The notes under the pieces are model-generated. The model had not been told where the DNA came from. It saw only the letters and a program-made list of their open reading frames with translations, and did not search any database. Shown piece after piece: positions 1 to 64,000 of a stretch of DNA of 64,000 nt. Position numbers and translations under genes: made by a program. The stretch lies in NCBI GenBank assembly GCA_020744425.1, contig JAGMUV010000003.1, positions 4,030,001-4,094,000 on the forward strand, given 5' to 3'. Numbering within the stretch: position 1 is the stretch's first letter; every line of letters begins with the position of its first letter. This DNA is from Dactylonectria macrodidyma (taxonomy: Eukaryota; Ascomycota; Sordariomycetes; Hypocreales; Nectriaceae).

Positions 1-616
1 CGATGTATGCCGCCAGGTCCTCTGGGCCCGCTATGTCGATTGGGCTCTCACGTTCCCCCTCATCTTGACCGAGCTATTCCTCCTTGCTGGCATTGATGGC
101 GCTCATACCCTCATGGCGGTCGTGGCCAATGTCATTATGGTGTTGACTGGCTGGTTCTCTGCTCTTGGACACACCCACACGGCTCAGAAATGGGGCTGGT
201 ATGCCATCAGCTGCGTCTCTTTCCTGTTCGTCATCTGGCACATTGCTGTCCAGGGCACTCGAGTGGGCAGCAACCGGGACAATGCCGTCACCAAATTGTT
301 CGGTTCCCTCGCGGCGTTCTCAGCCATTCTCTGGGTCGTCTACCTTGTGTAAGTTTGTCCGCATTGGTTATTGACAACATAACTGACTGTTTCTAGGGTT
401 TGGGGTGTTTCGGCTGGCGCGAAGAAAACCACCGTTGATACCGAGATCATTACATACGCCGTGCTTGATGTCTTGAGCAAGGCTATCTTTGGGCTGTGGC
501 TAATCTTCGCATCCCGCAAATATCGCGAGACTTCCCCCGAGGTTGGAGGCTACTGGACCTATGGCTTTGCCACCGACGGTCGAATCCGAATCGGCCAAAA
601 CGGAGAGGAGGCTTAA
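1..616 (+). CDS. Fungal microbial-type rhodopsin (5' partial)
   Basis: This is the C-terminal part of a seven-helix microbial rhodopsin; the gene enters the window already in frame (first codon at base 2). Exons are 1..348 and 397..616, with a GTAAGT...CTAG intron. Helix C reads WARYVDW, with Asp at 38..40 (the D85 position of bacteriorhodopsin), followed eleven codons later by Glu at 71..73 (the D96 position), the D/E pair of NOP-1-type and proteorhodopsin-type pumps. Helix G contains DVLSKAIFG with the retinal Schiff-base lysine at 479..481. The lysine means it should bind retinal, unlike the opsin-related YRO2/HSP30-type chaperone-like proteins, which as I recall lack it. A light-driven proton pump or sensor in a cell membrane is likely. 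The N-terminal helices lie outside the window. Confidence 0.88.
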
Positions 617-2303
617 ATGGTCATTGAGGCGTATTTAAAAAGAGGTCGATCGTGTAAGCGATCCTTTCACAGTGGAAGAGAGTAAGCAAAACGGTGTCGC
701 TGTTTCTCAAATTGTACTTGGATAAGATGCATGTCTTTTTCTTGTTTTTGCTTGGCGTCGGCTACGAAAAACATACCTGGCTCGCAGAATTGCGTGCTAT
801 GTCTGCCATATGCGACATGAAACGAATCGAGAACTTTATTTCTGCCCTTGTATTGATGCATAAAATTTGCGCTCGACGTGAGCTATCAATTCCCGTCGGG
901 TAAGCTTACGGAGAAAGTTAAACAAAGCAGCACACGGGCAACGACGCCGGGATGGTTTCTTCCTGTCTATTATTGTGTGTACCCGTTCCATGCCACCCCT
1001 ACCTCTCCCAAATTCCTCAATAATGCTCAAACTATTTCCCCACGGTATGTTCAAATTCTCAAAAGACATCTTTTCGAGCTAGCCACATGTCAATACAGGA
1101 CTATGAAAAAAAGCGCGCAGCTTCTTTTACAAGCCGACTCGATCCGCAGACGTGCGACAGAACATTCGGGCCGCCGCATGCAAGCTCCCGCTCGGCATTT
1201 CCCGTCACTCGGCATTACCGCGACATGCGGTAGCAAATTCTAGGTAAAGCCCATGTGGCAGGGAAAGTATCGAGATGTGCATTATTCATATATATCCCTA
1301 GTGAGAAGTTGGCCATTGGACGGTGTCGGCTTCATCACGGCGCTGTGTTCACTCATCCCTCGAGGCTAGCGCTGTGAGAGACGGCACAGCACGGAAGGCC
1401 CGAAGACACCGTCATATTTCCTATGAGAAAAGATACATTCGTAATTGAGGATATTGGACCCTTGTGACCCTTATGGCCTAAGCCTCGGTGGCCCATAATT
1501 CCTGTCCTCGCCAATATCCGTTCTCAAAGCGGTTCGATGCTTCTCAGCCGTGATCCACTTGATGTGATGCCGGCCAAGTCTTACCGACTCGATACTACAT
1601 GACTCCACCAGTGGAGATGCCGTTACGTATACTACAAACTCAAAATGGCAGATTGTATCAGTTAACGCGGATTCTTCGTTCCTCTGGTCTTCTCCTTCTA
1701 TTTAGTATGTACAGTACCTGGTCTAAATGATGTCCCGCAGATCCCGGAGTCACTACGCATATGATCTCCCCACTTGGTGTTCAACAGGTCCCTTGACGAG
1801 CTGGGCATTTCGGACTTACTCTTTTAGTGAACACAAAGACGGGAGCTAGCGTACTATTTCTAACTTAGATGTGATAGATCACACCTAGGAGCGGCATTTC
1901 TCATCTTCGGTGGAGACACGGCACAACTCGTCCCCACGCCGCTTCGGGCCATGCCGCTCCAAAGCCAGAAGCCGTGGCAGGTTGGAAGGGCGAAAACAAA
2001 CTAATTAGATGGCCGGTCCCATCCCATGTTCCTGTTGCTCATTATCTACTTGATTCAGGAGGTGGTCTAACACGACTCGTATCCGGGCGGGTTCCATCCC
2101 TGCCGAAGGGTGGTCCATGTGTCGTTGCGCCATCCCAGCATTGTCTTACAGCATATCTCGCAACATCTCGATGTTGTAAAATGTCTAGATGGTCAAAGCA
2201 GTCTATGTGCCCGGGGATCATTGTTAAAGGATCATCTTTTCCACCGTGGATTTGACCAACTCACCATTCTTCTCACTCCTAATCACTAGAAGCAGTTGCG
2301 AAG
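617..2303. other. Intergenic, no recognisable gene
   Basis: About 1.7 kb between the rhodopsin stop and the flavoprotein start. Short reading frames occur on both strands but none has a recognisable motif or a sensible exon structure. It presumably holds the rhodopsin 3' UTR and the promoter of the next gene. Confidence 0.5.
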
Positions 2304-3618
2304 ATGCGATTCCTCTACTCGATTCTTCTCCCGGCTGTCTTGTCTTTTGCGAATGCCGCAGCAGTTCCCCAAGAAAGGGCTGAGCCTGAAATTTACGATG
2401 CAATCATCGTTGGAGGCGGTCCGTCTGGGCTCAGCGCCTTGAGTGGGCTTGCTCGCGTGCGTCGCAACGTCCTCCTTCTTGATTCTGGGGTCTACCGCAA
2501 CGCTGCAACCCGCCACATGCATGATGTGATTGGATTCGATGGTTGGTTCAACTGAGAAATGCCACCTCTGTGTACGATCTGACTTGATGCAGGGGTAACT
2601 CCGGCCTACTACAGATGGGCAGCACGACAACAGTTGTCACACTACGACACTGTCACCATGAGGAATGCGACTGTGACAAAAATCACACCGCAGCAAAACA
2701 ACACCCGGTTTGCCGTGACGGCAGTGTTTCACGGAAAAGGGAAAAAGCCGAGGACTGTGACTGCACGCAAAATCGTCCTCGCTACTGGCTTGCACGACAT
2801 CCTCCCTGACACACCCGGCATCAAAGCCAACTGGGGCAAGGGTATCTTCTGGTGTCCTTGGTGCGATGGCCACGAACATGCGGACCAACCCCTAGGATTG
2901 CTCGCTGGTCTTGACGAGATCCCGGGGATGGTCCGCGAGGTGTTGACCCTGAACACGGATATCGTTGCCTTTGTCAATGGTACGGATACGCCTGAGCAAC
3001 GGGCCGCAACGGAGACGAAGAGCCCAGAGTGGCAAAAGTATCTTGAAATCCACAACGTCACAATCGAGAACCGCACAATCTCTGAAATCAAGCGTCTCAG
3101 AGACGGAACGAATGGAGAAGAGGACCCCAGCTTGCCAAGCGTTGCCGAGACCGACCTGTTCAGCGTTCGATTCTCCAAGGGCCGGGCCGTGGAGCGAGCG
3201 GCCTTCCTGGCCAGCTTCGGAGACGAGCAGGCCTCCAAGGTTGGGGAGAACATGGGGGTCAGTCTTTGGGGAGGGAGACTTGCCGTGGATCCTACGGCCG
3301 GCCTGGTGACCAACATCCCTGGTGTTTATGCCGTCGGCGACGCCAACTCGGACAATGTGACCAACGTGCCCCATGCGCTCTTCAGCGGTAAGAGGACGGC
3401 AGTTTTCCTGCATGGTAAGTAATCTTACGCCGTGGAGTAGGTTGATATACTGACAACTTTGAAAAGTTCGACTTGAACGTGAAAACGCGGCTATTGAATT
3501 GGCCAACGCAGGCAATGAGTACGACGAGAAGCGAGATGTCCTGGATGAGCGATCTGTTTGGGAGAGGATGAATGGCGAGCGTGGAGACATTCTGTATGCT
3601 GGCGACTTTGAGCAATGA
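2304..3618 (+). CDS. Secreted thioredoxin-reductase-like FAD oxidoreductase
   Basis: A 403-residue FAD-dependent pyridine-nucleotide-disulphide oxidoreductase of the fungal thioredoxin-reductase-like group that includes GliT-like enzymes. Exons are 2304..2541, 2593..3414 and 3467..3618. The first 20 residues are a hydrophobic signal peptide ending near ANAAA. The FAD-binding motif IIVGGGPSGLSA lies at about residues 33-44. A redox-active CPWC is encoded at 2853..2864. The C-terminal FAD motif GVYAVGDANSD follows. The middle NAD(P) domain is present but lacks an obvious GxGxxA motif. The signal peptide suggests it acts outside the cell or in the secretory pathway, which is unusual for this fold. 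Substrate is unknown. The next gene downstream is convergent (minus strand), so no operon-like grouping is implied. Confidence 0.85.
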
Positions 3619-3850
3619 TTCGAACTCAAGGCGAACTTGATGAGAGAATTGGTGTACTTGAGTTTTAAAACCATAATGGCGTAAGGTTGGTAGACTGGAT
3701 AAGCGTAATTCATAGACATATGCAATTTTCCTTCATGTCTCCGTGAACTAATTTTGTGCTAGCTCATGTGTGCGCCAAGAGAGAATGAATTCGAATCCAT
3801 ACTGCTTGCAGCTAACTCAGTCCTAATAGTAACCGAACTCCTCGATGTTC

Positions 3851-5031
3851 TCAGCTGTCCAATATTCCCGTCAACTGCTGATGGCGCACCAAAGCATCAC
3901 CAAAAGATGGCAGGCCCTCGACATCACTGGCTGCAAATCTCTCATACGCCGCGCCGACGCTTCGGGATAGAACAGGCAGATCCTCTTGCCATTCTTCCCA
4001 ACCCCATTGAACTTCCTTGACTTGATTCGTTTCGAAATCGTGGACCTCAATCTTCACAGGCCCTGAGTAGGCACTTGCATGCAATGCCGTCCCGTCCTGG
4101 GCAGTGAGGCGAATCTCTCCTTTCTCGCCGTTGATCGTCCAGGCCAATGCTGGTTCGCCGCTGAACGGCTGGCCTCGTCTGAAGCGGAGCAGCACGCTTG
4201 CTCCATCCTCACTTGTTGGCGACGCAGAGAGTGTTCCGGTTGCAAAGACAAGATCTGGTACATTTGACTTGACAGTTTCGATGACCTTGTTCGTTGCTGG
4301 GTCGCGGACTCTTACGTTGGGTCTCTGTATCTGAACTCGAGACCTGAAGCCTTTCAGTTCGCCCAAGACGTACTGCACTTGATCAAACACTGGAGCAGTC
4401 AGAAACATGACCAACATTAATCTGGATAGTACTTACAGTGGCCGAGGCCAATTGTGACGATATTGCCACCAATGGCCTTGTCGGTGAAATACTTCAACCC
4501 AGTGGGGAGCAGGTCGCGGTCAATCGTGCCGCCAGCTGCATGAACTTCACTGCTAAGGATTTTTCCAATTCGACCTTGCTGCAATACTTCTCGAAGCTTG
4601 ACTACCGGGGGAGCAACCCGGCCTTGAAGGCCGATAAACGTACGGCTTCCGCTCTCCCTGGCTGCTACCGAGAGCTCTTCGGCGTGAGAAGCATCCTGTG
4701 CAAGGGGCCACTCCACGAAGACGGCCTTTCCAGCTTTGACGCTGGGTAAAGCCGTCTGATGGTGGACGTCGACCCGAGTGCACACGACTACGAGCTCGAC
4801 GTCGTTGTCTTTGGATAGCGACTCGGGATCTCCATAAGCTCGAGTCTCCTTTGGAAGATTGTAATGGGAGATGGCTTTCTGAGCAGCCTCAACACTGGTG
4901 TTGCAAAGGGCTACAATTTCATATCGGGCACGTCCGCGGGCGGACAGCAGGTATGGAAGATGGGCATTGCTGGCCCATGAGGTTTTGGCCGACGCCGAGA
5001 GGCCGACGATGGCGGTACGAATTGGAGGCAT
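3851..5031 (-). CDS. Gal80-like Gfo/Idh/MocA family protein
   Basis: A 377-residue protein on the minus strand with exons 4437..5031 and 3851..4389; the intron 4390..4436 is 47 bases. The N-terminal Rossmann fold begins RTAIVGLSASAKTSWASNAH, as in Gal80 rather than in sugar dehydrogenases. At the position where active Gfo/Idh/MocA enzymes have EKP, it reads FVEWPLA, so the catalytic lysine is replaced by tryptophan, again like Gal80. The motif LQGRVAPPVVKLREV and the later GHLFDQVQYVLGEL also fit Gal80-like proteins. It may therefore bind NAD(P) without catalysis and act as a regulator, or be a divergent dehydrogenase. The stop used is the first in frame after LTGILDS; an extra C-terminal exon cannot be excluded. 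No Gal4-type partner gene lies beside it. Confidence 0.78.
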
Positions 5032-6904
5032 TCTGAGTGATGTGTGATTGTTCTTGGGAGAAGTGGACTAAGTTTGTGGTTTCTTTATGCTGGGTGAGAA
5101 TTAGAGGGGATATACTCTGTATGCCGAGGATTGATGAGGGGTGAGAGTGGTGTCATCGGTGATTTCTAATCAAGCATTTGTCATATTGGGGCCCATGGGC
5201 GTCAGTTATCCCGACTGCGACCAAGCTGTACCCGATTGACATATTGTCAAACGGCATTCTCAGAACACTGTAAGATGAATCTAGAAATTTAGTCGACGAT
5301 GGCTTGCAGTCACAATTAAAACTGCCATAGGCTAGTAGTTTAACACGGGCCAGCTTTCAACGAGGGGATGTGGCAATTCCACCAGGATAGTAGCCATTCC
5401 GAGGACTTGGTGCTTGACATGCTATTTTTACGCCGTTGGTACCCATTCGTGCTAATCGATCTAAGAAATGGAGTCAAAAGATATAGTGCAAACGGCAACG
5501 TAAATCAGCCTTGTCGGTCGCGGATAGCAGCTCGCGGCTAACATGACGCACCGTCGCGACTTAGTGAAAATGGGCGGAATCGAGACCGATTGAGCAAGAT
5601 GTGGCTGATCTTGAACCCATCGGGAGCTGTGGTAACGGGCGCAACAAGTCCTACCGGAAAAGCCACCCCAACCTACGTTGGGGATATGCTTGATTTCCGC
5701 TACCAGAGACGGGATGTTGAGGCGCACAAGCGTTCCAGTAGTCTCGGCCGGATAAAGGGATAAACGGGCTGTGCCGGAACGATCTGCAGATCATCATGTA
5801 TCAACGTGCTCATCGACTTGCTCCATGACACTAGCGCTGGCTGAAAAGGCGATGTTGCAAAGCATCGACTGTCGAGTATGGATTCGACACCGCTTGAGCT
5901 GAGGGATGTAGACTCTACTGTATCTTCTTTTTTTAGTGAGGCAGGCGATGGTACTACAATTGACGATGATTTCACTCATCTAGTGAGCTTATGATTCAGA
6001 TCTTGGGCCCTGAATCCATGCACATGACACCGAGGCATAGGTGTGTGTGTGTGTCAACGTAGCTCTCTACTAATACGAAAATCCGTTGAAAAACTACCTA
6101 CTCTAAGCCACGACCAGGCAGCAGTGCTGGGGAAGTCAAGCCTAGCTGAGGTCTTTACCACTGCGTTCGGCTTTAATTAGGTCATTGCGGGGAAGCAATT
6201 CAGCTCCCGAGATATTTTGGCAAGACTTTGCGAAACAGAACCGAATCTGCTCTAGCGACGATGCGACGGTCGAGCTCGGGGATGCCGCAGGCGTCGAGTG
6301 GAGTTCGAGATGTCTGTCACTTTTGTGGAGTCTAGATGCCAATGCGTAGCGGCCTCCTTGATCCGCCACACGATAGAGTTTGTCTTAGCAGGTTTCTCAT
6401 GTTTTAGGATGCATTTGGGAATGAACTGGCCATCGGACATGAGTCGAGTGCCCTCGGAGCCACCGAACCCACGTGTGATTTCGCGGAATCCCAAGGAGGA
6501 AGTTTCCACATCTACATTCCAGTCATTGCTAACACAAACCTTGAGTTGACTAAAAGCGTGGTTAGTAAACTCAAATCGCATAGCTCGATCGGTACGATTG
6601 GAGCACCAAGCTTGGGAGCGGAGATGTTTCCACCTATTGGCCCTTCATGATCGATGGGTGGAACGGATGTGCAAACGCTTCACGTTTTTCCTCAAGGTCT
6701 GGAACGAGTGGGACGCATATCTATACTACCTAGATTGCTAGACTAGGCGAGAACGTTGTGGTTGTACAGAGATAGCGTATTTGGCAATGGCGCGTGGTGG
6801 CACGATGTGATATAACCAAGTGTTGTGCCCCTTGCTGCGAACTTTCTGCATCCATTAGATTTACCACTTTAAATATTTGTTACCGGCAAGCCGGGACTTT
6901 CAAA
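5032..6904. other. Intergenic, no recognisable gene
   Basis: About 1.9 kb between two divergent genes. It includes a short (GT)7 run at 6041..6054. Minus-strand frames around 5460-5980 and 6140-6580 show no motif I recognise and no convincing splice structure. Confidence 0.5.
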
Positions 6905-8007
6905 ATGAGCATCACTTACAGGCGCCTGAACCCCTTGACTCGAGAAATTCGCTTGCTCGAGATCCAGCCGTCCCACAACCTCGACGACCCTATCAAATGC
7001 CGCCTCATCACCTTTCGCCACCATGAAGACCTTGAATACATCGCAATCTCCTCGCTCTACGGCGATCCATCTGAAACCGAAACCGTCTACGTCAGCCGCC
7101 GCGCCGTCACCCTCACGACGCATCTCGCACAGGCGCTGAAGCAAGTGCGCGCCTTCTTCTACCAGTCCACTGCTCAACTCCATCAACAACCGCTACCAGC
7201 GCGTTTCCTTAACGGGGCGCCTCGCTGGGTGAAGCACATATTTGACCTCAGCGGCTCGTACTCTAGAGATGGGGAGATGGACCGTCCAGGGGTGTTGCGG
7301 GTCTGGCTCGACATCTTGTGTGTCAATCAGAACGACGAGTGGGAGAAGTCGAAGCAGCACGTCGAAATGAAGCACATCTACGACTATGCCGATCTCGTGG
7401 TCGGCTGGCTAGGCGAAAAAGCCGAACACACCGATGCGGCGATAGCTACCATGGCTGAGATTGAGGAGGCAATGCCTGCGAGCTGGGGCGAACCTGGCGA
7501 CAGGGAGAAGAACCCAGAGGATTATTCGCCAACCCACAGATGGACAGAGTCAATAAAGTACATGTGGGCCAACGGACCCAACGGCGAATTGCCGTATACG
7601 ATGCCGCATTGGGTCGGATGCGTCGAGTTCATGACTCGCCCGTACTTCCAGCGCCGATGGATCGTGGAAGAAATCACGACTGCTAAATTCCCTGTTTTTC
7701 TTGTGGGCGACACACTTGTCCCGTGGAGACATCCTCTGTGCCTATACCGACTTATGGACGAGTTCAAGTTTTCGCCTTCAAATATATTCCCTTCGGTATG
7801 TTTAGTCTCACGCCTGTCACGTACAAAGCAGGTATAGAGCACGTCGCTGACCCTTTCGTTCGACAGCATCTCGTCCCTGCGGTTGCCGAATTGCCCCTCG
7901 AAACAACACAAACGTTGCTGGACGAGTTCATAAAGGATAAGCCTCGGCAGGGCAAAGATGATGGAAGTAGGCGCGGCTCGTTCGCGCGGTTTGGCGACAT
8001 TGGTTGA
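6905..8007 (+). CDS. HET domain protein (short form)
   Basis: A 343-residue heterokaryon-incompatibility (HET) domain protein. Exons are 6905..7795 and 7867..8007; the intron has donor GTATGT and acceptor GACAG. I chose the ATG at 6905 (MSITYRRLNP) because the opening TREIRLLEIQPS is the usual HET N-terminus; the upstream in-frame stretch looks like untranslated sequence. HET motif 1 reads EYIAISSLYGDP, where the family normally has ALSYVWG, so the conserved Trp is replaced by Tyr. Motif 2 is VWLDILCVNQND, and the later RPYFQRRWIVEEI matches the third block. HET proteins trigger cell death after non-self recognition; this one has no other recognisable domain. A short C-terminal tail follows the domain. 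Confidence 0.85.
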
Positions 8008-8537
8008 TGTGGTGTAGAGTTGTAATGTGCAAATGTGTGAGGATAAAACGTGGTAGCTGCATGTGTGCGCGGTTCTGTTTCTAATGACGGCGTTTCTTTT
8101 TATGGATTTCCCTTTTCGACACTCTCCTCGAAAAAGTTTGGAGTTGGCCTTTAAAGTCTAGTCTTCAAGGAATGGCATCCTATCTAACAATGGCATCTCA
8201 ATCCTGATGAAGATATCGCCAAACGCCCATCCCGAAACCATGGGTTGAGCACCGTAGACCCCCGTGCCCCTTCACATGAATCGGCCAGGATCAATCCAGG
8301 TCCAGAGTTAACTGAATGATGTCAAGGGTAAGGAAAATTTCTCTGCCATTCGAAGATTTCTCGCAAGGTAGTCGCTCTTGCTCAAATGTGCCCAGGGGGA
8401 AGGCATTGTCAGAGTAGCAGCTGCAACAATTATACTTCCATACTGAAGGCGCCAGACCAGACATTGGTGTCAACACCCCAAAACGTGCATCAAACATCAA
8501 ACATCAAACATAGTACTGTGAATCTCTTTTTCTAACC
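8008..8537. other. Intergenic promoter region
   Basis: 530 bases between the HET gene and the F-box-like gene. The only structure seen is a 7-base tandem repeat just before the next start codon. No coding sequence is apparent. Confidence 0.5.
8488..8511. repeat. Tandem repeat (CATCAAA)3
   Basis: Three perfect copies of CATCAAA plus a partial CAT, ending 26 bases before the ATG of the F-box-like gene. It would lie in the 5' UTR. Confidence 0.8.
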
Positions 8538-10022
8538 ATGTCCTGGAACAGTCTGCCTTCGCAAGTCCGGGATACGATCCTGACCCGTCTCTCCGAGACT
8601 GAGCGACATCCTCGACATTCCTTCTCCCGGTACGCGACGGTGTGCAAGGACTGGCAGCACAATTTCGAGAAAGTGATATTCAGCAAACTGCGAGTCTCAG
8701 CGTCGGATGCCAGCTCCTTTTCCCGCGTCTTCCGCATCAAGCGCCGAAGGAAATATCTTCAACATCTGGGATTATCACTGAACCTACCCGAGCACGAGTA
8801 CACTCCCTTCCACGGCGCGGGCGGCTCCGACGAGGAAAAAGCCATGGCCCAGATATACATCATCTCCCACTACGGGCATTGCGAATTCGCGCCATCACTG
8901 AAACTCCAAGAAAAACAGAACAACATCTCCTTCACTAAGGCCATATGGGTGCTTCTCAGCGTGCTCCGCTCCTGGAAGCGGACACAAGTTCGTCATGGAA
9001 TCAACTTGGAAATCATCGCCGATACCAAGAGCTACTGGCAGAATATGGGAGCAAAGATGCGAAGGGACAATGGCCCGATGGCTATTTTTCTCGAGGATTC
9101 GCCTCGAGACTCGGACGGACAGAAGAGATATCGTCGAATGACGCTCTCTCCACACGAACGGACACCAATTCTCGTTACGGCTCAACTGGACTTTCATTCC
9201 TCGTTGGACTTCGACTTTTTAGGGTCACCTGTAGCATCCGTCGAGGCATTGCCGAAGGTGGACGTTGTAACGTCTCTTTCTATCCTCCAACGCACGGTCC
9301 GTCACTTTCAACCTGGTGCCATTGGCGCAATCATCAAGTGTTTCCCGTTTCTCGCAAAAATTACCTGGCAAAGCTGGCCGCTACCGCACTATATCAACAA
9401 AGACGCGTTTAGCTTGACCCTCGCCAAAACCATGTCGTGCTGGCCTGCATCTTTGGAAGAAGTGTGCCTTACCCACGTCACGTTTTTCGAATACCCCAAT
9501 CGATGCAGCCGTGGTAGACACGGTCACAATCTATATCCCGGATTATTCTCAGGCGAGCTATCCTTCCTGTCTCAGCGGCTGAAGCGTCTGACTGTCAATT
9601 ACACTATCGACGCGATCACATTTCTCACGGAAGCGCCCCAGCAGTGGCCCAAACTCGAGCAGCTGGTTCTGAGATCCAAGCAATGGATCCTAGACGAGTT
9701 GCCTCTGGCCACCAACGAGATTCTTTTAAGGGCAGCTTTCGCGGCGTCTGGAATGCCCAGCTTGAAATTGTTCGGCCTCTGGAGTGCCAACCGCACAAAA
9801 GCGGGTTGTCTCACCTACGCACGCCAGGCTGACGCGTGTGTCCTCGACGTCAGATGCAGCTGGATGTTTACGGTGGACGGGAGATGTCTGGCGGCTTGGC
9901 AAGATGTCGCGATGAAGCATTCTGAGAGGGATTTAAATTGGGCGTTTCAGAGGTTGAGTGCCGGGCAGGTCAAACTCGATATATGTAAAATTTCCCCAGA
10001 GAGTAACGCGAACCGAGCCTGA
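8538..10022 (+). CDS. F-box-like protein
   Basis: A single-exon gene of 494 codons. The N-terminus SLPSQVRDTILTRLSE followed by YATVCKDWQHNFEKVIF has the spacing and hydrophobic pattern of a fungal F-box (LP..V...I...L, then CK.W...FE..IF). The rest, about residues 60-490, is a weakly repetitive leucine-rich region of the kind seen in expanded fungal F-box families, with no catalytic motif. F-box proteins bind Skp1 in SCF ubiquitin ligases; the substrate here is unknown. The gene lies downstream of a HET gene in the same direction and converges on the MFS gene. Confidence 0.7.
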   Translation: MSWNSLPSQVRDTILTRLSETERHPRHSFSRYATVCKDWQHNFEKVIFSKLRVSASDASSFSRVFRIKRRRKYLQHLGLSLNLPEHEYTPFHGAGGSDEEKAMAQIYIISHYGHCEFAPSLKLQEKQNNISFTKAIWVLLSVLRSWKRTQVRHGINLEIIADTKSYWQNMGAKMRRDNGPMAIFLEDSPRDSDGQKRYRRMTLSPHERTPILVTAQLDFHSSLDFDFLGSPVASVEALPKVDVVTSLSILQRTVRHFQPGAIGAIIKCFPFLAKITWQSWPLPHYINKDAFSLTLAKTMSCWPASLEEVCLTHVTFFEYPNRCSRGRHGHNLYPGLFSGELSFLSQRLKRLTVNYTIDAITFLTEAPQQWPKLEQLVLRSKQWILDELPLATNEILLRAAFAASGMPSLKLFGLWSANRTKAGCLTYARQADACVLDVRCSWMFTVDGRCLAAWQDVAMKHSERDLNWAFQRLSAGQVKLDICKISPESNANRA

Positions 10023-10240
10023 TACAACAAAACAGCCAAATAACATAGACTGGTTAGTTAGTCTGTCAATCATCGGTAACTACAAAGGTTAGCAAGAAAA
10101 ATCACAAAACGAAGTATTACATAGGTCATCAAACTATTGCCATTGGGTCTATATCTAGGACACAAGTGGTACAAGAATTCTATTTCTAATCGCGGACCTG
10201 GTGTATTGTTGATCATCACACATCCCCTTGCCTAATATCT

Positions 10241-12199
10241 TCACCTTCTACCGATGTAGCTGTTGGCACGACTCGCTGAGGGTGTGCCTCTTGGGGTTCC
10301 CTTAGGAGTCACCCTGGTTTCGCCGAAAAAGCGACTCTGCTGGCTGTATTGTCGGCGTGCGCCAGGTCTCATCATCTCGGGATCAACAGCAGAACCTACT
10401 ATATTATTAGCATTCTTTCGCCATTTTTCAGGAATTAAACCACTTACTTTCGCTCTTCTCGTTCAAAACGTTGGCGTGGTGCCCGTCATTCTGGTGCTCG
10501 GTTCGAGCGTCGGCAAGCTTCTGCGCAAACGGCGAGCGCTTGCGAAGCGCGGGTCCCTTGAAGTAAATGGCGTAGACTGCGGCGACAAGCAGGAAGGAAA
10601 TGCAAAACAGGATCGTCGAAGCGTACTCGAGATTCTTGCCGCTGTCCTTGCCGATGTTTTGGAAGAACGGTAATGCTGGCACGGTCAAGACGCCAGCAAG
10701 GAAATCTCGAGCCCAGCCGTTGCCACCAGTAGCCGAAGCTGAATAGGGTCCATCTGATTTTCAGGTTAGAGGGATTTGTCAGGCAACTTGCGACGCGGAG
10801 ACTTACAGGCACAGATCATGTAGTCAATAGTAGCCATGTAGATGGCGTAGTTGGCAATACCAACGATACCCGCGAATATCATAGAGCCGACCCAATGAAT
10901 GGGTGGACCCTGAATAGTCCAGGCAAATCCAATCAGACCGATTGGCAGGCACGGGGCCAAGTACAGGAGGAACCACAATCGTGACTCGTACTGAGCGCGT
11001 TCATCATCGGGCTTCGCAGCGCGCTCCTTAATGTTGCGTCGGATGGCAGGGATAAACGCAAGCCAAGCCACCAGATAGCCAATACCAATGGGAATAAACG
11101 CCAGTCCAATCTGAATAGTAGTAAAGCCCCACTGCTTGTACACAAGGGCGAAGGACTGGATGAACATGAAGATGAGGGCATCTGAGAAGCCGGAAAGAAG
11201 CGACAGGACTAGGACGATGGGCTCGGTGAGGAACATCTTGAACGGACGGGTCCATGTGACGAGGATTTCCTTGGCTGAGAAGCGGTCGCTGAAAGGAACA
11301 AGCTCATCCGGTCCCCAGATGTTGGCATTCGTCTCGGATCTACGCTTCTTGGCGATTCGGTTCATCATAATGGTGCTTCGAGTCTCTGGGACGGTGAAGA
11401 AGTGAACGGCTTGGACGAAACCACCAAGGATGAGCTGGATCCAGATAGACCATCTAGTATAGCATTAGTACTCATGAATTATAACGTGTGAGAGAGCCAG
11501 GTCCTACCTCCAGTGAAGATATTCCTCAGTAAATCCTCCAATAATGGGGCCCAGCACTGATCCACCGACAGAGGAGAAAACGACGTAAGCGACGGCATAC
11601 TGTTGCTTATCCGCTTCCCACATGTCGGCAATCATTCCCAGCGTCACAGAGCCACCGGCGGAAGACAAGCCGCCGAGAGCTCGACCGACCATGACGGAAG
11701 CAAAGTTGGGAGCCAGCGCCACGGGCAACTGCCAGACGTTGACGAGGAACAGCGAGAGCTGCAGAACAGGCCAGCGTCCAAACTCCTCGGACCAGGGCGC
11801 CCATAGCTCGCAACCAAAGGCGTACAAGACCAAGAAAATCATGGCGCCGCAGCGGGCCGCCTGCTCCGAGACGCTGAACTCTTCGGCGATGCCAGGGATG
11901 GCGTTGGAGTACAGCGACGTGTTGAAGTTCATCGAGACCTGCACCCAGAAGATGACGGTCAGGATGTACCACTTCTTCCACGACGGGAAGCTGAAGCCGA
12001 GCTCCTCGTAGCAGTCGTCCTCTGTGATTTCGTACTTGTCGTGGGTTCCCAGCTTCTCCAGGTCACCCCCATGCGTTCTGCTTGGAAAGCCATCGTTGCT
12101 GGACGCGACATTGTCCGTGGATGCTTCTAGGTCGTCGTCAAGGGCAGGGTGATTTTGATGGATGACCTGGGGAGGATCATCCGAGAAGTGAGTCGGCAT
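10241..12199 (-). CDS. MFS transporter, DHA1 drug/polyamine exporter type
   Basis: A 599-residue major facilitator protein on the minus strand with exons 11508..12199, 10807..11453, 10448..10753 and 10241..10395. All introns are 52-54 bases with GTAAGT-type or GTAGGA donors. A long acidic N-terminal tail precedes the first helix (WYILTVIFWVQVSMNF). Motif-A-like EEFGRWPVL lies between helices 2 and 3, GRALGGLSSAGG in helix 4, GPIIGGF in helix 5 and FTVPETRSTIMM after helix 6, the signature of fungal DHA1 multidrug/polyamine transporters (Flr1/Tpo1-like). The last exon encodes a basic, Ser/Thr/Pro-rich cytoplasmic tail. The start MPTHFSDDPP (12199) was preferred to an in-frame ATG 96 bases upstream. 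Substrate is unknown; no biosynthetic genes flank it. Confidence 0.88.
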
Positions 12200-13388
12200 T
12201 TTTGGAAAGATGATGTCAATTGACCTGCAGCTTGAACATCTATGATACAAACGACTCGACTTCTTACTCTCCAGAGCCAGCACTTCATATAACAACTCCC
12301 TGACATCGTCTCCGGTGAAAACTCAGCAGTCCACTGACAAAGCAACCCACATTGACATCATTCTACCTTACGTAGTTATCTTTCGTTTTCCATGGCAGCT
12401 GAGAAGACACATGCCGCTGTGCAGGGTCGCCGTGGGGAGGAACAAGTGGAGAATTGCGGCCGCCACCGAGCCGTTCTATCCGGCCGATCTGCGGCACCTT
12501 TACGGAGTAGGATATGACTTCAAACTGGAGAATTTCTCGCAGCCCGAGTCAGAGCAGTATTGAGTTGGCTAGGAATGGAATACTGATCATAAAGGCATTT
12601 TTATTTCATTGTGAGTGAGACACGTTCAATTGGAACTGGTAGTTGCAAATAGTTTACCTTGGCGTCTCGGATAATTTCCCATGTCTTCAGCCTCAAGTCG
12701 GCCAAGCAATGAGAATAAACCAGTGGTCTTTCACCAAAAGAGACAAAATTCAAGTCTATGACGTCGTGGGAACCCACTAATAAGAGCCCAGTGACCTCAC
12801 CCAATCTTCAACTCCCGGACGATCAATGACGAGCCGCACAGGCAGCAGGATAAAATATCTCCACCACCCCACAACGGCGGGCATAAGCCCCTGACTCCCT
12901 GTCTTTCTATCTTTATTTCCACATTATCAAGAACCCAATTGGGTTCCCGGGATGGCGATGGATTTAGTGCTCGTTGGGTTGTTGGCTGAGACGGACATGT
13001 TAAACCCGTCGTCGCATCAAAGTGCTCCGAAGCTAGCATAAGCCTCCCGTCGGATAGGCGCACAGCAATTTTCACCACAGAGAGACTTTGCGTTCCAATC
13101 GGTACCGACTGGAGAACATTGGGCAAGCTTCATATGCGCCAATGGATTGCTCTCACTGCGAGTCTGTTTCTAGGCTGGTCCCTCAGCGCTTTATTCGCCA
13201 AAGCCAGTGTCGACGGCCCCGATCTGGATGAACGGAATTGGGGCACTCGGCTCTAGAACAAATCTTTGGCAGGTGGATACTCAAATAGCTTGCAACCGAT
13301 GCGGAGAGGAGACGCTTGACTTTACACTTGATTTTAGACATACATAGTCATCAAGTCGATATCTATCCCACCAAATGTCAGTCATCGC
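12200..13388. other. Intergenic, no recognisable gene
   Basis: About 1.2 kb upstream of the MFS gene and downstream of the thioesterase gene. A perfect 16-base palindrome (GAACCCAATTGGGTTC) sits at 12931..12946. No coding region is supported. Confidence 0.5.
12931..12946. repeat. 16-base perfect palindrome
   Basis: GAACCCAATTGGGTTC is its own reverse complement. It lies about 730 bases upstream of the MFS start codon. It could be a dimeric regulator site; nothing else supports that. Confidence 0.5.
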
Positions 13389-14464
13389 CTAAGCTACAGA
13401 GGCCTCGATCTCCTCGACGGCCTTAATAATTCCCTCAACCTTATCCTCGCTCGCTTTTTTGCTTGCCTCCTGTAAGCCATACGTCTTACGAAGTTCATCA
13501 ACCATGAATCCTTTCAAAGGCGTCTTTTGAGCCGTTTTGTAGTTGAAAACCACAATGTCCTCAAAGCATCTCGCCGCTGGCCTTTGGTGTCGTTCGGACA
13601 TGATAACGGCTTCGAGTAAGACGTGATCCGAATCATAATTTGGGGGGGATACGAGCTTGTGCAGCACGGTCGTCCGGTCAGGGAAGTCCATGGGCTGTAA
13701 AAGGTTAGAATTTGCACAGAACCTGAATGGTTTCTGCTGCAGCAGGGACTCACAAACTTGTAATCCGTTCTGATGCTTCTCAAGATGAGACCCACGCTCC
13801 GAGGCGTCATCAGCTCGAGCCACTCCTGGCGGTGCTCTGGAGCAGATGTCGCTACAAAGCTGCGTAAGAAATTAACGCGGCCGGCTTCAGCATATTTGTT
13901 ATACACAACGTTGTTCACGTGCCCTAGAGTCAATTAGTGAGTTGAAACAAGATGCGAGACTTGGAGACACGTACCCTACAATGAAGTGGTTAGTTATCTT
14001 GCCGCGGTCGAATCTCCCATGGGGGACTTACCATGCTATCCTGTGACCCAAATATGTTAAAAGCTGAGCCAATGTATATTTTCATCAACCGTAGGAGTTC
14101 AGGCAGAGCTCACCATATCACCCCAAGTTACCTGGTGGTTATCAAGGCCTCTCCATTCCTTGCCGGTCAAGTACCCTTCTTCTCCAGCTAACAACTCCAG
14201 CCAATGGCTCTGAACGTAAGCATACAGTTCCTTGGCCTTATTTATGTGCTCGGGTGCGATATCAAGGTCTTGACATCGCGCAAGGCGTGCCTTTACATCT
14301 GACAGCCAACGAGGGTTGTGGCTCTTCTGAGCGGGGCGCGTTGAGTGGAATTGGCGTATCGTCCTCGTTGCGCCGGATGCGATGGGCGCCGAGACCGTGA
14401 AACTTTGCACCGCTCGGCGGAAAGTGTGTGGGATACGCATTGACTGAGCCATTGTGACCTTCAT
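13389..14464 (-). CDS. Mitochondrial thioesterase-like (hot-dog) protein with micro-exons
   Basis: A 278-residue protein on the minus strand. Exons are 14114..14464, 14032..14040 (9 bases), 13975 (1 base), 13754..13923 and 13389..13694. The N-terminus (RQFHSTRPAQ, rich in Arg and Ser) looks like a mitochondrial presequence. The core motif, assembled over the tiny exons, is VTWGDMDSMGHVNNVVYN, the 4-hydroxybenzoyl-CoA-thioesterase-like signature with the catalytic-type acidic residue and HVNN. The 1-base exon (G) is needed because joining the 9-base exon straight to 13923 shifts frame and gives a stop after two codons. Both introns around it have good signals: GTAAGT, CTAAC, TAG (56 bases) and GTACGT, CTAAT, TAG (51 bases). 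It probably hydrolyses an acyl-CoA in mitochondria; substrate unknown. Start could also be the ATG at 14452. Confidence 0.82.
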
Positions 14465-16568
14465 CGCATTTATCGCAGTGAGAACATAGATCTATGCAAA
14501 GAGGGATTGAGATTTAGCTAGCTCGGATGAAGCGCGATATCGGTTGTTGTCGGCCCAGGTGCCGAGATAACTACGTCATTTGCCGAGGCTGAGGAACGAG
14601 ATTATCAATCAAGTGCAACACGATCAGAAGACATGAGAAGGTTGGCTCGTTAGCAGCTAGGATACCATAGGCAATCAGCCATCGCATATAATTGCTCATC
14701 TGCATCCATTTTTACGACTTCGTCCCATCCTTGTTGATATGCTCCTCGCTCGCTGCAGGGTGGGTGGCAGTGGGTCTGTCGCAAAGGCGCATCGAATGAT
14801 AAGACTAGCCCTAAGGTAGGGCCCCTACTTTTGGTGCGTTCGTCTATGTGTTCATAGGATCCCTATGAAATTTCCCCATATACATAATAGTCAGTTCAAT
14901 CTAGTGAAACGACTGCAGCGGATGAGGAAGAAACAATACCAAATAGATTGCAGTTCCCGGGAAGTAAATGAGAAGTCTCGGATGGCGAGTGTCTAGCGTA
15001 CTTCAGGTGTAGACTATTAAGGACTTTAATCACAATATTTTTCTTTGTGGGAGGGTGGTCAGTGGGATGGGTCGTGACAGCAAAATCAGCGATGACCAGG
15101 CCGTCAATCGGATAATAGAGTTCTCGGGGATGTGCAATTCACTGGAGCGGCAGAGCCAAACGCACATTTTCCCAAGTGTTCCTATTGCGCTCAAAGTGTT
15201 GGACAAGTTGGTATATCATCCCGATTGGATGTCAGCAACATTGCCGAATCTTCCGGTGCCACAAAGGGACCGGCGTGATGCTGACAATAAGCACCATTGG
15301 TTTACCTAGTTAGGGCTGTCGCCATCCATCCCGTTCGAAGACATGTGGATACTCTACCCTGTGCACTGGTTCCAGATCTAATGCCAGTGCCCTGGCATGG
15401 ACAATCTTGGCATCAACGGGTATGAGATCTCCAAGCCGGGTAGGCGTACGGCAGACCGATCGCCGTCCTCGATGCCACGTGCGCCGCCGATTTGCAATTC
15501 AATAGCGCCGTCTTGTTTCTCAGTAATGGGAAGTGCTGTTGCAACAAGGCCTAAGTCGACCCGACCAAAGGAATCATTGATTCTTTTGGTCATATGATGG
15601 GGGTCTTCTACCAAGTTGGAATGTCGGATCTTCGACCGTCCGGGCCGTCGCGAGTCCTAGAGTTCGGTAGACATACCTTGGCTCCGACACAAGATCTCGG
15701 TTTCTACGGCATCTCAGCGAGCGCCAAAGGGCAGTAAACAGTCCCAAAATGATACCAACCTCGGCGTAGGGCGCCGGATAATATCGCTTGTCATCCTTGT
15801 CACAGGAGGTTTCTGGGCTGTGACTGCCTGCCGGCTTCCGATTACGAGCTACTTACTACTAGTTGAACTGCCTTTTTGGGCAAGGCAAGTCGCCTTTCTC
15901 ACCTCATCCTGTAGTATAGCTGCCTCTTGCCGTGCGCGAAAACGCTTCCATTCGAGCGCATTGTCTTAGAATTGTAGAAGAATGTATTATCCTTCAAATC
16001 TGTAATACGCACTAATGGCTTTGTCACCGGTGGTGGATATTTCCTACAAATCACACCTTCCATATCGGGCAATATAGTTCAAGGCAATAAATGATAAACT
16101 GCATGGCTCCCCGCTGGATACGAGAATGCCCTACGCCCGAGCTTTTCGGTCAAGTAGCCTCTCGGACCGAATCAACCTCATAGACGACTGATTTCTCTAT
16201 CCACACTTGCGAGAAGACAACTTTTGGGCCTCGGAGTCGCCTATTCAGTTGGCAATATCATCATTTAGTCAGCTTTCACTCAGCGTTTTGCCATCGCACT
16301 ATTCCCTATCCTAGAGTCTACCTTGTTTCGCTTAGCTCTATTCAGAAAGCTCTACTCAAAATAGGTGTCGAAATAGTCGAATAGTTTTGGATTTCGTAAG
16401 CTTTTGAGTTAATATGCTTGGATTTTGCCTAGGCAGAAATCATATCCAAAGTCCTCGTTCTAGGTATATAAATGAAATGGAAATCCTGTCTGTAGAAGAA
16501 AATTCTCAACATCAGTCTCAGCAGAGGACTTCTACTTGATCTCTTTCATCTAACTATCATCTCCCATC
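14465..16568. other. Intergenic, no supported gene
   Basis: About 2.1 kb between two divergent genes. A minus-strand frame at 15378..15614 contains SFGRVDLGLVATALPITEKQ, which vaguely recalls a short-chain dehydrogenase, but the frame ends in unrelated sequence and no splice structure rescues it. The last 100 bases hold the promoter of the secreted-protein gene. Confidence 0.45.
16465..16472 (+). promoter_or_regulatory. TATA box of the secreted-protein gene
   Basis: TATATAAA lies 97 bases before the ATG at 16569, followed by a pyrimidine-rich leader (CTCTTTCATCTAACTATCAT). Position and context fit a core promoter of a well-expressed fungal gene. Confidence 0.6.
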
Positions 16569-17459
16569 ATGATATTCATCAGCACACTGATCTTGTCCTT
16601 TGTGACAGCCGGCTTTTCTACCCCGATCGTTTTGAGAGCGGATGCCAATGGACCTCCTGAAAACGCCACCTTTATCCCGTGCCTTGAAGGGACTACGGAT
16701 CCGATTTGTCTAGGTCTCCGCCGGCCATCCTCAGATGTTATCACGGAAATTACGCACGCCAACGGGACTGTAGAAATCCAACATAACAAGTACACCCGCG
16801 ACGAGCTGAAGGAAATCCGCCAGCAGAAAAAGGTGAAGAGCACCGAACACCGACCTGGCGACGTTGTTCTCGATCAGTCCGCCGAGTTTATCAGCAACCT
16901 CACCAAGCGAGAGTCCGCCCCGCCGGTCTGCTGGACCGAGAAACAGAGGTGGTACGACCAGAACGACTGGGGCTACTGGTATCAAGCGTGGCACCAGGTG
17001 GGCAACTGCTTCTACTGCGACCAGTGCACCGAGGCCATCGCCGTAAGCTTCGCCGTCGCCGAAACCTGGACCTATGGACTGAGTGTGGAGTTTGATAAAG
17101 TCGTCACCGCCTCTTTCAGCTTCGCCTGGGGCCAGACGTTTACCTTGACCGATACCCGTACCTGCCAATGGAACTTTGTGGAGTCGGGTTGCCATTCCAT
17201 CTGGTATCAACCCTTGATGGCGTATCACAACGGATACGCAAACTATCAGACGCATACCCACTGCGGTCCTGGCCAGGGCAATCCCGCCAGTGATTCCTAC
17301 TACGACCACAACTGGGCTTTCGCCAATGTGAACCAAGTGGGCAACAACAACGGAGTCAATCAAGGCAATCTTGGGTGCAACAGCGGTTGCCAAGGAAATG
17401 ACCACAGGCAGTGTCAGTATGGGAACAATGGTGGTTCTCTCTGGCCTTATGCGAACTAG
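16569..17459 (+). CDS. Secreted Cys/Trp-rich protein, pro-protein
   Basis: A single-exon gene of 296 codons that I cannot assign to a named family. Residues 1-18 are a signal peptide (MIFISTLILSFVTAGFS). A charged pro-region follows up to a Lys-Arg pair at residues 113-114 (NLTKRESAPP), a likely Kex2 site. The mature part has ten cysteines, including NCFYCDQC, and many Trp and Tyr (DQNDWGYWYQAWHQ). Its central block (TYGLSVEFDKVVTASFSFAW) has alternating hydrophobic residues that suggest beta strands, and the C-terminus is rich in Asn and Gly. One NLT and an NGT sequon are N-glycosylation candidates in the pro-region. It could be an effector, an antimicrobial protein or a cell-wall protein. 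A TATA box and pyrimidine-rich leader suggest strong regulated expression. Confidence 0.8.
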   Translation: MIFISTLILSFVTAGFSTPIVLRADANGPPENATFIPCLEGTTDPICLGLRRPSSDVITEITHANGTVEIQHNKYTRDELKEIRQQKKVKSTEHRPGDVVLDQSAEFISNLTKRESAPPVCWTEKQRWYDQNDWGYWYQAWHQVGNCFYCDQCTEAIAVSFAVAETWTYGLSVEFDKVVTASFSFAWGQTFTLTDTRTCQWNFVESGCHSIWYQPLMAYHNGYANYQTHTHCGPGQGNPASDSYYDHNWAFANVNQVGNNNGVNQGNLGCNSGCQGNDHRQCQYGNNGGSLWPYAN

Positions 17460-17826
17460 ATAAGGCGTCTATAGGGTTACTTGGTAGGGGGAAAGTCTTG
17501 GCTATATCTTCGTGTATATACTTAGACATGACTCCCCTGTAAAGATTTCATATAGTGTCGGGGGATTCTGGTCGCTCTTTGCATCAGGTAATTAGCTTTC
17601 CCATTGGTCAGTAGCCCCGTGGGAGGAATTACGACCTATAAATGCCCACACGTCTCAACACCAAGGGCAGCAATACATAACATATGCAATGACTACTATA
17701 TATTCAGCCATCTTCTGGTAGTTACTCTTGTTAACTCACTTGACGAAATACTTATGGTGTTGATTCAGAACGTTAACTAAATACAGTCTCATGCGAATCT
17801 TGCAACGTTAGATAAGATCCGATTGA
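17460..17826. other. Short convergent intergenic region
   Basis: 367 bases between two convergent genes, presumably the two 3' UTRs. Nothing else seen. Confidence 0.5.
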
Positions 17827-19424
17827 CTATTTCTTGATCGATATCAAACAAGCTCCCCGGTCTGCCTTTGACACTGGCGCCTCTGGTCGAATGTCAAAAT
17901 CGAATATGTCCATCGGCAATCCAATCGTAGTGCAGGCATTCGGTATCTAGTTGAAGTCATTTAGCAATTGGCTCTGGCCCGCGAGGAAAAAAAAAGCTGC
18001 ACATACATCGACAATACCAGCAATGTGACCTTCAACCGGGGCACACGACAAGAGTAGGTAGATTTGGTAGTCGTCGTACCCGTACCGACGGAGGTACTCG
18101 ATGACGCGGAGGCAGCTTTGGCGATAGGCGATTGTCGCGTCCATGTAATGCTGCTTGCCGTTCTCGTCGACCGAAAATCCCTGTGATGCTGCAGTCAGTG
18201 CTCTGTAGGCGAGGCATAATCATATACAAGAAATTGTTACCTCGAAATAGAGCATCCTGCCGGGACCAAATTGCGGCTGGACAGGCCCGGGTATGTAGAT
18301 GGGCGATCGGCCGTTGACCATACCCATCTGCTTCTGACCTCCCTTGATGACTTTGCAATTGACAGTAATGATGCCAGCCATCTCAATTGCACCGCAAAAC
18401 GAAATCTCGCCATCGCCCTCTTTTATCCAGTAAGCCATACGATTCATGTTCTAGAAAGAGGCAGAAATACTCACGAGAGAAGTGCAGGTCTCCGACACTG
18501 AACTTGGCGCCTGGTACATGGACTGGTAAATACACCTTGCTACCGCGAGACAAGTTCTTGATATCGCAGTTTCCGCCATGCTCTGGCCGTCCTGGAATGG
18601 TTCGGGCCCCCTCCTTCGCGACCTTGGCTGTGGTGGCCTCGTCCGCTGTGCCAGCGTGGACGTTCAGCTCTAGGGGCGGGTTTGCGACAGTCCGAGTGAG
18701 AGCCGTCGTCTCAATTAGCTCTGCCTCGCGGCGATTCCACTCGGCGAGGATTTCGGCTGAAGGGGCACAGCCCAAGATTCCGGGATGGATCAGGCCGGCG
18801 AACTTGACGCCTGGGATGTGTCTGGACGTGCAGTGAATTCCTTCAAAATCCCAAATCGCCTTTGCCCTGCAAAGAATTAGCCGGTGAGCCACACCTCTGC
18901 CTGGGGTAGTAAGTACGCATTGGGGTAAATCTCATCGAGAAATCCTCCGCCGTTGTCTTTGTGGAAGACGCCAGTGAAACCCCATGGATGGTCCTCGAAG
19001 GGTTGAACATCGTGGATCTCGACACATAACACATCGCCAGGCTCGGCGCCTTTGATCTCGAATGGTCCCGAGAGGTAGTGGATCTTGCTCAAGTCCACGT
19101 TCAAGACGTCGTCTGCAGAGTCATTGTTCTGAATCTGGCCACCAGTCCAATCGACGCACTCGATTTTGACAGTCTCGCCGTCCTCAATGGTGCCGCAGAA
19201 TGGGACTTGACATGGCGCAACGGATTAGTGACCGGCGGGACAAATTTGGCAATGTTGAAAGCCTTACCGTCAGGGTGCCATCGGTTCTGGTGCGAAGTCA
19301 GTATTTTGTCTGTATCCTCTTCTTGACCAAGTCGAGAAAATGGGGAGCTTACGTGGAGATAAGGCTGCTCTGCAGCAGGGCGATCCAGGTCAACGGTCAC
19401 CGCGGTTCGAACTTTGCCGGGCAT
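17827..19424 (-). CDS. Formamidase/acetamidase (FmdA/AmdA family)
   Basis: A 414-residue amidase on the minus strand split into seven exons: 19353..19424, 19268..19286 (19 bases), 18917..19205, 18475..18866, 18241..18419, 18007..18180 and 17827..17946. All six introns are 50-66 bases and keep frame. The family signatures are present: NRWHPDVPF at residues 25-33, VDWTGGQIQNNDSADDV, GPFEIKGAEPGDVLCVEI, HPWGFTGVF, FEGIHCTSRHIPGVKF, HPGILGCAPS, HGGNCDIKNLSRGSKVYLPV, SVGDLHFSQGDGEISFCGA and LLLSCAPVEGHIAGIVDIPN. The enzyme hydrolyses formamide or short amides to ammonia and the acid, in the cytosol, allowing use of amides as nitrogen source. It is divergently transcribed from an alpha/beta hydrolase over 695 bases, so the two may share regulation. 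Length is normal for the family. Confidence 0.93.
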
Positions 19425-20119
19425 GATGCAGTGTTTCCTGTAGATGTAGCTCAGAAAGATGGATGTCCTCAGTGGTTCATGAATGAATGTGATCAAATGA
19501 GGGTGTCTAGTCTACCCCGCGATTACATGGCGGCTTAAGGTGATGTGCCACTCTCGGGAGTTACATAACGAGAAGAATGTCGGCCGGCCCGACGCAAAAT
19601 GGGGTATGATTGTAAGACATGTTTGTGATAAGACGGTACATTGATACCCCACCTGCCTTTAGAGTAATGGTACATGATGCAAGCTTTGTTGTCGTCTTGC
19701 CAGAAGGAGGCCATTACGTATGTTGAGAGGCCGGTATTGGAGATACGACACCACCCTTATCAGTCAGGGATTCAGGTGTGTGCCGTATGTACACTGATAA
19801 GGTAAACATGCACCACGCCTTGTGACGACTGATCTCCACCATCCAGTAAATGCCTACGCCTTGTGATGACCGACTCCACCATGCTGTGACCAGATCTAAT
19901 ACTAGCACCAGTCGGCTCCTCCTCTCAATGCCGATGTAGCCCAGATAGAGGGCGCCTCGATACCTACTTTGGTTCCGCGTTGGGAGGGCCGGCTTGACAC
20001 GGGCCAAGATCTTAAAGTGCGGGGTTGGGCGTCTCGACCAACTAGACATGTTGGGATCAAGAGCAAGAACAGATCTGATGGACTTTTGACAGTCCTCATA
20101 ATCTTCATACGCAATTAAA
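19425..20119. other. Divergent promoter region, formamidase / alpha-beta hydrolase
   Basis: 695 bases between two divergently transcribed genes. It contains two near-identical short segments, TACGCCTTGTGA(T/C)GACTGA-like at about 19816-19835 and CGCCTTGTGATGACCGACTC at about 19856-19875, both followed by CTCCACCAT. No coding sequence. Confidence 0.5.
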
Positions 20120-21262
20120 ATGGAGGGAATCAAGAAGTTTGTTCTCGGAGACTTCAAGCTTCAAGGCGGTGGAACGCTTCCGGCAGCCTGGATCGCTTAT
20201 AAGACCTTTGGCGATCCGTCGCTCCCTGCAATCTTGTACCCGACATGGTACTCCGGCGCCATCTACGACAATGAATGGCTCGTTGGAGATGATAAGGCGC
20301 TGAATCCAAAGAATTACTTCATCATCATCCCTGCGATATTTGGAAACGGACAGTCCATCAGCCCTTCCAATTCCGACATCAGCCCGTTTCCAGATGTGAC
20401 TTTCTTCGACAACGTCCGCGCTCAGCGGCTGCTCCTTGACGAACTTGGCGTCAAGCATCTGCGGGCCGTGACTGGATGGTCGATGGGAGCTGCTCAGTCG
20501 TTCCAGTGGGCGACGCAGTACCCAGACTTCATGGATATCTGCGTGCCTTTCTGTGGCTCTGCTCGGACGTCCTTCCACAACCAAGTCTTCCTGGAAGGTG
20601 TTAAGTCCGCTCTTCTCGCCGCAAAGGGAGTCGCCTCTGCTGGAAGCGCCAATGGCCGTGTCGAAATATCTGGTCAAGAGAATCGCACTTGGTCCGACAG
20701 CGAGAAGGAGGTTGGACTCAAGGCTTTCGGCCGCGGCTACGCTGGGTGGGGCTTTTCGCAGGCCTTTTACCGAGAGGAGCTGCATAAGAAATTCTATAAA
20801 GCCAAAGATCTAGAAGACTTCATGGTGACTTTCTGGGAGAGTTGGGCTCTGAGCAAGGACCCCGAGAACCTGCTCGTCATGCTTCATACATGGCAGAGCG
20901 GAGACGTCAGCAAGCAGGAGCCGTACAACGGCAATTTTGAGAAGGCCATGGCAGCCATCAAGGCAAAAACCTTGGTGCTTCCGTCCAAGACTGACCTCTA
21001 CTTCCCGTAAGCATCTGATGGCGGTACCAATGAGCTTTAACTGACCGCAATTAGACCCGAAGATTCGGAATACGAGGTTTCTTGTATGAGCGCGGGGATA
21101 GGAGAACTGGATGTTTACCCTTCGATCTGGGGACATTGGGCGGGGGGACCACCTGGGAATATGGACGATGTACGATGGCTGGATGAACGATTGACGAAGA
21201 TTTTGTCCGAAGCCCCTGTGAACGAGGTGGCGGCAAAGTTGGACAAGATTAGCCTCGCTTGA
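20120..21262 (+). CDS. Alpha/beta hydrolase, homoserine O-acetyltransferase-like
   Basis: A 364-residue alpha/beta hydrolase with exons 20120..21006 and 21055..21262 (48-base intron). The opening FVLGDFKLQGGGTLPAAWIAYKTFGD and the phrase NYFIIIPAIFGNGQSISPSN match the MetX/homoserine acetyltransferase-like branch common in fungi. The nucleophile elbow is GWSMGAAQSFQWA, with the catalytic Ser. The acid is likely the Asp in LPSKTDLYF and the base the His in IWGHWAGGP, which needs the second exon. Most fungal members of this group are not true homoserine acetyltransferases and have unknown substrates. It is divergent from the formamidase gene. Confidence 0.85.
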
Positions 21263-22053
21263 CAGGTAGGCGCCTTCGTGTGTCTATGCTAGCGTCTCTT
21301 CAATTTCTCAAGTTCACTTTTGCCTGTGTCGAGAAACCCGTAGCTCACCAAAAGATTCAGAATGTCCAAGCCGACTTTTCGAGTCTTGGCTGACTCCACC
21401 AAGTCCGTAAAGCTGTGATGAGCTGCGTAGCTGGGTCGTGAATGAATGAAGGTGTGGAATTATAATGTATAGCCGCGAGTTGGGAACAGGTCTACCAATG
21501 TAGCCGCTTCCAGAACACAAATGAAAGCCATGGTTCCGATTGGGAGGTTGAGCAACATAGACGTGAATGTGTCGAAGCCCATGTCGTTGAACATGATGCT
21601 GCCGAAAGTAGCCACTGCACATATTCAAAGCAGAAGCAACTCATCATCTAGTGTCTAGCAGTACGACGCCGCAAATTCATCAAGCATTCGGGGTTATGAG
21701 ATGAAGTACAAGTGACACGCAACCTACCATTGACCGCCACTTTTATGGCCTCTTCGCCCCTGGCTGAACTTCCCTTCAGCTGTTCCTCAGTCCTCAGCCT
21801 AGTTCTAAGAAATGTGGTTGCTTAGTAATGATGGCATCAAGTGGTTGATTTATTCCTCGCTTCATACCCCGCTCGGCAAGGTCTCTTCGTTCTCGGAGCA
21901 TGATAGTCGAGGTTTTATAGCGAGTTTGTTACTTACTCAAAGGTCACCTAATGTACTTTGCGACACCACGGAACCTATATAGCCTATAATCTACTCTGAA
22001 GAAGTAGAGAGGGCATCTGCGCGGCGTCGGCGCGATCGACGGAGCCGACCACC
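21263..22053. other. Intergenic with transporter relic
   Basis: About 790 bases before a HET gene. It contains a short minus-strand relic of an MFS transporter (annotated separately) and a TATATAG at 21976..21982, 72 bases before the next ATG. Nothing else recognised. Confidence 0.5.
21295..21615 (-). pseudogene. Relic of MFS allantoate-permease-like transporter
   Basis: On the minus strand, after an acceptor-like ATGTGCAG near 21615, the frame reads FGSIMFNDMGFDTFTSMLLN, then a helix-like stretch ending in DLFPTRGYTL and a stop. The run (S/I)..GF(D/N)(S/T)F.(S/T).L.N(I/L)P.G matches the helix 7-8 region of Dal5/TNA1-type anion:cation symporters. A further short open stretch (LVESAKTRKVGLDILNLL) follows in the next frame. 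No other helices of a 500-residue transporter can be found in the flanks, so I read it as the remnant of a deleted gene. The match is from memory of the family. Confidence 0.42.
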
Positions 22054-24450
22054 ATGTCGCAGCTAAGCATCGAAAGTTTCAAACGTTTAATTGCCCGTTT
22101 TATTCACGACATCACCACAAAGAGCAGTTCCTCGGCCTCGTTGTGTGCTCAGTGTCAACCAATCGAGATTCGACTAAAGGAAATCATCAGAGCTAAAGGC
22201 GATGGCTTTTACGGCGGGGGGCGAGATAGCACCAATACCACTGTTCTCGGCACTTTCCGCCATGTTCTGGCTCATCCTGGCTGCCCGTTATGTTGCCTGT
22301 TGATTCGACTCGTTTTGAACCTAAAGCAAAAGGACCTATTCCAGAAAGCGAAGAGCAGTGGTACCGTCCCAGGGTCGACAACTGATCTACAAAATGCATT
22401 ACTTGATTTATTTGGACCAGTCGATTTCGAAGCGGGGTTTGCATCAGGCGAAGAGGCGGACGATGGCGATGCCTCTGATTCTGAACTTAGTGAGTTTGGG
22501 ATCGAGTACAAGCACGAAAATTGCTTCCAAGTCTCAGTGGATGCAATCCCCCAGACAGGAGCCATCTCCGTGTGGTTGCCCCTAGAACAAAGCGATGAGG
22601 TCAACGATGAAGAATCTCAGTTGTTTATGCACCCTCAGGACTACAATGGGTTGTTTGGGGACCTTCAAAGCCATATTTCCCTGCCACCACCAGAAAATGG
22701 GATGCATAGGAACCTAGAGCTACTGCGGGAATGTTATGACTACTGCAATGCCCATCATATGGATTGCCGCCGTTCGAGATTTTCAGGAATGCCATCGAGA
22801 CTGGTAGACATGCTGGAAATGCGAGTCAAGGACGTTCCGCAAGGCTCATCATTCGATTACGTAGCACTTAGCTACGTGTGGGGGACGACCCCTTTTATTA
22901 CTCTGACAAGCGCCACGTTGGAGTTTCTCAGACGTCCCAACTCACTCGAACACCACTCCGTAAGCCTCCCCAAGGCTATTGCAGACGCCATCCAGATTGG
23001 GAAGCTGCTAGGACATCGATACATTTGGATCGATAGTCTTTGCATCAAGCAAGATGATCGTAGTGATCAGATAATGGAGATCCGGCGTATGCATGACATT
23101 TATGCCAACGCAGGGTTGACCATTGTTGCTGCTACAGGTTCGAGTGCCCAAGAGACTCTCTTGGATATTGAAGAAAGCCAGCTCTTCAATCATTACCATA
23201 CCATTGGAGGGAAAAGGTTCTGCCTCGACCGTCCGGAACTCAAGCCTTTGGTCAGTTTCACGACATGGTTCACTCGAGGCTGGACTCTCCAAGAACTCAA
23301 CTGCTCATCAAAGATTGTGTATTTCTTGCCTGAGAGAACGTACTACAGCTGCAATACCGGCTCTTGGAACGAGGATTTCCCACTTGACCCTAGCATTCCA
23401 TCTGAGACTTATAAGAACTCTCGAGACGAGGACCCGAAAGCTGCGTCGTTCTCTGACAGTGGGAACGCATCCGAATGCTATGTCGAAATGGCAGAGCAGC
23501 TCTCCCGCCGGCAGTTTACTCGAGACGACGATGTGCTGAGGGCGATTTCCGGCATGTATACTATGTTTGCCCTCGAAAAGCTGGGACCAGCCGCAGCCGG
23601 CCTGCCCCTCAACTTCCTCGAGGCAGGGCTGATGTGGCAACCGACCGGACGGTTGAGGAGAAGAACGCCTTCATGCCCAGACCAACCACAACCTACGTGG
23701 TCATGGGCGGGCTGGGCGGGCTCGGTCACCTACCCCTTCTACGGATTCAAGGACCCAAGCATTCGGTCAATCGTTGAATGGTCCCTATGTATGCAAATGG
23801 AGGGAGACCAAGGTCATAGCCAGTACGTCGGTGTCGACGTAGTTGATGCGGTCGCGAAATTGGGTGTGACACCAAAAGGTACCCAATGGTCTACGCGAGC
23901 TCTCGAGTGGATAAGCCATCCATCTTTTGACAAAGAAATCAGCCGTAAACCTGGGCAAGCAAAGGAACTCCTTTCCATTTCGAATCCATTCCTGCTTGCC
24001 CCTGTGATTCTTTGCTGCTACTCGCGCACGTACAAAGTCCACATCAAGAACATCACGGGCCCCGAACTCGCAACTCGTGCGGGCATACAATTCTTCTCCA
24101 TCCTTGGCAGCGAGAACGGCGTTCCGGTTGGCGAGCTCAAGGTCGACGCCGGCACTCTAGACGCGTTGATAGGACCGGGCACCCTACCTAGCACAGCAGA
24201 GCTGTTGCCGATTGCCGAGCTCGACTTTTCTTCCTCATTCGTCGAAGGTGTGTTATATGTAAACCGGTATAGTCGGCTAGGCCAATTCTCGCAGGAGTTC
24301 ATGCAAGTCGTGGATCAAGATGCCGACATGTCTATTGTTTTGTGGATTGTTCACCAGCGTGGACTCTATCATCGAGTGGCTCTAGGATATTTAACCAAAG
24401 CTGGTTTGAACAACTACGCGGGACAAAATAATCAGGTGGTGCTCGCGTAA
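22054..24450 (+). CDS. HET domain protein (large)
   Basis: A single-exon gene of 798 codons. The HET domain lies at about residues 265-430: FDYVALSYVWGTTPF, then SLPKAIADAIQIGKLLGHRYIWIDSLCIKQDD, then MHDIYANAGLTIVAATG, and further on FTTWFTRGWTLQELNCSSK. All canonical motif residues are intact. The N-terminal 250 residues include a Cys-containing segment (LCAQCQPIEI, HPGCPLCCLLIR) seen in front of many HET domains, which may bind metal. The C-terminal 350 residues contain the QPTWSWAGWAGSV block typical of this class. HET proteins control cell death in vegetative incompatibility. It stands alone, with a 3-kb empty region after it. Confidence 0.93.
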   Translation: MSQLSIESFKRLIARFIHDITTKSSSSASLCAQCQPIEIRLKEIIRAKGDGFYGGGRDSTNTTVLGTFRHVLAHPGCPLCCLLIRLVLNLKQKDLFQKAKSSGTVPGSTTDLQNALLDLFGPVDFEAGFASGEEADDGDASDSELSEFGIEYKHENCFQVSVDAIPQTGAISVWLPLEQSDEVNDEESQLFMHPQDYNGLFGDLQSHISLPPPENGMHRNLELLRECYDYCNAHHMDCRRSRFSGMPSRLVDMLEMRVKDVPQGSSFDYVALSYVWGTTPFITLTSATLEFLRRPNSLEHHSVSLPKAIADAIQIGKLLGHRYIWIDSLCIKQDDRSDQIMEIRRMHDIYANAGLTIVAATGSSAQETLLDIEESQLFNHYHTIGGKRFCLDRPELKPLVSFTTWFTRGWTLQELNCSSKIVYFLPERTYYSCNTGSWNEDFPLDPSIPSETYKNSRDEDPKAASFSDSGNASECYVEMAEQLSRRQFTRDDDVLRAISGMYTMFALEKLGPAAAGLPLNFLEAGLMWQPTGRLRRRTPSCPDQPQPTWSWAGWAGSVTYPFYGFKDPSIRSIVEWSLCMQMEGDQGHSQYVGVDVVDAVAKLGVTPKGTQWSTRALEWISHPSFDKEISRKPGQAKELLSISNPFLLAPVILCCYSRTYKVHIKNITGPELATRAGIQFFSILGSENGVPVGELKVDAGTLDALIGPGTLPSTAELLPIAELDFSSSFVEGVLYVNRYSRLGQFSQEFMQVVDQDADMSIVLWIVHQRGLYHRVALGYLTKAGLNNYAGQNNQVVLA

Positions 24451-26976
24451 CTCGGAAATCAGATTGCAAGGGTTATTAAATATTGCGAATTAATTGGCGA
24501 TAGCATTGGCAACGACCCTTAGGTATGGGCCAAAGATTGCCGGATCATCGATGAGCCGTCACTACATAACCCACGTCGTCTTCATCCTGAAACTTGTTCA
24601 TTACCGGATTTCTTGTGACTTGGCGCGTGCGTCTCCTGAGGACCGTATCCGTAATCCATTCTAGAAGAGTAGACAGAATGGTAGCCCCCCCGGCGACATT
24701 CAAGGATCCCCTCACGTAACCAAGGCTCTCACGCTTGGCAGAATATGTCTCAATGATTATTTACACACTCAGACCACGTTGTTAAATCGATGCAGGTTCG
24801 CTCTCATCTTGTGTTCGCTGTTGGACGAGAATCTTCAGGCCCCTCTCTTCTGCGTGGCATTTTCTTACGGAACAAGGCTGTCTCAATACTTCTAGCCATA
24901 TCGACCACCAAGACATGCGAACTCAGTCTTTGCAACACTCTCGTAAGATGCAGAGAAGTGTCTCTGATCAGAGTGTTGGATCATCATCACTGTTCTGTTA
25001 ATGGCTCGCCAATGTTTCCCCAGTGCCCATTTTCCCCTGGTGCCCAATAATGAATGTGAATACTTTTTGATGTGCTTTTCATCACTGATGATGGACCTGG
25101 ATTAGAACACACGCCCAGGGCCAGAGGCTAGGCAGTCATTTATATTCATCGAGATTTGATTTTTTTCGGATCTCTGCTAATGGAAAAGCTTGAGAGTTGG
25201 TAGCCGTGGAAGCATTAGGTTTGATGCTTGCCTCACATCGTGAAAAGCTTGTGCTTTTTGTCATCGTGGCCACAACCCGCGTTAGGCTTTACCCCAGCCA
25301 AGTTTGCTCTGCCGTACAAATATTGTTTCCCAGTGCTCAAGCGCCCCCTCACCTAGTGGACAAACTACGTGACCGTCGGCCCACCTAACATGATCATCAA
25401 CATCTAAACTTGAGGAAGGAATCAACAACACCAGAACCAACTCCCCCACCTTCCATCCCTCCCTCAGAGCCAAGGTACCTATATGAACAAAATAACAGTA
25501 CCAATTCGGTATCCAAAGGATGAGTGAATACATGTGCTTTTCATCCCTGAGATGACCTATGCTAAAAACATCGGATTCCATGGAACCGTATCTAAGGGCA
25601 GTCTGTACAGCGAGTTGGGTAGTTTCACGACAGACCGGGATGTCCAGTGATGGCTCCCATTTTGCCAGTTGACCCTCAGAAATGAGAGCAGGATTTTTAT
25701 ATATTTTCTTTTCACCGAAATCGACTCCTTTTGTGCTGCACGCTGGGCGACGAAGCTTTGCGAGTTGCATTGTGTGGACGCCCGAAGGTTTGCCGCTGAG
25801 GTACTCTTCTCCCCTCGCATGTACCTGGTACGTCCCAATGTACCTTTGCTCTTCCTAGATGGTCAAATGGCTACCTGCTAAATTTGTTAGTCATTCAACC
25901 TCTCCTCTGCTGTTCGATTCCAAGACGAGGTAGAAAGACGCATCATCACGTGCACGCCTTGCCTCGTATCAATGTGTTGTGTCAAGGAAGACATATTGTC
26001 ACACCCAGTATATAAGCCATTACTGCACTGCGCATTAGCGGAGTGTTCGTTCCCTTTTGCCGTAGTGGCAAAAATGCAACACATATCCCGCTAACCCACG
26101 CAGTCCATGTTTGCTAAGTATCCGGCGAAGAGTTGCATCGAACGGTATTGGGGAGAGATGTACTCTGTACACTTAAATGCGCCTAGATTATGTGTGCGAC
26201 AAGGTAACAAATTGTCATAATGTAGGGTCAAGATTAATATCGCTTATAAAAAGCCTTGAGGAGTTGCTATCTACATTCCCTTTTGATTTGCGCTACCAAA
26301 CCTCGGCGCTGATACTCAGACTTTATCCCAGCCACATTTGTCATGTCGTACATGGGAGTCCACCATAGCTGTCCTGCCTGGCCTCAACTGCAAGCTGGCA
26401 GCTAGTCCCATTAGTATGCGTGCCACCGGGGATTCTTGATATTGACGCCCGCCTAACCTTCTCGCCTGGCATCTATGCTTTCTGAGGCTTGAAGCCTTGG
26501 TTGTGTTCCCCGTGAAAAGTTTTGCGTGTCAGTTAACCTTCCCTATAACCCTTGAATTTCTCATGTCGGTATTCAAAAAAGCTACATAATGTAATGATGC
26601 GATTGTGGCGGGACAGGGGTTAGATAGGGTTGTGGGGACTAGAGATTCAACTCTCTAGGTCTCAGGAATTGTCTAGGGATTTTTTCAAGGAGAAGAACAT
26701 CATCATCAGGAACGTCAGCTTCAACAGCTGGGGAGGCAGGGAAGCCTCTCAGTTGCGGAATTCAACGGCACTGTTATTTTCTAGACTGTATGACTATCAA
26801 TTTCATTGTGGATTTCCTGCTTTTCTATCAGACCTCTTTTAATCCGGCCGAATACGCCCTTTTTCTGCGAGCCGACCGACCGCGTCCGCGGCCTTCCACC
26901 CAAGCCCGGATCCGCCGCTGCAACCTTCATCTTTTCGAGCCTTGCCACAATCCGCAGCGGCGATCCAACCCGACAG

Positions 26977-26994
26977 AGTGTCTAATTAGACACT
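26977..26994. repeat. 18-base perfect palindrome
   Basis: AGTGTCTAATTAGACACT equals its own reverse complement. It lies four bases before one arm of an 11-base inverted repeat. Function unknown. Confidence 0.6.
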
Positions 26995-26997
26995 TTC

Positions 26998-27060
26998 CTA
27001 GCTATCTTGAAGAGACGGCGTCAGTCGCGATTGGCCCCAGCGGCCCCGAAAGATAGCTAG
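26998..27060. repeat. Inverted repeat, 11-base arms
   Basis: CTAGCTATCTT at 26998..27008 is matched by AAGATAGCTAG at 27050..27060, with a 41-base GC-rich spacer. It could form a cruciform or mark a tiny mobile-element relic. Confidence 0.55.
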
Positions 27061-27632
27061 CCATTTGGGTGTGGTTTCTTCCTCGTCCGCCAAGGTCGTT
27101 TCAGTAATTCCGGTATGAAGCCAGCAAGCAAGGGGAGAGAGTTTAGCCAGTGGGGTTGTTGCGTCCTTTTAACACATCACCTGCCTTGGACCACGGAAAA
27201 TCAGAATGCTATGCTCTTTGGAGAAGCAAAATTCCACGGCCCACGATTAACTGAACAAGTTCAATAAATATGTGTTGAGGAAAAAGATTGATCTCTCGAC
27301 TAGATTGTGGATTCTGGGTAAGTATACGTGTCAGATAATTGTAGTTTCATTGCCTTTAGTCCAGAAGCATCGCAAGTTTGAACCGTATCCGAGATCATGT
27401 GGACTAATATGACGAACTCGTAACTGTGCTGGACCATGTCACTACCAGACAGCGTTTCTCGCACCGCCAGTGAGATGCTACGTCAAGTTGCGGATCGTCG
27501 GAAACTTTGGGTTTGGCTACTAGACCATGATCGATGGTGCCCTACCTCATCCACGTCAGCTCCACATAGAGGCAGACATTAGTTAGCACAGTTATATCCA
27601 ACGTAATGTGAAGTATAACTTTAATTCAAGAA

Positions 27633-30600
27633 TCATACGCCGAAATGAATATATGGGACCCACTGAACCCGTCTCAACTCTTCATCATCATCACACAAAA
27701 CCACATCTCTCGAAAACTGAAGCTCTCTCCGATACTCACCTCGTGCACCCGGCCTATCGACCCGTTCTGGTGCCAAACCACTTCCCAGCTCCGTACCTGA
27801 GCATTGGCGGTTGGGCCCGGCCGACTTTTCAAGCCAATGGTCCCGCAACGCTCGAGTAGCCATATGAAGCCCGTAACACACCGACTCGTCAGTCATGCTC
27901 TTGTCTCTCATTCCTTCATACGTATATCTTGCAATATCCACACAATATTCGTCATTCACCTCCCACAATGTGCCAATCACATGCCGGAACCCCGCCATCT
28001 GGAACGCACTGATCAGATGGATGCTTTCGTCGACAAATTTATCATCTTTAATCTGGCCAGTGCTGCAAGCCGAAAGGTAAGCAAGAAATGGGGGGTGGTT
28101 ATGAAGGTTCATCTTCAGGAGATCTCCAACCGTTAGTGGAATGTCTTCCAGCACCAAGCGGCTATTTGTTGGCTTTTCTTTATCCGTGTATCCATGACCA
28201 GCAAAGTGAAACACACTACAGTCCCGCAAACGTGATGCGACGTCTTTCTTACAAGGTCCAAGCTCAATCGGCTCGACTGGCATCGACTTGAAAAGGTCCC
28301 TTAACATGGCTATCTCTTGGGTTGCGAATGGGAGTCGAGAATTCCCTGGCGTGTATTCCATGGCTAGGAGCAATGCCTTACCCAAGGTGGGCTGTTGTGG
28401 TCGCTGTTGACGACTGCAGATGATAGCCTTTATAGACGAGCTATATGAAGACATGACCCTATCTAGTACTGATTCGGAAGACTGTTTGTAGTGATATCCT
28501 GCTGCGTGAAGCGGGAAATGGCTTAGAGGCCCAGTGGGAATCCACCACACATGTGGCCAACAGTCGTCAGCAGGAGGTTGGGTGTATCCAAGGGCCTCCA
28601 AAACTGGGCTTGCAACAACGTCCCATAGCCACTCTAGAGTCTCGGGGCTATCCAGGCTAGTCTGCTGTGTCTTAAGCTGAATTTCGTTGAGATTGAGGAG
28701 AGGTAAGCACAACGGCCGAATCTGATGCTGCTCAATCAGGATCGCATCGCAACGGAACTCGCTAACATTGATGGCGACAATAGGGCCATATCTCGCAGCG
28801 GTCCGCATTTCCTCTTCCGATGAAGCGAGAAGGAAGTTTTCGAACCCGGGCTGTTTGCGGATTTCAACGATCAGCTTATCGAGTTGACTGCCGATATATG
28901 ACTGTTCGGCGGGAGTTTGTGGCGCGGCGTCGAGTCCCTCTGGCCTGTCCATAATAGAAGGAAGACCCTGGAGGCGGTCTTGCTGTTGCATGACCTGAGT
29001 AGGGCTTGAGGTAGTAGGAACTTCCAGTTGCTCCTTTAGTTTGATGAACCTCCCTCCAAGTGCAGGATAAGCTGGAAGAAGCCTGGCCACGTCTGCGGCT
29101 ATCTCGTAGGACAGTCCTGATATAACACCACGCCCAATCTCAAGAAGTTGAACTGCATGGAAAGCATGCTTTCCAGAATTCAGCATCACTGCTGTAGCAT
29201 CTGAGGCCAAACCAGCTTCCTGAGAAAGCAAGCTCTGCTTATACTCGGCTCCAAGTAACCGTGGGACGACTGATGGAACCAAATGTACGGCGGTTTGTGC
29301 AAATTCTTGTGCTTTCTCCCAAGCTTCTAACTCAGCATGGATATAGAGCAGGATTTTACCAGCTACTAGACGATCCGGAGTAGGTGACAGGGAATGGTTG
29401 AGGGCCTCTCGAAGTAAGAGTATTGCTTTGTCAAGGTCGGACCTGATCTCATTCTCCTGATACCTGTCGTTGTACACAGCTGCAAGGTCATTCAGCCGCG
29501 TTGCCCGGTCGGAGTGATCTCTTGGTGTTTGTTCGAGGAATTTCTCAAATAGACAAATTGCCTTATCTAGATCCGTTATAGAGTCTTTCTTGAGATATCT
29601 TATGCGATAGGCCTGTCCGAGGCTACGGATTCGAGACGTCTGGTCGTGATGATGTGTAGGTGTATTCTCAAGCGATTCTTCAAAGAGTTCGATTGCCTTG
29701 TCTAGGTCTGTCTCGGCTCTTGTTTCATTGTATCGATCGTGGTATCCAGCTCCGAGATCATAGAGTTGAGACGCCCGGTCAGGGTGATCTATAGGCGTTG
29801 CGTGGAGAGATTCTTGGAATAGCTCAATTACCGTATCCAGGTCTGTTAGGGTATTCAACTCCTGGTATCTAACATAACGTCCCATTCCAAGAGCACGAAG
29901 ACGAGATGGCCAGTGCGAATCATCAATTGGTGTTTTGTCGAGACATTCTTCAAGGTGCCGAATTCCACTATTTATATCTTCCACGGATCCTGTTTCCTGA
30001 TATAGAGCCTCGTGTATGGTCCCAAGTTTATAAAGTCGAAGTGCGCGGTCGGGATGGTCCATCGGTGTTGTATCAAGACATTGCTGGAATAGTTCAGTTG
30101 CTCTACTCAGGTACATCTCATCCCTCGTTACGACGTATTTTACGAAAAAACCAACTCCAAGGTTGCTGAGTCTGGGTATACGATCAGGGTGATGTTCTGG
30201 GGTATTGGCGAGAGATTCTCGATATAGTTGAAGTGCCCTGTTCAGATGCGTTTGGTCTCGAGCCGGCAGTGACCCTGTCCCGAAGGATCTAATGTGATAT
30301 CCAATTGCAAGAGCCTGAATCTGAGCTGACAGATCGATTTCGCCAGCCATACATTCTGTAGTTTCTGGGTATTGCTCCGGATATTTAGCTCTCACTTCCG
30401 CGAGATGAGACATCTGTTCGGGAGGGTGTGATGGTGGTGTGTTAAGAGACTCTCGAAATTGTTGGACCGCCTTTTCAAGATCCAGCATGGCTTCTGTTCT
30501 TGTGTACCGGTGATAGTAGCCATCTCCAAGACTATCAAGTAAAGAAGCCCAGTCAGGGTGGTCTCTTGGAGTTGTACTGACACATTCCTCGTATAGCTGA

Positions 30601-30830
30601 ATCGCCAGATCCAAGTCTTCCATGGCACCTGTCCTTGAATATCTGGTATAATATCGACCTCGTATGGGTGCAACTTGGGAGTCCCCGCCTGGGTGTTCGT
30701 TTGATGGGCTGTCTGACGTGCCACCATTTTGGACGTCAGACCTGGATCTATCTTCGTCACCGGGTGTCGTCATTGCAATCTCAGTGGTGTTGGATCGGCA
30801 GATAGTCCTGTCCATCATTGCATAACTCAA
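27633..30830 (-). CDS. TPR-CHAT protease-like protein
   Basis: A single-exon minus-strand gene of 1065 codons. Residues about 55-520 form TPR-like repeats of roughly 50 residues, each ending in phrases like DHPDRASQLYDLGAGYHDRY and DLDKAIELFEESL. The C-terminal third is a CHAT (caspase HetF-associated with TPRs) domain: VWWIPTGPLSHFPLHAAG, then FHFAGHGYTD with the catalytic His at residue 879, and LSACSTGQ with the catalytic Cys at residue 922. The final HWLEKSAGPN...WVPYIHFGV is the usual domain end. With both residues intact it is probably an active caspase/separase-fold protease. Fungal and bacterial TPR-CHAT proteins are linked to immunity and programmed cell death. A second possible start is Met20 at 30773. 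It lies among HET genes, which fits a cell-death role. Confidence 0.93.
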   Translation of the reverse strand: MSYAMMDRTICRSNTTEIAMTTPGDEDRSRSDVQNGGTSDSPSNEHPGGDSQVAPIRGRYYTRYSRTGAMEDLDLAIQLYEECVSTTPRDHPDWASLLDSLGDGYYHRYTRTEAMLDLEKAVQQFRESLNTPPSHPPEQMSHLAEVRAKYPEQYPETTECMAGEIDLSAQIQALAIGYHIRSFGTGSLPARDQTHLNRALQLYRESLANTPEHHPDRIPRLSNLGVGFFVKYVVTRDEMYLSRATELFQQCLDTTPMDHPDRALRLYKLGTIHEALYQETGSVEDINSGIRHLEECLDKTPIDDSHWPSRLRALGMGRYVRYQELNTLTDLDTVIELFQESLHATPIDHPDRASQLYDLGAGYHDRYNETRAETDLDKAIELFEESLENTPTHHHDQTSRIRSLGQAYRIRYLKKDSITDLDKAICLFEKFLEQTPRDHSDRATRLNDLAAVYNDRYQENEIRSDLDKAILLLREALNHSLSPTPDRLVAGKILLYIHAELEAWEKAQEFAQTAVHLVPSVVPRLLGAEYKQSLLSQEAGLASDATAVMLNSGKHAFHAVQLLEIGRGVISGLSYEIAADVARLLPAYPALGGRFIKLKEQLEVPTTSSPTQVMQQQDRLQGLPSIMDRPEGLDAAPQTPAEQSYIGSQLDKLIVEIRKQPGFENFLLASSEEEMRTAARYGPIVAINVSEFRCDAILIEQHQIRPLCLPLLNLNEIQLKTQQTSLDSPETLEWLWDVVASPVLEALGYTQPPADDCWPHVWWIPTGPLSHFPLHAAGYHYKQSSESVLDRVMSSYSSSIKAIICSRQQRPQQPTLGKALLLAMEYTPGNSRLPFATQEIAMLRDLFKSMPVEPIELGPCKKDVASRLRDCSVFHFAGHGYTDKEKPTNSRLVLEDIPLTVGDLLKMNLHNHPPFLAYLSACSTGQIKDDKFVDESIHLISAFQMAGFRHVIGTLWEVNDEYCVDIARYTYEGMRDKSMTDESVCYGLHMATRALRDHWLEKSAGPNRQCSGTELGSGLAPERVDRPGARGEYRRELQFSRDVVLCDDDEELRRVQWVPYIHFGV

Positions 30831-32168
30831 TGAGTGAGTGGCTCATTGCGCACAAGTAGTATGCAAACGAGGGTTGAAAGAGTCTACTTCTTCTGGAAAG
30901 GAGATGGGAGTTTGGGCACTTAAAATAACAATAAGCACCCCACAAATGGGGCTGTGCTCTGCCTAATCAGAAGGCAGAATCTTGTGGCGCATTGCTTCAG
31001 CGGTGATCGGAAGTAGTCAGAGAAGGGAACATCTTCTCGACTTATGCCATGCTGCAGCGTTGACACAAGTAGCTGAATACGTCTAGACAACCAGTCAATG
31101 CTGAGCACAGTGGAATTTTCAATCTCCTCGTATTCAAATGCCCAAGGGTTCTCTGTTCCAGACACATGCTCCCGCAGAAAGCACAGTTACACCTATTGAA
31201 GCCTTAACTCGCCTGCATCCGGGCGGGGTAGTAAGCCGTCTTCGCCCGATCTTTGTCAACCCTTGTGTATTTTCTCGCGCTCAGCATATGAAGCCCGTCG
31301 GGATGAAAGCTCGTGCGGGACATTGTGGTTCTATTGTACATGCCTGAAGATCAGCTCGCTGCTCTCCGGTTCTTTTCCTCCGGGACCTTTGGGAATTCAC
31401 GTCGTTTCCTTCGTCGAGAGTGGCCATCTCCGTTCTAGCCACGGTTACAGCCTGGTTGCGGTCCGCGTCAAGGTCCAGGTAGGGACCGCTCAGTTGAGAC
31501 TGGGGATACTCCAGGCCCTCGCCGTGCGGTTTTTCTCGAACAGCGTCAGCTGACGCTGCCATTCCGGTTTGTTTTACAGACATGATTGAGAACTCTACCG
31601 AAGATAAGGTGAAGAACCCAGATACCTGACGGATAGGATGATCCTTAGAGCCAGGAGATTGCTGGAAATAGCATAGTTTTCATTTTGCCCCAGATTCTTA
31701 CCCCGGATTCTCCACCATTCTAATGAACTGCCGACACCTAGTAGAGCGCAAAGCCGCCGATTATTAGGCCAGTGAGTCCCATGGAGTAGCAAAAGTTTGT
31801 CCTTCCGATGCCCCGAGACTGGCCACGACTCCATAATATCCGACCGAGAGCCCAGACGCTAGGGCGTTTTGGGGCTATCCGACCAAGCATTGAAGGTGTG
31901 TGCAAATATGAAATCGAACTTGCTAGTTACTAATCCAAGATTTCAAGTAAACTAGCTTTTGGTGCTGTATTGGGAAGTTATCTAGAATTTCTATGGGAAG
32001 CCTCATACTCGAATTCGCAGTAGGGGCGGGCGCTTCTCATTCACGACTTTGCTTGGAATGACCTCATTATGCTTAAAATGGGGGATAAAAGGTATTCGGT
32101 AATTAAGGAGCACCCTAGGTTATAATTGTCTGTCCTTATACCACTAACTTACAGCTCTTGAAATGCAT
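30831..32168. other. Intergenic, possible small gene not resolved
   Basis: About 1.3 kb on the 5' side of the CHAT gene. Two minus-strand frames, 31281..31583 (opening MSVKQTGMAASADAVREK) and 30920..31165 (ENPWAFEYEEIENSTVLSID), have protein-like composition and could be exons of one short hypothetical gene, but I found no splice pair that joins them in frame. Otherwise nothing seen. Confidence 0.35.
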
Positions 32169-33526
32169 CTATAAGTCCCATTGCTTCACCCAAAGCGCCA
32201 TCCATTCAGTCCCCACCGGGTTCAAAGATGCCATTGTCTTGCTTTTAGTCGAAGAGATCTTTGTTGCCAATGGAGGCATCATCATATCATCATGTCCCTT
32301 GGCATCAAGAGACTCGAAAAAGTCCAACAGCTTGACACCTGGATTCGCTTTCAGATTGGAAGATTTTTCCGACAGCCGAAGAGCGCTAACCCACTCTCCC
32401 CATGGGACGATATTGTTCGACTCAATACCTACCAAGCTTGCAACCGTGGGAGCAAGTTCTGCCCAGTCAACTGAACGAGGATTCACAGCGTGATATACTG
32501 AGATGGCGCTGCTAGCCCCAGACACGCCCATAAAACCTTTTAAGCCGTTGACTGCGGCTAACTTCTGCGATGAGCTGGTGGAGGATGGCACGACGCCACT
32601 CAGTTCAAGAATGATGTCCGAGAGGATATCTACTGGGACCCAGTTGACTTCATCCATAGAGCCGAGATCGGACGGAAGTAGGCCGATGTGCTTTGAACTT
32701 GCTATGATCTGAAAGAGAAAACAGCGCGTATTAGCTCTCATGAACAGTGATGCCAGATTCGGGAGCTAACCACGTACAGTAGGCAGCCATTCTTGTTTTC
32801 CCCACATCCCGTTTTTCTTTTCCACGGGTCCGGCAATTTGTCCAACACGACAGATGGCGGCTGTTTTGTGGTTGGTGGACTTGACATGCTCCTCGATGAT
32901 GAGTTCGCATATGTGCTTTGAGGCGCTGTAACCACCGAGATCTGGGGATAGCTTGTGGTTGGGACGCTCGGGAACTGGCTTGGATGTGTTGACGTGACTA
33001 ACAGTTCCAATGGTGGAGATGAAGAGGAACTCCACTTCACGTGGGCTGTCAAGACAAAAGTCCAAGAGGTGCCTAACGCCTTTGATGTATGGCTCAAACG
33101 AGGAAAGGTCCCAGTTGAAATTCACTGGCCATTGATTGTCTATAGTTCGAGCAGTCAGTTAGATCCGGTTGAAACAGGGGGGGGGGGGGGGGGTTGTTCT
33201 GGAATGCAAGGTGCCTTACGAATAATGTGCGTAGTTTCTCGAAGTAATTCGCAATACTTTTCCCGGCTCAATCCAAACCCTAGCTGTGACAAATCGACGC
33301 GAAGAAATTCGACTCTGGAATTGCCCCAGTGCGTAGCTAATCCTCGGGTACTGTTGACTTCTTTCTGTCTGGCGTGGCCGTCTTCGGCACGGTTGAGGCA
33401 GTATACCTTTCTTACATGTGACAGGTTCGTGAGGGAGTCTAGCAAGTACGAGCCCAACGAGCCGGTGCTACCTGTCAATATGACAGTAGCCGAGGCCACA
33501 TTGTTATCGTCGCTAGCAGAAGGCAT
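32169..33526 (-). CDS. Stand-alone thioester-reductase-like NAD(P)-binding protein
   Basis: A 402-residue protein on the minus strand with exons 33220..33526, 32778..33139 and 32169..32708. It is the reductase (R) domain that usually ends NRPS-like carboxylic acid reductases: ATVILTGSTGSLGSYLLDSL (NADP-binding GxxGxxG), VYCLNRAED, THIIHNQWPVNFNWDLSSFE assembled across intron 1, LFISTIGTVSH, SPDLGGYSASKHICE with the catalytic Tyr and Lys (YSASK), and NWVPVDILSDIILEL. No adenylation or carrier domain lies upstream, so it must act in trans or on a small thioester or CoA substrate. The first intron contains a run of 17 C on the coding strand. An adenylation-thiolation protein lacking an R domain is encoded 7 kb away (40668..44497), so cooperation is possible. 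Confidence 0.85.
33177..33193. repeat. Homopolymer run G17
   Basis: Seventeen consecutive G on the plus strand, inside the first intron of the reductase gene (C17 on its coding strand), between donor and branch point. Confidence 0.9.
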
Positions 33527-34274
33527 CTTGGATTTTTTTTGGTTGAAGAATGGACTGGCTGCTAAATACCCTGCACCAAGACGAAGGCAGATGAGCGTTG
33601 ACTATGGTCACAGAATTGCATTAATAATGCCATTGAAGTGAAATTGAATATGAAGCTGGTCCTCTGGTCGTGAGCATCGAATTCGACCGCAGCGGACCAG
33701 AGGTCTCCTAAAACGTACTTGTTTACCTCCGCAACTAGGCACAGTTGACTGCCGAATTCGGATGCCCGAAGCATGTGATGATGCCAGACCCCCGCAGCCA
33801 CAAAATAAGCTGACGCGTTCGGCATATTTCTTTTCGATCTCGGACGACTTGATCCGGTTTCGCGCTTGCTATTTCGGAATTTAGCGATTCTTAGTGATTA
33901 GAACTTGCTCTGCTTATGTGACTGTGTTTTATTGAGTGGCACTACTGGACACTGCCGAGCATTCTGTCTTACTTCGTCGCCTTGTCGGCATTCTATCCTC
34001 GTCGCTAGTTCGACCTGTCAGCTTACTTGGACGGGATTATGATCTACAGGATATGGGCGATTAGTCGAAAAGACCCTTGACCTCACCGGTGCACGTTCGT
34101 CTTCTCACCGCATCTCAATACGGTCGGCCGACTCAACTCTAGTACAAGGATTGCTGCGTCCCCCTCCCCTTGGTAGTCCTAGATTTCGGGCTCTGACTTA
34201 AGACTCAGTCGCTCTCAGCTTCCTCAACCTAGCATTAGCGCGGATCCTCCAGCTAAATCATCATTGTCACAATC
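33527..34274. other. Divergent promoter region, reductase / SDR
   Basis: 748 bases between two divergently transcribed oxidoreductase genes. No adenylation-domain sequence or other coding region is visible, so the reductase gene is not simply a truncated longer gene in this assembly. Confidence 0.5.
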
Positions 34275-35221
34275 ATGGCGCAGCATTCTTTCCTCATTAC
34301 TGGAGCTTCATCAGGGCTAGGCCTTCAGCTAGCCGTTGAGGCCCTCAAGGCCGGCCACTCGGTTGTCGCCACGGCACGTAATCCCACCAAGGCCGCGCAA
34401 GACCACCCTGAGGTGGAGGAGCTAGGGGGCATCTGGTACCAATTGGATGTCACGCACACTGATACAAAGGAGCGTGTGGACAAGGTTGTTCGGGAGAGAC
34501 AAATCAATGTGCTTGTCAACTGCGCTGGCTACGGGATTCTCGGAAGCCTAGAGGACACAGAGTACGTCTCCGATGCCCGTATTACGTCGTTTCTTGCTTC
34601 TTGCTAATTTCAAATAGCGAGGATGAGTTCATTGCTCAGATGGATACCAACACGTACGGAACTATGCGCTGCATCAAGGGAGCTCTACCACACTTTCGCT
34701 CCCTAGGGGCAGAGGGGCACGCAACTATCGTCAACATCGGCAGCATAGTTTGCCTAACTCCGTTCCCCGCGACGACTGCTTACGCAGCATCCAAAGCGGC
34801 CGTAGAGGGTTTGTCGGAAGCCCTTGCTATGGAAGTCGGAGCCTTTGGGATCCGCGTGGTGCTGATTGATTTCGGCATCTTCCGAACCAGTTTCCTCCAC
34901 AGTTTCAGCAAGCCCAAGGAAGGTTTAGGGGAAGCATACGTCGGAGGTTCCGTGGATGGCACTGTCTCATTCTTGGAGAATCTCGCCGGAAAGCAGCCGG
35001 GCGATCCGGTTCTGGGGGCGAAGAGGATTGTGGAAGTTGTGGATGGAACGGGATTGGCCAAGGACTTGACAAAGAAGGGATATGGCCCAGCGTTGAGAGT
35101 ACCGCTAGGAAGCGATTCTTTCCGTGGGGTGACGTCTAAGCTGGAGGCCTTGACAGAAGCCAAGACACTGGAAACTCTGGCATGCAGCACAGACTTCGCC
35201 GAGAATGTCGCTGCTTCGTAA
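34275..35221 (+). CDS. Short-chain dehydrogenase/reductase
   Basis: A 296-residue classical SDR with exons 34275..34561 and 34618..35221 (56-base intron). The NADP-binding motif FLITGASSGLGLQLAV is at the N-terminus, with ATARNP after strand 2, which favours NADP(H). The structural NCAGYG motif, the catalytic Ser in IVNIGSIVCLTPFPATT and the YAASKAAVEG catalytic pair are intact. The LIDFGIFRTSFL segment and long C-terminal tail match the fungal AYR1/17-beta-HSD-like group. It is divergent from the thioester-reductase-like gene across 748 bases, which suggests co-regulation. The substrate is unknown. Confidence 0.9.
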
Positions 35222-36619
35222 ATAGAGTCAATGGAATCATATGCATTGTTGATGACAATTATTGAATAAGCTGTGAGGACCTTGATGGAATGCGCTTAGT
35301 TGAGGGCCAAACACAAGGTTGTGGCAATTACGCTGGTAGCAAATCGTATTTTGTCAATTACATGTTTTCTCCGACTTGAATATTAATCATGAAATTGAGG
35401 AGCCAGTTTCGTCATTGGACGTTTATAGCCACGACACGGTTCCTATTATTAAGCCTGTATGACAGTTTGTGACAGTTCCCTCAACCCTTATTCGTCCTCC
35501 TGCTTTGGCCTAGGACCTCTACAGGACATCATCCGCCCCTCCATCTTGGCTCATCTAATTCCCCGACGCCTCACAAGGCAGCTATTCGTGCCTGGAATCG
35601 CACGCCATGTCCCGCACAGCCGATCTTGGAGGGTGCTCGGGGGTTGTACATGGCTTATCCGTCAGATGCAGGGACCCTGGGACTCTGCCGCTCGATCCGG
35701 TAAGACCCCAGACCCGGTGCTTCCATTCCGAGGCTGCCAGATACAGAAAATTGGAGCAGGAATATTCGGTCCGAATATTGCGGCACAGATACTTAATGGC
35801 GGGCGTCGGCTGCCAGAAATCTGGGACTTTCGGATTCCGTCTTGCCCATATTGGCAGGAAAGAAGGCCGGAAGAATAACTCAATTCCATGGCGCATTCAT
35901 ACGAGTGCTAGTGTGCGGAAGTTCCAGGTGGCGTCATTCTAGATGCGGTCCGATCCGTCGTGGCAACTTCAAGCAAGTCGTCAGGTCGAGGTGTGGTCAG
36001 CTTATGCGTAAGATGAGGCCTCATTTAGCCTAGAGAACCCCACTTAGTCTTAGTATCTCGCATATACCCGGCCCCCCTTCATGGAATTGGCGGCCGATTC
36101 GGATGAGTTCCGTGGAGCAGTGGTTCGTCAATTGGGGGCCATCTTACGAAATCTTCACGCGTAAGCTGAGTACCGAATGCCAGCGACTATGCGATATTCT
36201 GGTTCGAAGAGTCATATACTCGCCTATTTGTTTGACTAGAGCGTTAGGAGTGAGGCTCATGCAACAAGGCTTAGCACAGCGGAATTTGCAAGCGAGTCCC
36301 CGACTCTTACGCGGCCATAGGACAGTAACGGCTGTATCTCCAGTGACAGAACCAGACAGAGACATCCACCTCGCCCCACGATTGACCTTGTTAATAAGTT
36401 CCAGATTTGCGGCACAGCTAAGGATCTCTAGGCCTGCTGCTGTGACTAGTTCAACCCCAGCTACCTAGGTCCAGCCGCACTCTGCCTAGAATAGCTCTGG
36501 CTGCATTTGGATAAGTGAGGCTTTTGCCTTGTCACACGCTGTGATATTATCCCTCGGTCCTCTCCTCTTCTAGAACCGGCAGTGAACCTTACCGGAGAGG
36601 TGATCTCTACTCTCCGAAG
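35222..36619. other. Intergenic, no recognisable gene
   Basis: About 1.4 kb before the Zn2Cys6 regulator. Several overlapping frames are open at 35.46-35.94 kb but none shows a motif. An imperfect palindrome AATATTCGGTCCGAATATT lies near 35763. Confidence 0.45.
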
Positions 36620-38053
36620 ATGTTCGGGACTTTAATCTATGATCGGGATGGCCATGAGCCCGTCTTCGAAGCAGACGCAGCATTGCCGCCCTCAATATCT
36701 GGCACAGAATCGACGAAGAGCCCTAAAACAATTCCGAAAGCATGTGAACTCTGTCGGGCACGCAAGGTGAGTAGCATTTTGACCCACCGCGTCGCACAAT
36801 TGCTGATCATTACGTCGAGACACAGCTTCGGTGCAGCGGGGACCCATCTGGATGCGATCGATGCAAAGCATCTTCCAACGCTTGCAGATACCCCACAAGA
36901 AATTCCCGAGCCGGTAGAAAACGTCGACATATCTCGCGGGCGAGTGCGGACACCACGTACGACGGGCTTTTATCACCAAGCAGCACGGCATCAAGACACG
37001 GTGATAGTCATATGAGTGGAGATTTCAGCCAGCTGGAATGGCGGAGTTCCCGAAGTTCCACAAGTGTCGACGAGGACGCACAGCCGTCATCGACGAGCAA
37101 GTTGTTCGATGAGAACCATACGCTTGATCCCAACCTTATGGATGCCATTCTCGGTGACAATTCTCTACTCGGCAACCCCACTGAGCACGATTTCAGCAAA
37201 TTTTTTGAACCTCCTTGGCAAGATAGCCAAGTACCTGCCTCCAGCACTACTGGTTTGGGCGGGCTTTCTGACATTTCTTTATGTAAGTCAAACATTTTTT
37301 ATACATCTGGGAAATTTGCTAATACTTTCCACAGCATTGCATAATTTGTGGGGGGATGCTCCAGCTATCAAGGCATCCGACTCTGACAGTGATCTGACAC
37401 ACTGCAAGTTATCAGTGGGGATGGAGTGGTTTGGGACCATCGACACCAGCCCGGCACTATCGCCCAGCACCTCCATCGATACAATTTGCAACGGCAAGGC
37501 CAAGCACACCCATGGTGATAATTGCCAATGCCTCAGCCTCGTTGCCAGTCTCATAGAGCAGGTCGAGACTCAAGGCGGCAAACCAGACGCAAGCATTGAT
37601 GATCTGCTAGAGAGTTGTAGCGAGCCACTGACACAGTGCAAAACGCTTCTGGACTGTCAGCCCTGTAGGTCAAGGTCAGAGTACGTTCTGCTCTTGGCTA
37701 TACTAGCCAAGTCTCTTACTACTGTATTCAATAGCCTGGTACGGCTATGCGTACAGGCGGGGAAAGAAGTATCTCTTGAGGTAGCAGGACCGACCAAAGA
37801 TTGGCCTGGTTTGCGTGTAGGGAGGCACTTTGTCGATGACGCCGCAGAGAGGTCTATCGTCATTGAGATCCTGGTTGCGGTCAAGTTGAACCATCTGCAC
37901 CAGTTTCTGGTAGACCTAAAAACTCGGTCAGAGACACGGGAAGGTCCTGGAGCACTGATACTTCAGGTTGAGGAGCGTGTTAGGAACTTGAAGGCACTCA
38001 TGGCGGATAGTCAGCATAACATTTTGAGCGTTAATACACACACTAAAATCTAA
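36620..38053 (+). CDS. Zn2Cys6 transcription factor, AflR-like
   Basis: A 440-residue regulator with exons 36620..36766, 36826..37282 and 37335..38053. The binuclear zinc cluster spans the first intron: CELCRARKLRCSGDPSGC continuing DRC and NAC, giving spacing C-X2-C-X6-C-X6-C-X2-C-X6-C. A basic stretch (RAGRKRRH) follows. The C-terminal half resembles the AflR-type regulator domain: CQCLSLVASLIEQVE, EYVLLLAILAKSLTTVFNSL and VEILVAVKLNHLHQFL-like helices. Such proteins regulate polyketide and peptide clusters. It ends 510 bases before the 3' end of the isocyanide synthase gene, so it is the natural candidate for the pathway-specific activator of the cluster at 38.5-48.4 kb. Confidence 0.88.
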
Positions 38054-38563
38054 CTGCTGTGCCTTCTTGTTCCCCACAAAGTGTTGCATTTTGCGAGTAC
38101 GCTTATATCTAGCCTTCACTGTCAGGTAGCGGGATCGTCACCATACCCGATTCCAAGTAGATGTCACAACGGGGCTGCATTGCTTTAGAAAAACCCAAAG
38201 TAATACCTGAAATTTGCCCTTGGATCATAAACCTAACACGACGCCAACATGAACGCTACTAGTTGCTTCATGAAGTGCTTTAGGTGTGATCTCAATTGAC
38301 TCTTGCAAAGCTCGTTTTGAGGTAGGTGTTTGTGTTAAGCACTAACCTTTGACTCACGAAAGACGTAAATTGGTAATAAGAAATTTGTCTTGATCAATTT
38401 AGCGATGTATCTAAGCCGTCGACCGGAAAGAAGGCCCGCAGACTAACAAGTTTGAACTCCACTCCTGTATATCTAGGCCGCCACAACAACGGTAGCGCTA
38501 TCTTGTGGGTAACTGTAAAAGTTTGACATAATGAAACGTGATCTATGCATCCAAATCCACCAG
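38054..38563. other. Convergent intergenic region
   Basis: 510 bases between the convergent regulator and isocyanide synthase genes, presumably both 3' UTRs. Nothing else seen. Confidence 0.5.
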
Positions 38564-39810
38564 TTACTTGTCCTCTACTGAAGCCTCGGTGGGCTCAGGC
38601 GCCTTCTCTTTGAAGTAGCTAGGTCGGCCGTCCTCGTAGACAATTTCCATCTTGGAATCGTCCTTGAAGTCACCCATTGGGGAACTCATCCACTCGCCAT
38701 CTGCCATCAAAGCTACGCTGCAATGCCATGGGGTCGTGAAACCGGTCTTGGTGTTGAGCAGGCTCATCGACACTTTGTGCTCGCCGGTGGATTGATGAAT
38801 CGAGAGGCGCAAGTGGTTGGGGAATGCGGACTTGACTGCCCCTGCGAAGGCCTGGTTGGGAATATTGGTTAGTATGGAGGTGAAAATTGTCTGGAACCAA
38901 GAAAAGGGCGCTGGGGAGATTATTTGTTGGGTAAAAAGGACACACTTACATATCCTCGAATCAACATTTCCTTCGCCAAGAACTTGACGTTCTTCTTGTA
39001 TCCCTTGATCGATCGACCTTTGCCAGAGGGGAAAACATGCTGCAAATCAGACTCGAGGAATCGTCGGTAGCCACGGTACGTCATTAGAGTGTCGGGGTTG
39101 GTGGCGATCTCATGGTCGATGTCTAGATCCTCCTTTCCATACTTGTTGAGGAGGTATCGTCGGAAGTTGGTGGCGTTAGCGACATAGGTGATCTCCTCCA
39201 GCTTCTCCGGGAGAGGGAAGTTGACCAGGTCTCGGAGACGGGAGAAGTCAATGTTGGCGAAGCCCTTCTCGAGCGCCATAGCGCGCAGAGCCTGGCCGTA
39301 TGCCCAGACATCCTTGTCAGGGATAGTAAGCAGGTCTAAATTGCGATTGAACATATTAGCGAGCTGCTACTAGTAGAGCATTAACAGGGCGTTGTTTCAC
39401 ATACCGTTGTAGACGAGGCCATCCGAGATGATGGTAAGCTTGGCACCAGGCTCATATACTTGCCCGATGCGAGTGCACATGGTGTTCAGGCGCTCCATAG
39501 CCAACTCCTCGGCCTTGTCGGGCAAGATGCCGAACACCTTGTAGACCCGGTTTGCCGACTTGAAGGGAAACGCTGGCAGGCACATCTCGACCTGCTTTCC
39601 AGCGATGACGAACTCATCGATGACAGCGAGGAACTTGGGGATGCCAGCGGCAAGCCTGTCTACGCTGTCGTCGAACTTGTTCAGGGCGTACTCGTAGATA
39701 ATGGACAGGATCTTGGCAGAGGTCTCGGTGGCATCTTGGAGAGAATGGGGTGCCTTCTCCAAGTCCGAGGCGACTCCTGTGGTGCTTGCGATGGGGGAAA
39801 GGACCTGCAT
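38564..39810 (-). CDS. Isocyanide synthase (DIT1/PvcA family)
   Basis: A 359-residue stand-alone isocyanide synthase on the minus strand with exons 39405..39810, 38950..39335 and 38564..38851. The family signatures include PAFPFKSANRVYKVFGILPD, the motif EPGAKLTIISDGLVYNDLL (joined over intron 1) and VWAYGQALRAMA, then YRGYRRFLESDL, the central GYKKNVKFLAKEMLIRGYAF and the late RLSIHQSTGEHKVSMSLL with TPWHCSVAL. Enzymes of this family convert the amino group of an amino acid to an isonitrile using ribulose-5-phosphate. Fungal forms occur in dit, xanthocillin and crm-type loci. Unlike CrmA it is not fused to adenylation or transferase domains. Unlike XanB-type proteins, as I recall them, it carries no extra dioxygenase domain. 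The start MQVLSPIAST was chosen as the first ATG after a pyrimidine-rich leader. It is divergent from the adenylating enzyme at 40668. Confidence 0.9.
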
Positions 39811-40667
39811 GTTGGGCGGTGGATGAAATGAGTTGATTGAAATGGGTTGTAAGTGAAGAGAAAGGTAGTGATGAAGGATGATTTGAAAAGAGAGGATGAT
39901 TCTGTAAGTTAGGCCATCATATATAGTGCGAAGCTCTTCTGAAGCGTGCTGTATCTTTGAGCAAGTTAGCAACGCACGTGTTGACCAGCTTTGCCCACGT
40001 AGCGGTGACTGACACTCCCAAACATTACGCGACTCATCCCCAATGAGAACACCGCGATGTCAAACTCCGAGCATCGCGACACCGTTCCAATGACAAATGC
40101 CGCTTTCGTCCGTCCCCGCGTCGGCCGCGATGCCGAACACAGCCCCCGACAGCCCCGGATTGCTTCACCGGCAATCTTACACCCCCGGGGACAGTGCATT
40201 GCTCCTTTTGGCGTCCGTCCACCCTATGTTAGGCCTTATTCAGACTGTCGGAGTTTTGAAATTTAGGGGCCCGAGGCAGAGGTGTCAGCTTATCGCTGAT
40301 CTGGGCTGTGAGATCAGCTTACACTCGGCGCGCCCAAAGCGGAACGCCGAAGGAGAGTGCCGGGACGCTTTGCCGCAATTGCATCAAGGTTTGATCTAAT
40401 TCGGCATCCTGATCTGGAATTCAATCATTTCGATTCTCCGAGAAATATTGGCCATTTTGTAAGCGCGAATTTCTTAGGATAGATGTGTCGTGAATGAGGA
40501 GGCAACAATGGCGCAGCACCAGTGCCTTTACTTGTTGCTTTCATATGAGTATTACTTAAGACGAGGCTGAACCATGTCGCTATCTACAAAATCTACAGCG
40601 AATTTGTTTCCAACTGAGCTCGAAATCAATCATTCAAACATCGTTTAGATCTGTTTCTACCATTACC
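39811..40667. promoter_or_regulatory. Divergent promoter, isocyanide synthase / adenylating enzyme
   Basis: 857 bases separate the two start codons, so both cluster enzymes are probably controlled here. The coding-strand octamer CTTGCTCA (39958..39965, minus) lies 148 bases before the isocyanide synthase ATG and resembles the copper-responsive Mac1-type element. CCG/CGG-rich stretches at 40100-40200 could bind the Zn2Cys6 regulator. These sites are inferred. Confidence 0.45.
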
Positions 40668-43600
40668 ATGGATGCCTCACAGGACTACGGTAAGAGGTTG
40701 ATCCCTCAGATCCTAGACAACCTCGCCGCGGTCGACCCAGGCCGAATCATTTACTCAGTAGCCAAGTCTGCAGACATTTCCGAGGGATTCTTACACGTAT
40801 CTGCGCGCAGTTTTGCCAACGCCGTGAACAAGACGGCTTGGTGGCTGCAGAATGAGGTTGGAAAGAGTACAACGTTCCAAACGGTGGGCTATATCGGGCC
40901 TCGTAAGTGGGAGAAGGCTTTGTGCGCTAGAGAAGAGTTTGGAATCGATTCACTAACTATACGAAGATGACCTTCGACACATTCTTTTGACGTACGCCTG
41001 CATCAAAACTGGCCACACAGTAAGTTGCGTCGCTGTCCTCTCCACCAAATTCACTCGACTGACCCAACTTTTCCCTGCAGGCGTTGTTCCTCTCCCCTAA
41101 GAACAGCGTCGAGGGCGCTCTGGCCGTACTCAAATCCACAGACTGCAACATCTGGGTCAAGCCCCGCGAGCAGCCTCGTCTCCCGCAGGTAGACGAATAC
41201 CTGCGCCACCGCCCGCTCAATATCCTCGAGATTCCAGAGACCGAGGAGCTCCTCGATGCTGATACGGTAGAACACTATCCTTATGACAAGACGTGGGATG
41301 AAGCGTCCACAGACCCGTTTTGCGTGCTGCATAGCTCGGGCTCGACTGGGCTGCCGAAGCCTATAGCTTGGTCGCATGCGCTTATAGGTACGATGGATGC
41401 TGTGCGACTTCTGCCACCGACGGAGGGAGACAATGGGATGCTTCCGTGGACAGCGGGGTGGAAGGAGGGTGACCGGATATACTCGTCATTCCCCATGAGT
41501 CATGTGCGTTTTCCGTCCTTGACCACCGAAGACCTTCTTGCTAATAATTGCGACACTTGCAGGGTGCGGGTGTCATCATGGACATCCTCGTCCCATCGCT
41601 CTTCGGCATGCACTGCATCCTCGGACCCATGGGCGTAATCCCCAACATGGGCCTCATCGAGTCTCTTGTGGATCATGGAAAGATTGATGTATGGAGCATG
41701 GTTCCGTCCCTCGTCGATGAGTTGGGCGAAACTCCCGACGTTTTGAACAAGTTTGCGTCGTCCAAGTTTATATGCGCATCTGGCGGTAAGATTTCTCAAG
41801 CCTTTGGTGTTTGCGATCGCGCTGACAGTCACACGAAGGTCCCATTAGTCCCATCAGCTCCGCAAAGGTCAACAAAGTCGTCCGCGTGCTGAACTTGACC
41901 GGCACAACAGAAGGCCTTTTTATTGGCAATCTCGTAGTAGACAGGGAGGACTACTTCTACTTTGCGTTCCACCCCTACTCTGGCTTTGAGTTCAGAGAGG
42001 TAGAGCCTGGGATATATGAGCATTGGATGCATCGCGACGACAAGCTGTCTTTGTTCCAGGGGATTTTCCACACCTTTCCCGACCTGCATGAGATTAACAT
42101 TAAAGACTTGTATGTCAAGCACCCCACGAAACCATATCTCTGGGCATATAAGGGACGAAGCGACGATCTTGTGGTCTTGTCCAACGGGTATAAAATCTCG
42201 CCTTTGGACACGGAAGCTTTTATCACTACGCACCCTGCAATCAACGGCTGCCTCGTAGTAAGTTTTCTTATTGTTTATTCTCTCCGCCGTCTAAACTCAC
42301 ACATTGTGATCAGGTCGGAACTGGAAAACCGCAAGCTGCTCTTCTCATCGAGCTGAAAGACCCGTCAGCTGCGAATGAAGAGCTTCTCGAAAGCATCTGG
42401 TTAACTGTGCAAAAGGCAAATGCGTCCTCTCTGCATAAGAACCAGCTGCACAAGGACTACATCATGTTCGCAGAGGCAGACAACCCATTCGTGCGCACAG
42501 ACAAAGGAACCGTCAAGCGCCGCGCCACTCTGACGGCCTACAATGACTACATCGATCGTTTCTACGATACGGCGTCGGGAGAATCAGATGCGGATCTTTC
42601 CATCACGGTCGATACCACTTCGATTGAGTCCATCACCAACGCCGTCCGCCACATTCTCGCCTCCTTGCTACCCGCGTTCGAACACGCCTCGGACGACGCA
42701 GACATCTTCAACCTCGGACTCGACTCGCTGCTCGTCTTCCGGGCCATTCGGTCGCTGCGGACGGCTATGGGGCTGCAAGAGCAGCTGGCCCCAAGGCATG
42801 TGTACGGAAATCCTACCATTGGCAAGCTCTCTGCTGCCCTCGTGCAGCTCGTGGCTGGCGCAAAGACGTCGAACGGAACTTCCGAGCTTGATGAGAAATT
42901 GGCCAAGATGAAGGAGCTTCTCGGCAAATACAAATCCCGGCAGTCGCTGAAGATGAACGGATTCGACTTGATCATGCCCAAGCTCTACGTCAAGATGATG
43001 GTCTACATTCCTCTCCGCGAAGGCGTCAACTTCGAAAAGGCTTATTTCGGATTGCAGCGAGGTTTCGCCCGTATGCTGGAGGTCGTCCCGACTCTCGACA
43101 CAAAGATCATGTTTGACTCTGAAGGCGAAGATGGGTACAAGAAAGGCCATTTGCGGACCGAGTTTCCAACGCCTCCATCGCCGCCTTGGGGCAGCGATGT
43201 CAGCGGTCCTGGTCACGGCCCAAGACAGTTGGCCTACAGAGACCTTTCGAGCATTCTCCCACCATTCAAAGAGTTGCGAGACGCCGGATTCCCATCCTCG
43301 GCCTTCAAGGACGAACTCGTTCTCGCAGCTCCTTGGTTTCCGACCTTCCCTGCAGACATCATGACAGCGCAGGCCAACTTCGTCCAAGGCGGCTGTCTGC
43401 TCGCTATGGGATTCAGCCACCCTTGCTTTGACGGGATCGGGGTTGTGACGGCCATCAGGATCTGGGCCGAGAGCTGCAGATACGTCCAGGGAGATGAGTC
43501 TGCAACGTGCAGCTGGCTGGACCCCGAGAGCATGAACCGCAGCCTTCCACAGGTGCTGTGGGAGCAGGAAGGATACGCCCGGCCGGTTGAGGAGATTGAT

Positions 43601-44497
43601 CCCGCGACGTGGGGATTTCTTGGGTTTGCGGCACCTGGAGATGAAAGCGCTGCTATCAACGGAAATGGCTCGGCCAAAGTCGAGACCGTTTCTCAAACAT
43701 CAACTCTTCCACCTGCACCCGTTCTTCCACCGTCACCAACTCTTCCTCCACCAACCAGCGAGAAAGACCGCCATCTGGAGTCAAGCGTATTTTACATCTC
43801 CCCAGAGAACCTAGAGAAGCTCAAACAAGAGGTAGCTGCCGATCCTGAGGCCAAGGGCTTGGTGTCGTCAGCGAGCGACATCGTGCAGGCCTTGTTCTGG
43901 CGGACCGCGATTAGAGCACGGTACCGTCTAGCACAAGAGCGTGATGGCAAGACATTTGGACGCGACGAGATGTCCATTCTGGAACTGCCCATCGATGTTC
44001 GGCCTTATTTTTCGCCACTACTCCCGTCGACGTACATGGGGAACATGATCGTCATCAACCGTCCGACCATGCCAATCGAAACACTCTGCTCACCAGGGGC
44101 AAGCATCGGACGCATCGCTCTTCTCATCCGTGAAGCAGCCGCGCGCATCCGACCGTCGCTCGTCCACGACGCCTTCACGCTGCTGCAGACGGTGCCCGAT
44201 TATAACAAGCTTCGGTACGCATTCATGCGCCTGGAGGGCATGGACACCATGATCACCAACATGATGCTGTTCCCGACGAGTGAGGTAGCGTTTGGAGGGG
44301 AGTTCTTTGAGAATGGAGGCGCTGCAGATGGCGTGCGACCGTTGATGGACGGCTTCAACACAGGATTCCGGTTGGATCTTATCCTGCCGCTGCGCAAGAA
44401 TGGTGGAGTGGAATTGTTGTTTGGGTTGTTTCCAGAGGAGTTGGAGATGATGCTAAAAGATGAGGAGTTTGCGAGATATGCTCAGATTGTGTCATGA
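40668..44497 (+). CDS. NRPS-like enzyme: adenylation-thiolation-acyltransferase
   Basis: A 1178-residue enzyme with six exons: 40668..40902, 40967..41019, 41081..41503, 41563..41785, 41839..42257 and 42314..44497. Residues 1-560 form an adenylation domain with the AMP-binding loop LHSSGSTGLPKP near residue 181, LTGTTEGL, and YLWAYKGRSDDLVVLSNGYK. A carrier domain follows with NLGLDSLLVF; the phosphopantetheine serine is residue 589. The C-terminal 520 residues are a BAHD/trichothecene-acetyltransferase-like domain with HPCFDG (His820, Asp824) as the HxxxDG motif. No condensation or reductase domain is present. A low-complexity Pro/Thr linker (PPAPVLPPSPTLPPPTS) interrupts the transferase domain. 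It would activate an acid, hold it as thioester and transfer it to an alcohol or amine. The same A-T-transferase order follows the isocyanide synthase domain in CrmA, as I recall. Confidence 0.9.
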
Positions 44498-44838
44498 GTG
44501 CGGACGCATGCAGGATATTGTGAGGTTGCCTGGCAGCAAGCGTTGAACAAGTTGGAACAGGTAGCACTGTGTGTTCAGCACAGTCAGCCACGAGTAAATT
44601 TGAATACAGAATAGAACGCCGCGTCTTGGTACTGCAGAAGTTTTAATGGAACACGATGATAAAGGTAACCCTTGTGGTAAACGCTCTCAGTGGCAGGCAG
44701 CATGCAGAAATGAGTTGAAAGAGCGTGACTCCACCACACCGACTGAGTCATTGAACCACCTTCATCATCATCATCAGCATCATCATTTCATACCAACTCT
44801 GGCGCAAAAAGATCGGTTCTACTCACCACCCAGGCCTA
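44498..44838. other. Short intergenic region with ATC repeat
   Basis: 341 bases between the adenylating enzyme and the CDC123-like gene in tandem. It holds an interrupted (ATC)n run at 44762..44786, likely in the 5' UTR of the second gene. Confidence 0.5.
44762..44786. repeat. Interrupted trinucleotide (ATC)n repeat
   Basis: TCATCATCATCATCAGCATC continues with ATCAT; about eight triplets with one G interruption, 53 bases before the CDC123-like start codon. Confidence 0.8.
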
Positions 44839-45786
44839 ATGCGATTAGCAAATATGAAGCTGAATATTGTCGACTACAATGATGTGCAGCTAGATCTCGA
44901 CACTGGCGTGCCAACCAACTTCAACACCAACTTTCATACTGCAGATGAGGCGCCAGACCTACCCATACCGACTAACAAACCGTACTCGTTTGGTAGATGG
45001 CTTCCACTGATTCTGAGCTCGCGCGGCCTAAATGCTGCAGCTGTGCAAACTGTGCGCCTCTCGCGCGCGCAGGTCCGCATCGCCGTGGAAGCTGCTGGGG
45101 CGTCGGTTCACACCCGTGTGCTGAATCGGGTCTACGCTGAAGATCTCGAGGAAGAAGTGCATTCTGCTTTCGGCGGCCTATCGTTTCCAAAGGAAGGACT
45201 CTTCATGCGGCTCGGAGCATGCTCTCCCAAGGACGGCGCTCACACTGTCCCTGGGCAATTGTCGCTGCACTCGATTAACGACATCATCCTTCGCCTCACG
45301 ACGTCTGGACGTGCCTTAACGACTTTCAACAACATGCTCAACAGCGACGCCCAAGACATTCGTATTTTCTTCCTACCGTTTGACGCGAGAATGAAGACGC
45401 AGAGAGAATATCGGGTTTTTTGCGTCCCGGGTTCGCTGCGGATCAGCGCCGTCAGTCAGTACCAGTGGCACAAGCCCTGGATGTTTGCTGGCAAAAGTGT
45501 CGAGGAGCGGGGCGCGATTGCGAGGCGAATCATGGCTGGAATTGAGGAGCTGCACGCCAAAATCATGGGCGATTTACGAGGCGACGAAGATGACGTGCTA
45601 TTGGCGCAGCAGGGCTTTACGTTTGACGTGCTTTACGATGAGGAGAGGGAATGCTGTGAGTTGATTGAGCTCAATACGTTTGGGGTGAGGAGTGCGTGTG
45701 GCTCGTGTTTGTTTCATTGGGTGAAGGACCGAGATTTGCTGTATGGGCAGGATGCTGAGGACGTGGAGTTTCGGGTGGCTGTATAA
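44839..45786 (+). CDS. CDC123-like (D123 family) ATP-grasp protein
   Basis: A single-exon gene of 315 codons; the ATG at 44857 (MKLNIVDYND) is an alternative start. The family features are FGRWLPLI near the N-terminus, LFMRLGACSPKDGAH (compare the SPRDA/SPKDA block of D123), REYRVFCVPGSLRISAVSQY (compare EFRCFV...AISQR) and GFTFDVLYDEERECCELIEL followed by NTFG and a Trp-containing segment. True Cdc123 assembles eIF2 and is encoded elsewhere in every eukaryote, so this divergent copy is probably a specialised paralogue. ATP-grasp enzymes can form amide bonds, which makes a ligase role in the cluster conceivable. It lies between the adenylating enzyme and the transporter, all on the plus strand. 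Confidence 0.78.
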   Translation: MRLANMKLNIVDYNDVQLDLDTGVPTNFNTNFHTADEAPDLPIPTNKPYSFGRWLPLILSSRGLNAAAVQTVRLSRAQVRIAVEAAGASVHTRVLNRVYAEDLEEEVHSAFGGLSFPKEGLFMRLGACSPKDGAHTVPGQLSLHSINDIILRLTTSGRALTTFNNMLNSDAQDIRIFFLPFDARMKTQREYRVFCVPGSLRISAVSQYQWHKPWMFAGKSVEERGAIARRIMAGIEELHAKIMGDLRGDEDDVLLAQQGFTFDVLYDEERECCELIELNTFGVRSACGSCLFHWVKDRDLLYGQDAEDVEFRVAV

Positions 45787-46520
45787 ATAAACGATTCAAC
45801 CTGCATGTGATGATGGAATTCAGGGCTATTCAGTGGTAATTCGACGTGCGGTAATTGATCTCAGTGGCGGCGCTATCATTGGTGGTTGAATCCAGGGTTA
45901 ATCAGAGCTGGCGGGGGAACCCAGTCATCGCTTATTCAAAACTTGCTCACCATCTCACCCACAGAGTATAATAATGAATTGAAGAACAACCAGAGGTGTA
46001 CCCTGAAGAGCGTTAGGCTAGTGGCCATATAAAAGAAGTGACCTGTACTGACTCCTCATTTTGGTGAAAGCAGATGTACTCGTCTCCAGTGTTACACACT
46101 GCTCGCGCGGCAGAATCAAAGGCGGCCCGCTCGAAACATCCTTGAGACACAGCCCCAAATCAGCGAATTAGCGAACGAATGGCCCGCGACATATTAGCCG
46201 CATGTACCCCTTGCTCACCTATGCAAGGAGCCTTTGTTGGTGGCTGTCAGCATGCTGCGGCACAGTGAACTTTGAAACAATACGCTCGGTGGCGCAGAGA
46301 TGTATCGTATTATCCGAAGGCCCTCGGATCTTAGCAAAAGTACAGTCAGCACGAGTGGCCACGTCGACTCGCGATTCCAGCCTACTGTTGCGGTTCATTC
46401 TTCTCCCATCTCACCCTCTAGATGGGGACCCGTCGCATGTCCGCAATTTAACGCGTAAATCACATGGGAATTGGTTTTAATCTACATGGTGATTAGCAGC
46501 CTTCATCTCAGACGCGCACC
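45787..46520. promoter_or_regulatory. Upstream region of the cluster transporter
   Basis: 734 bases with no coding sequence. The octamer CTTGCTCA occurs twice (45942..45949 and 46210..46217); the same octamer is upstream of the isocyanide synthase. It also occurs at two unrelated places in the window, so the association is weak. Confidence 0.35.
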
Positions 46521-48353
46521 ATGGCGATACCGCGTTCGGATCGCCGAGACTCTTCCGACACGGATGTAGATAGCCTCAGCACCGGCCATGGCAAGGGCTC
46601 ATCCGACCGCATGAGAGGCATCGACGATGCAGACAACGACGCAGACCCCGCGGGCGAGGGTGCGCGTTTCCTGCCCATGGATATAGACGACGAGGGCGCT
46701 GCAGCTGCTCCCAACGAGGTCCCCAAGTCCACCCAGCGCTATGTCATCCTCATGTGCGTGCAGTTCCTCTTCATCGTCGAGTTCAGCATGTTCATCATGG
46801 AGCCGCCGCTGCAGCAGATCATGGAAGACTTTGTCTGCCACGCGCGCTACTCAGATCATCGCACAGGTGTGACGCAGACGCCCGATGAGCGTTGCAAGGA
46901 CGCAGATGTGCAGGGCACGCTGGCTATGGCGAGGTCGTGGATGATGTGGGTTGGGATGCTGGTTCGTGAGTATCCCCCATCATGGCTGGTGCTATTAATG
47001 AACCAATGCTGATATTGTGTCGTTGTAGCTTTGCTCGTTCAGATTCCATACGGCATTGTTGCCGACAGATACGGCCGTCGCCCGGTCTTGTTTCTTGGCC
47101 TGTTTGGACTTGTGCTCGGCACAGCATGGTACATGATAGTCTGTAAGTCGCCTTCTGCCCATCGCTCTCCTCCAAATCTCGACTCATTATCTCTAACTCG
47201 CTTCAACAGTGTACCACCCAGATGCATTCTCCATATGGCACCTTCTCCTCGGCTCCATCCCCACCCTAATTGGAGGAGGCGGCTCCGTCGTGACAGCCAT
47301 GGTCTGGACCATCCTGTCCGATTCCATCCCAGCCGCCAGGAGAACCTCACTCTTCTACCAGCTGCACGCCATGATGCTCATCCTCAGCGCTGCCTTTCGT
47401 CCCGTCGCCGCCTGGCTGCTCAGCATCGACCCGTGGCTGCCCATGTGGATCGGCCTTGCTGCCCTTGTCGTCAGCATGTTTTCAACCTTGCTCATCCCTG
47501 AGACGCTACATCTTCACAAGTTGGCTGATGAGGAGCGCCGGAGGATGGACCGGGTAAACGGGCATCTCGCTGACGACGGTGAGCTGCTGAAAGCAAAGCA
47601 AAGCGTCATTCAAACTGCCTGGAGCACGACGCGAAAGGACTTTTCCCGGATTTGGCATTTCATGGCCAATTCAAAGCACATCATCCTCCTCATTGTTGCA
47701 TATGGTCTCTGCTATCCCATCAACATTGCCTTTGAAATGAACATGCTCCAGTACGTGACCAAGAGGTTTAACTGGGACTGGTCCACGGTAGGCACTCATC
47801 CCTTCTTTACCGCCATAGATTTCATGCTCACTTTGCTCCACAGGCAACGTATTTTACTACCATCTCCAAGGTTACGTCCGTCATCGTCCTATTGGTTCTT
47901 TTGCCCCTCTTATCCATCTTCATCACAAAGCGCTACCAACTGGAGATCTTGACCAGGGATTTGTATCTGTCCCGCGGCTCCATTCTCTTCATTACTGCCG
48001 GCAACATGTTCACTGCCGTGGCAGCAGCACCTTGGATGCTGGTCATATCCCTCATCGTCCTCAGCCTCGGTAACGGCTTCCAGCCACAGCTTCGCGCCCT
48101 GCTCGCGGGGATAGTGGAACCGCACACCTTGGCAACCCTCAACACGACCATTGCGACGTGCGAAACACTTATCGGGCTTGTTACCGTGCCGGCACTGGGG
48201 TGGCTGCTAAGCAAGGGCATCGATCTCGGAGGCGTCTTGATGGGCTTGCCCTTCGCGATGACGTCCGTCTTCGCCGTATTGGCCTCGGTGGCCATGTTCA
48301 CCTTTAAACTCCCCCGGGGAGTTTCTCAGGCTGACGGTCGTTACGATCATTAG
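46521..48353 (+). CDS. MFS transporter of the isocyanide cluster
   Basis: A 548-residue major facilitator protein with exons 46521..46965, 47029..47142, 47210..47787 and 47844..48353. A 70-residue acidic N-terminal tail (DADNDADPAGEGARFLPMD) precedes helix 1 (YVILMCVQFLFIVEFSMFI). Motif A is GIVADRYGRRPVLFLG between helices 2 and 3. Other landmarks are GGGGSVVTAMVWTILSD (helix 4-5), the central loop after LLIPETLHLHKLADEER, YGLCYPINIAFEMN (helix 7) and LGNGFQPQLRALLAG. About 12 helices are predicted by eye. Position at the end of the cluster suggests export of, or self-protection from, the isocyanide product. Uptake of a metal-product complex is also possible. Confidence 0.88.
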
Positions 48354-48738
48354 AATATCGAATGCTGCGACGATGGCTATCAGATTGCAATCTCCGGCGG
48401 ATTTCTCACGGCAGGGTTTCTATGGAGTGGATAAACTACCAGAGGGCGTTAACGCTTTGATACTTTATTAAAGTCCAGGGATGCAGGCAACAGGGATTGT
48501 GTTTGGGAAAACCATAGACGATATATTTGACGGACGATATGCTTGACACGCGAAGACTATCGTTGGTCGCGCCTCACTGCAAAGAGGGCTAGGAAGTTGA
48601 CGCATAATAGACGCATTTGTTCTTTGCACTTGTATACACATTCGAAGTATGGCGCTACATTCAAGGACGGAACACAGGCGACACCGAGTATACTAGCGAT
48701 CCTAACTCTAACACTCAAGCAATGCCCTCAGTGATGGC
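48354..48738. other. Convergent intergenic region
   Basis: 385 bases between the transporter and the convergent HET gene. It marks the likely right border of the isocyanide cluster. No structure noticed. Confidence 0.5.
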
Positions 48739-50978
48739 CTAGACGAGGACAATGTCCGAGTATTTCTCAGGGTCATCAATCAACTCCTCGTCTCCATGCA
48801 GCGAACTCGTGCCAATCCGTAGATTTCCTAGCCTCCTGAATCGTTTGCCCGCAGACATCGTTGGGCTCTCTGCAGTAACAGCATCCACGATGATTGCGAT
48901 ATATACCCAGCCCTTATGACCAGAATAGGCATTCAAAGACTGCGTCTTTGACAGAACTAGCGCGAATAGTTCCTTGTCCTGCACCCATCTTCTCGTCTCC
49001 TCCGTCTGCCCCAAAACCCCGTCGAACATGGCGTGGACTCCGAACGGGTTGCCATGGGGCGAGCACAGCCGGATGTTACGGCGAAAGCCCTCCGGGAGCT
49101 GCGCCTCGTCCTCCTCTGGCTGCTCACTTAGGTGTAACTTCAACATGGGTGCTTTCAGGCTGACCCAACCGTCCGTCAGCTCTCCAAACGGGTTTTGGTT
49201 GTTCTTCAGCGTTACGCTCCAGTCGGTGACCGTCGCCACGTCTACCCAGCCCGAACTCGTTTTTCCGTGCGCCGACTTCCCGCTGTACGACGCCCAGCTC
49301 CAAGTCGGCGCGATATATCCTGGCTCTCCCGCCAGAGGCAACTCGTCTGGCAGATAGTAGTCGTCTCTTTTATTGCCAAGGCTTTGCCAGCCTAAGCCTT
49401 CCACGATGGCGTCACTCCAGAGTCCAGCTACATATTTGGTGTCAGCTGCTGTATCAGCGTCGCCATCCGAAACTCTTTTGGCCCTCAACCTTCCTCCGAT
49501 GAGACTCGCTAACCCTGAAATGGCCGGAAGCTGATCAGTCTCCAAGGTCATGTTCCGTCCCGTAAAGTCTTCCAGAATGAAATACCACAACTGGTGAATT
49601 TCACTGTGCCCGGATATGCGAGCAATCTGGGTAGATGACGGATCAGGTCCTTCATACATCGAGTTCCAGCGGCCGGGGGCCACAGCGCCGTCTTCCGAGA
49701 CAAAGTGGCGATTGCACTCAAAGAAGAGTTGATCCGATGCAAAGTGGAGAATCCGGTACCCAAGAAGACGTTCCTGGAGAGCCCAAGCTCTAGATGTGAG
49801 GGGCTCATCGTATAGCTCGAGCAAACTGCGCTGATAGACGACAGGAAGTGTGGGAGCATCGTATGCCAAAGCGGGTATGGTCGTGGACCCTGGGCTGGCT
49901 CCCTCGTTGAGAGATGAGACGGTCAACTTCACGGGTACATAGTCCCTTTCTGGCCTTCGGAATATGCCCTTCGTTGTGCTGTCTGCACTATCGGCAGCAA
50001 TTACCACATGGGCTTTGGCATAGACACCCGCCATAGCTGCGGATTCCCGTGCCCAGTCGTCGCCGTCGTCTTGACAAACACACAGCGAATCAATCCAAAG
50101 GTATCTAATGTCAAGATGACGCGTGACCTTGATAGCGTCTTGGAATGTTTTCGGGAGGCTCTCCACCGCAACGCCGCCAACATACTCTGGGAGAGTGTCC
50201 CGAGTCATCTTCATGTGGCCTGAGGGATTGGTTCCCCAGCAGTGGCTGAGCGCGATGTAGCGACCTTTCTGGCTACCGTCGGTTTCGACAAGACATACTT
50301 TGTCTAGATTATCGAGAAGATTGAGGTCAATGACGCGGGAGGGTAGCGCGCCGGTTGGAGGCTGACAGCACTGGTGGTTCGTGACACAATCATCCAGCCA
50401 GCTGGCTGCCAACTCCAAAGGCCCCTTAGCCGAAGCATCTGGGCCGATTTTCTGACTTCGGATGAAGCTAGAGTATTCTAGTCGTGTCAGTTAACATGAC
50501 TGCTGCGAAGAAATCAAGCCAAGGCAGACATACCGCGCTCCGCAGAGAATCCGATCACCGCGACCAGATATAAAACTTTGTCTCTATGGCTGTTAGTGAA
50601 GACCAAAAATCCGTCGCCCCCATCAAAGCGCCGCACGATCCTGAAGCTTGATTCCACTGGCAACCCATGGCCTCCGCGCTCAATGCTAAAGTATCTCTCA
50701 ACAGAACCTAGCTCTAACTTTTGAAACTCAGTAACTAAGCCTTCGAATTTCTGCAAAATAAGCTGGCAAAGGGGACAGTCGCGTGAGGATTGAGCTAGAG
50801 ATTCAAGGCTGGAATGATACGGCAAGCCAACTGTGTCCCAGGAATCTGTCGCATCTGGATCGAGCCGAAAGTGATTTCGAGTGCCGATGGTCCCAACCTG
50901 ATGCCACCAGGATTTTGACATTTCAGGCAGTGTGGACGGAACCAACAAAGCAGCCCGGCAGTTGGAGCAAGCTGACAT
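48739..50978 (-). CDS. HET domain protein
   Basis: A 727-residue HET protein on the minus strand with exons 50534..50978 and 48739..50477 (56-base intron). The HET domain at about residues 215-370 has RYIALSHCWGTNPSG, SLPKTFQDAIKVTRHLDIRY followed by LWIDSLCVCQDD, and MAGVYAKAHVVIAADSA; later ALQERLLGYRILHF is also typical. The N-terminus carries Cys pairs (CSNCRAAL and CPLCQLIL), possibly metal-binding, as in many HET proteins of this subtype. The C-terminal part includes PTWSWASYSG. A role in non-self-triggered cell death is the family expectation. It sits directly beside the biosynthetic cluster but has no obvious biosynthetic role. Confidence 0.93.
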
Positions 50979-51817
50979 TTTTTCAAACCTGGATGTTGCT
51001 CAACAAGCATAACAAGGATGTGTTTGTAGTGTTAAGACTACGGAGTGCGGCTGTCTTCGCAATTGGGGAAGTTGAAGGATTCGTTGATGGCGTGATAATT
51101 TGATCGATCGGCGGTATTACGAGTTGATTGAAGCGGACAAATGAGCGAAACCGACGCAGAGAATGGGAGACCCTTGCTTATCTACCTACCCTAGAGGTGT
51201 CTCGTGATGCGCCGTTTATTGTGGCGCAGCCACAATAGCGGAGGATCGCCAGATCAGGCAGTAGCGAGGCAAACCATGGAATGCTTTACCGGACAGGGCC
51301 GATCTGTTGGACACGAGCATCGCATGGAGTACTGTGAGACTAATCTTCTTTATAATGGAGAATAATTCTGTAGTTGTATTGTATACCACTCTCAAGCCCA
51401 TAAAAAGCAGCCTCGTTCCACCTTTAAACCTCGGTGTTGTACACGTTGACTCGTGTCGCGGATAACCCCTTAGCGGACATTTGATCCAACGCGATATGAG
51501 TGTTCGGGAGCATCAAGATAGCAGTACCAGAGAAGAACTAAACAGAAAAGGCGCAAACGGTCCGATAAGGATGTGCTCCTTGAGTCAGTGCTTTGAGACG
51601 TTGACTATGGGTTGGCGTTGAGACTTTTGAGTCTCGATATCCGGCCTATGTCCGTTGAGGATCTGAACTGTAGCGCCACGGAGTTTACATCGAATTCATA
51701 TGTATTCTCTATTTATGAGCTCATTGACGTGAGTCCTCCAATCTAAGGCATCAAACGCTCTCTATCTTTCTTTAGGACTTCGGTGGGATACAAAAGCAGT
51801 GCTAAATCCTTGCTCAA
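50979..51817. other. Intergenic region with hairpin
   Basis: About 840 bases upstream of the HET gene. A perfect 9-base stem with 3-base loop (TATTGTGGC gca GCCACAATA) lies at 51217..51237. No coding sequence recognised. Confidence 0.5.
51217..51237. repeat. Perfect 9-base-stem hairpin
   Basis: TATTGTGGC at 51217..51225 pairs with GCCACAATA at 51229..51237 around a GCA loop. It lies about 240 bases upstream of the HET start codon; function unknown. Confidence 0.6.
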
Positions 51818-52478
51818 TTAGTCATCCTCATCCGATTCCATATTGTCCAAAAGTGTGTAATTTTCCCTGTTTTCTTTCCACGTCTCGTACATTTTGAACC
51901 CATCCATCACAACAGTGACAAGTGCGGAAACTCTGCAAATGTGTCAGCGTGAGCGTCGCCAGTCGCGAATATGCCCTTCAAGATCTTACCCAGCAAGGAA
52001 AGCAAAAATTCGCACAAATATCAACGTGGCAGTGACTTGCGAGTGGTATCCCGCTCCGGCCGTAAAGGCGAAATCTGCGACCACGACGAAGATGAGGTTG
52101 AAAGACGTCCCGACACCGAGCACGATTTGCTTGATGAAGCGACGGCTCTCATGGGTCGCGCCGACATTACGCTGCTCGAGCTTCGCGCACGCCGATGTGT
52201 AAAATATATTGAAAGCCATGGTGATGCAGCCCTTTCCGCTTGTTAGATGATGTGGAGTGCGAAAATCTCACTGTGTCGAGTCTTACCAAGGCGCTTGCCG
52301 TCCAACATGAGGGCCCATCGTCTCCCCATGATGATGACGCTGTGACGAAGCCGACGGCTCCAGCTAACATGAGACCGAAATGGGCGAAAATACAGACGAC
52401 GTGCGCGACCAACCACGACGACATGTCGCTCATTTCCATGGGGATTCCCATCGTGGCCGATTCTAGGTCGTCTGTCAT
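51818..52478 (-). CDS. Small four-helix membrane protein, hypothetical
   Basis: A 182-residue protein on the minus strand with exons 52287..52478, 51990..52231 and 51818..51932. Both introns (55 and 57 bases) have good signals: GTAAGA donors with CTAAC and CTGAC branch points. Hydrophobic segments are WLVAHVVCIFAHFGLMLAGA, an ITMAFNIFYTSAC segment, VLGVGTSFNLIFVVVADFAF and VTATLIFVRIFAFLAGVSAL. The C-terminus is acidic (NMESDEDD). I recognise no family; it resembles the many small fungal plasma-membrane or ER proteins of unknown role. The consistency of frame over two introns is the main evidence that it is real. Confidence 0.68.
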
Positions 52479-53061
52479 GGTGGCGACGTGGAGTGTGATT
52501 GCGATGACGTCGAGTTCGATGAATGAGAGAAATTGGCAATCATCGAAATGTTGCAGGTCAGCAACACATAAGTTGTCTCATGCTGAGCAGCACGTGCATC
52601 TAGGCATAATATCACAATGAGGTAGGCGTACTATCTATAATTACAGCACTCCAGAGCGCCAGGCCTTTTGCCGGTTGTTCCGCCCGCAGCAACTTGTCCC
52701 ACCAACAGCACTGTGAAACTGGAAGAATGCAAGAATGCAGTGGGCATTACAGGGGATGATCTGTCGATCCTGGCCCATGAATGACGGCTGTCAGCCCTAG
52801 CCAACTCGGTTGGGTCAGACTACTCAGGCCGCAGCAGTGGCTGTGCAATGCTACGCCTTCGTCTCACAAGTCACAATCGCACAGAGAGAGGGAGGGCCGC
52901 CGTAGAAAGTAGAGAGTCAATTGTCCAGGTTTTGATCGGGAAACGAACATTTAGTATGCTTTCATAATGAACCAGCGCATTGTAATTAACGTCTTGATCA
53001 GTTCAACGCCAGCATTACTGGGGACTTCTCCACTCAGCGCCGAGTCTTTCTGCTAAACACT
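52479..53061. other. Divergent intergenic region
   Basis: 583 bases between the membrane-protein gene and a HET gene, transcribed divergently. No coding sequence or repeat stands out. Confidence 0.5.
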
Positions 53062-55122
53062 ATGTGGCTCTTCAAATCCAAAACACCAGATCTCACCTCA
53101 ACAGTCAAAGGCCTCGATCGCCAAACCGTATGCAAAGGCTGCAACCGAATCGAGGTCCTGCTAGATGGAACTCAACAGAAAAAGGCCACTATTCCCGGGC
53201 GTCTTCTGTTCCATAAAGACTATGCAGAGCTGGAGAGGTGCGCTAATAATTGCCACACTTGTCGCGTCTTCCGCCAGGCGCTGCTTTTACAATGTGCCAC
53301 TATTCACGACGCGGAGCAACTCCGCGTAAGGACTGCCGGGTGTGGAGTCTACGCGCGTGTTCGGTACTCTGATTCAGACGGCATGAATCCCATTAGCATC
53401 AAGATCGAGCTCCGCAACTGCCCAGAGCCATCAGCATGGATTCGGTGCGGCGTGGACATGGCTCAAGCGCAGGCCCTTAATCTTGCCGAAAATCCTAATG
53501 GTGACCATACCCGACGTCAAGTGCTCAAATGGCTTGACGACTGCAACCTTAAACATAGTACAACATGTTTAGGTCTACGGTGGTCATCAGAGAACCCATC
53601 TCGCCTCATTCGAATTATCTCCGAATCAGAACTCCAGCTATGCACGTTGCACATACCAACAAAATACGTGGCTCTCAGTTATTCCTGGGGAACCAAGGTC
53701 CTGACCGAGCAAGATGTGCTACTGATGGAACGGGGTCAAACAACACACAACAACATAAAGTCTCGCCATGATTCGTTTCCACTCAGTGATCTTCCCTCAA
53801 CTCTGCGCGATGCCATCTCCTTCTGTCGACTCATCGGCCTTTCTTACATCTGGGTCGACTCGCTCTGCATCATACAAGACGCCAACGACCGAACCGACTT
53901 TGCACGGGAAGCGCCCAAGATGCACCAATATTACGGCAACGCATACTTTACCCTCGCCGTGTGCTCCAACTTCAAAGCCACTGATGCGCTCCTGGCCTCT
54001 CGGACGGCATTCTCTCATCCCATCAGAGCCTCCAGCTTAGGCGGTCTCTGGATTTCCACTCCGGATCGCTCCATGGCGGAGATGCTGTCTCATTCCCCAC
54101 TATCAAAACGCGCCTGGACATTGCAAGAAGAAAGCCTATCTCCGAGAATACTATACTGGACACCACAAAGAATGTACTGGTCCTGTGCGCAAGTCCAACA
54201 TATCGAGTCGGCGGTACAAGAACGGCCGGCCTCCTCTAACTCGGATTCGAGTCTAGCATCTTCTCCAGGACCACAGGCATTTTTGCTCTCCTGTAACCGC
54301 GGCACCTCGGAAGCTCGCCATACTGAGTGGCTCTCTCTTATAGAATCCTACACGCTGCGCGACATGTCCGACTCTACCGATCGATTTCCCGCGTTGGCGA
54401 GTCTTGCCTCGAAATACAAAGATAGCGCCACCAAGGAGGAAGAGTACATTGCAGGTCTTTGGAAAGCTTCCTTTGCTCATGATCTCTCCTGGACTGTCAA
54501 AGCCCCCGCCTTTAAGAGTCCGGACTTTGGATCGAGTGTCCCGCCATCATGGACTTGGGCTTCGCTGCCTGTCTGCACAGGGGTGCAATTGTCCCGCCAA
54601 TTCAATGATGGCCACCGATTGGCTCTTCTAGAGATTGGTTTACCGGAGCAAGTACGGAAGCAAGCAGACAGTACAGACACTGTACAGTGCGGCTCGCTCG
54701 TCACGCATGTTCGCGTACGTGCTCGTCTGCGTCGGTTCTGGGAGGACAGTGCAGAATATCGGCCTTGGTCCATGATTATCTCAACGCTCCAGCAAAACGA
54801 TAATATGACACTGCCACTGACACACGGCTTTAACTTTTCGAGTACTCCTCAGCAGCCTGTATTCTCGGCTGATGTTGCGAGCGGCAAGGTGGTCTCGTAC
54901 GAAGCAAGGAAGCAGGAAATTGTCGGGCAGCTGGACTACACAGTCTATGCGACCAAGATTGGTGACTTGTCCCTCCATATCTACGCCATGGAGATTGCCG
55001 AGAGTTCAATGATGCTGCTCGGAAAATTAGGTGAAGGGAGGTTCCGACGCGTCGGAATAGTGACAAGCTACAGGCCTGATTTCTTCGACGAGGCAAGCGA
55101 GGCAGATATTATCCTTCAGTAG
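53062..55122 (+). CDS. HET domain protein
   Basis: A single-exon gene of 686 codons. The N-terminus has a Cys pair (KGCNRIEVLL and CHTCRVFRQALL). The HET domain at about residues 200-345 reads YVALSYSWGTKVLTEQD, DLPSTLRDAISFCRLIGLSY followed by IWVDSLCIIQDANDR, and MHQYYGNAYFTLAVCS. A later SKRAWTLQEESLSPRILYW is the third conserved block, and SVPPSWTWASLP is the usual C-terminal motif. It lies in a HET-rich region with one more HET gene 2 kb away on the other strand. Confidence 0.93.
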   Translation: MWLFKSKTPDLTSTVKGLDRQTVCKGCNRIEVLLDGTQQKKATIPGRLLFHKDYAELERCANNCHTCRVFRQALLLQCATIHDAEQLRVRTAGCGVYARVRYSDSDGMNPISIKIELRNCPEPSAWIRCGVDMAQAQALNLAENPNGDHTRRQVLKWLDDCNLKHSTTCLGLRWSSENPSRLIRIISESELQLCTLHIPTKYVALSYSWGTKVLTEQDVLLMERGQTTHNNIKSRHDSFPLSDLPSTLRDAISFCRLIGLSYIWVDSLCIIQDANDRTDFAREAPKMHQYYGNAYFTLAVCSNFKATDALLASRTAFSHPIRASSLGGLWISTPDRSMAEMLSHSPLSKRAWTLQEESLSPRILYWTPQRMYWSCAQVQHIESAVQERPASSNSDSSLASSPGPQAFLLSCNRGTSEARHTEWLSLIESYTLRDMSDSTDRFPALASLASKYKDSATKEEEYIAGLWKASFAHDLSWTVKAPAFKSPDFGSSVPPSWTWASLPVCTGVQLSRQFNDGHRLALLEIGLPEQVRKQADSTDTVQCGSLVTHVRVRARLRRFWEDSAEYRPWSMIISTLQQNDNMTLPLTHGFNFSSTPQQPVFSADVASGKVVSYEARKQEIVGQLDYTVYATKIGDLSLHIYAMEIAESSMMLLGKLGEGRFRRVGIVTSYRPDFFDEASEADIILQ

Positions 55123-55804
55123 GACTGGATGGATCGGTAGGATGCCAAGTGTTTAGACAGAGTAAGACATCAATGAGGCGTTGGGCATCGATGTGTGAAG
55201 CCAACAGGATGCATCGCTTTTCCTGTCTTCGCCTCCCCTTGGCCATCCATGACACATGCTTGTGGCTGGTAATTACGTGGGAAATCCAGAGATCACCATG
55301 ACTCTCCCTGAAAACACCCTGTAGTGTGACCAAAAAATCACATGGACGTGGTCATGACCAATGGCTATTGGTCCAGCTCAGGGCCTCATCTTCCAATGGC
55401 TTTGACAGGCTGAAACCTTCCCCAGATCCCTTAGTGTGTCGTAAGCCTCAAGTTGGGTGCCTATATCCACACTATCTAGGCTGAGGGGGAGTACCTCAAG
55501 TGACGTCTTGCCTCTCGAACTGTGTGAAGGTACCCACAGGTAACAAACTGAACCATGTACCTCTAGGTATTTGATAAGGAGGTTGATAGTGGTATTCATC
55601 ACATATTCTCAAGCGTGATACTGTCTTATTGAATTGACAGCTGTTATCCATCAAATGACCCTACAGTGACGTAAAGTGAGGCTCACGACATTCTGAGGCC
55701 ATATTTACTTCCCTGCTCAGGCCGTCCGGCTTAAAATGTCTAACTGCAAATTTCCGCTTCCCCTTTCCTTCAACATCAGCTTCGCGTCATAAAACAAGAA
55801 AGCC
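55123..55804. other. Intergenic, no recognisable gene
   Basis: 682 bases between two plus-strand genes. Minus-strand frames here have no motif. Presumed UTR and promoter. Confidence 0.5.
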
Positions 55805-57689
55805 ATGGACCCTATAACGGCCCTTGGAGCAATTGTCGATGTCGGCATCAGAACTATTCTCTTGACATCCGATCTCTGCAAACCGCAAAATGACACCCGC
55901 AAGAAGGATGTTGACATGGAACTCGTGGCGACTCAAATCATCGCCACCAACCTCGAGTTCCTCAAATTGCACGATCTCGATGGCGACTTGTTACTTCTCT
56001 ACAACCGCTGTAAATCGGTTGCAGAAGAGTTACTAGAGCTGCTAGTTGGGCCGAAACGCAAGGGCCGACGTCGTACTTGGGCAACTGTGCAGCAGGCATA
56101 TCTGGGTGTGACAAGGCAATCACAAGCTGACAGCTTATTGGAGCGTCTCAAGCCCCTCCAGGCCCAAATTCAGCTGTAAGGGTGCTACCTCAATCAGAGT
56201 TGACTGCCACTCCTTGGGTCAGTTTTGGCTAACAGTCGTAGGCGCTTGGCAGAAAACCATTGTGCAAAGCTGGATTCATTGACGAGGTTGCATGTAGAGA
56301 CCCAGAAAATGATACAAAGTATCCAAGGAGTCTCGTCCCGCCACCCTAAGGAATTAGGGTACCCATGGGAGACAAACAATCATATTTGCGTCGATGATGG
56401 TCTTGGCGAATCTTTCTTTTTGCCAGTCGATCTTTGCTTGACGCCCAAGGTTGGTCGTTCCCACATCTAGCTACGTACGCTTGAGAACCCGCATCCTAAC
56501 GGTAACAAGACATTTTTAGAAATCATCACCCTGAAGTTCGAAAGTAGAAATCTTCCTGGCCTCAATCAAATCCGAAGAGGCCACTTGGAAGCATGGCTTT
56601 GGGATGAAACACGGCCAATTCACTTGAATGAGTGGCTCGACCTGGTGTCTGGTGGCGGAGGTATCAAGCTTGCCTTCGTCATGGGAACGTGGCAAGGCTA
56701 TCGACGGAACAAATGCATCCGATGCTTGAAACCTCGGAATGTTCGCCTTGATGGAAAGAATCAGCCATTTAAAGCCTGGTAAGTGACTCCTTTGGGCTGG
56801 CTAAGCACGGAAAAAAACTAACACACTCCTGTCATCTAGCACATCGTGCGGGCTGTCTTTTCGTCAGATGCGGCCTTCCTCATACAGCTATGAGCCATTC
56901 GACATTCGAATCGGCACTTCTCAGATCTATCGTGACTACAAAACGAAATCTCGTCGTGTGTACCGACGTTCATGTGGTTCCGCCATCATATCCGAAGAAA
57001 CATCGGAGCCTGTACCAGAAGCTGAAACCGGTGCTCTATCAGATGAGCCAAACTTCCCAACCATTGACCTGGTTTGTAAGCGCATCATCGTTCAATGGGA
57101 GCCTATTTATCGTATTGTCCACCGTTACGTGTACTGCCGCTGCATTCTAAGGACCAATACACCATCTCATTCTGCCCCGGAAATAACCATGGTCACTATT
57201 GCCACTTGTCCCAGACATAACACGTCGGGAATATACTTTAACGACTATGGAAACGTGGATTATTCTAAGGATCCCTATTTTGATGGATTTGGTGGGTATG
57301 ACTATTTCCAATTCCTCGTCGCCTTTCACTACCCAGGCATTTACGAGAAATTGGGAGCCGAAACATTTGCAAAGCACGAGGACTTGGAGCGAGTCAAGGT
57401 GCAGATGAGCAAACTTCCTGGCGAGAATTTGATGAAATACTTTGAAAAATTGGAACGCTATAGGTTGGAATGTCGCAAGGAGTTTGACAAGGTTGGAGTT
57501 GAGCTAACTCCTGAAGATGTTGCCAAGGTTGCGAAATATTGGTCTAAGATGAAGGACGATGGCATTGACTATTCTCTTAAAAGCAGAGTATCCCAGGAAG
57601 AGTGGAGGAACCCGGTAACTATTGAGGTCAGAGATATCCTTGAGGGAAAGTGGTCAGGGAAGCCTCATTGGGAGATTTTTGAAAGCTGA
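55805..57689 (+). CDS. Hypothetical protein with STAND-like N-terminus and CxxC pairs
   Basis: A 567-residue protein with exons 55805..56175, 56236..56449, 56510..56778 and 56840..57689. The opening MDPITALGAIVDVGIRTILL followed by a helical region (KSVAEELLELL, RLKPLQAQIQL) matches the N-terminal domain found in front of many fungal STAND/NLR and ankyrin proteins. The middle part (TFLEIITLKFESRNLPGLNQ...RGHLEAWLWDETRP) recalls a conserved block of that group. Two CxxC pairs (KCIRCLKP and ACTSCG, about 20 residues apart, joined over intron 3) could bind zinc. The C-terminus is charged and helical with no recognised domain and no NACHT or repeat region. Intron 2 uses a GTTGGT donor and AACAAG acceptor, the least certain junction. 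Confidence 0.7.
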
Positions 57690-58056
57690 GTGGAAAGTCT
57701 TGTCAATATGGCGTTGGTCAGGTGGTTGAATCAGGTAGGATATAGAAATAGAGTCAGTGTCAGAGTTGAAAATCAAGAACCCCATCCCCGCCGCACATCC
57801 AGGTGAATTGTTCCCGCTCATTTTGGTCGCCAGAGGTCATCCCACTGGAGAATGTGACCCCCATACTGGAGAGTCAGCCCGCAGTATTGAGGTTGAGAGA
57901 GTTGGTCCGCGGACGAACCAGTCAAGGGGGCTAACCCGGGCTAATCAACTGACTCGGTTCCAGTGCGGGGATAAGTGTCGTGTGTGGGGGAATGGAGGGA
58001 GTAATGGCCAGTCATTCCCTGTAATAGCGTGGGTTAGTCCAGCTCCCTTAGCGAAC
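57690..58056. other. Intergenic promoter region
   Basis: 367 bases before the Zn2Cys6 regulator; the frame is open through this stretch in the regulator's phase but without an ATG, so the true start could not lie in it unless an upstream exon exists. Confidence 0.45.
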
Positions 58057-60676
58057 ATGCAGACATCCCTGCCAACATTAGCCAGGATTAGGACAAGCCG
58101 AATGTTTGGCTCCTCCATTTCCCTCGCCCCTCCAGACTTGGTGCGGACTTACCCCGAAGATCAAACTCCTCCTACACCCGCAAGAAAGCGACTCGGGGGC
58201 TTCATGGACGCAATGAACGCCCGGCCCGAAGAAGCCGAGGCGTCTGCGGCTGGTGCCGAGTCAGTCCTGGCTTGCAACTGCTGCCGCCGGCGCAAGCTGC
58301 GGTGCTCTCGAGAGCTGCCCGTGTGTCAGCAGTGCCGGAAGACGGGTGAGTTGCCTCTGCGTTTTGCAGCCAGGCAAGGGACAGTGCGCTTATTGTGTTT
58401 GATTTATAGGCAGTGAGTGCGAGTACAAGGGGGAAAAGAGTCGGCCGGGGATGAAACCGGGTGCTATTGAGAATCTCCATCGACGGCTAGGTATGACTTC
58501 CCAGGTCAGGTATATGCGCCTCGCTAAGATGGGAAACAGACAGCTTAGAGACATCCATTGAGGAGTTGAAGTCGCAACCTCAACAGCAGCACCACGGTGG
58601 AGACGTTCCCACCATCAGCGGAAGCAGCATCTTGTCGCTTCTCGCACAAGAACTCCAGCGCCTCAACGACAGGTCGAACCGCGGGCTGGCCGAAAGACAC
58701 CAGACGCCTATTACCTTCAACGAAAACCCGTACGAAGCCCCGAATCCTTCTCCGAGGAAGCGAAGACGCACCGATGGCGACCTTCCGCCGCCCACGTACG
58801 ACGCCAGCGGGATGCCGCCGCTGCCGCCTCATTCAACCTTGGAGGTCGTCATCGAGACGTATTTCAGCCATGTGCATCCCTGGATCCCGATGTTGCAGAA
58901 GGCTAGGTTCCACCAGAGGCTGTCGGACAGTTCGGAACGGCCAAGATTGTTGGTGATCTTGCAGGCTATGATGGTTGCGGCCATGAGATACGTCGACGTC
59001 AGCAGTGTTGGTGGTCTCTTTGGCAAGCAAGATATTGATGCTGCGAGAAACTGGGTTATATCCACAGCCATGAGCTCTCTTGTCATTGAGAGCCTCCAAG
59101 CTCTGACGATTATTGCTTTCAACGACGTATGCTGCCTTTCCAATTGATGGTCGAAGAAAATGCTGACGACATGTAGATCGGCAACGGGGAGGAGATGCGC
59201 GCGTGGTCCGTGATAGGATCACTGACGCGCACAGTCGAGTATCTGCAGCTCACAGTCGAAAGCGAGGAAGTCGAACGGCCGCCGCTATCCAAGCCGTTCA
59301 TGTCGCTATCGCCGCACGAAGAGTGCGTGTGGATCGAAACCGAGGAGCGGCGGCGCGTGTTTTGGAACATCTTCAACCTCGACCGTTTCTGCTCCATCTC
59401 GATGGGCTGGAACACTAGTTTGACGTCCAACGACGTGCATCGGCGGCTCCCCTGTGATATCAGCCTCTGGTGGCAGGACGAGCCAGTAGTGACGCCCTAC
59501 TTCAACATCTGGGACAAGTCGGCCGGCCGCATTGGCAACCCCATCGCCTTTCTACCATCGCACTACGGTTCCTCTGGGCAGAACAACACTTCCTCGGAGG
59601 ACGACAAGGGCACGCCGATGGAGTCGGGACTATCTCCGACTGGCTCCGTGCCATCTATAAACATGTCTACGGTGGGCGCCTTTGCCTACTCGGTCGAGGC
59701 TACCGAATCGCTGAGCCAAGTGACGACGTACTTTCTACAGCAAAAGGTCAATATGCGAGACCAGCGTGAGATAGGCAGCTGGCTCACGCGGTTCAAGGAA
59801 CTCGACCTGCGTCTGATACACTGGAAGATGTTTCTGCCGCAAAAGTGGAAAGCCGATATGGCGAGACAGTCGATCCGCATGGACCCGAACCTAACGCTGG
59901 CACATATCACGCACAACACGTCCATCATCCTGCTGCATCAACCTATTGCCTTCCCACCGATCGCCTGGTCCTTTAGCGCTCGCCTGCCCAGCTCATCTAG
60001 CGCTGAGACGTGCCACACGGCTGCGGTCGAGGTCTCGTCCATCACGAGGAACTACCTCAAGACGGTGCCGTCGACGCTCCCGGTGGCGAACCAGTTTGCA
60101 TTTTGCGTGTTTATATCGGCAAGGGTTTTGTTGATCTACTGGAGATATTACTCGGGCTCTGCGCTGGCGTCGGAGTTTCCAGCTCTGCTGAACAGCCTGG
60201 ACGAGATGTCGAGGCTGTGGTCGGGCTTCGACAGTCCCACGTCGCTGAACCTGGCGGGAAAGTATGCGGAAACACTACGACATCTACACCAGAAGAGCAT
60301 CGACAACGAATTCTTCAGAATCAACCCGTCCGGATACACGACTGAAATCTCGCATGCCGTGTCATCAGCGCCGACGATAGAGCCGTCCCGGCTTAACAGA
60401 GCGCGAGAGCAAAATGGACACGGGAAAGCGAGAATGACAAACCAGCATGGCGAACTCAGGACCATGCTCTCCGTCCCGGGCACGTCTGGTGGGAACTCTG
60501 AGATATCCGAGATGGAGTCTAATTCGACCGAGGCGTATCACCAAGGCGTGCCCCATGGCGATCTGAGCACGATATCACAAATGTTTTCAGATCAGAACTT
60601 CATCGATGTAGACCGGATTATCAGTTTCAACGATGGCATGTTTGATGCTGGCTACGGGGGGCCGGGCTGGTCGTAG
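58057..60676 (+). CDS. Zn2Cys6 transcription factor with fungal_trans domain
   Basis: An 818-residue regulator with exons 58057..58345, 58410..58490, 58540..59126 and 59177..60676. The zinc cluster CNCCRRRKLRCSRELPVC continues QQC and SEC across intron 1, spacing C-X2-C-X6-C-X6-C-X2-C-X6-C. A short coiled-coil follows (NLHRRLDSLETSIEELKSQ). The fungal-specific middle homology region includes VVIETYFSHVHPWIPMLQKA, EEMRAWSVIGSLTRTVEYLQ, ETEERRRVFWNIFNLDRFCS and SLTSNDVHRRLPCD. The start is uncertain: ATG codons at 58057, 58102 and 58204 are all in frame. It is convergent with a 3-dehydroquinase gene; a role in quinate or sugar catabolism is possible but only from proximity. Confidence 0.9.
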
Positions 60677-60829
60677 TTTGCGCATGGGAGAGAGAGCCAG
60701 TCAGTGGAAAGATGTTGACCGAACCACAAGGTTATTTTATGCAAAAGCTACCGATCTATGGCGTTCATCGTGCATTGTATCCCCCTCCATATATCATGTA
60801 CATAACTAATCTAGGCCCCGCTATACAAT

Positions 60830-61419
60830 TTACTTTGAGCTGACATCAGGCCTTTGGGGGAACTTGTTGACTACGTGCTCAATCGAATAACCATATCCGG
60901 CCGCGCCGCAACCAACCTAGTATTAAAGTTAGCCTATTTGCAGCGTTTGATCGGTCATTTTAGTATTGACTTACGATGATTGCTTTCGCCTTGTCGGAAA
61001 AGTAGGAGTGATGACGCCACTCCTCTCGCGCGTGGATGTTGGCGACGTGCAGCTCGATAAAAGGAATCTCAACGCCGAGCAGTGCGTCTCGGATGGCGAC
61101 CGAGGTATGAGTGAAACCACCAGGATTCAACACGATTCCATCGGTGCCATCTGTTCGCGCTGCTTGGATCTTATCCACGATAGCGCCCTCCCAGTTGCTA
61201 CGCCATTCAGATTAGCCACACTGCGCTACAAATGGGGGCATTTCGAGTGGCATACCTTTGGAAGAAGTCGACGTTGGCACTTAGCGCCTCGGCTTGCTTC
61301 TTGCCCGCAGTCTCAACATCGTCTAGGGTCTCGTGGCCGTACAGCTGGGGTTCGCGGGTGCCGAGGAGGTTGAGATTGGGGCCGTTGATGACCAGTACAG
61401 TCTTCTTTCCGTCACGCAT
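60830..61419 (-). CDS. qutE: Type II 3-dehydroquinate dehydratase
   Basis: A 157-residue enzyme on the minus strand with exons 61256..61419, 60975..61197 and 60830..60916. The type II signatures are complete: [20 protein letters not shown] (with the active-site Asn, Arg and Tyr region), [15 protein letters not shown] over intron 1, [32 protein letters not shown] (catalytic His) and HHSYFSDKA. It converts 3-dehydroquinate to 3-dehydroshikimate. In fungi the shikimate pathway uses the type I domain of the AROM protein, so a separate type II enzyme is normally the catabolic one of the quinate pathway (qutE/qa-2). No quinate permease, quinate dehydrogenase or dehydroshikimate dehydratase is visible in the window. 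Confidence 0.94.
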
Positions 61420-62247
61420 GTTGAGTATATGTGGGAAAGTTTGGGGGGTGATGAGCGAGGCGGACGGTGTGGAAGCAGATATGAAGATGGCGTACGAGGA
61501 TGTTCTGGCTGGCTGGATAATGCAAAGTCACAGAGTGAATGCCTGAATTATATCCCTGACAGCGTCACAGCGGGCCGAGGAAGCTTGGAGATGCTAGTCT
61601 ACCCCACACGAAGCACACGTCCGCCTCTTCCCCATGCCCTGGTCTCATGAGGCTTGCTCCAATCCTGGGTCCACTATTGGGGGACACCACTTCGCAGTAT
61701 AGACAGTCCGAGACATAGTCCGAGAGCACCCCGAAGGGCGAAATCTCGGGCTACTGAGCACAATTTACACTGCTCAAGACATCCCGACGGCTCGGAATCT
61801 TACGAGCCCCCAAACCCCCAAGATGCCTTGAGTCACAATGGGGCTTCCGTCATGTGCTTTGCTGGACGGGATGTTTTGTCAAGTTTACGTATTCATGGGG
61901 GGAGGAAATGGGGAGACGAAGATGGAGACGGCCAACTGTGGAGGCGGGGCCGGGACCAGGAATCCGAGCGGGGAAAATGGAAAGACGAGGAGGGGCAAAG
62001 TCCGAGAATTGTCAAATAAAGCGATGCCGGAGTGGGAGTGTTTTTCAGATGACACAGTTGGCTTCGATTTACTCAAGTACTTGAGACCAGCGCGTTCCCG
62101 GGATTTCTTTAGACTTCCAAGACACTCATCTGTTTGACACGCGTTGTAAGAGACAATTACAAAGCTTCAGCTAAAGACCCGGGCGAACTTCAACGACACG
62201 CGAAATCAACCCCTCCTCGACTCTCAGACCCCTCCATCTTCGTCACC
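61420..62247. other. Divergent promoter region, dehydroquinase / dehydrogenase
   Basis: 828 bases between two divergently transcribed metabolic genes, which suggests shared regulation. No coding sequence is supported; frames on both strands lack motifs. Confidence 0.5.
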
Positions 62248-63466
62248 ATGGCTTCGGAACCAGTCGTCCACAATGTTGGCATTATCATGAATGGAGTCAC
62301 GGGCCGGTACGTCGTATCAACATACTCTCTTAAATCCTACAACTAACGATGAACTCAGAATGGGCACCAACCAGCACCTGATCCGATCCATCTGCGCCAT
62401 CCGTAACGAGGGCGGCATCAAGCTGGCCGACGGCGAGATTATCATGCCGGACCCGATCCTCGTGGGCCGCAACCCGCTCAAGCTGCGCGAGCTCTGCCAG
62501 GCACACAACATCACGCGATCCTCGACGGACCTGGACGCTGTGCTCGAAGACACCTATAACACCATCTACTTTGACGCGCAGACCACTGGCCGCCGCGCCG
62601 ACGCCGTCAAGAAGGCCATCGCCAAGGGCAAGCACGTCTACTGCGAGAAGCCCACGGCCGTCTCGTCTGAGCAAGCCTACGACCTGTACAAGACGGCCGT
62701 CGACGCTGGTGTCAAGAACGGCGTCGTCCAGGATAAGCTCTGGCTGCCCGGGCTCGTCAAGCTGCGTACGCTCATTGACAGCGGCTTCTTTGGCGAGATA
62801 CTCTCTGTCCGCGGCGAGTTCGGCTACTGGGTATTCGACGGAAAAGGCCCCGTGGCCCCCCAGCGGCCCAGCTGGAACTACCGCAAGGAGGACGACGGCG
62901 GCATCATCAGCGACATGCTGTGCCACTGGCAGTACGTGATCCAGAACCTATTCGGCGACATCGGCTCGCTCACTTGCACGGGGGCCACACATGTCAAGGA
63001 GCGTGTCGACGAGCAGGGCAAGACGTACAAGTGCACGGCCGACGACTCGGCGTATGCAACCTTTGAGCTGACCAACGGCATCATGGTGCACTTCAACTCG
63101 TCTTGGACGGTACGCGTGCGTCGCGACGACCTGCTGACGATCCAGGTCGACGGTACCAAGGGCAGCGCGGTAGCTGGTCTGCGCGACTGCGTGGCTCAGC
63201 ACGAGAGCCAGACGCCGAGACCGACGTGGAACCCAGATGTCGACTCTCCCATCAAGTACTCAGACGGCTGGTCTCGCGTTCCGGATTACCAGGCCTTTGA
63301 CAATGCTTTCAAGGTCCAGTGGGAGATGTTCCTGCGCCATGTCGTCAAGGACGAGCCTTGGAGGCATAGTTTGCTCGAGGGTGCCAAGGGCGTGCAACTC
63401 ACCGAGCTGGGGATTCAGAGCTGGGAGAAGCGAGCTTGGGTGGATGTGCCTGAGCTGAAGGAGTAA
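62248..63466 (+). CDS. Gfo/Idh/MocA family dehydrogenase
   Basis: A 388-residue NAD(P)-dependent dehydrogenase with exons 62248..62306 and 62359..63466. The nucleotide-binding motif GIIMNGVTGRMGTNQHL spans the intron. The catalytic EKP is intact in HVYCEKPTAVSSEQ. The downstream GVVQDKLWLPGLVKLRTLID and DDGGIISDMLCHWQYVIQNL carry the expected substrate-site Asp and His (DMLCHW). The substrate is probably a sugar, inositol or sugar acid. It is divergent from the 3-dehydroquinase and convergent with a KduD-like SDR, so the three may belong to one catabolic set. Confidence 0.9.
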
Positions 63467-63858
63467 TGGGACGCACATAGACTTGACTAAATTGAATATG
63501 CACTGATTGTTTTATTATACCCTTCTTGATGCCAACAAGATACGGTCGACTCTTCTACAACCTCAACGTAATGCTCTTTGAAGCAGGAAACAGACGGCAC
63601 TTTCCGAATCAAGACATGAATATCCTCTAAGACTTGAGTTGCCGCATTGCCTTTCAAAGTTGTTCTGAATCGCTGACAGCGACACTTGACGCGGCAAGAT
63701 ATTCCTTCTTTATCGTCTACCACCTACCGCTTGGTAAGAGAACATTGTGGCCAACATCCAACGACAACCGGTCACACTCTTCATCAAATGGCGGATTACA
63801 ATTGATCTATACATTTTCTATCCATGATCATGAGTGTCCCAATAAAATCCCTACTCCA
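63467..63858. other. Convergent intergenic region
   Basis: 392 bases between two convergent genes. Nothing recognised. Confidence 0.5.
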
Positions 63859-64000
63859 TCATCGTCCAAGGAATCCACCATCAACGACGAGCACTTCTCC
63901 CGTCACATATTGACTAGCACTACTGCAGAGAAACAGCGTAGGCCCGGCAAAGTCGGCCGGCGCACCCCATCGACCGGCCGGACAGCGCGCAATGCGAGCG
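63859..64000 (-). CDS. SDR, KduD/gluconate-dehydrogenase-like (C-terminal part)
   Basis: The last 46 codons of a short-chain dehydrogenase on the minus strand; the stop is at 63859..63861 and the gene continues beyond the window. The sequence [15 protein letters not shown], then [16 protein letters not shown] and VVDGGFLGR, is the typical C-terminus of 2-deoxy-D-gluconate 3-dehydrogenase or gluconate 5-dehydrogenase enzymes (KduD ends in AVDGGWLAR). This supports a sugar-acid catabolic role shared with the neighbouring dehydrogenase. Confidence 0.85.

What the first reader, a model, noticed from the sequence alone, without database searches (positions are those of the whole stretch)
36620..48353. 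Isocyanide biosynthetic cluster with a split CrmA-type architecture
Seen: a DIT1/PvcA isocyanide synthase (38564..39810, minus) is divergent from an adenylation-thiolation-acyltransferase enzyme (40668..44497, plus), next to a Zn2Cys6 regulator, a CDC123-like protein and an MFS transporter. Known (from memory): in Aspergillus fumigatus CrmA these four catalytic domains form one protein in a copper-responsive locus. Inference: here the pathway runs with two separate enzymes, so the isonitrile product must pass from one protein to another, or the separated form is ancestral. The product would be an isocyano amino-acid derivative that is activated and acyl-transferred.
Basis: partly seen in the sequence, partly recalled or inferred. 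Interest (0 to 1): 0.88.

Follow-up and report, generated by a model that had tools for sequence, protein, structure and literature searches.

The report
Split isocyanide synthase gene pair
A plant-associated fungus carries the two halves of a copper-linked isocyanide-making enzyme as two separate, back-to-back genes; this separate form is already known from related fungi, and tree evidence suggests it is the older one from which the well-known fused enzyme arose, probably more than once.

Summary
In Dactylonectria macrodidyma a three-exon isocyanide synthase gene (ICS, 38564-39810, minus) lies head to head with a six-exon adenylation-thiolation-transferase gene (A-T-Tr, 40668-44497, plus). 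Opposite strands exclude a mis-annotated fusion; the catalytic motifs checked are intact.

The ICS groups with CrmA-type enzymes, not dit or ICS-TauD forms. The split is not new: it is in print for Fusarium (PMC10153163), and a Fusarium oxysporum cluster with separate genes is Mac1-bound and copper-regulated (PMC11563359). Same-contig pairs occur in four ascomycete classes.

The rooted ICS trees place the main CrmA clade inside a separate-gene grade. One clade of all fused forms is rejected (p-AU 0.002 and 0.023 in two row sets), because fused protein P0143 nests in the window's clade. So separation looks ancestral, with at least two fusions.

A second split locus (C16) has an acyltransferase and a TRI12-type transporter beside it. 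The 9-mer ACTTGCTCA, found upstream of two copper transporter genes, lies in the shared promoter and upstream of the MFS gene. The CDC123-like gene is probably a bystander.

Likely function: ICS makes an isocyano acid, which A-T-Tr activates and esterifies. Product untested.

The parts
36620..38053 (+). Zn2Cys6 transcription factor gene (exons 36620-36766, 36826-37282, 37335-38053), neighbour; possible pathway regulator
   Evidence: model; Zn_clus 19.7 bits vs cut-off 21; no Mac1-type site in its 600 bp upstream; role not tested
38564..39810 (-). monodomain isocyanide synthase, 359 aa, exons 39810-39405, 39335-38950, 38851-38564
   Evidence: PF05141 340 bits; P0001 100%; PvcA 3e59 homology; crm group
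39811..40667 (.). shared divergent intergenic region (857 bp), candidate bidirectional promoter
   Evidence: gene models; sequence
39958..39966 (-). ACTTGCTCA, candidate Mac1-type copper site in the shared promoter, about 150 bp from the ICS start
   Evidence: same 9-mer upstream of 2 of 4 copper transporter loci; 759 copies in 77.3 Mb
40668..44497 (+). adenylation-thiolation-acyltransferase (A-T-Tr, counterpart of the C-terminal part of CrmA as a separate enzyme), 1178 aa, 6 exons
44854..45786 (+). CDC123/D123-like protein, probably a flanking bystander
   Evidence: 22.6 bits vs 24; among listed relatives beside or on one contig with an A-T-Tr only in Dactylonectria and Cylindrodendrum; no Mac1-type site in the 356 bp upstream
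45941..45949 (+). ACTTGCTCA, second candidate copper site, 572 bp upstream of the MFS start
46521..48353 (+). MFS transporter, 548 aa, 4 exons; candidate exporter of the product
   Evidence: MFS_1 72.4 bits; no TRI12 match, unlike the C16 transporter

Best explanation
The locus is a two-protein crm-type isocyanide pathway. Shown: intact ICS and A-T-Tr genes, divergent, with the sequence signatures and ancestry of the two halves of CrmA. Inferred: ICS converts a free amino acid (L-valine in the CrmA precedent) and, as in PvcA-type enzymes, one carbon of ribulose-5-phosphate into a 2-isocyano acid; this small acid leaves the ICS, is adenylated and loaded on the carrier serine by A-T-Tr, and is transferred by its HxxxD acyltransferase to an alcohol such as mannitol, giving an isocyanide or N-formyl ester of the fumicicolin/brassicicolin kind. 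The pair descends from the unfused ancestral form, and the fused CrmA arose later by joining the two genes. In this genome it is one of two such split loci; C16 resembles the known copper-regulated crm cluster, and the window copy is a paralogous lineage with other neighbours, probably also under copper (Mac1-type) control through the shared promoter.
For: Domains and motifs; transferase His and Asp and carrier Ser in 120 of 120 rows (64 separate incl. window, 56 fused), A5 LNLTGTTEGLF unchanged in 64 of 64 separate. The A4 His aligns with that of 4-coumarate-CoA ligase; the Asp that in amino-acid A domains binds the alpha-amino group (recalled) is a Gly, fitting a substrate whose amine is already an isocyanide. 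ICS in the crm group, not dit/TauD: (91/95). Main fused clade inside the separate grade; AU tests; A-T-Tr tree with two fused groups. Co-inheritance: Mantel r 0.678 over 23 pairs, 0 of 4999 permutations as high. Copper motif. Free (S)-2-isocyanoisovaleric acid detected in small amounts with crmA overexpressed, and isocyanide use by a second pathway: PMC9381783 passages. Separate A-T-Tr FOXG_09770 (= P0196) and the ICS gene both Mac1-bound and up without copper: PMC11563359 section 7. Ribulose-5-phosphate route: abstract start of PMC7949033 in a listing.
Against: No expression, product or enzyme data for this locus. The outgroup branch is long (0.83; long-branch warnings) and the base of the ICS tree is unresolved. 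The A-T-Tr tree has no outgroup. In larger sets the label needs more changes: 6 in the 126-row and 60-row ICS trees, 4 in the 91-row A-T-Tr tree; part of this comes from four 'mono' ICS inside the main fused clade, which look like cut-short fused genes. The single-clade test weakens from p 0.0021 to 0.0226 with the larger row set. One ACTTGCTCA in 857 bp is a modest signal (0.008 expected from the genome count), the exact A. fumigatus MacA site TGTGCTCA is absent from the promoter, and by the looser Fusarium consensus one site is near chance (0.28 expected). The Mantel correlation also follows from shared species history; only 10 of 23 pairs have the same nearest neighbour in both sets. No crmB, crmC or crmD counterpart was recognised in the window.
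Confidence: 0.7

Rival explanations
1. Secondary fission: the ancestor had a fused CrmA and the window lineage broke it into two genes.
For: Fused CrmA is widespread. Four shortened ICS rows (P0054, P0067, P0080, P0090) do fall inside the main fused clade, so fused genes can lose their A-T-Tr part or be modelled without it. Cylindrodendrum hubeiense has separate (P0122; P0201, whose model lacks about 155 N-terminal residues) and fused (P0155) forms.
Against: The four shortened rows keep CrmA-like linker or the start of an A domain; the window ICS ends without one. Rooted ICS trees put separate forms at the base. One derived separate clade is rejected (p-AU 0.0018; 0.00011). A fused ancestor would need several independent fissions.
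Confidence: 0.11
2. Paralog with a new job: C16 is the working crm locus, while the window pair makes a different isocyanide (other amino acid or other acceptor), perhaps under its own Zn2Cys6 regulator.
For: Two split loci in one genome. ICS copies are 79% identical, A-T-Tr copies 62%; the transferase part has diverged more (0.56) than the A core (0.70). C16 has a PF02458 acyltransferase and an MFS/TRI12 transporter, the window does not. C16 has three Mac1-type sites within 84 bp.
Against: A-domain motifs are nearly the same in both copies; the copper-gene 9-mer occurs at both loci. Compatible with the best explanation rather than exclusive.
Confidence: 0.14
3. Chance neighbours: the ICS and A-T-Tr have no joint function.
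For: C16 keeps the two genes in another order and orientation, about 2 kb apart, so order is not conserved.
Against: Separate genes lie on one contig in four classes, are fusion partners at least twice, and both are Mac1-bound in F. oxysporum.
Confidence: 0.05

Closest known systems
CrmA / crm cluster of Aspergillus fumigatus
   Same: ICS and A-T-transferase of the same families; same catalytic motifs; A-T-Tr domains 50-71% identical to CrmA P0210
   Different: two divergent genes instead of one protein; no crmB, crmC or crmD counterpart recognised in the window
GCF 8, monodomain ICS beside a crm-type NRPS in Fusarium (PMC10153163, sections 18, 20, 21 read)
   Same: separate ICS and A-T-Tr near each other; same evolutionary reading given by those authors
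   Different: other group in the A-T-Tr tree than the Fusarium pair members P0184 and P0192 (P0184; that these belong to GCF 8 is my inference). Most BGCs with both NRPS-like and terpene synthase genes are GCF 8; no terpene synthase among the 30 window ORFs and models scanned, which do not cover every exon
crm cluster of Fusarium oxysporum (PMC11563359, section 7 read)
   Same: separate A-T-Tr gene FOXG_09770 beside the ICS gene; Mac1-type core TGCTCA
   Different: has crmB, crmC and a hydrolase; its authors describe the crmA product as ICS-NRPS-like
PvcA-type bacterial isonitrile synthases
   Same: homologous over residues 63-349 (3e59, 115.7 bits)
   Different: named tyrosine/tryptophan enzymes in the databases; the window ICS is far below that model's cut-off (136 vs 600 bits)

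Membership tests
crm-type ICS | DIT1_PvcA domain whose sequence groups with the CrmA ICS | tested here: met
   PF05141 340 bits; group 91/95, one side in 94% of bootstraps, against own dit-like, TauD-type and tandem ICS and PvcA (with a long-branch warning for the other rows)
crm-type ICS | partner A-T-transferase with crm motifs | tested here: met
CrmA proper (ICS-NRPS hybrid) | all four domains in one polypeptide | tested here: not met
   genes on opposite strands, each with its own start and stop
crm cluster | crmB, crmC, crmD neighbours | tested here: not met
   not recognised by Pfam in the window; C16 has a PF02458 and an MFS/TRI12 gene; orthology to crmB/crmC not tested by sequence
crm cluster | copper/MacA (Mac1) control | tested here: inconclusive
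   ACTTGCTCA in shared and MFS promoters, same 9-mer upstream of 2 of 4 Ctr loci; exact TGTGCTCA absent from the promoter; no expression data
GCF 8 (Fusarium) | monodomain ICS plus separate crm-type NRPS | tested here: met
GCF 8 (Fusarium) | Fusarium-specific, often with terpene synthase | tested here: not met
   Dactylonectria; no terpene synthase among ORFs scanned; different group in the A-T-Tr tree
dit superfamily | dit-type ICS next to a P450 | tested here: not met
   groups apart from the own dit-like C9 locus, which has a P450 about 3 kb away
xan / ICS-TauD | TauD dioxygenase domain after the ICS | tested here: not met
   single PF05141 hit; own C52 and C17 loci have TauD
all of the above | isocyanide product | not testable with these tools
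   needs LC-MS or enzyme assay

The most novel reading that the evidence does not exclude
The crm pathway began as two proteins, spread as two proteins through at least four ascomycete classes including lichens, and was fused at least twice independently in the same domain order: once giving the well-known CrmA clade and once (P0143) inside the window's own clade. D. macrodidyma keeps two old, unfused, copper-linked copies, so natural fused and unfused versions of one isonitrile hand-over can be compared directly.
Probability: 0.52. Interest if true: 0.58.

Novelty: new member of a known kind. Interest (0 to 1): 0.42.

Why it matters
It suggests that CrmA chemistry does not need one multidomain protein, so the isocyano acid can act as a free, shared intermediate; this fits its use by ergot alkaloid chemistry in A. 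fumigatus. It widens the split crm form beyond Fusarium and offers natural fused and unfused pairs to ask why enzymes of reactive intermediates become fused. Genome mining that requires ICS and NRPS in one protein would miss such loci.

Tried and rejected
Considered and rejected: mis-annotated single gene (opposite strands); dit-type ICS; CDC123-like gene as core cluster member (listed relatives in Trichoderma, Thelonectria and Paramyrothecium are on contigs other than those of the listed ICS and A-T-Tr of these genera); exact MacA site TGTGCTCA and yeast Mac1 site TTTGCKCR in the shared promoter (window counts at chance, none in the promoter). Zn2Cys6 half-sites, inverted repeats and shared 9-mers with most other promoters gave nothing clear. 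A first Mantel run on untrimmed proteins gave r 0.378; trimmed domains gave 0.678. The 9-mer ACTTGCTCA was first noticed because several promoters shared it and only then checked at copper transporter genes; the window counts are therefore partly after the fact. The AU test without P0143 was named after seeing a tree.

Rows dropped: ICS 176 to 122 by redundancy, plus 4 own-genome rows; then 52 chosen by hand. That choice left out four 'mono' rows lying inside the fused clade (P0054, P0067, P0080, P0090), so searches put them back with P0019, P0072, P0170 and P0236 (60 rows). A-T-Tr 119 to 90 plus window, then 41 by hand. P0216 (partial ICS plus A-T-Tr) was left out of both classes.

Papers: PMC10153163 sections 17, 18, 20, 21, 31 and passages; PMC9381783 Discussion and passages; PMC11563359 section 7 and passages; PMC5974471, PMC6514546, PMC11433043, PMC12420764 passages only; the others search listings only. 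Literature searches for isocyanide with Dactylonectria, isocyanide synthase with Fusarium and crm, and with lichens listed no paper that, from title or opened passage, describes this locus; most listed papers were not opened.
Full report
What is there. The window lies in Dactylonectria macrodidyma (Sordariomycetes, Nectriaceae), contig C23 of a 77 Mb assembly. Gene models give a three-exon ICS of 359 aa on the minus strand and a six-exon A-T-Tr of 1178 aa on the plus strand, 857 bp apart and divergent. Pfam finds DIT1_PvcA in the first and AMP-binding, AMP-binding_C_3, PP-binding, TRI-like_N and Transferase in the second. Because the genes lie on opposite strands, this cannot be a fused gene split by annotation. 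That caution matters: A. fumigatus CrmA was found to be one mRNA encoded by two annotated genes (PMC5974471, passage).

Activity signatures. Over 120 A-T-Tr rows (64 separate including the window, 56 fused), the transferase His and Asp of HxxxD and the carrier serine are present in all, and the A5 block LNLTGTTEGLF is unchanged in all 64 separate rows. The A4 block reads FPMSHGAG in the window; its His aligns with that of 4-coumarate-CoA ligase. From general knowledge of A domains (recalled), an Asp after this position marks enzymes for alpha-amino acids; here it is Gly in 63 of 64 separate and 55 of 56 fused rows, the rest being gaps. That fits an acid whose amine is already an isocyanide. 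The ICS aligns with PvcA over the LPAFP-KS-N, SDG, RLSIH and TPWH stretches.

Which ICS is it? PF05141 matches in this genome fall into ten genes by my grouping. Two loci, the window and C16, have an A-T-Tr beside them; tblastn found none in the 20 kb fetched at C52, C7 and C17 or the 10 kb at C9, C13 and C28. C52 and C17 carry TauD, C9 has a P450 about 3 kb away and looks dit-like, C13 and C28 each hold two ICS. In a tree with PvcA as outgroup the window, C16 and CrmA forms are one group (91/95); the tool warned of long branches among the other rows.

Fused or separate first? In the ICS tree rooted on C52/C7/C17 (52 rows), separate ICS form a grade and the main CrmA clade (21 rows, 100/99) sits inside it, within a 33-row branch of fused and separate forms (96/81). 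Holding all 23 fused ICS as one clade costs 46 log units (p-AU 0.0021); holding all 26 separate ones together costs 49 (p-AU 0.0018); fused without P0143 is not rejected (p-AU 0.354). My choice of rows had left out four 'mono' ICS that the 126-row tree put inside the main fused clade. With these and four more rows back (60 rows) they stay there; P0054 and P0080 end in the start of an A domain and P0067 and P0090 in what looks like CrmA linker, so I read them as cut-short fused genes or models. In this set all fused plus the four as one clade gives p-AU 0.0226, the same without P0143 0.46, and the 28 other separate ICS as one clade 0.00011; P0143 stands with the window, Ilyonectria and Paramyrothecium (91/85).

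In the A-T-Tr tree (41 rows, no outgroup) fused forms need two changes: 18 fused rows together (98/98), and P0143 inside the window's six-row clade (100/100). The 91-row quick tree needs four changes, two forced by well-supported branches, with P0141 and P0170 loosely placed. Two independent fusions are the simplest reading, one of them in the window's own clade. P0143 comes from contigs of up to 5.7 kb of unnamed origin and reads straight through a linker rich in Ser, Pro, Ala and Thr; a prediction artefact is not excluded. The outgroup branch is long and the base unresolved, so 'separate first' is likely, not proven.

How common is the split? Of 120 A-T-Tr relatives listed, 56 are fused, 63 separate and one partial. 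By eye, 21 of the 63 share organism and contig length with a listed separate ICS, 13 of these on contigs under 300 kb, 8 with consecutive locus tags. They span Sordariomycetes, Lecanoromycetes, Dothideomycetes and Leotiomycetes (class looked up for one species each; other species placed from recall). Distances between ICS and between A-T-Tr correlate over 23 pairs (these 21, the window and C16), r 0.678, 0 of 4999 permutations as high; nearest neighbours agree in only 10 of 23, and P0033/P0213 on one 2.6 Mb contig is probably not a true pair. Cylindrodendrum hubeiense has two A-T-Tr listed as separate (P0122, and P0201 with a short N-terminus) and one fused CrmA (P0155).

What is already in print. 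PMC10153163 (section 20) states that GCF 8, the closest relative of crm, has a monodomain ICS co-localised with an NRPS of crm domain type, and proposes fusion in some lineages; section 21 calls it Fusarium-specific. PMC11563359 (section 7) lists the F. oxysporum cluster crmA, crmB, crmC, FOXG_09770 and FOXG_09772, with Mac1 sites in most of its promoters and its genes up without copper (crmA and FOXG_09770 were too variable for its main list). FOXG_09770 is P0196: an A-T-Tr with no ICS domain. The window is therefore a new member of a known kind, from another group and genus.

The second locus. C16 has, in order, a PF02458 acyltransferase (minus), ICS (minus), A-T-Tr (minus) and an MFS/TRI12 transporter (plus), much like the F. 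oxysporum set; crmB and crmC orthology was not tested. Match breaks suggest introns at the same places in both copies. ICS copies are 79% identical, A-T-Tr copies 62%; the A core is better kept than the transferase (0.70 vs 0.56), which suggests the same building block and a freer acceptor.

Copper. The F. oxysporum Mac1 consensus is DHNTGCTCANNN. C16 has three matches at 817694-817777, between the ICS and the acyltransferase frames. The 9-mer ACTTGCTCA occurs three times in the 1.5 kb upstream of one Ctr copper transporter match of this genome and once upstream of another; the other two Ctr loci have none there, one of them with two other Mac1-type sites. Genome-wide there are 759 copies in 77.3 Mb, about 0.008 expected in 857 bp. 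The window holds two: one in the shared ICS/A-T-Tr promoter and one upstream of the MFS gene, none upstream of the Zn2Cys6 or CDC123-like genes. On window composition alone two copies are not rare (15 of 100 shuffles). I read this as moderate support for copper control and for the MFS gene as a cluster member.

Mechanism. CrmA makes (S)-2-isocyanoisovaleric acid; it was seen in small amounts in a crmA overexpression strain, not in wild type, and reacts with an intermediate of another pathway (PMC9381783, passages). [quoted passage not shown] I propose that the A-T-Tr is that activity, in cis in CrmA and in trans here. Amino acid, acceptor and product at this locus are untested.

Noticed in passing
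P0011, P0021, P0023, P0026, P0028, P0030, P0052, P0065: A third layout: crm-type ICS joined to the N-terminal part of a PDR-type ABC transporter (PF14510, P0026 also PF00005), mostly lichen fungi, five of them (P0011, P0021, P0023, P0028, P0030) with a separate A-T-Tr on the same contig; one F. oxysporum ICS (P0065) also has the PF14510 match.
   Followed up: partly
G000:C1:2635574-2636514: Three ACTTGCTCA copies within 941 bp, a candidate copper-responsive promoter elsewhere in the genome.
   Followed up: no
G000:C13:504190-507352 and G000:C28:508979-512742: Two loci each with two ICS genes and an amidase gene nearby, pairwise related between the loci.
   Followed up: no
window 6776-7834, 22000-24447, 48739-50490, 52990-55119: Four HET-domain frames in 64 kb.
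   Followed up: no
window 27636-30842 minus: TPR plus CHAT domain frame of 1069 aa, possibly an NLR-like or caspase-like incompatibility protein.
   Followed up: no
window 44854-45786: D123/CDC123-like family of about 310 aa with 205 relatives found; many listed are Sordariomycetes, and part of them carry the precomputed Pfam D123 match. Function unknown.
   Followed up: partly
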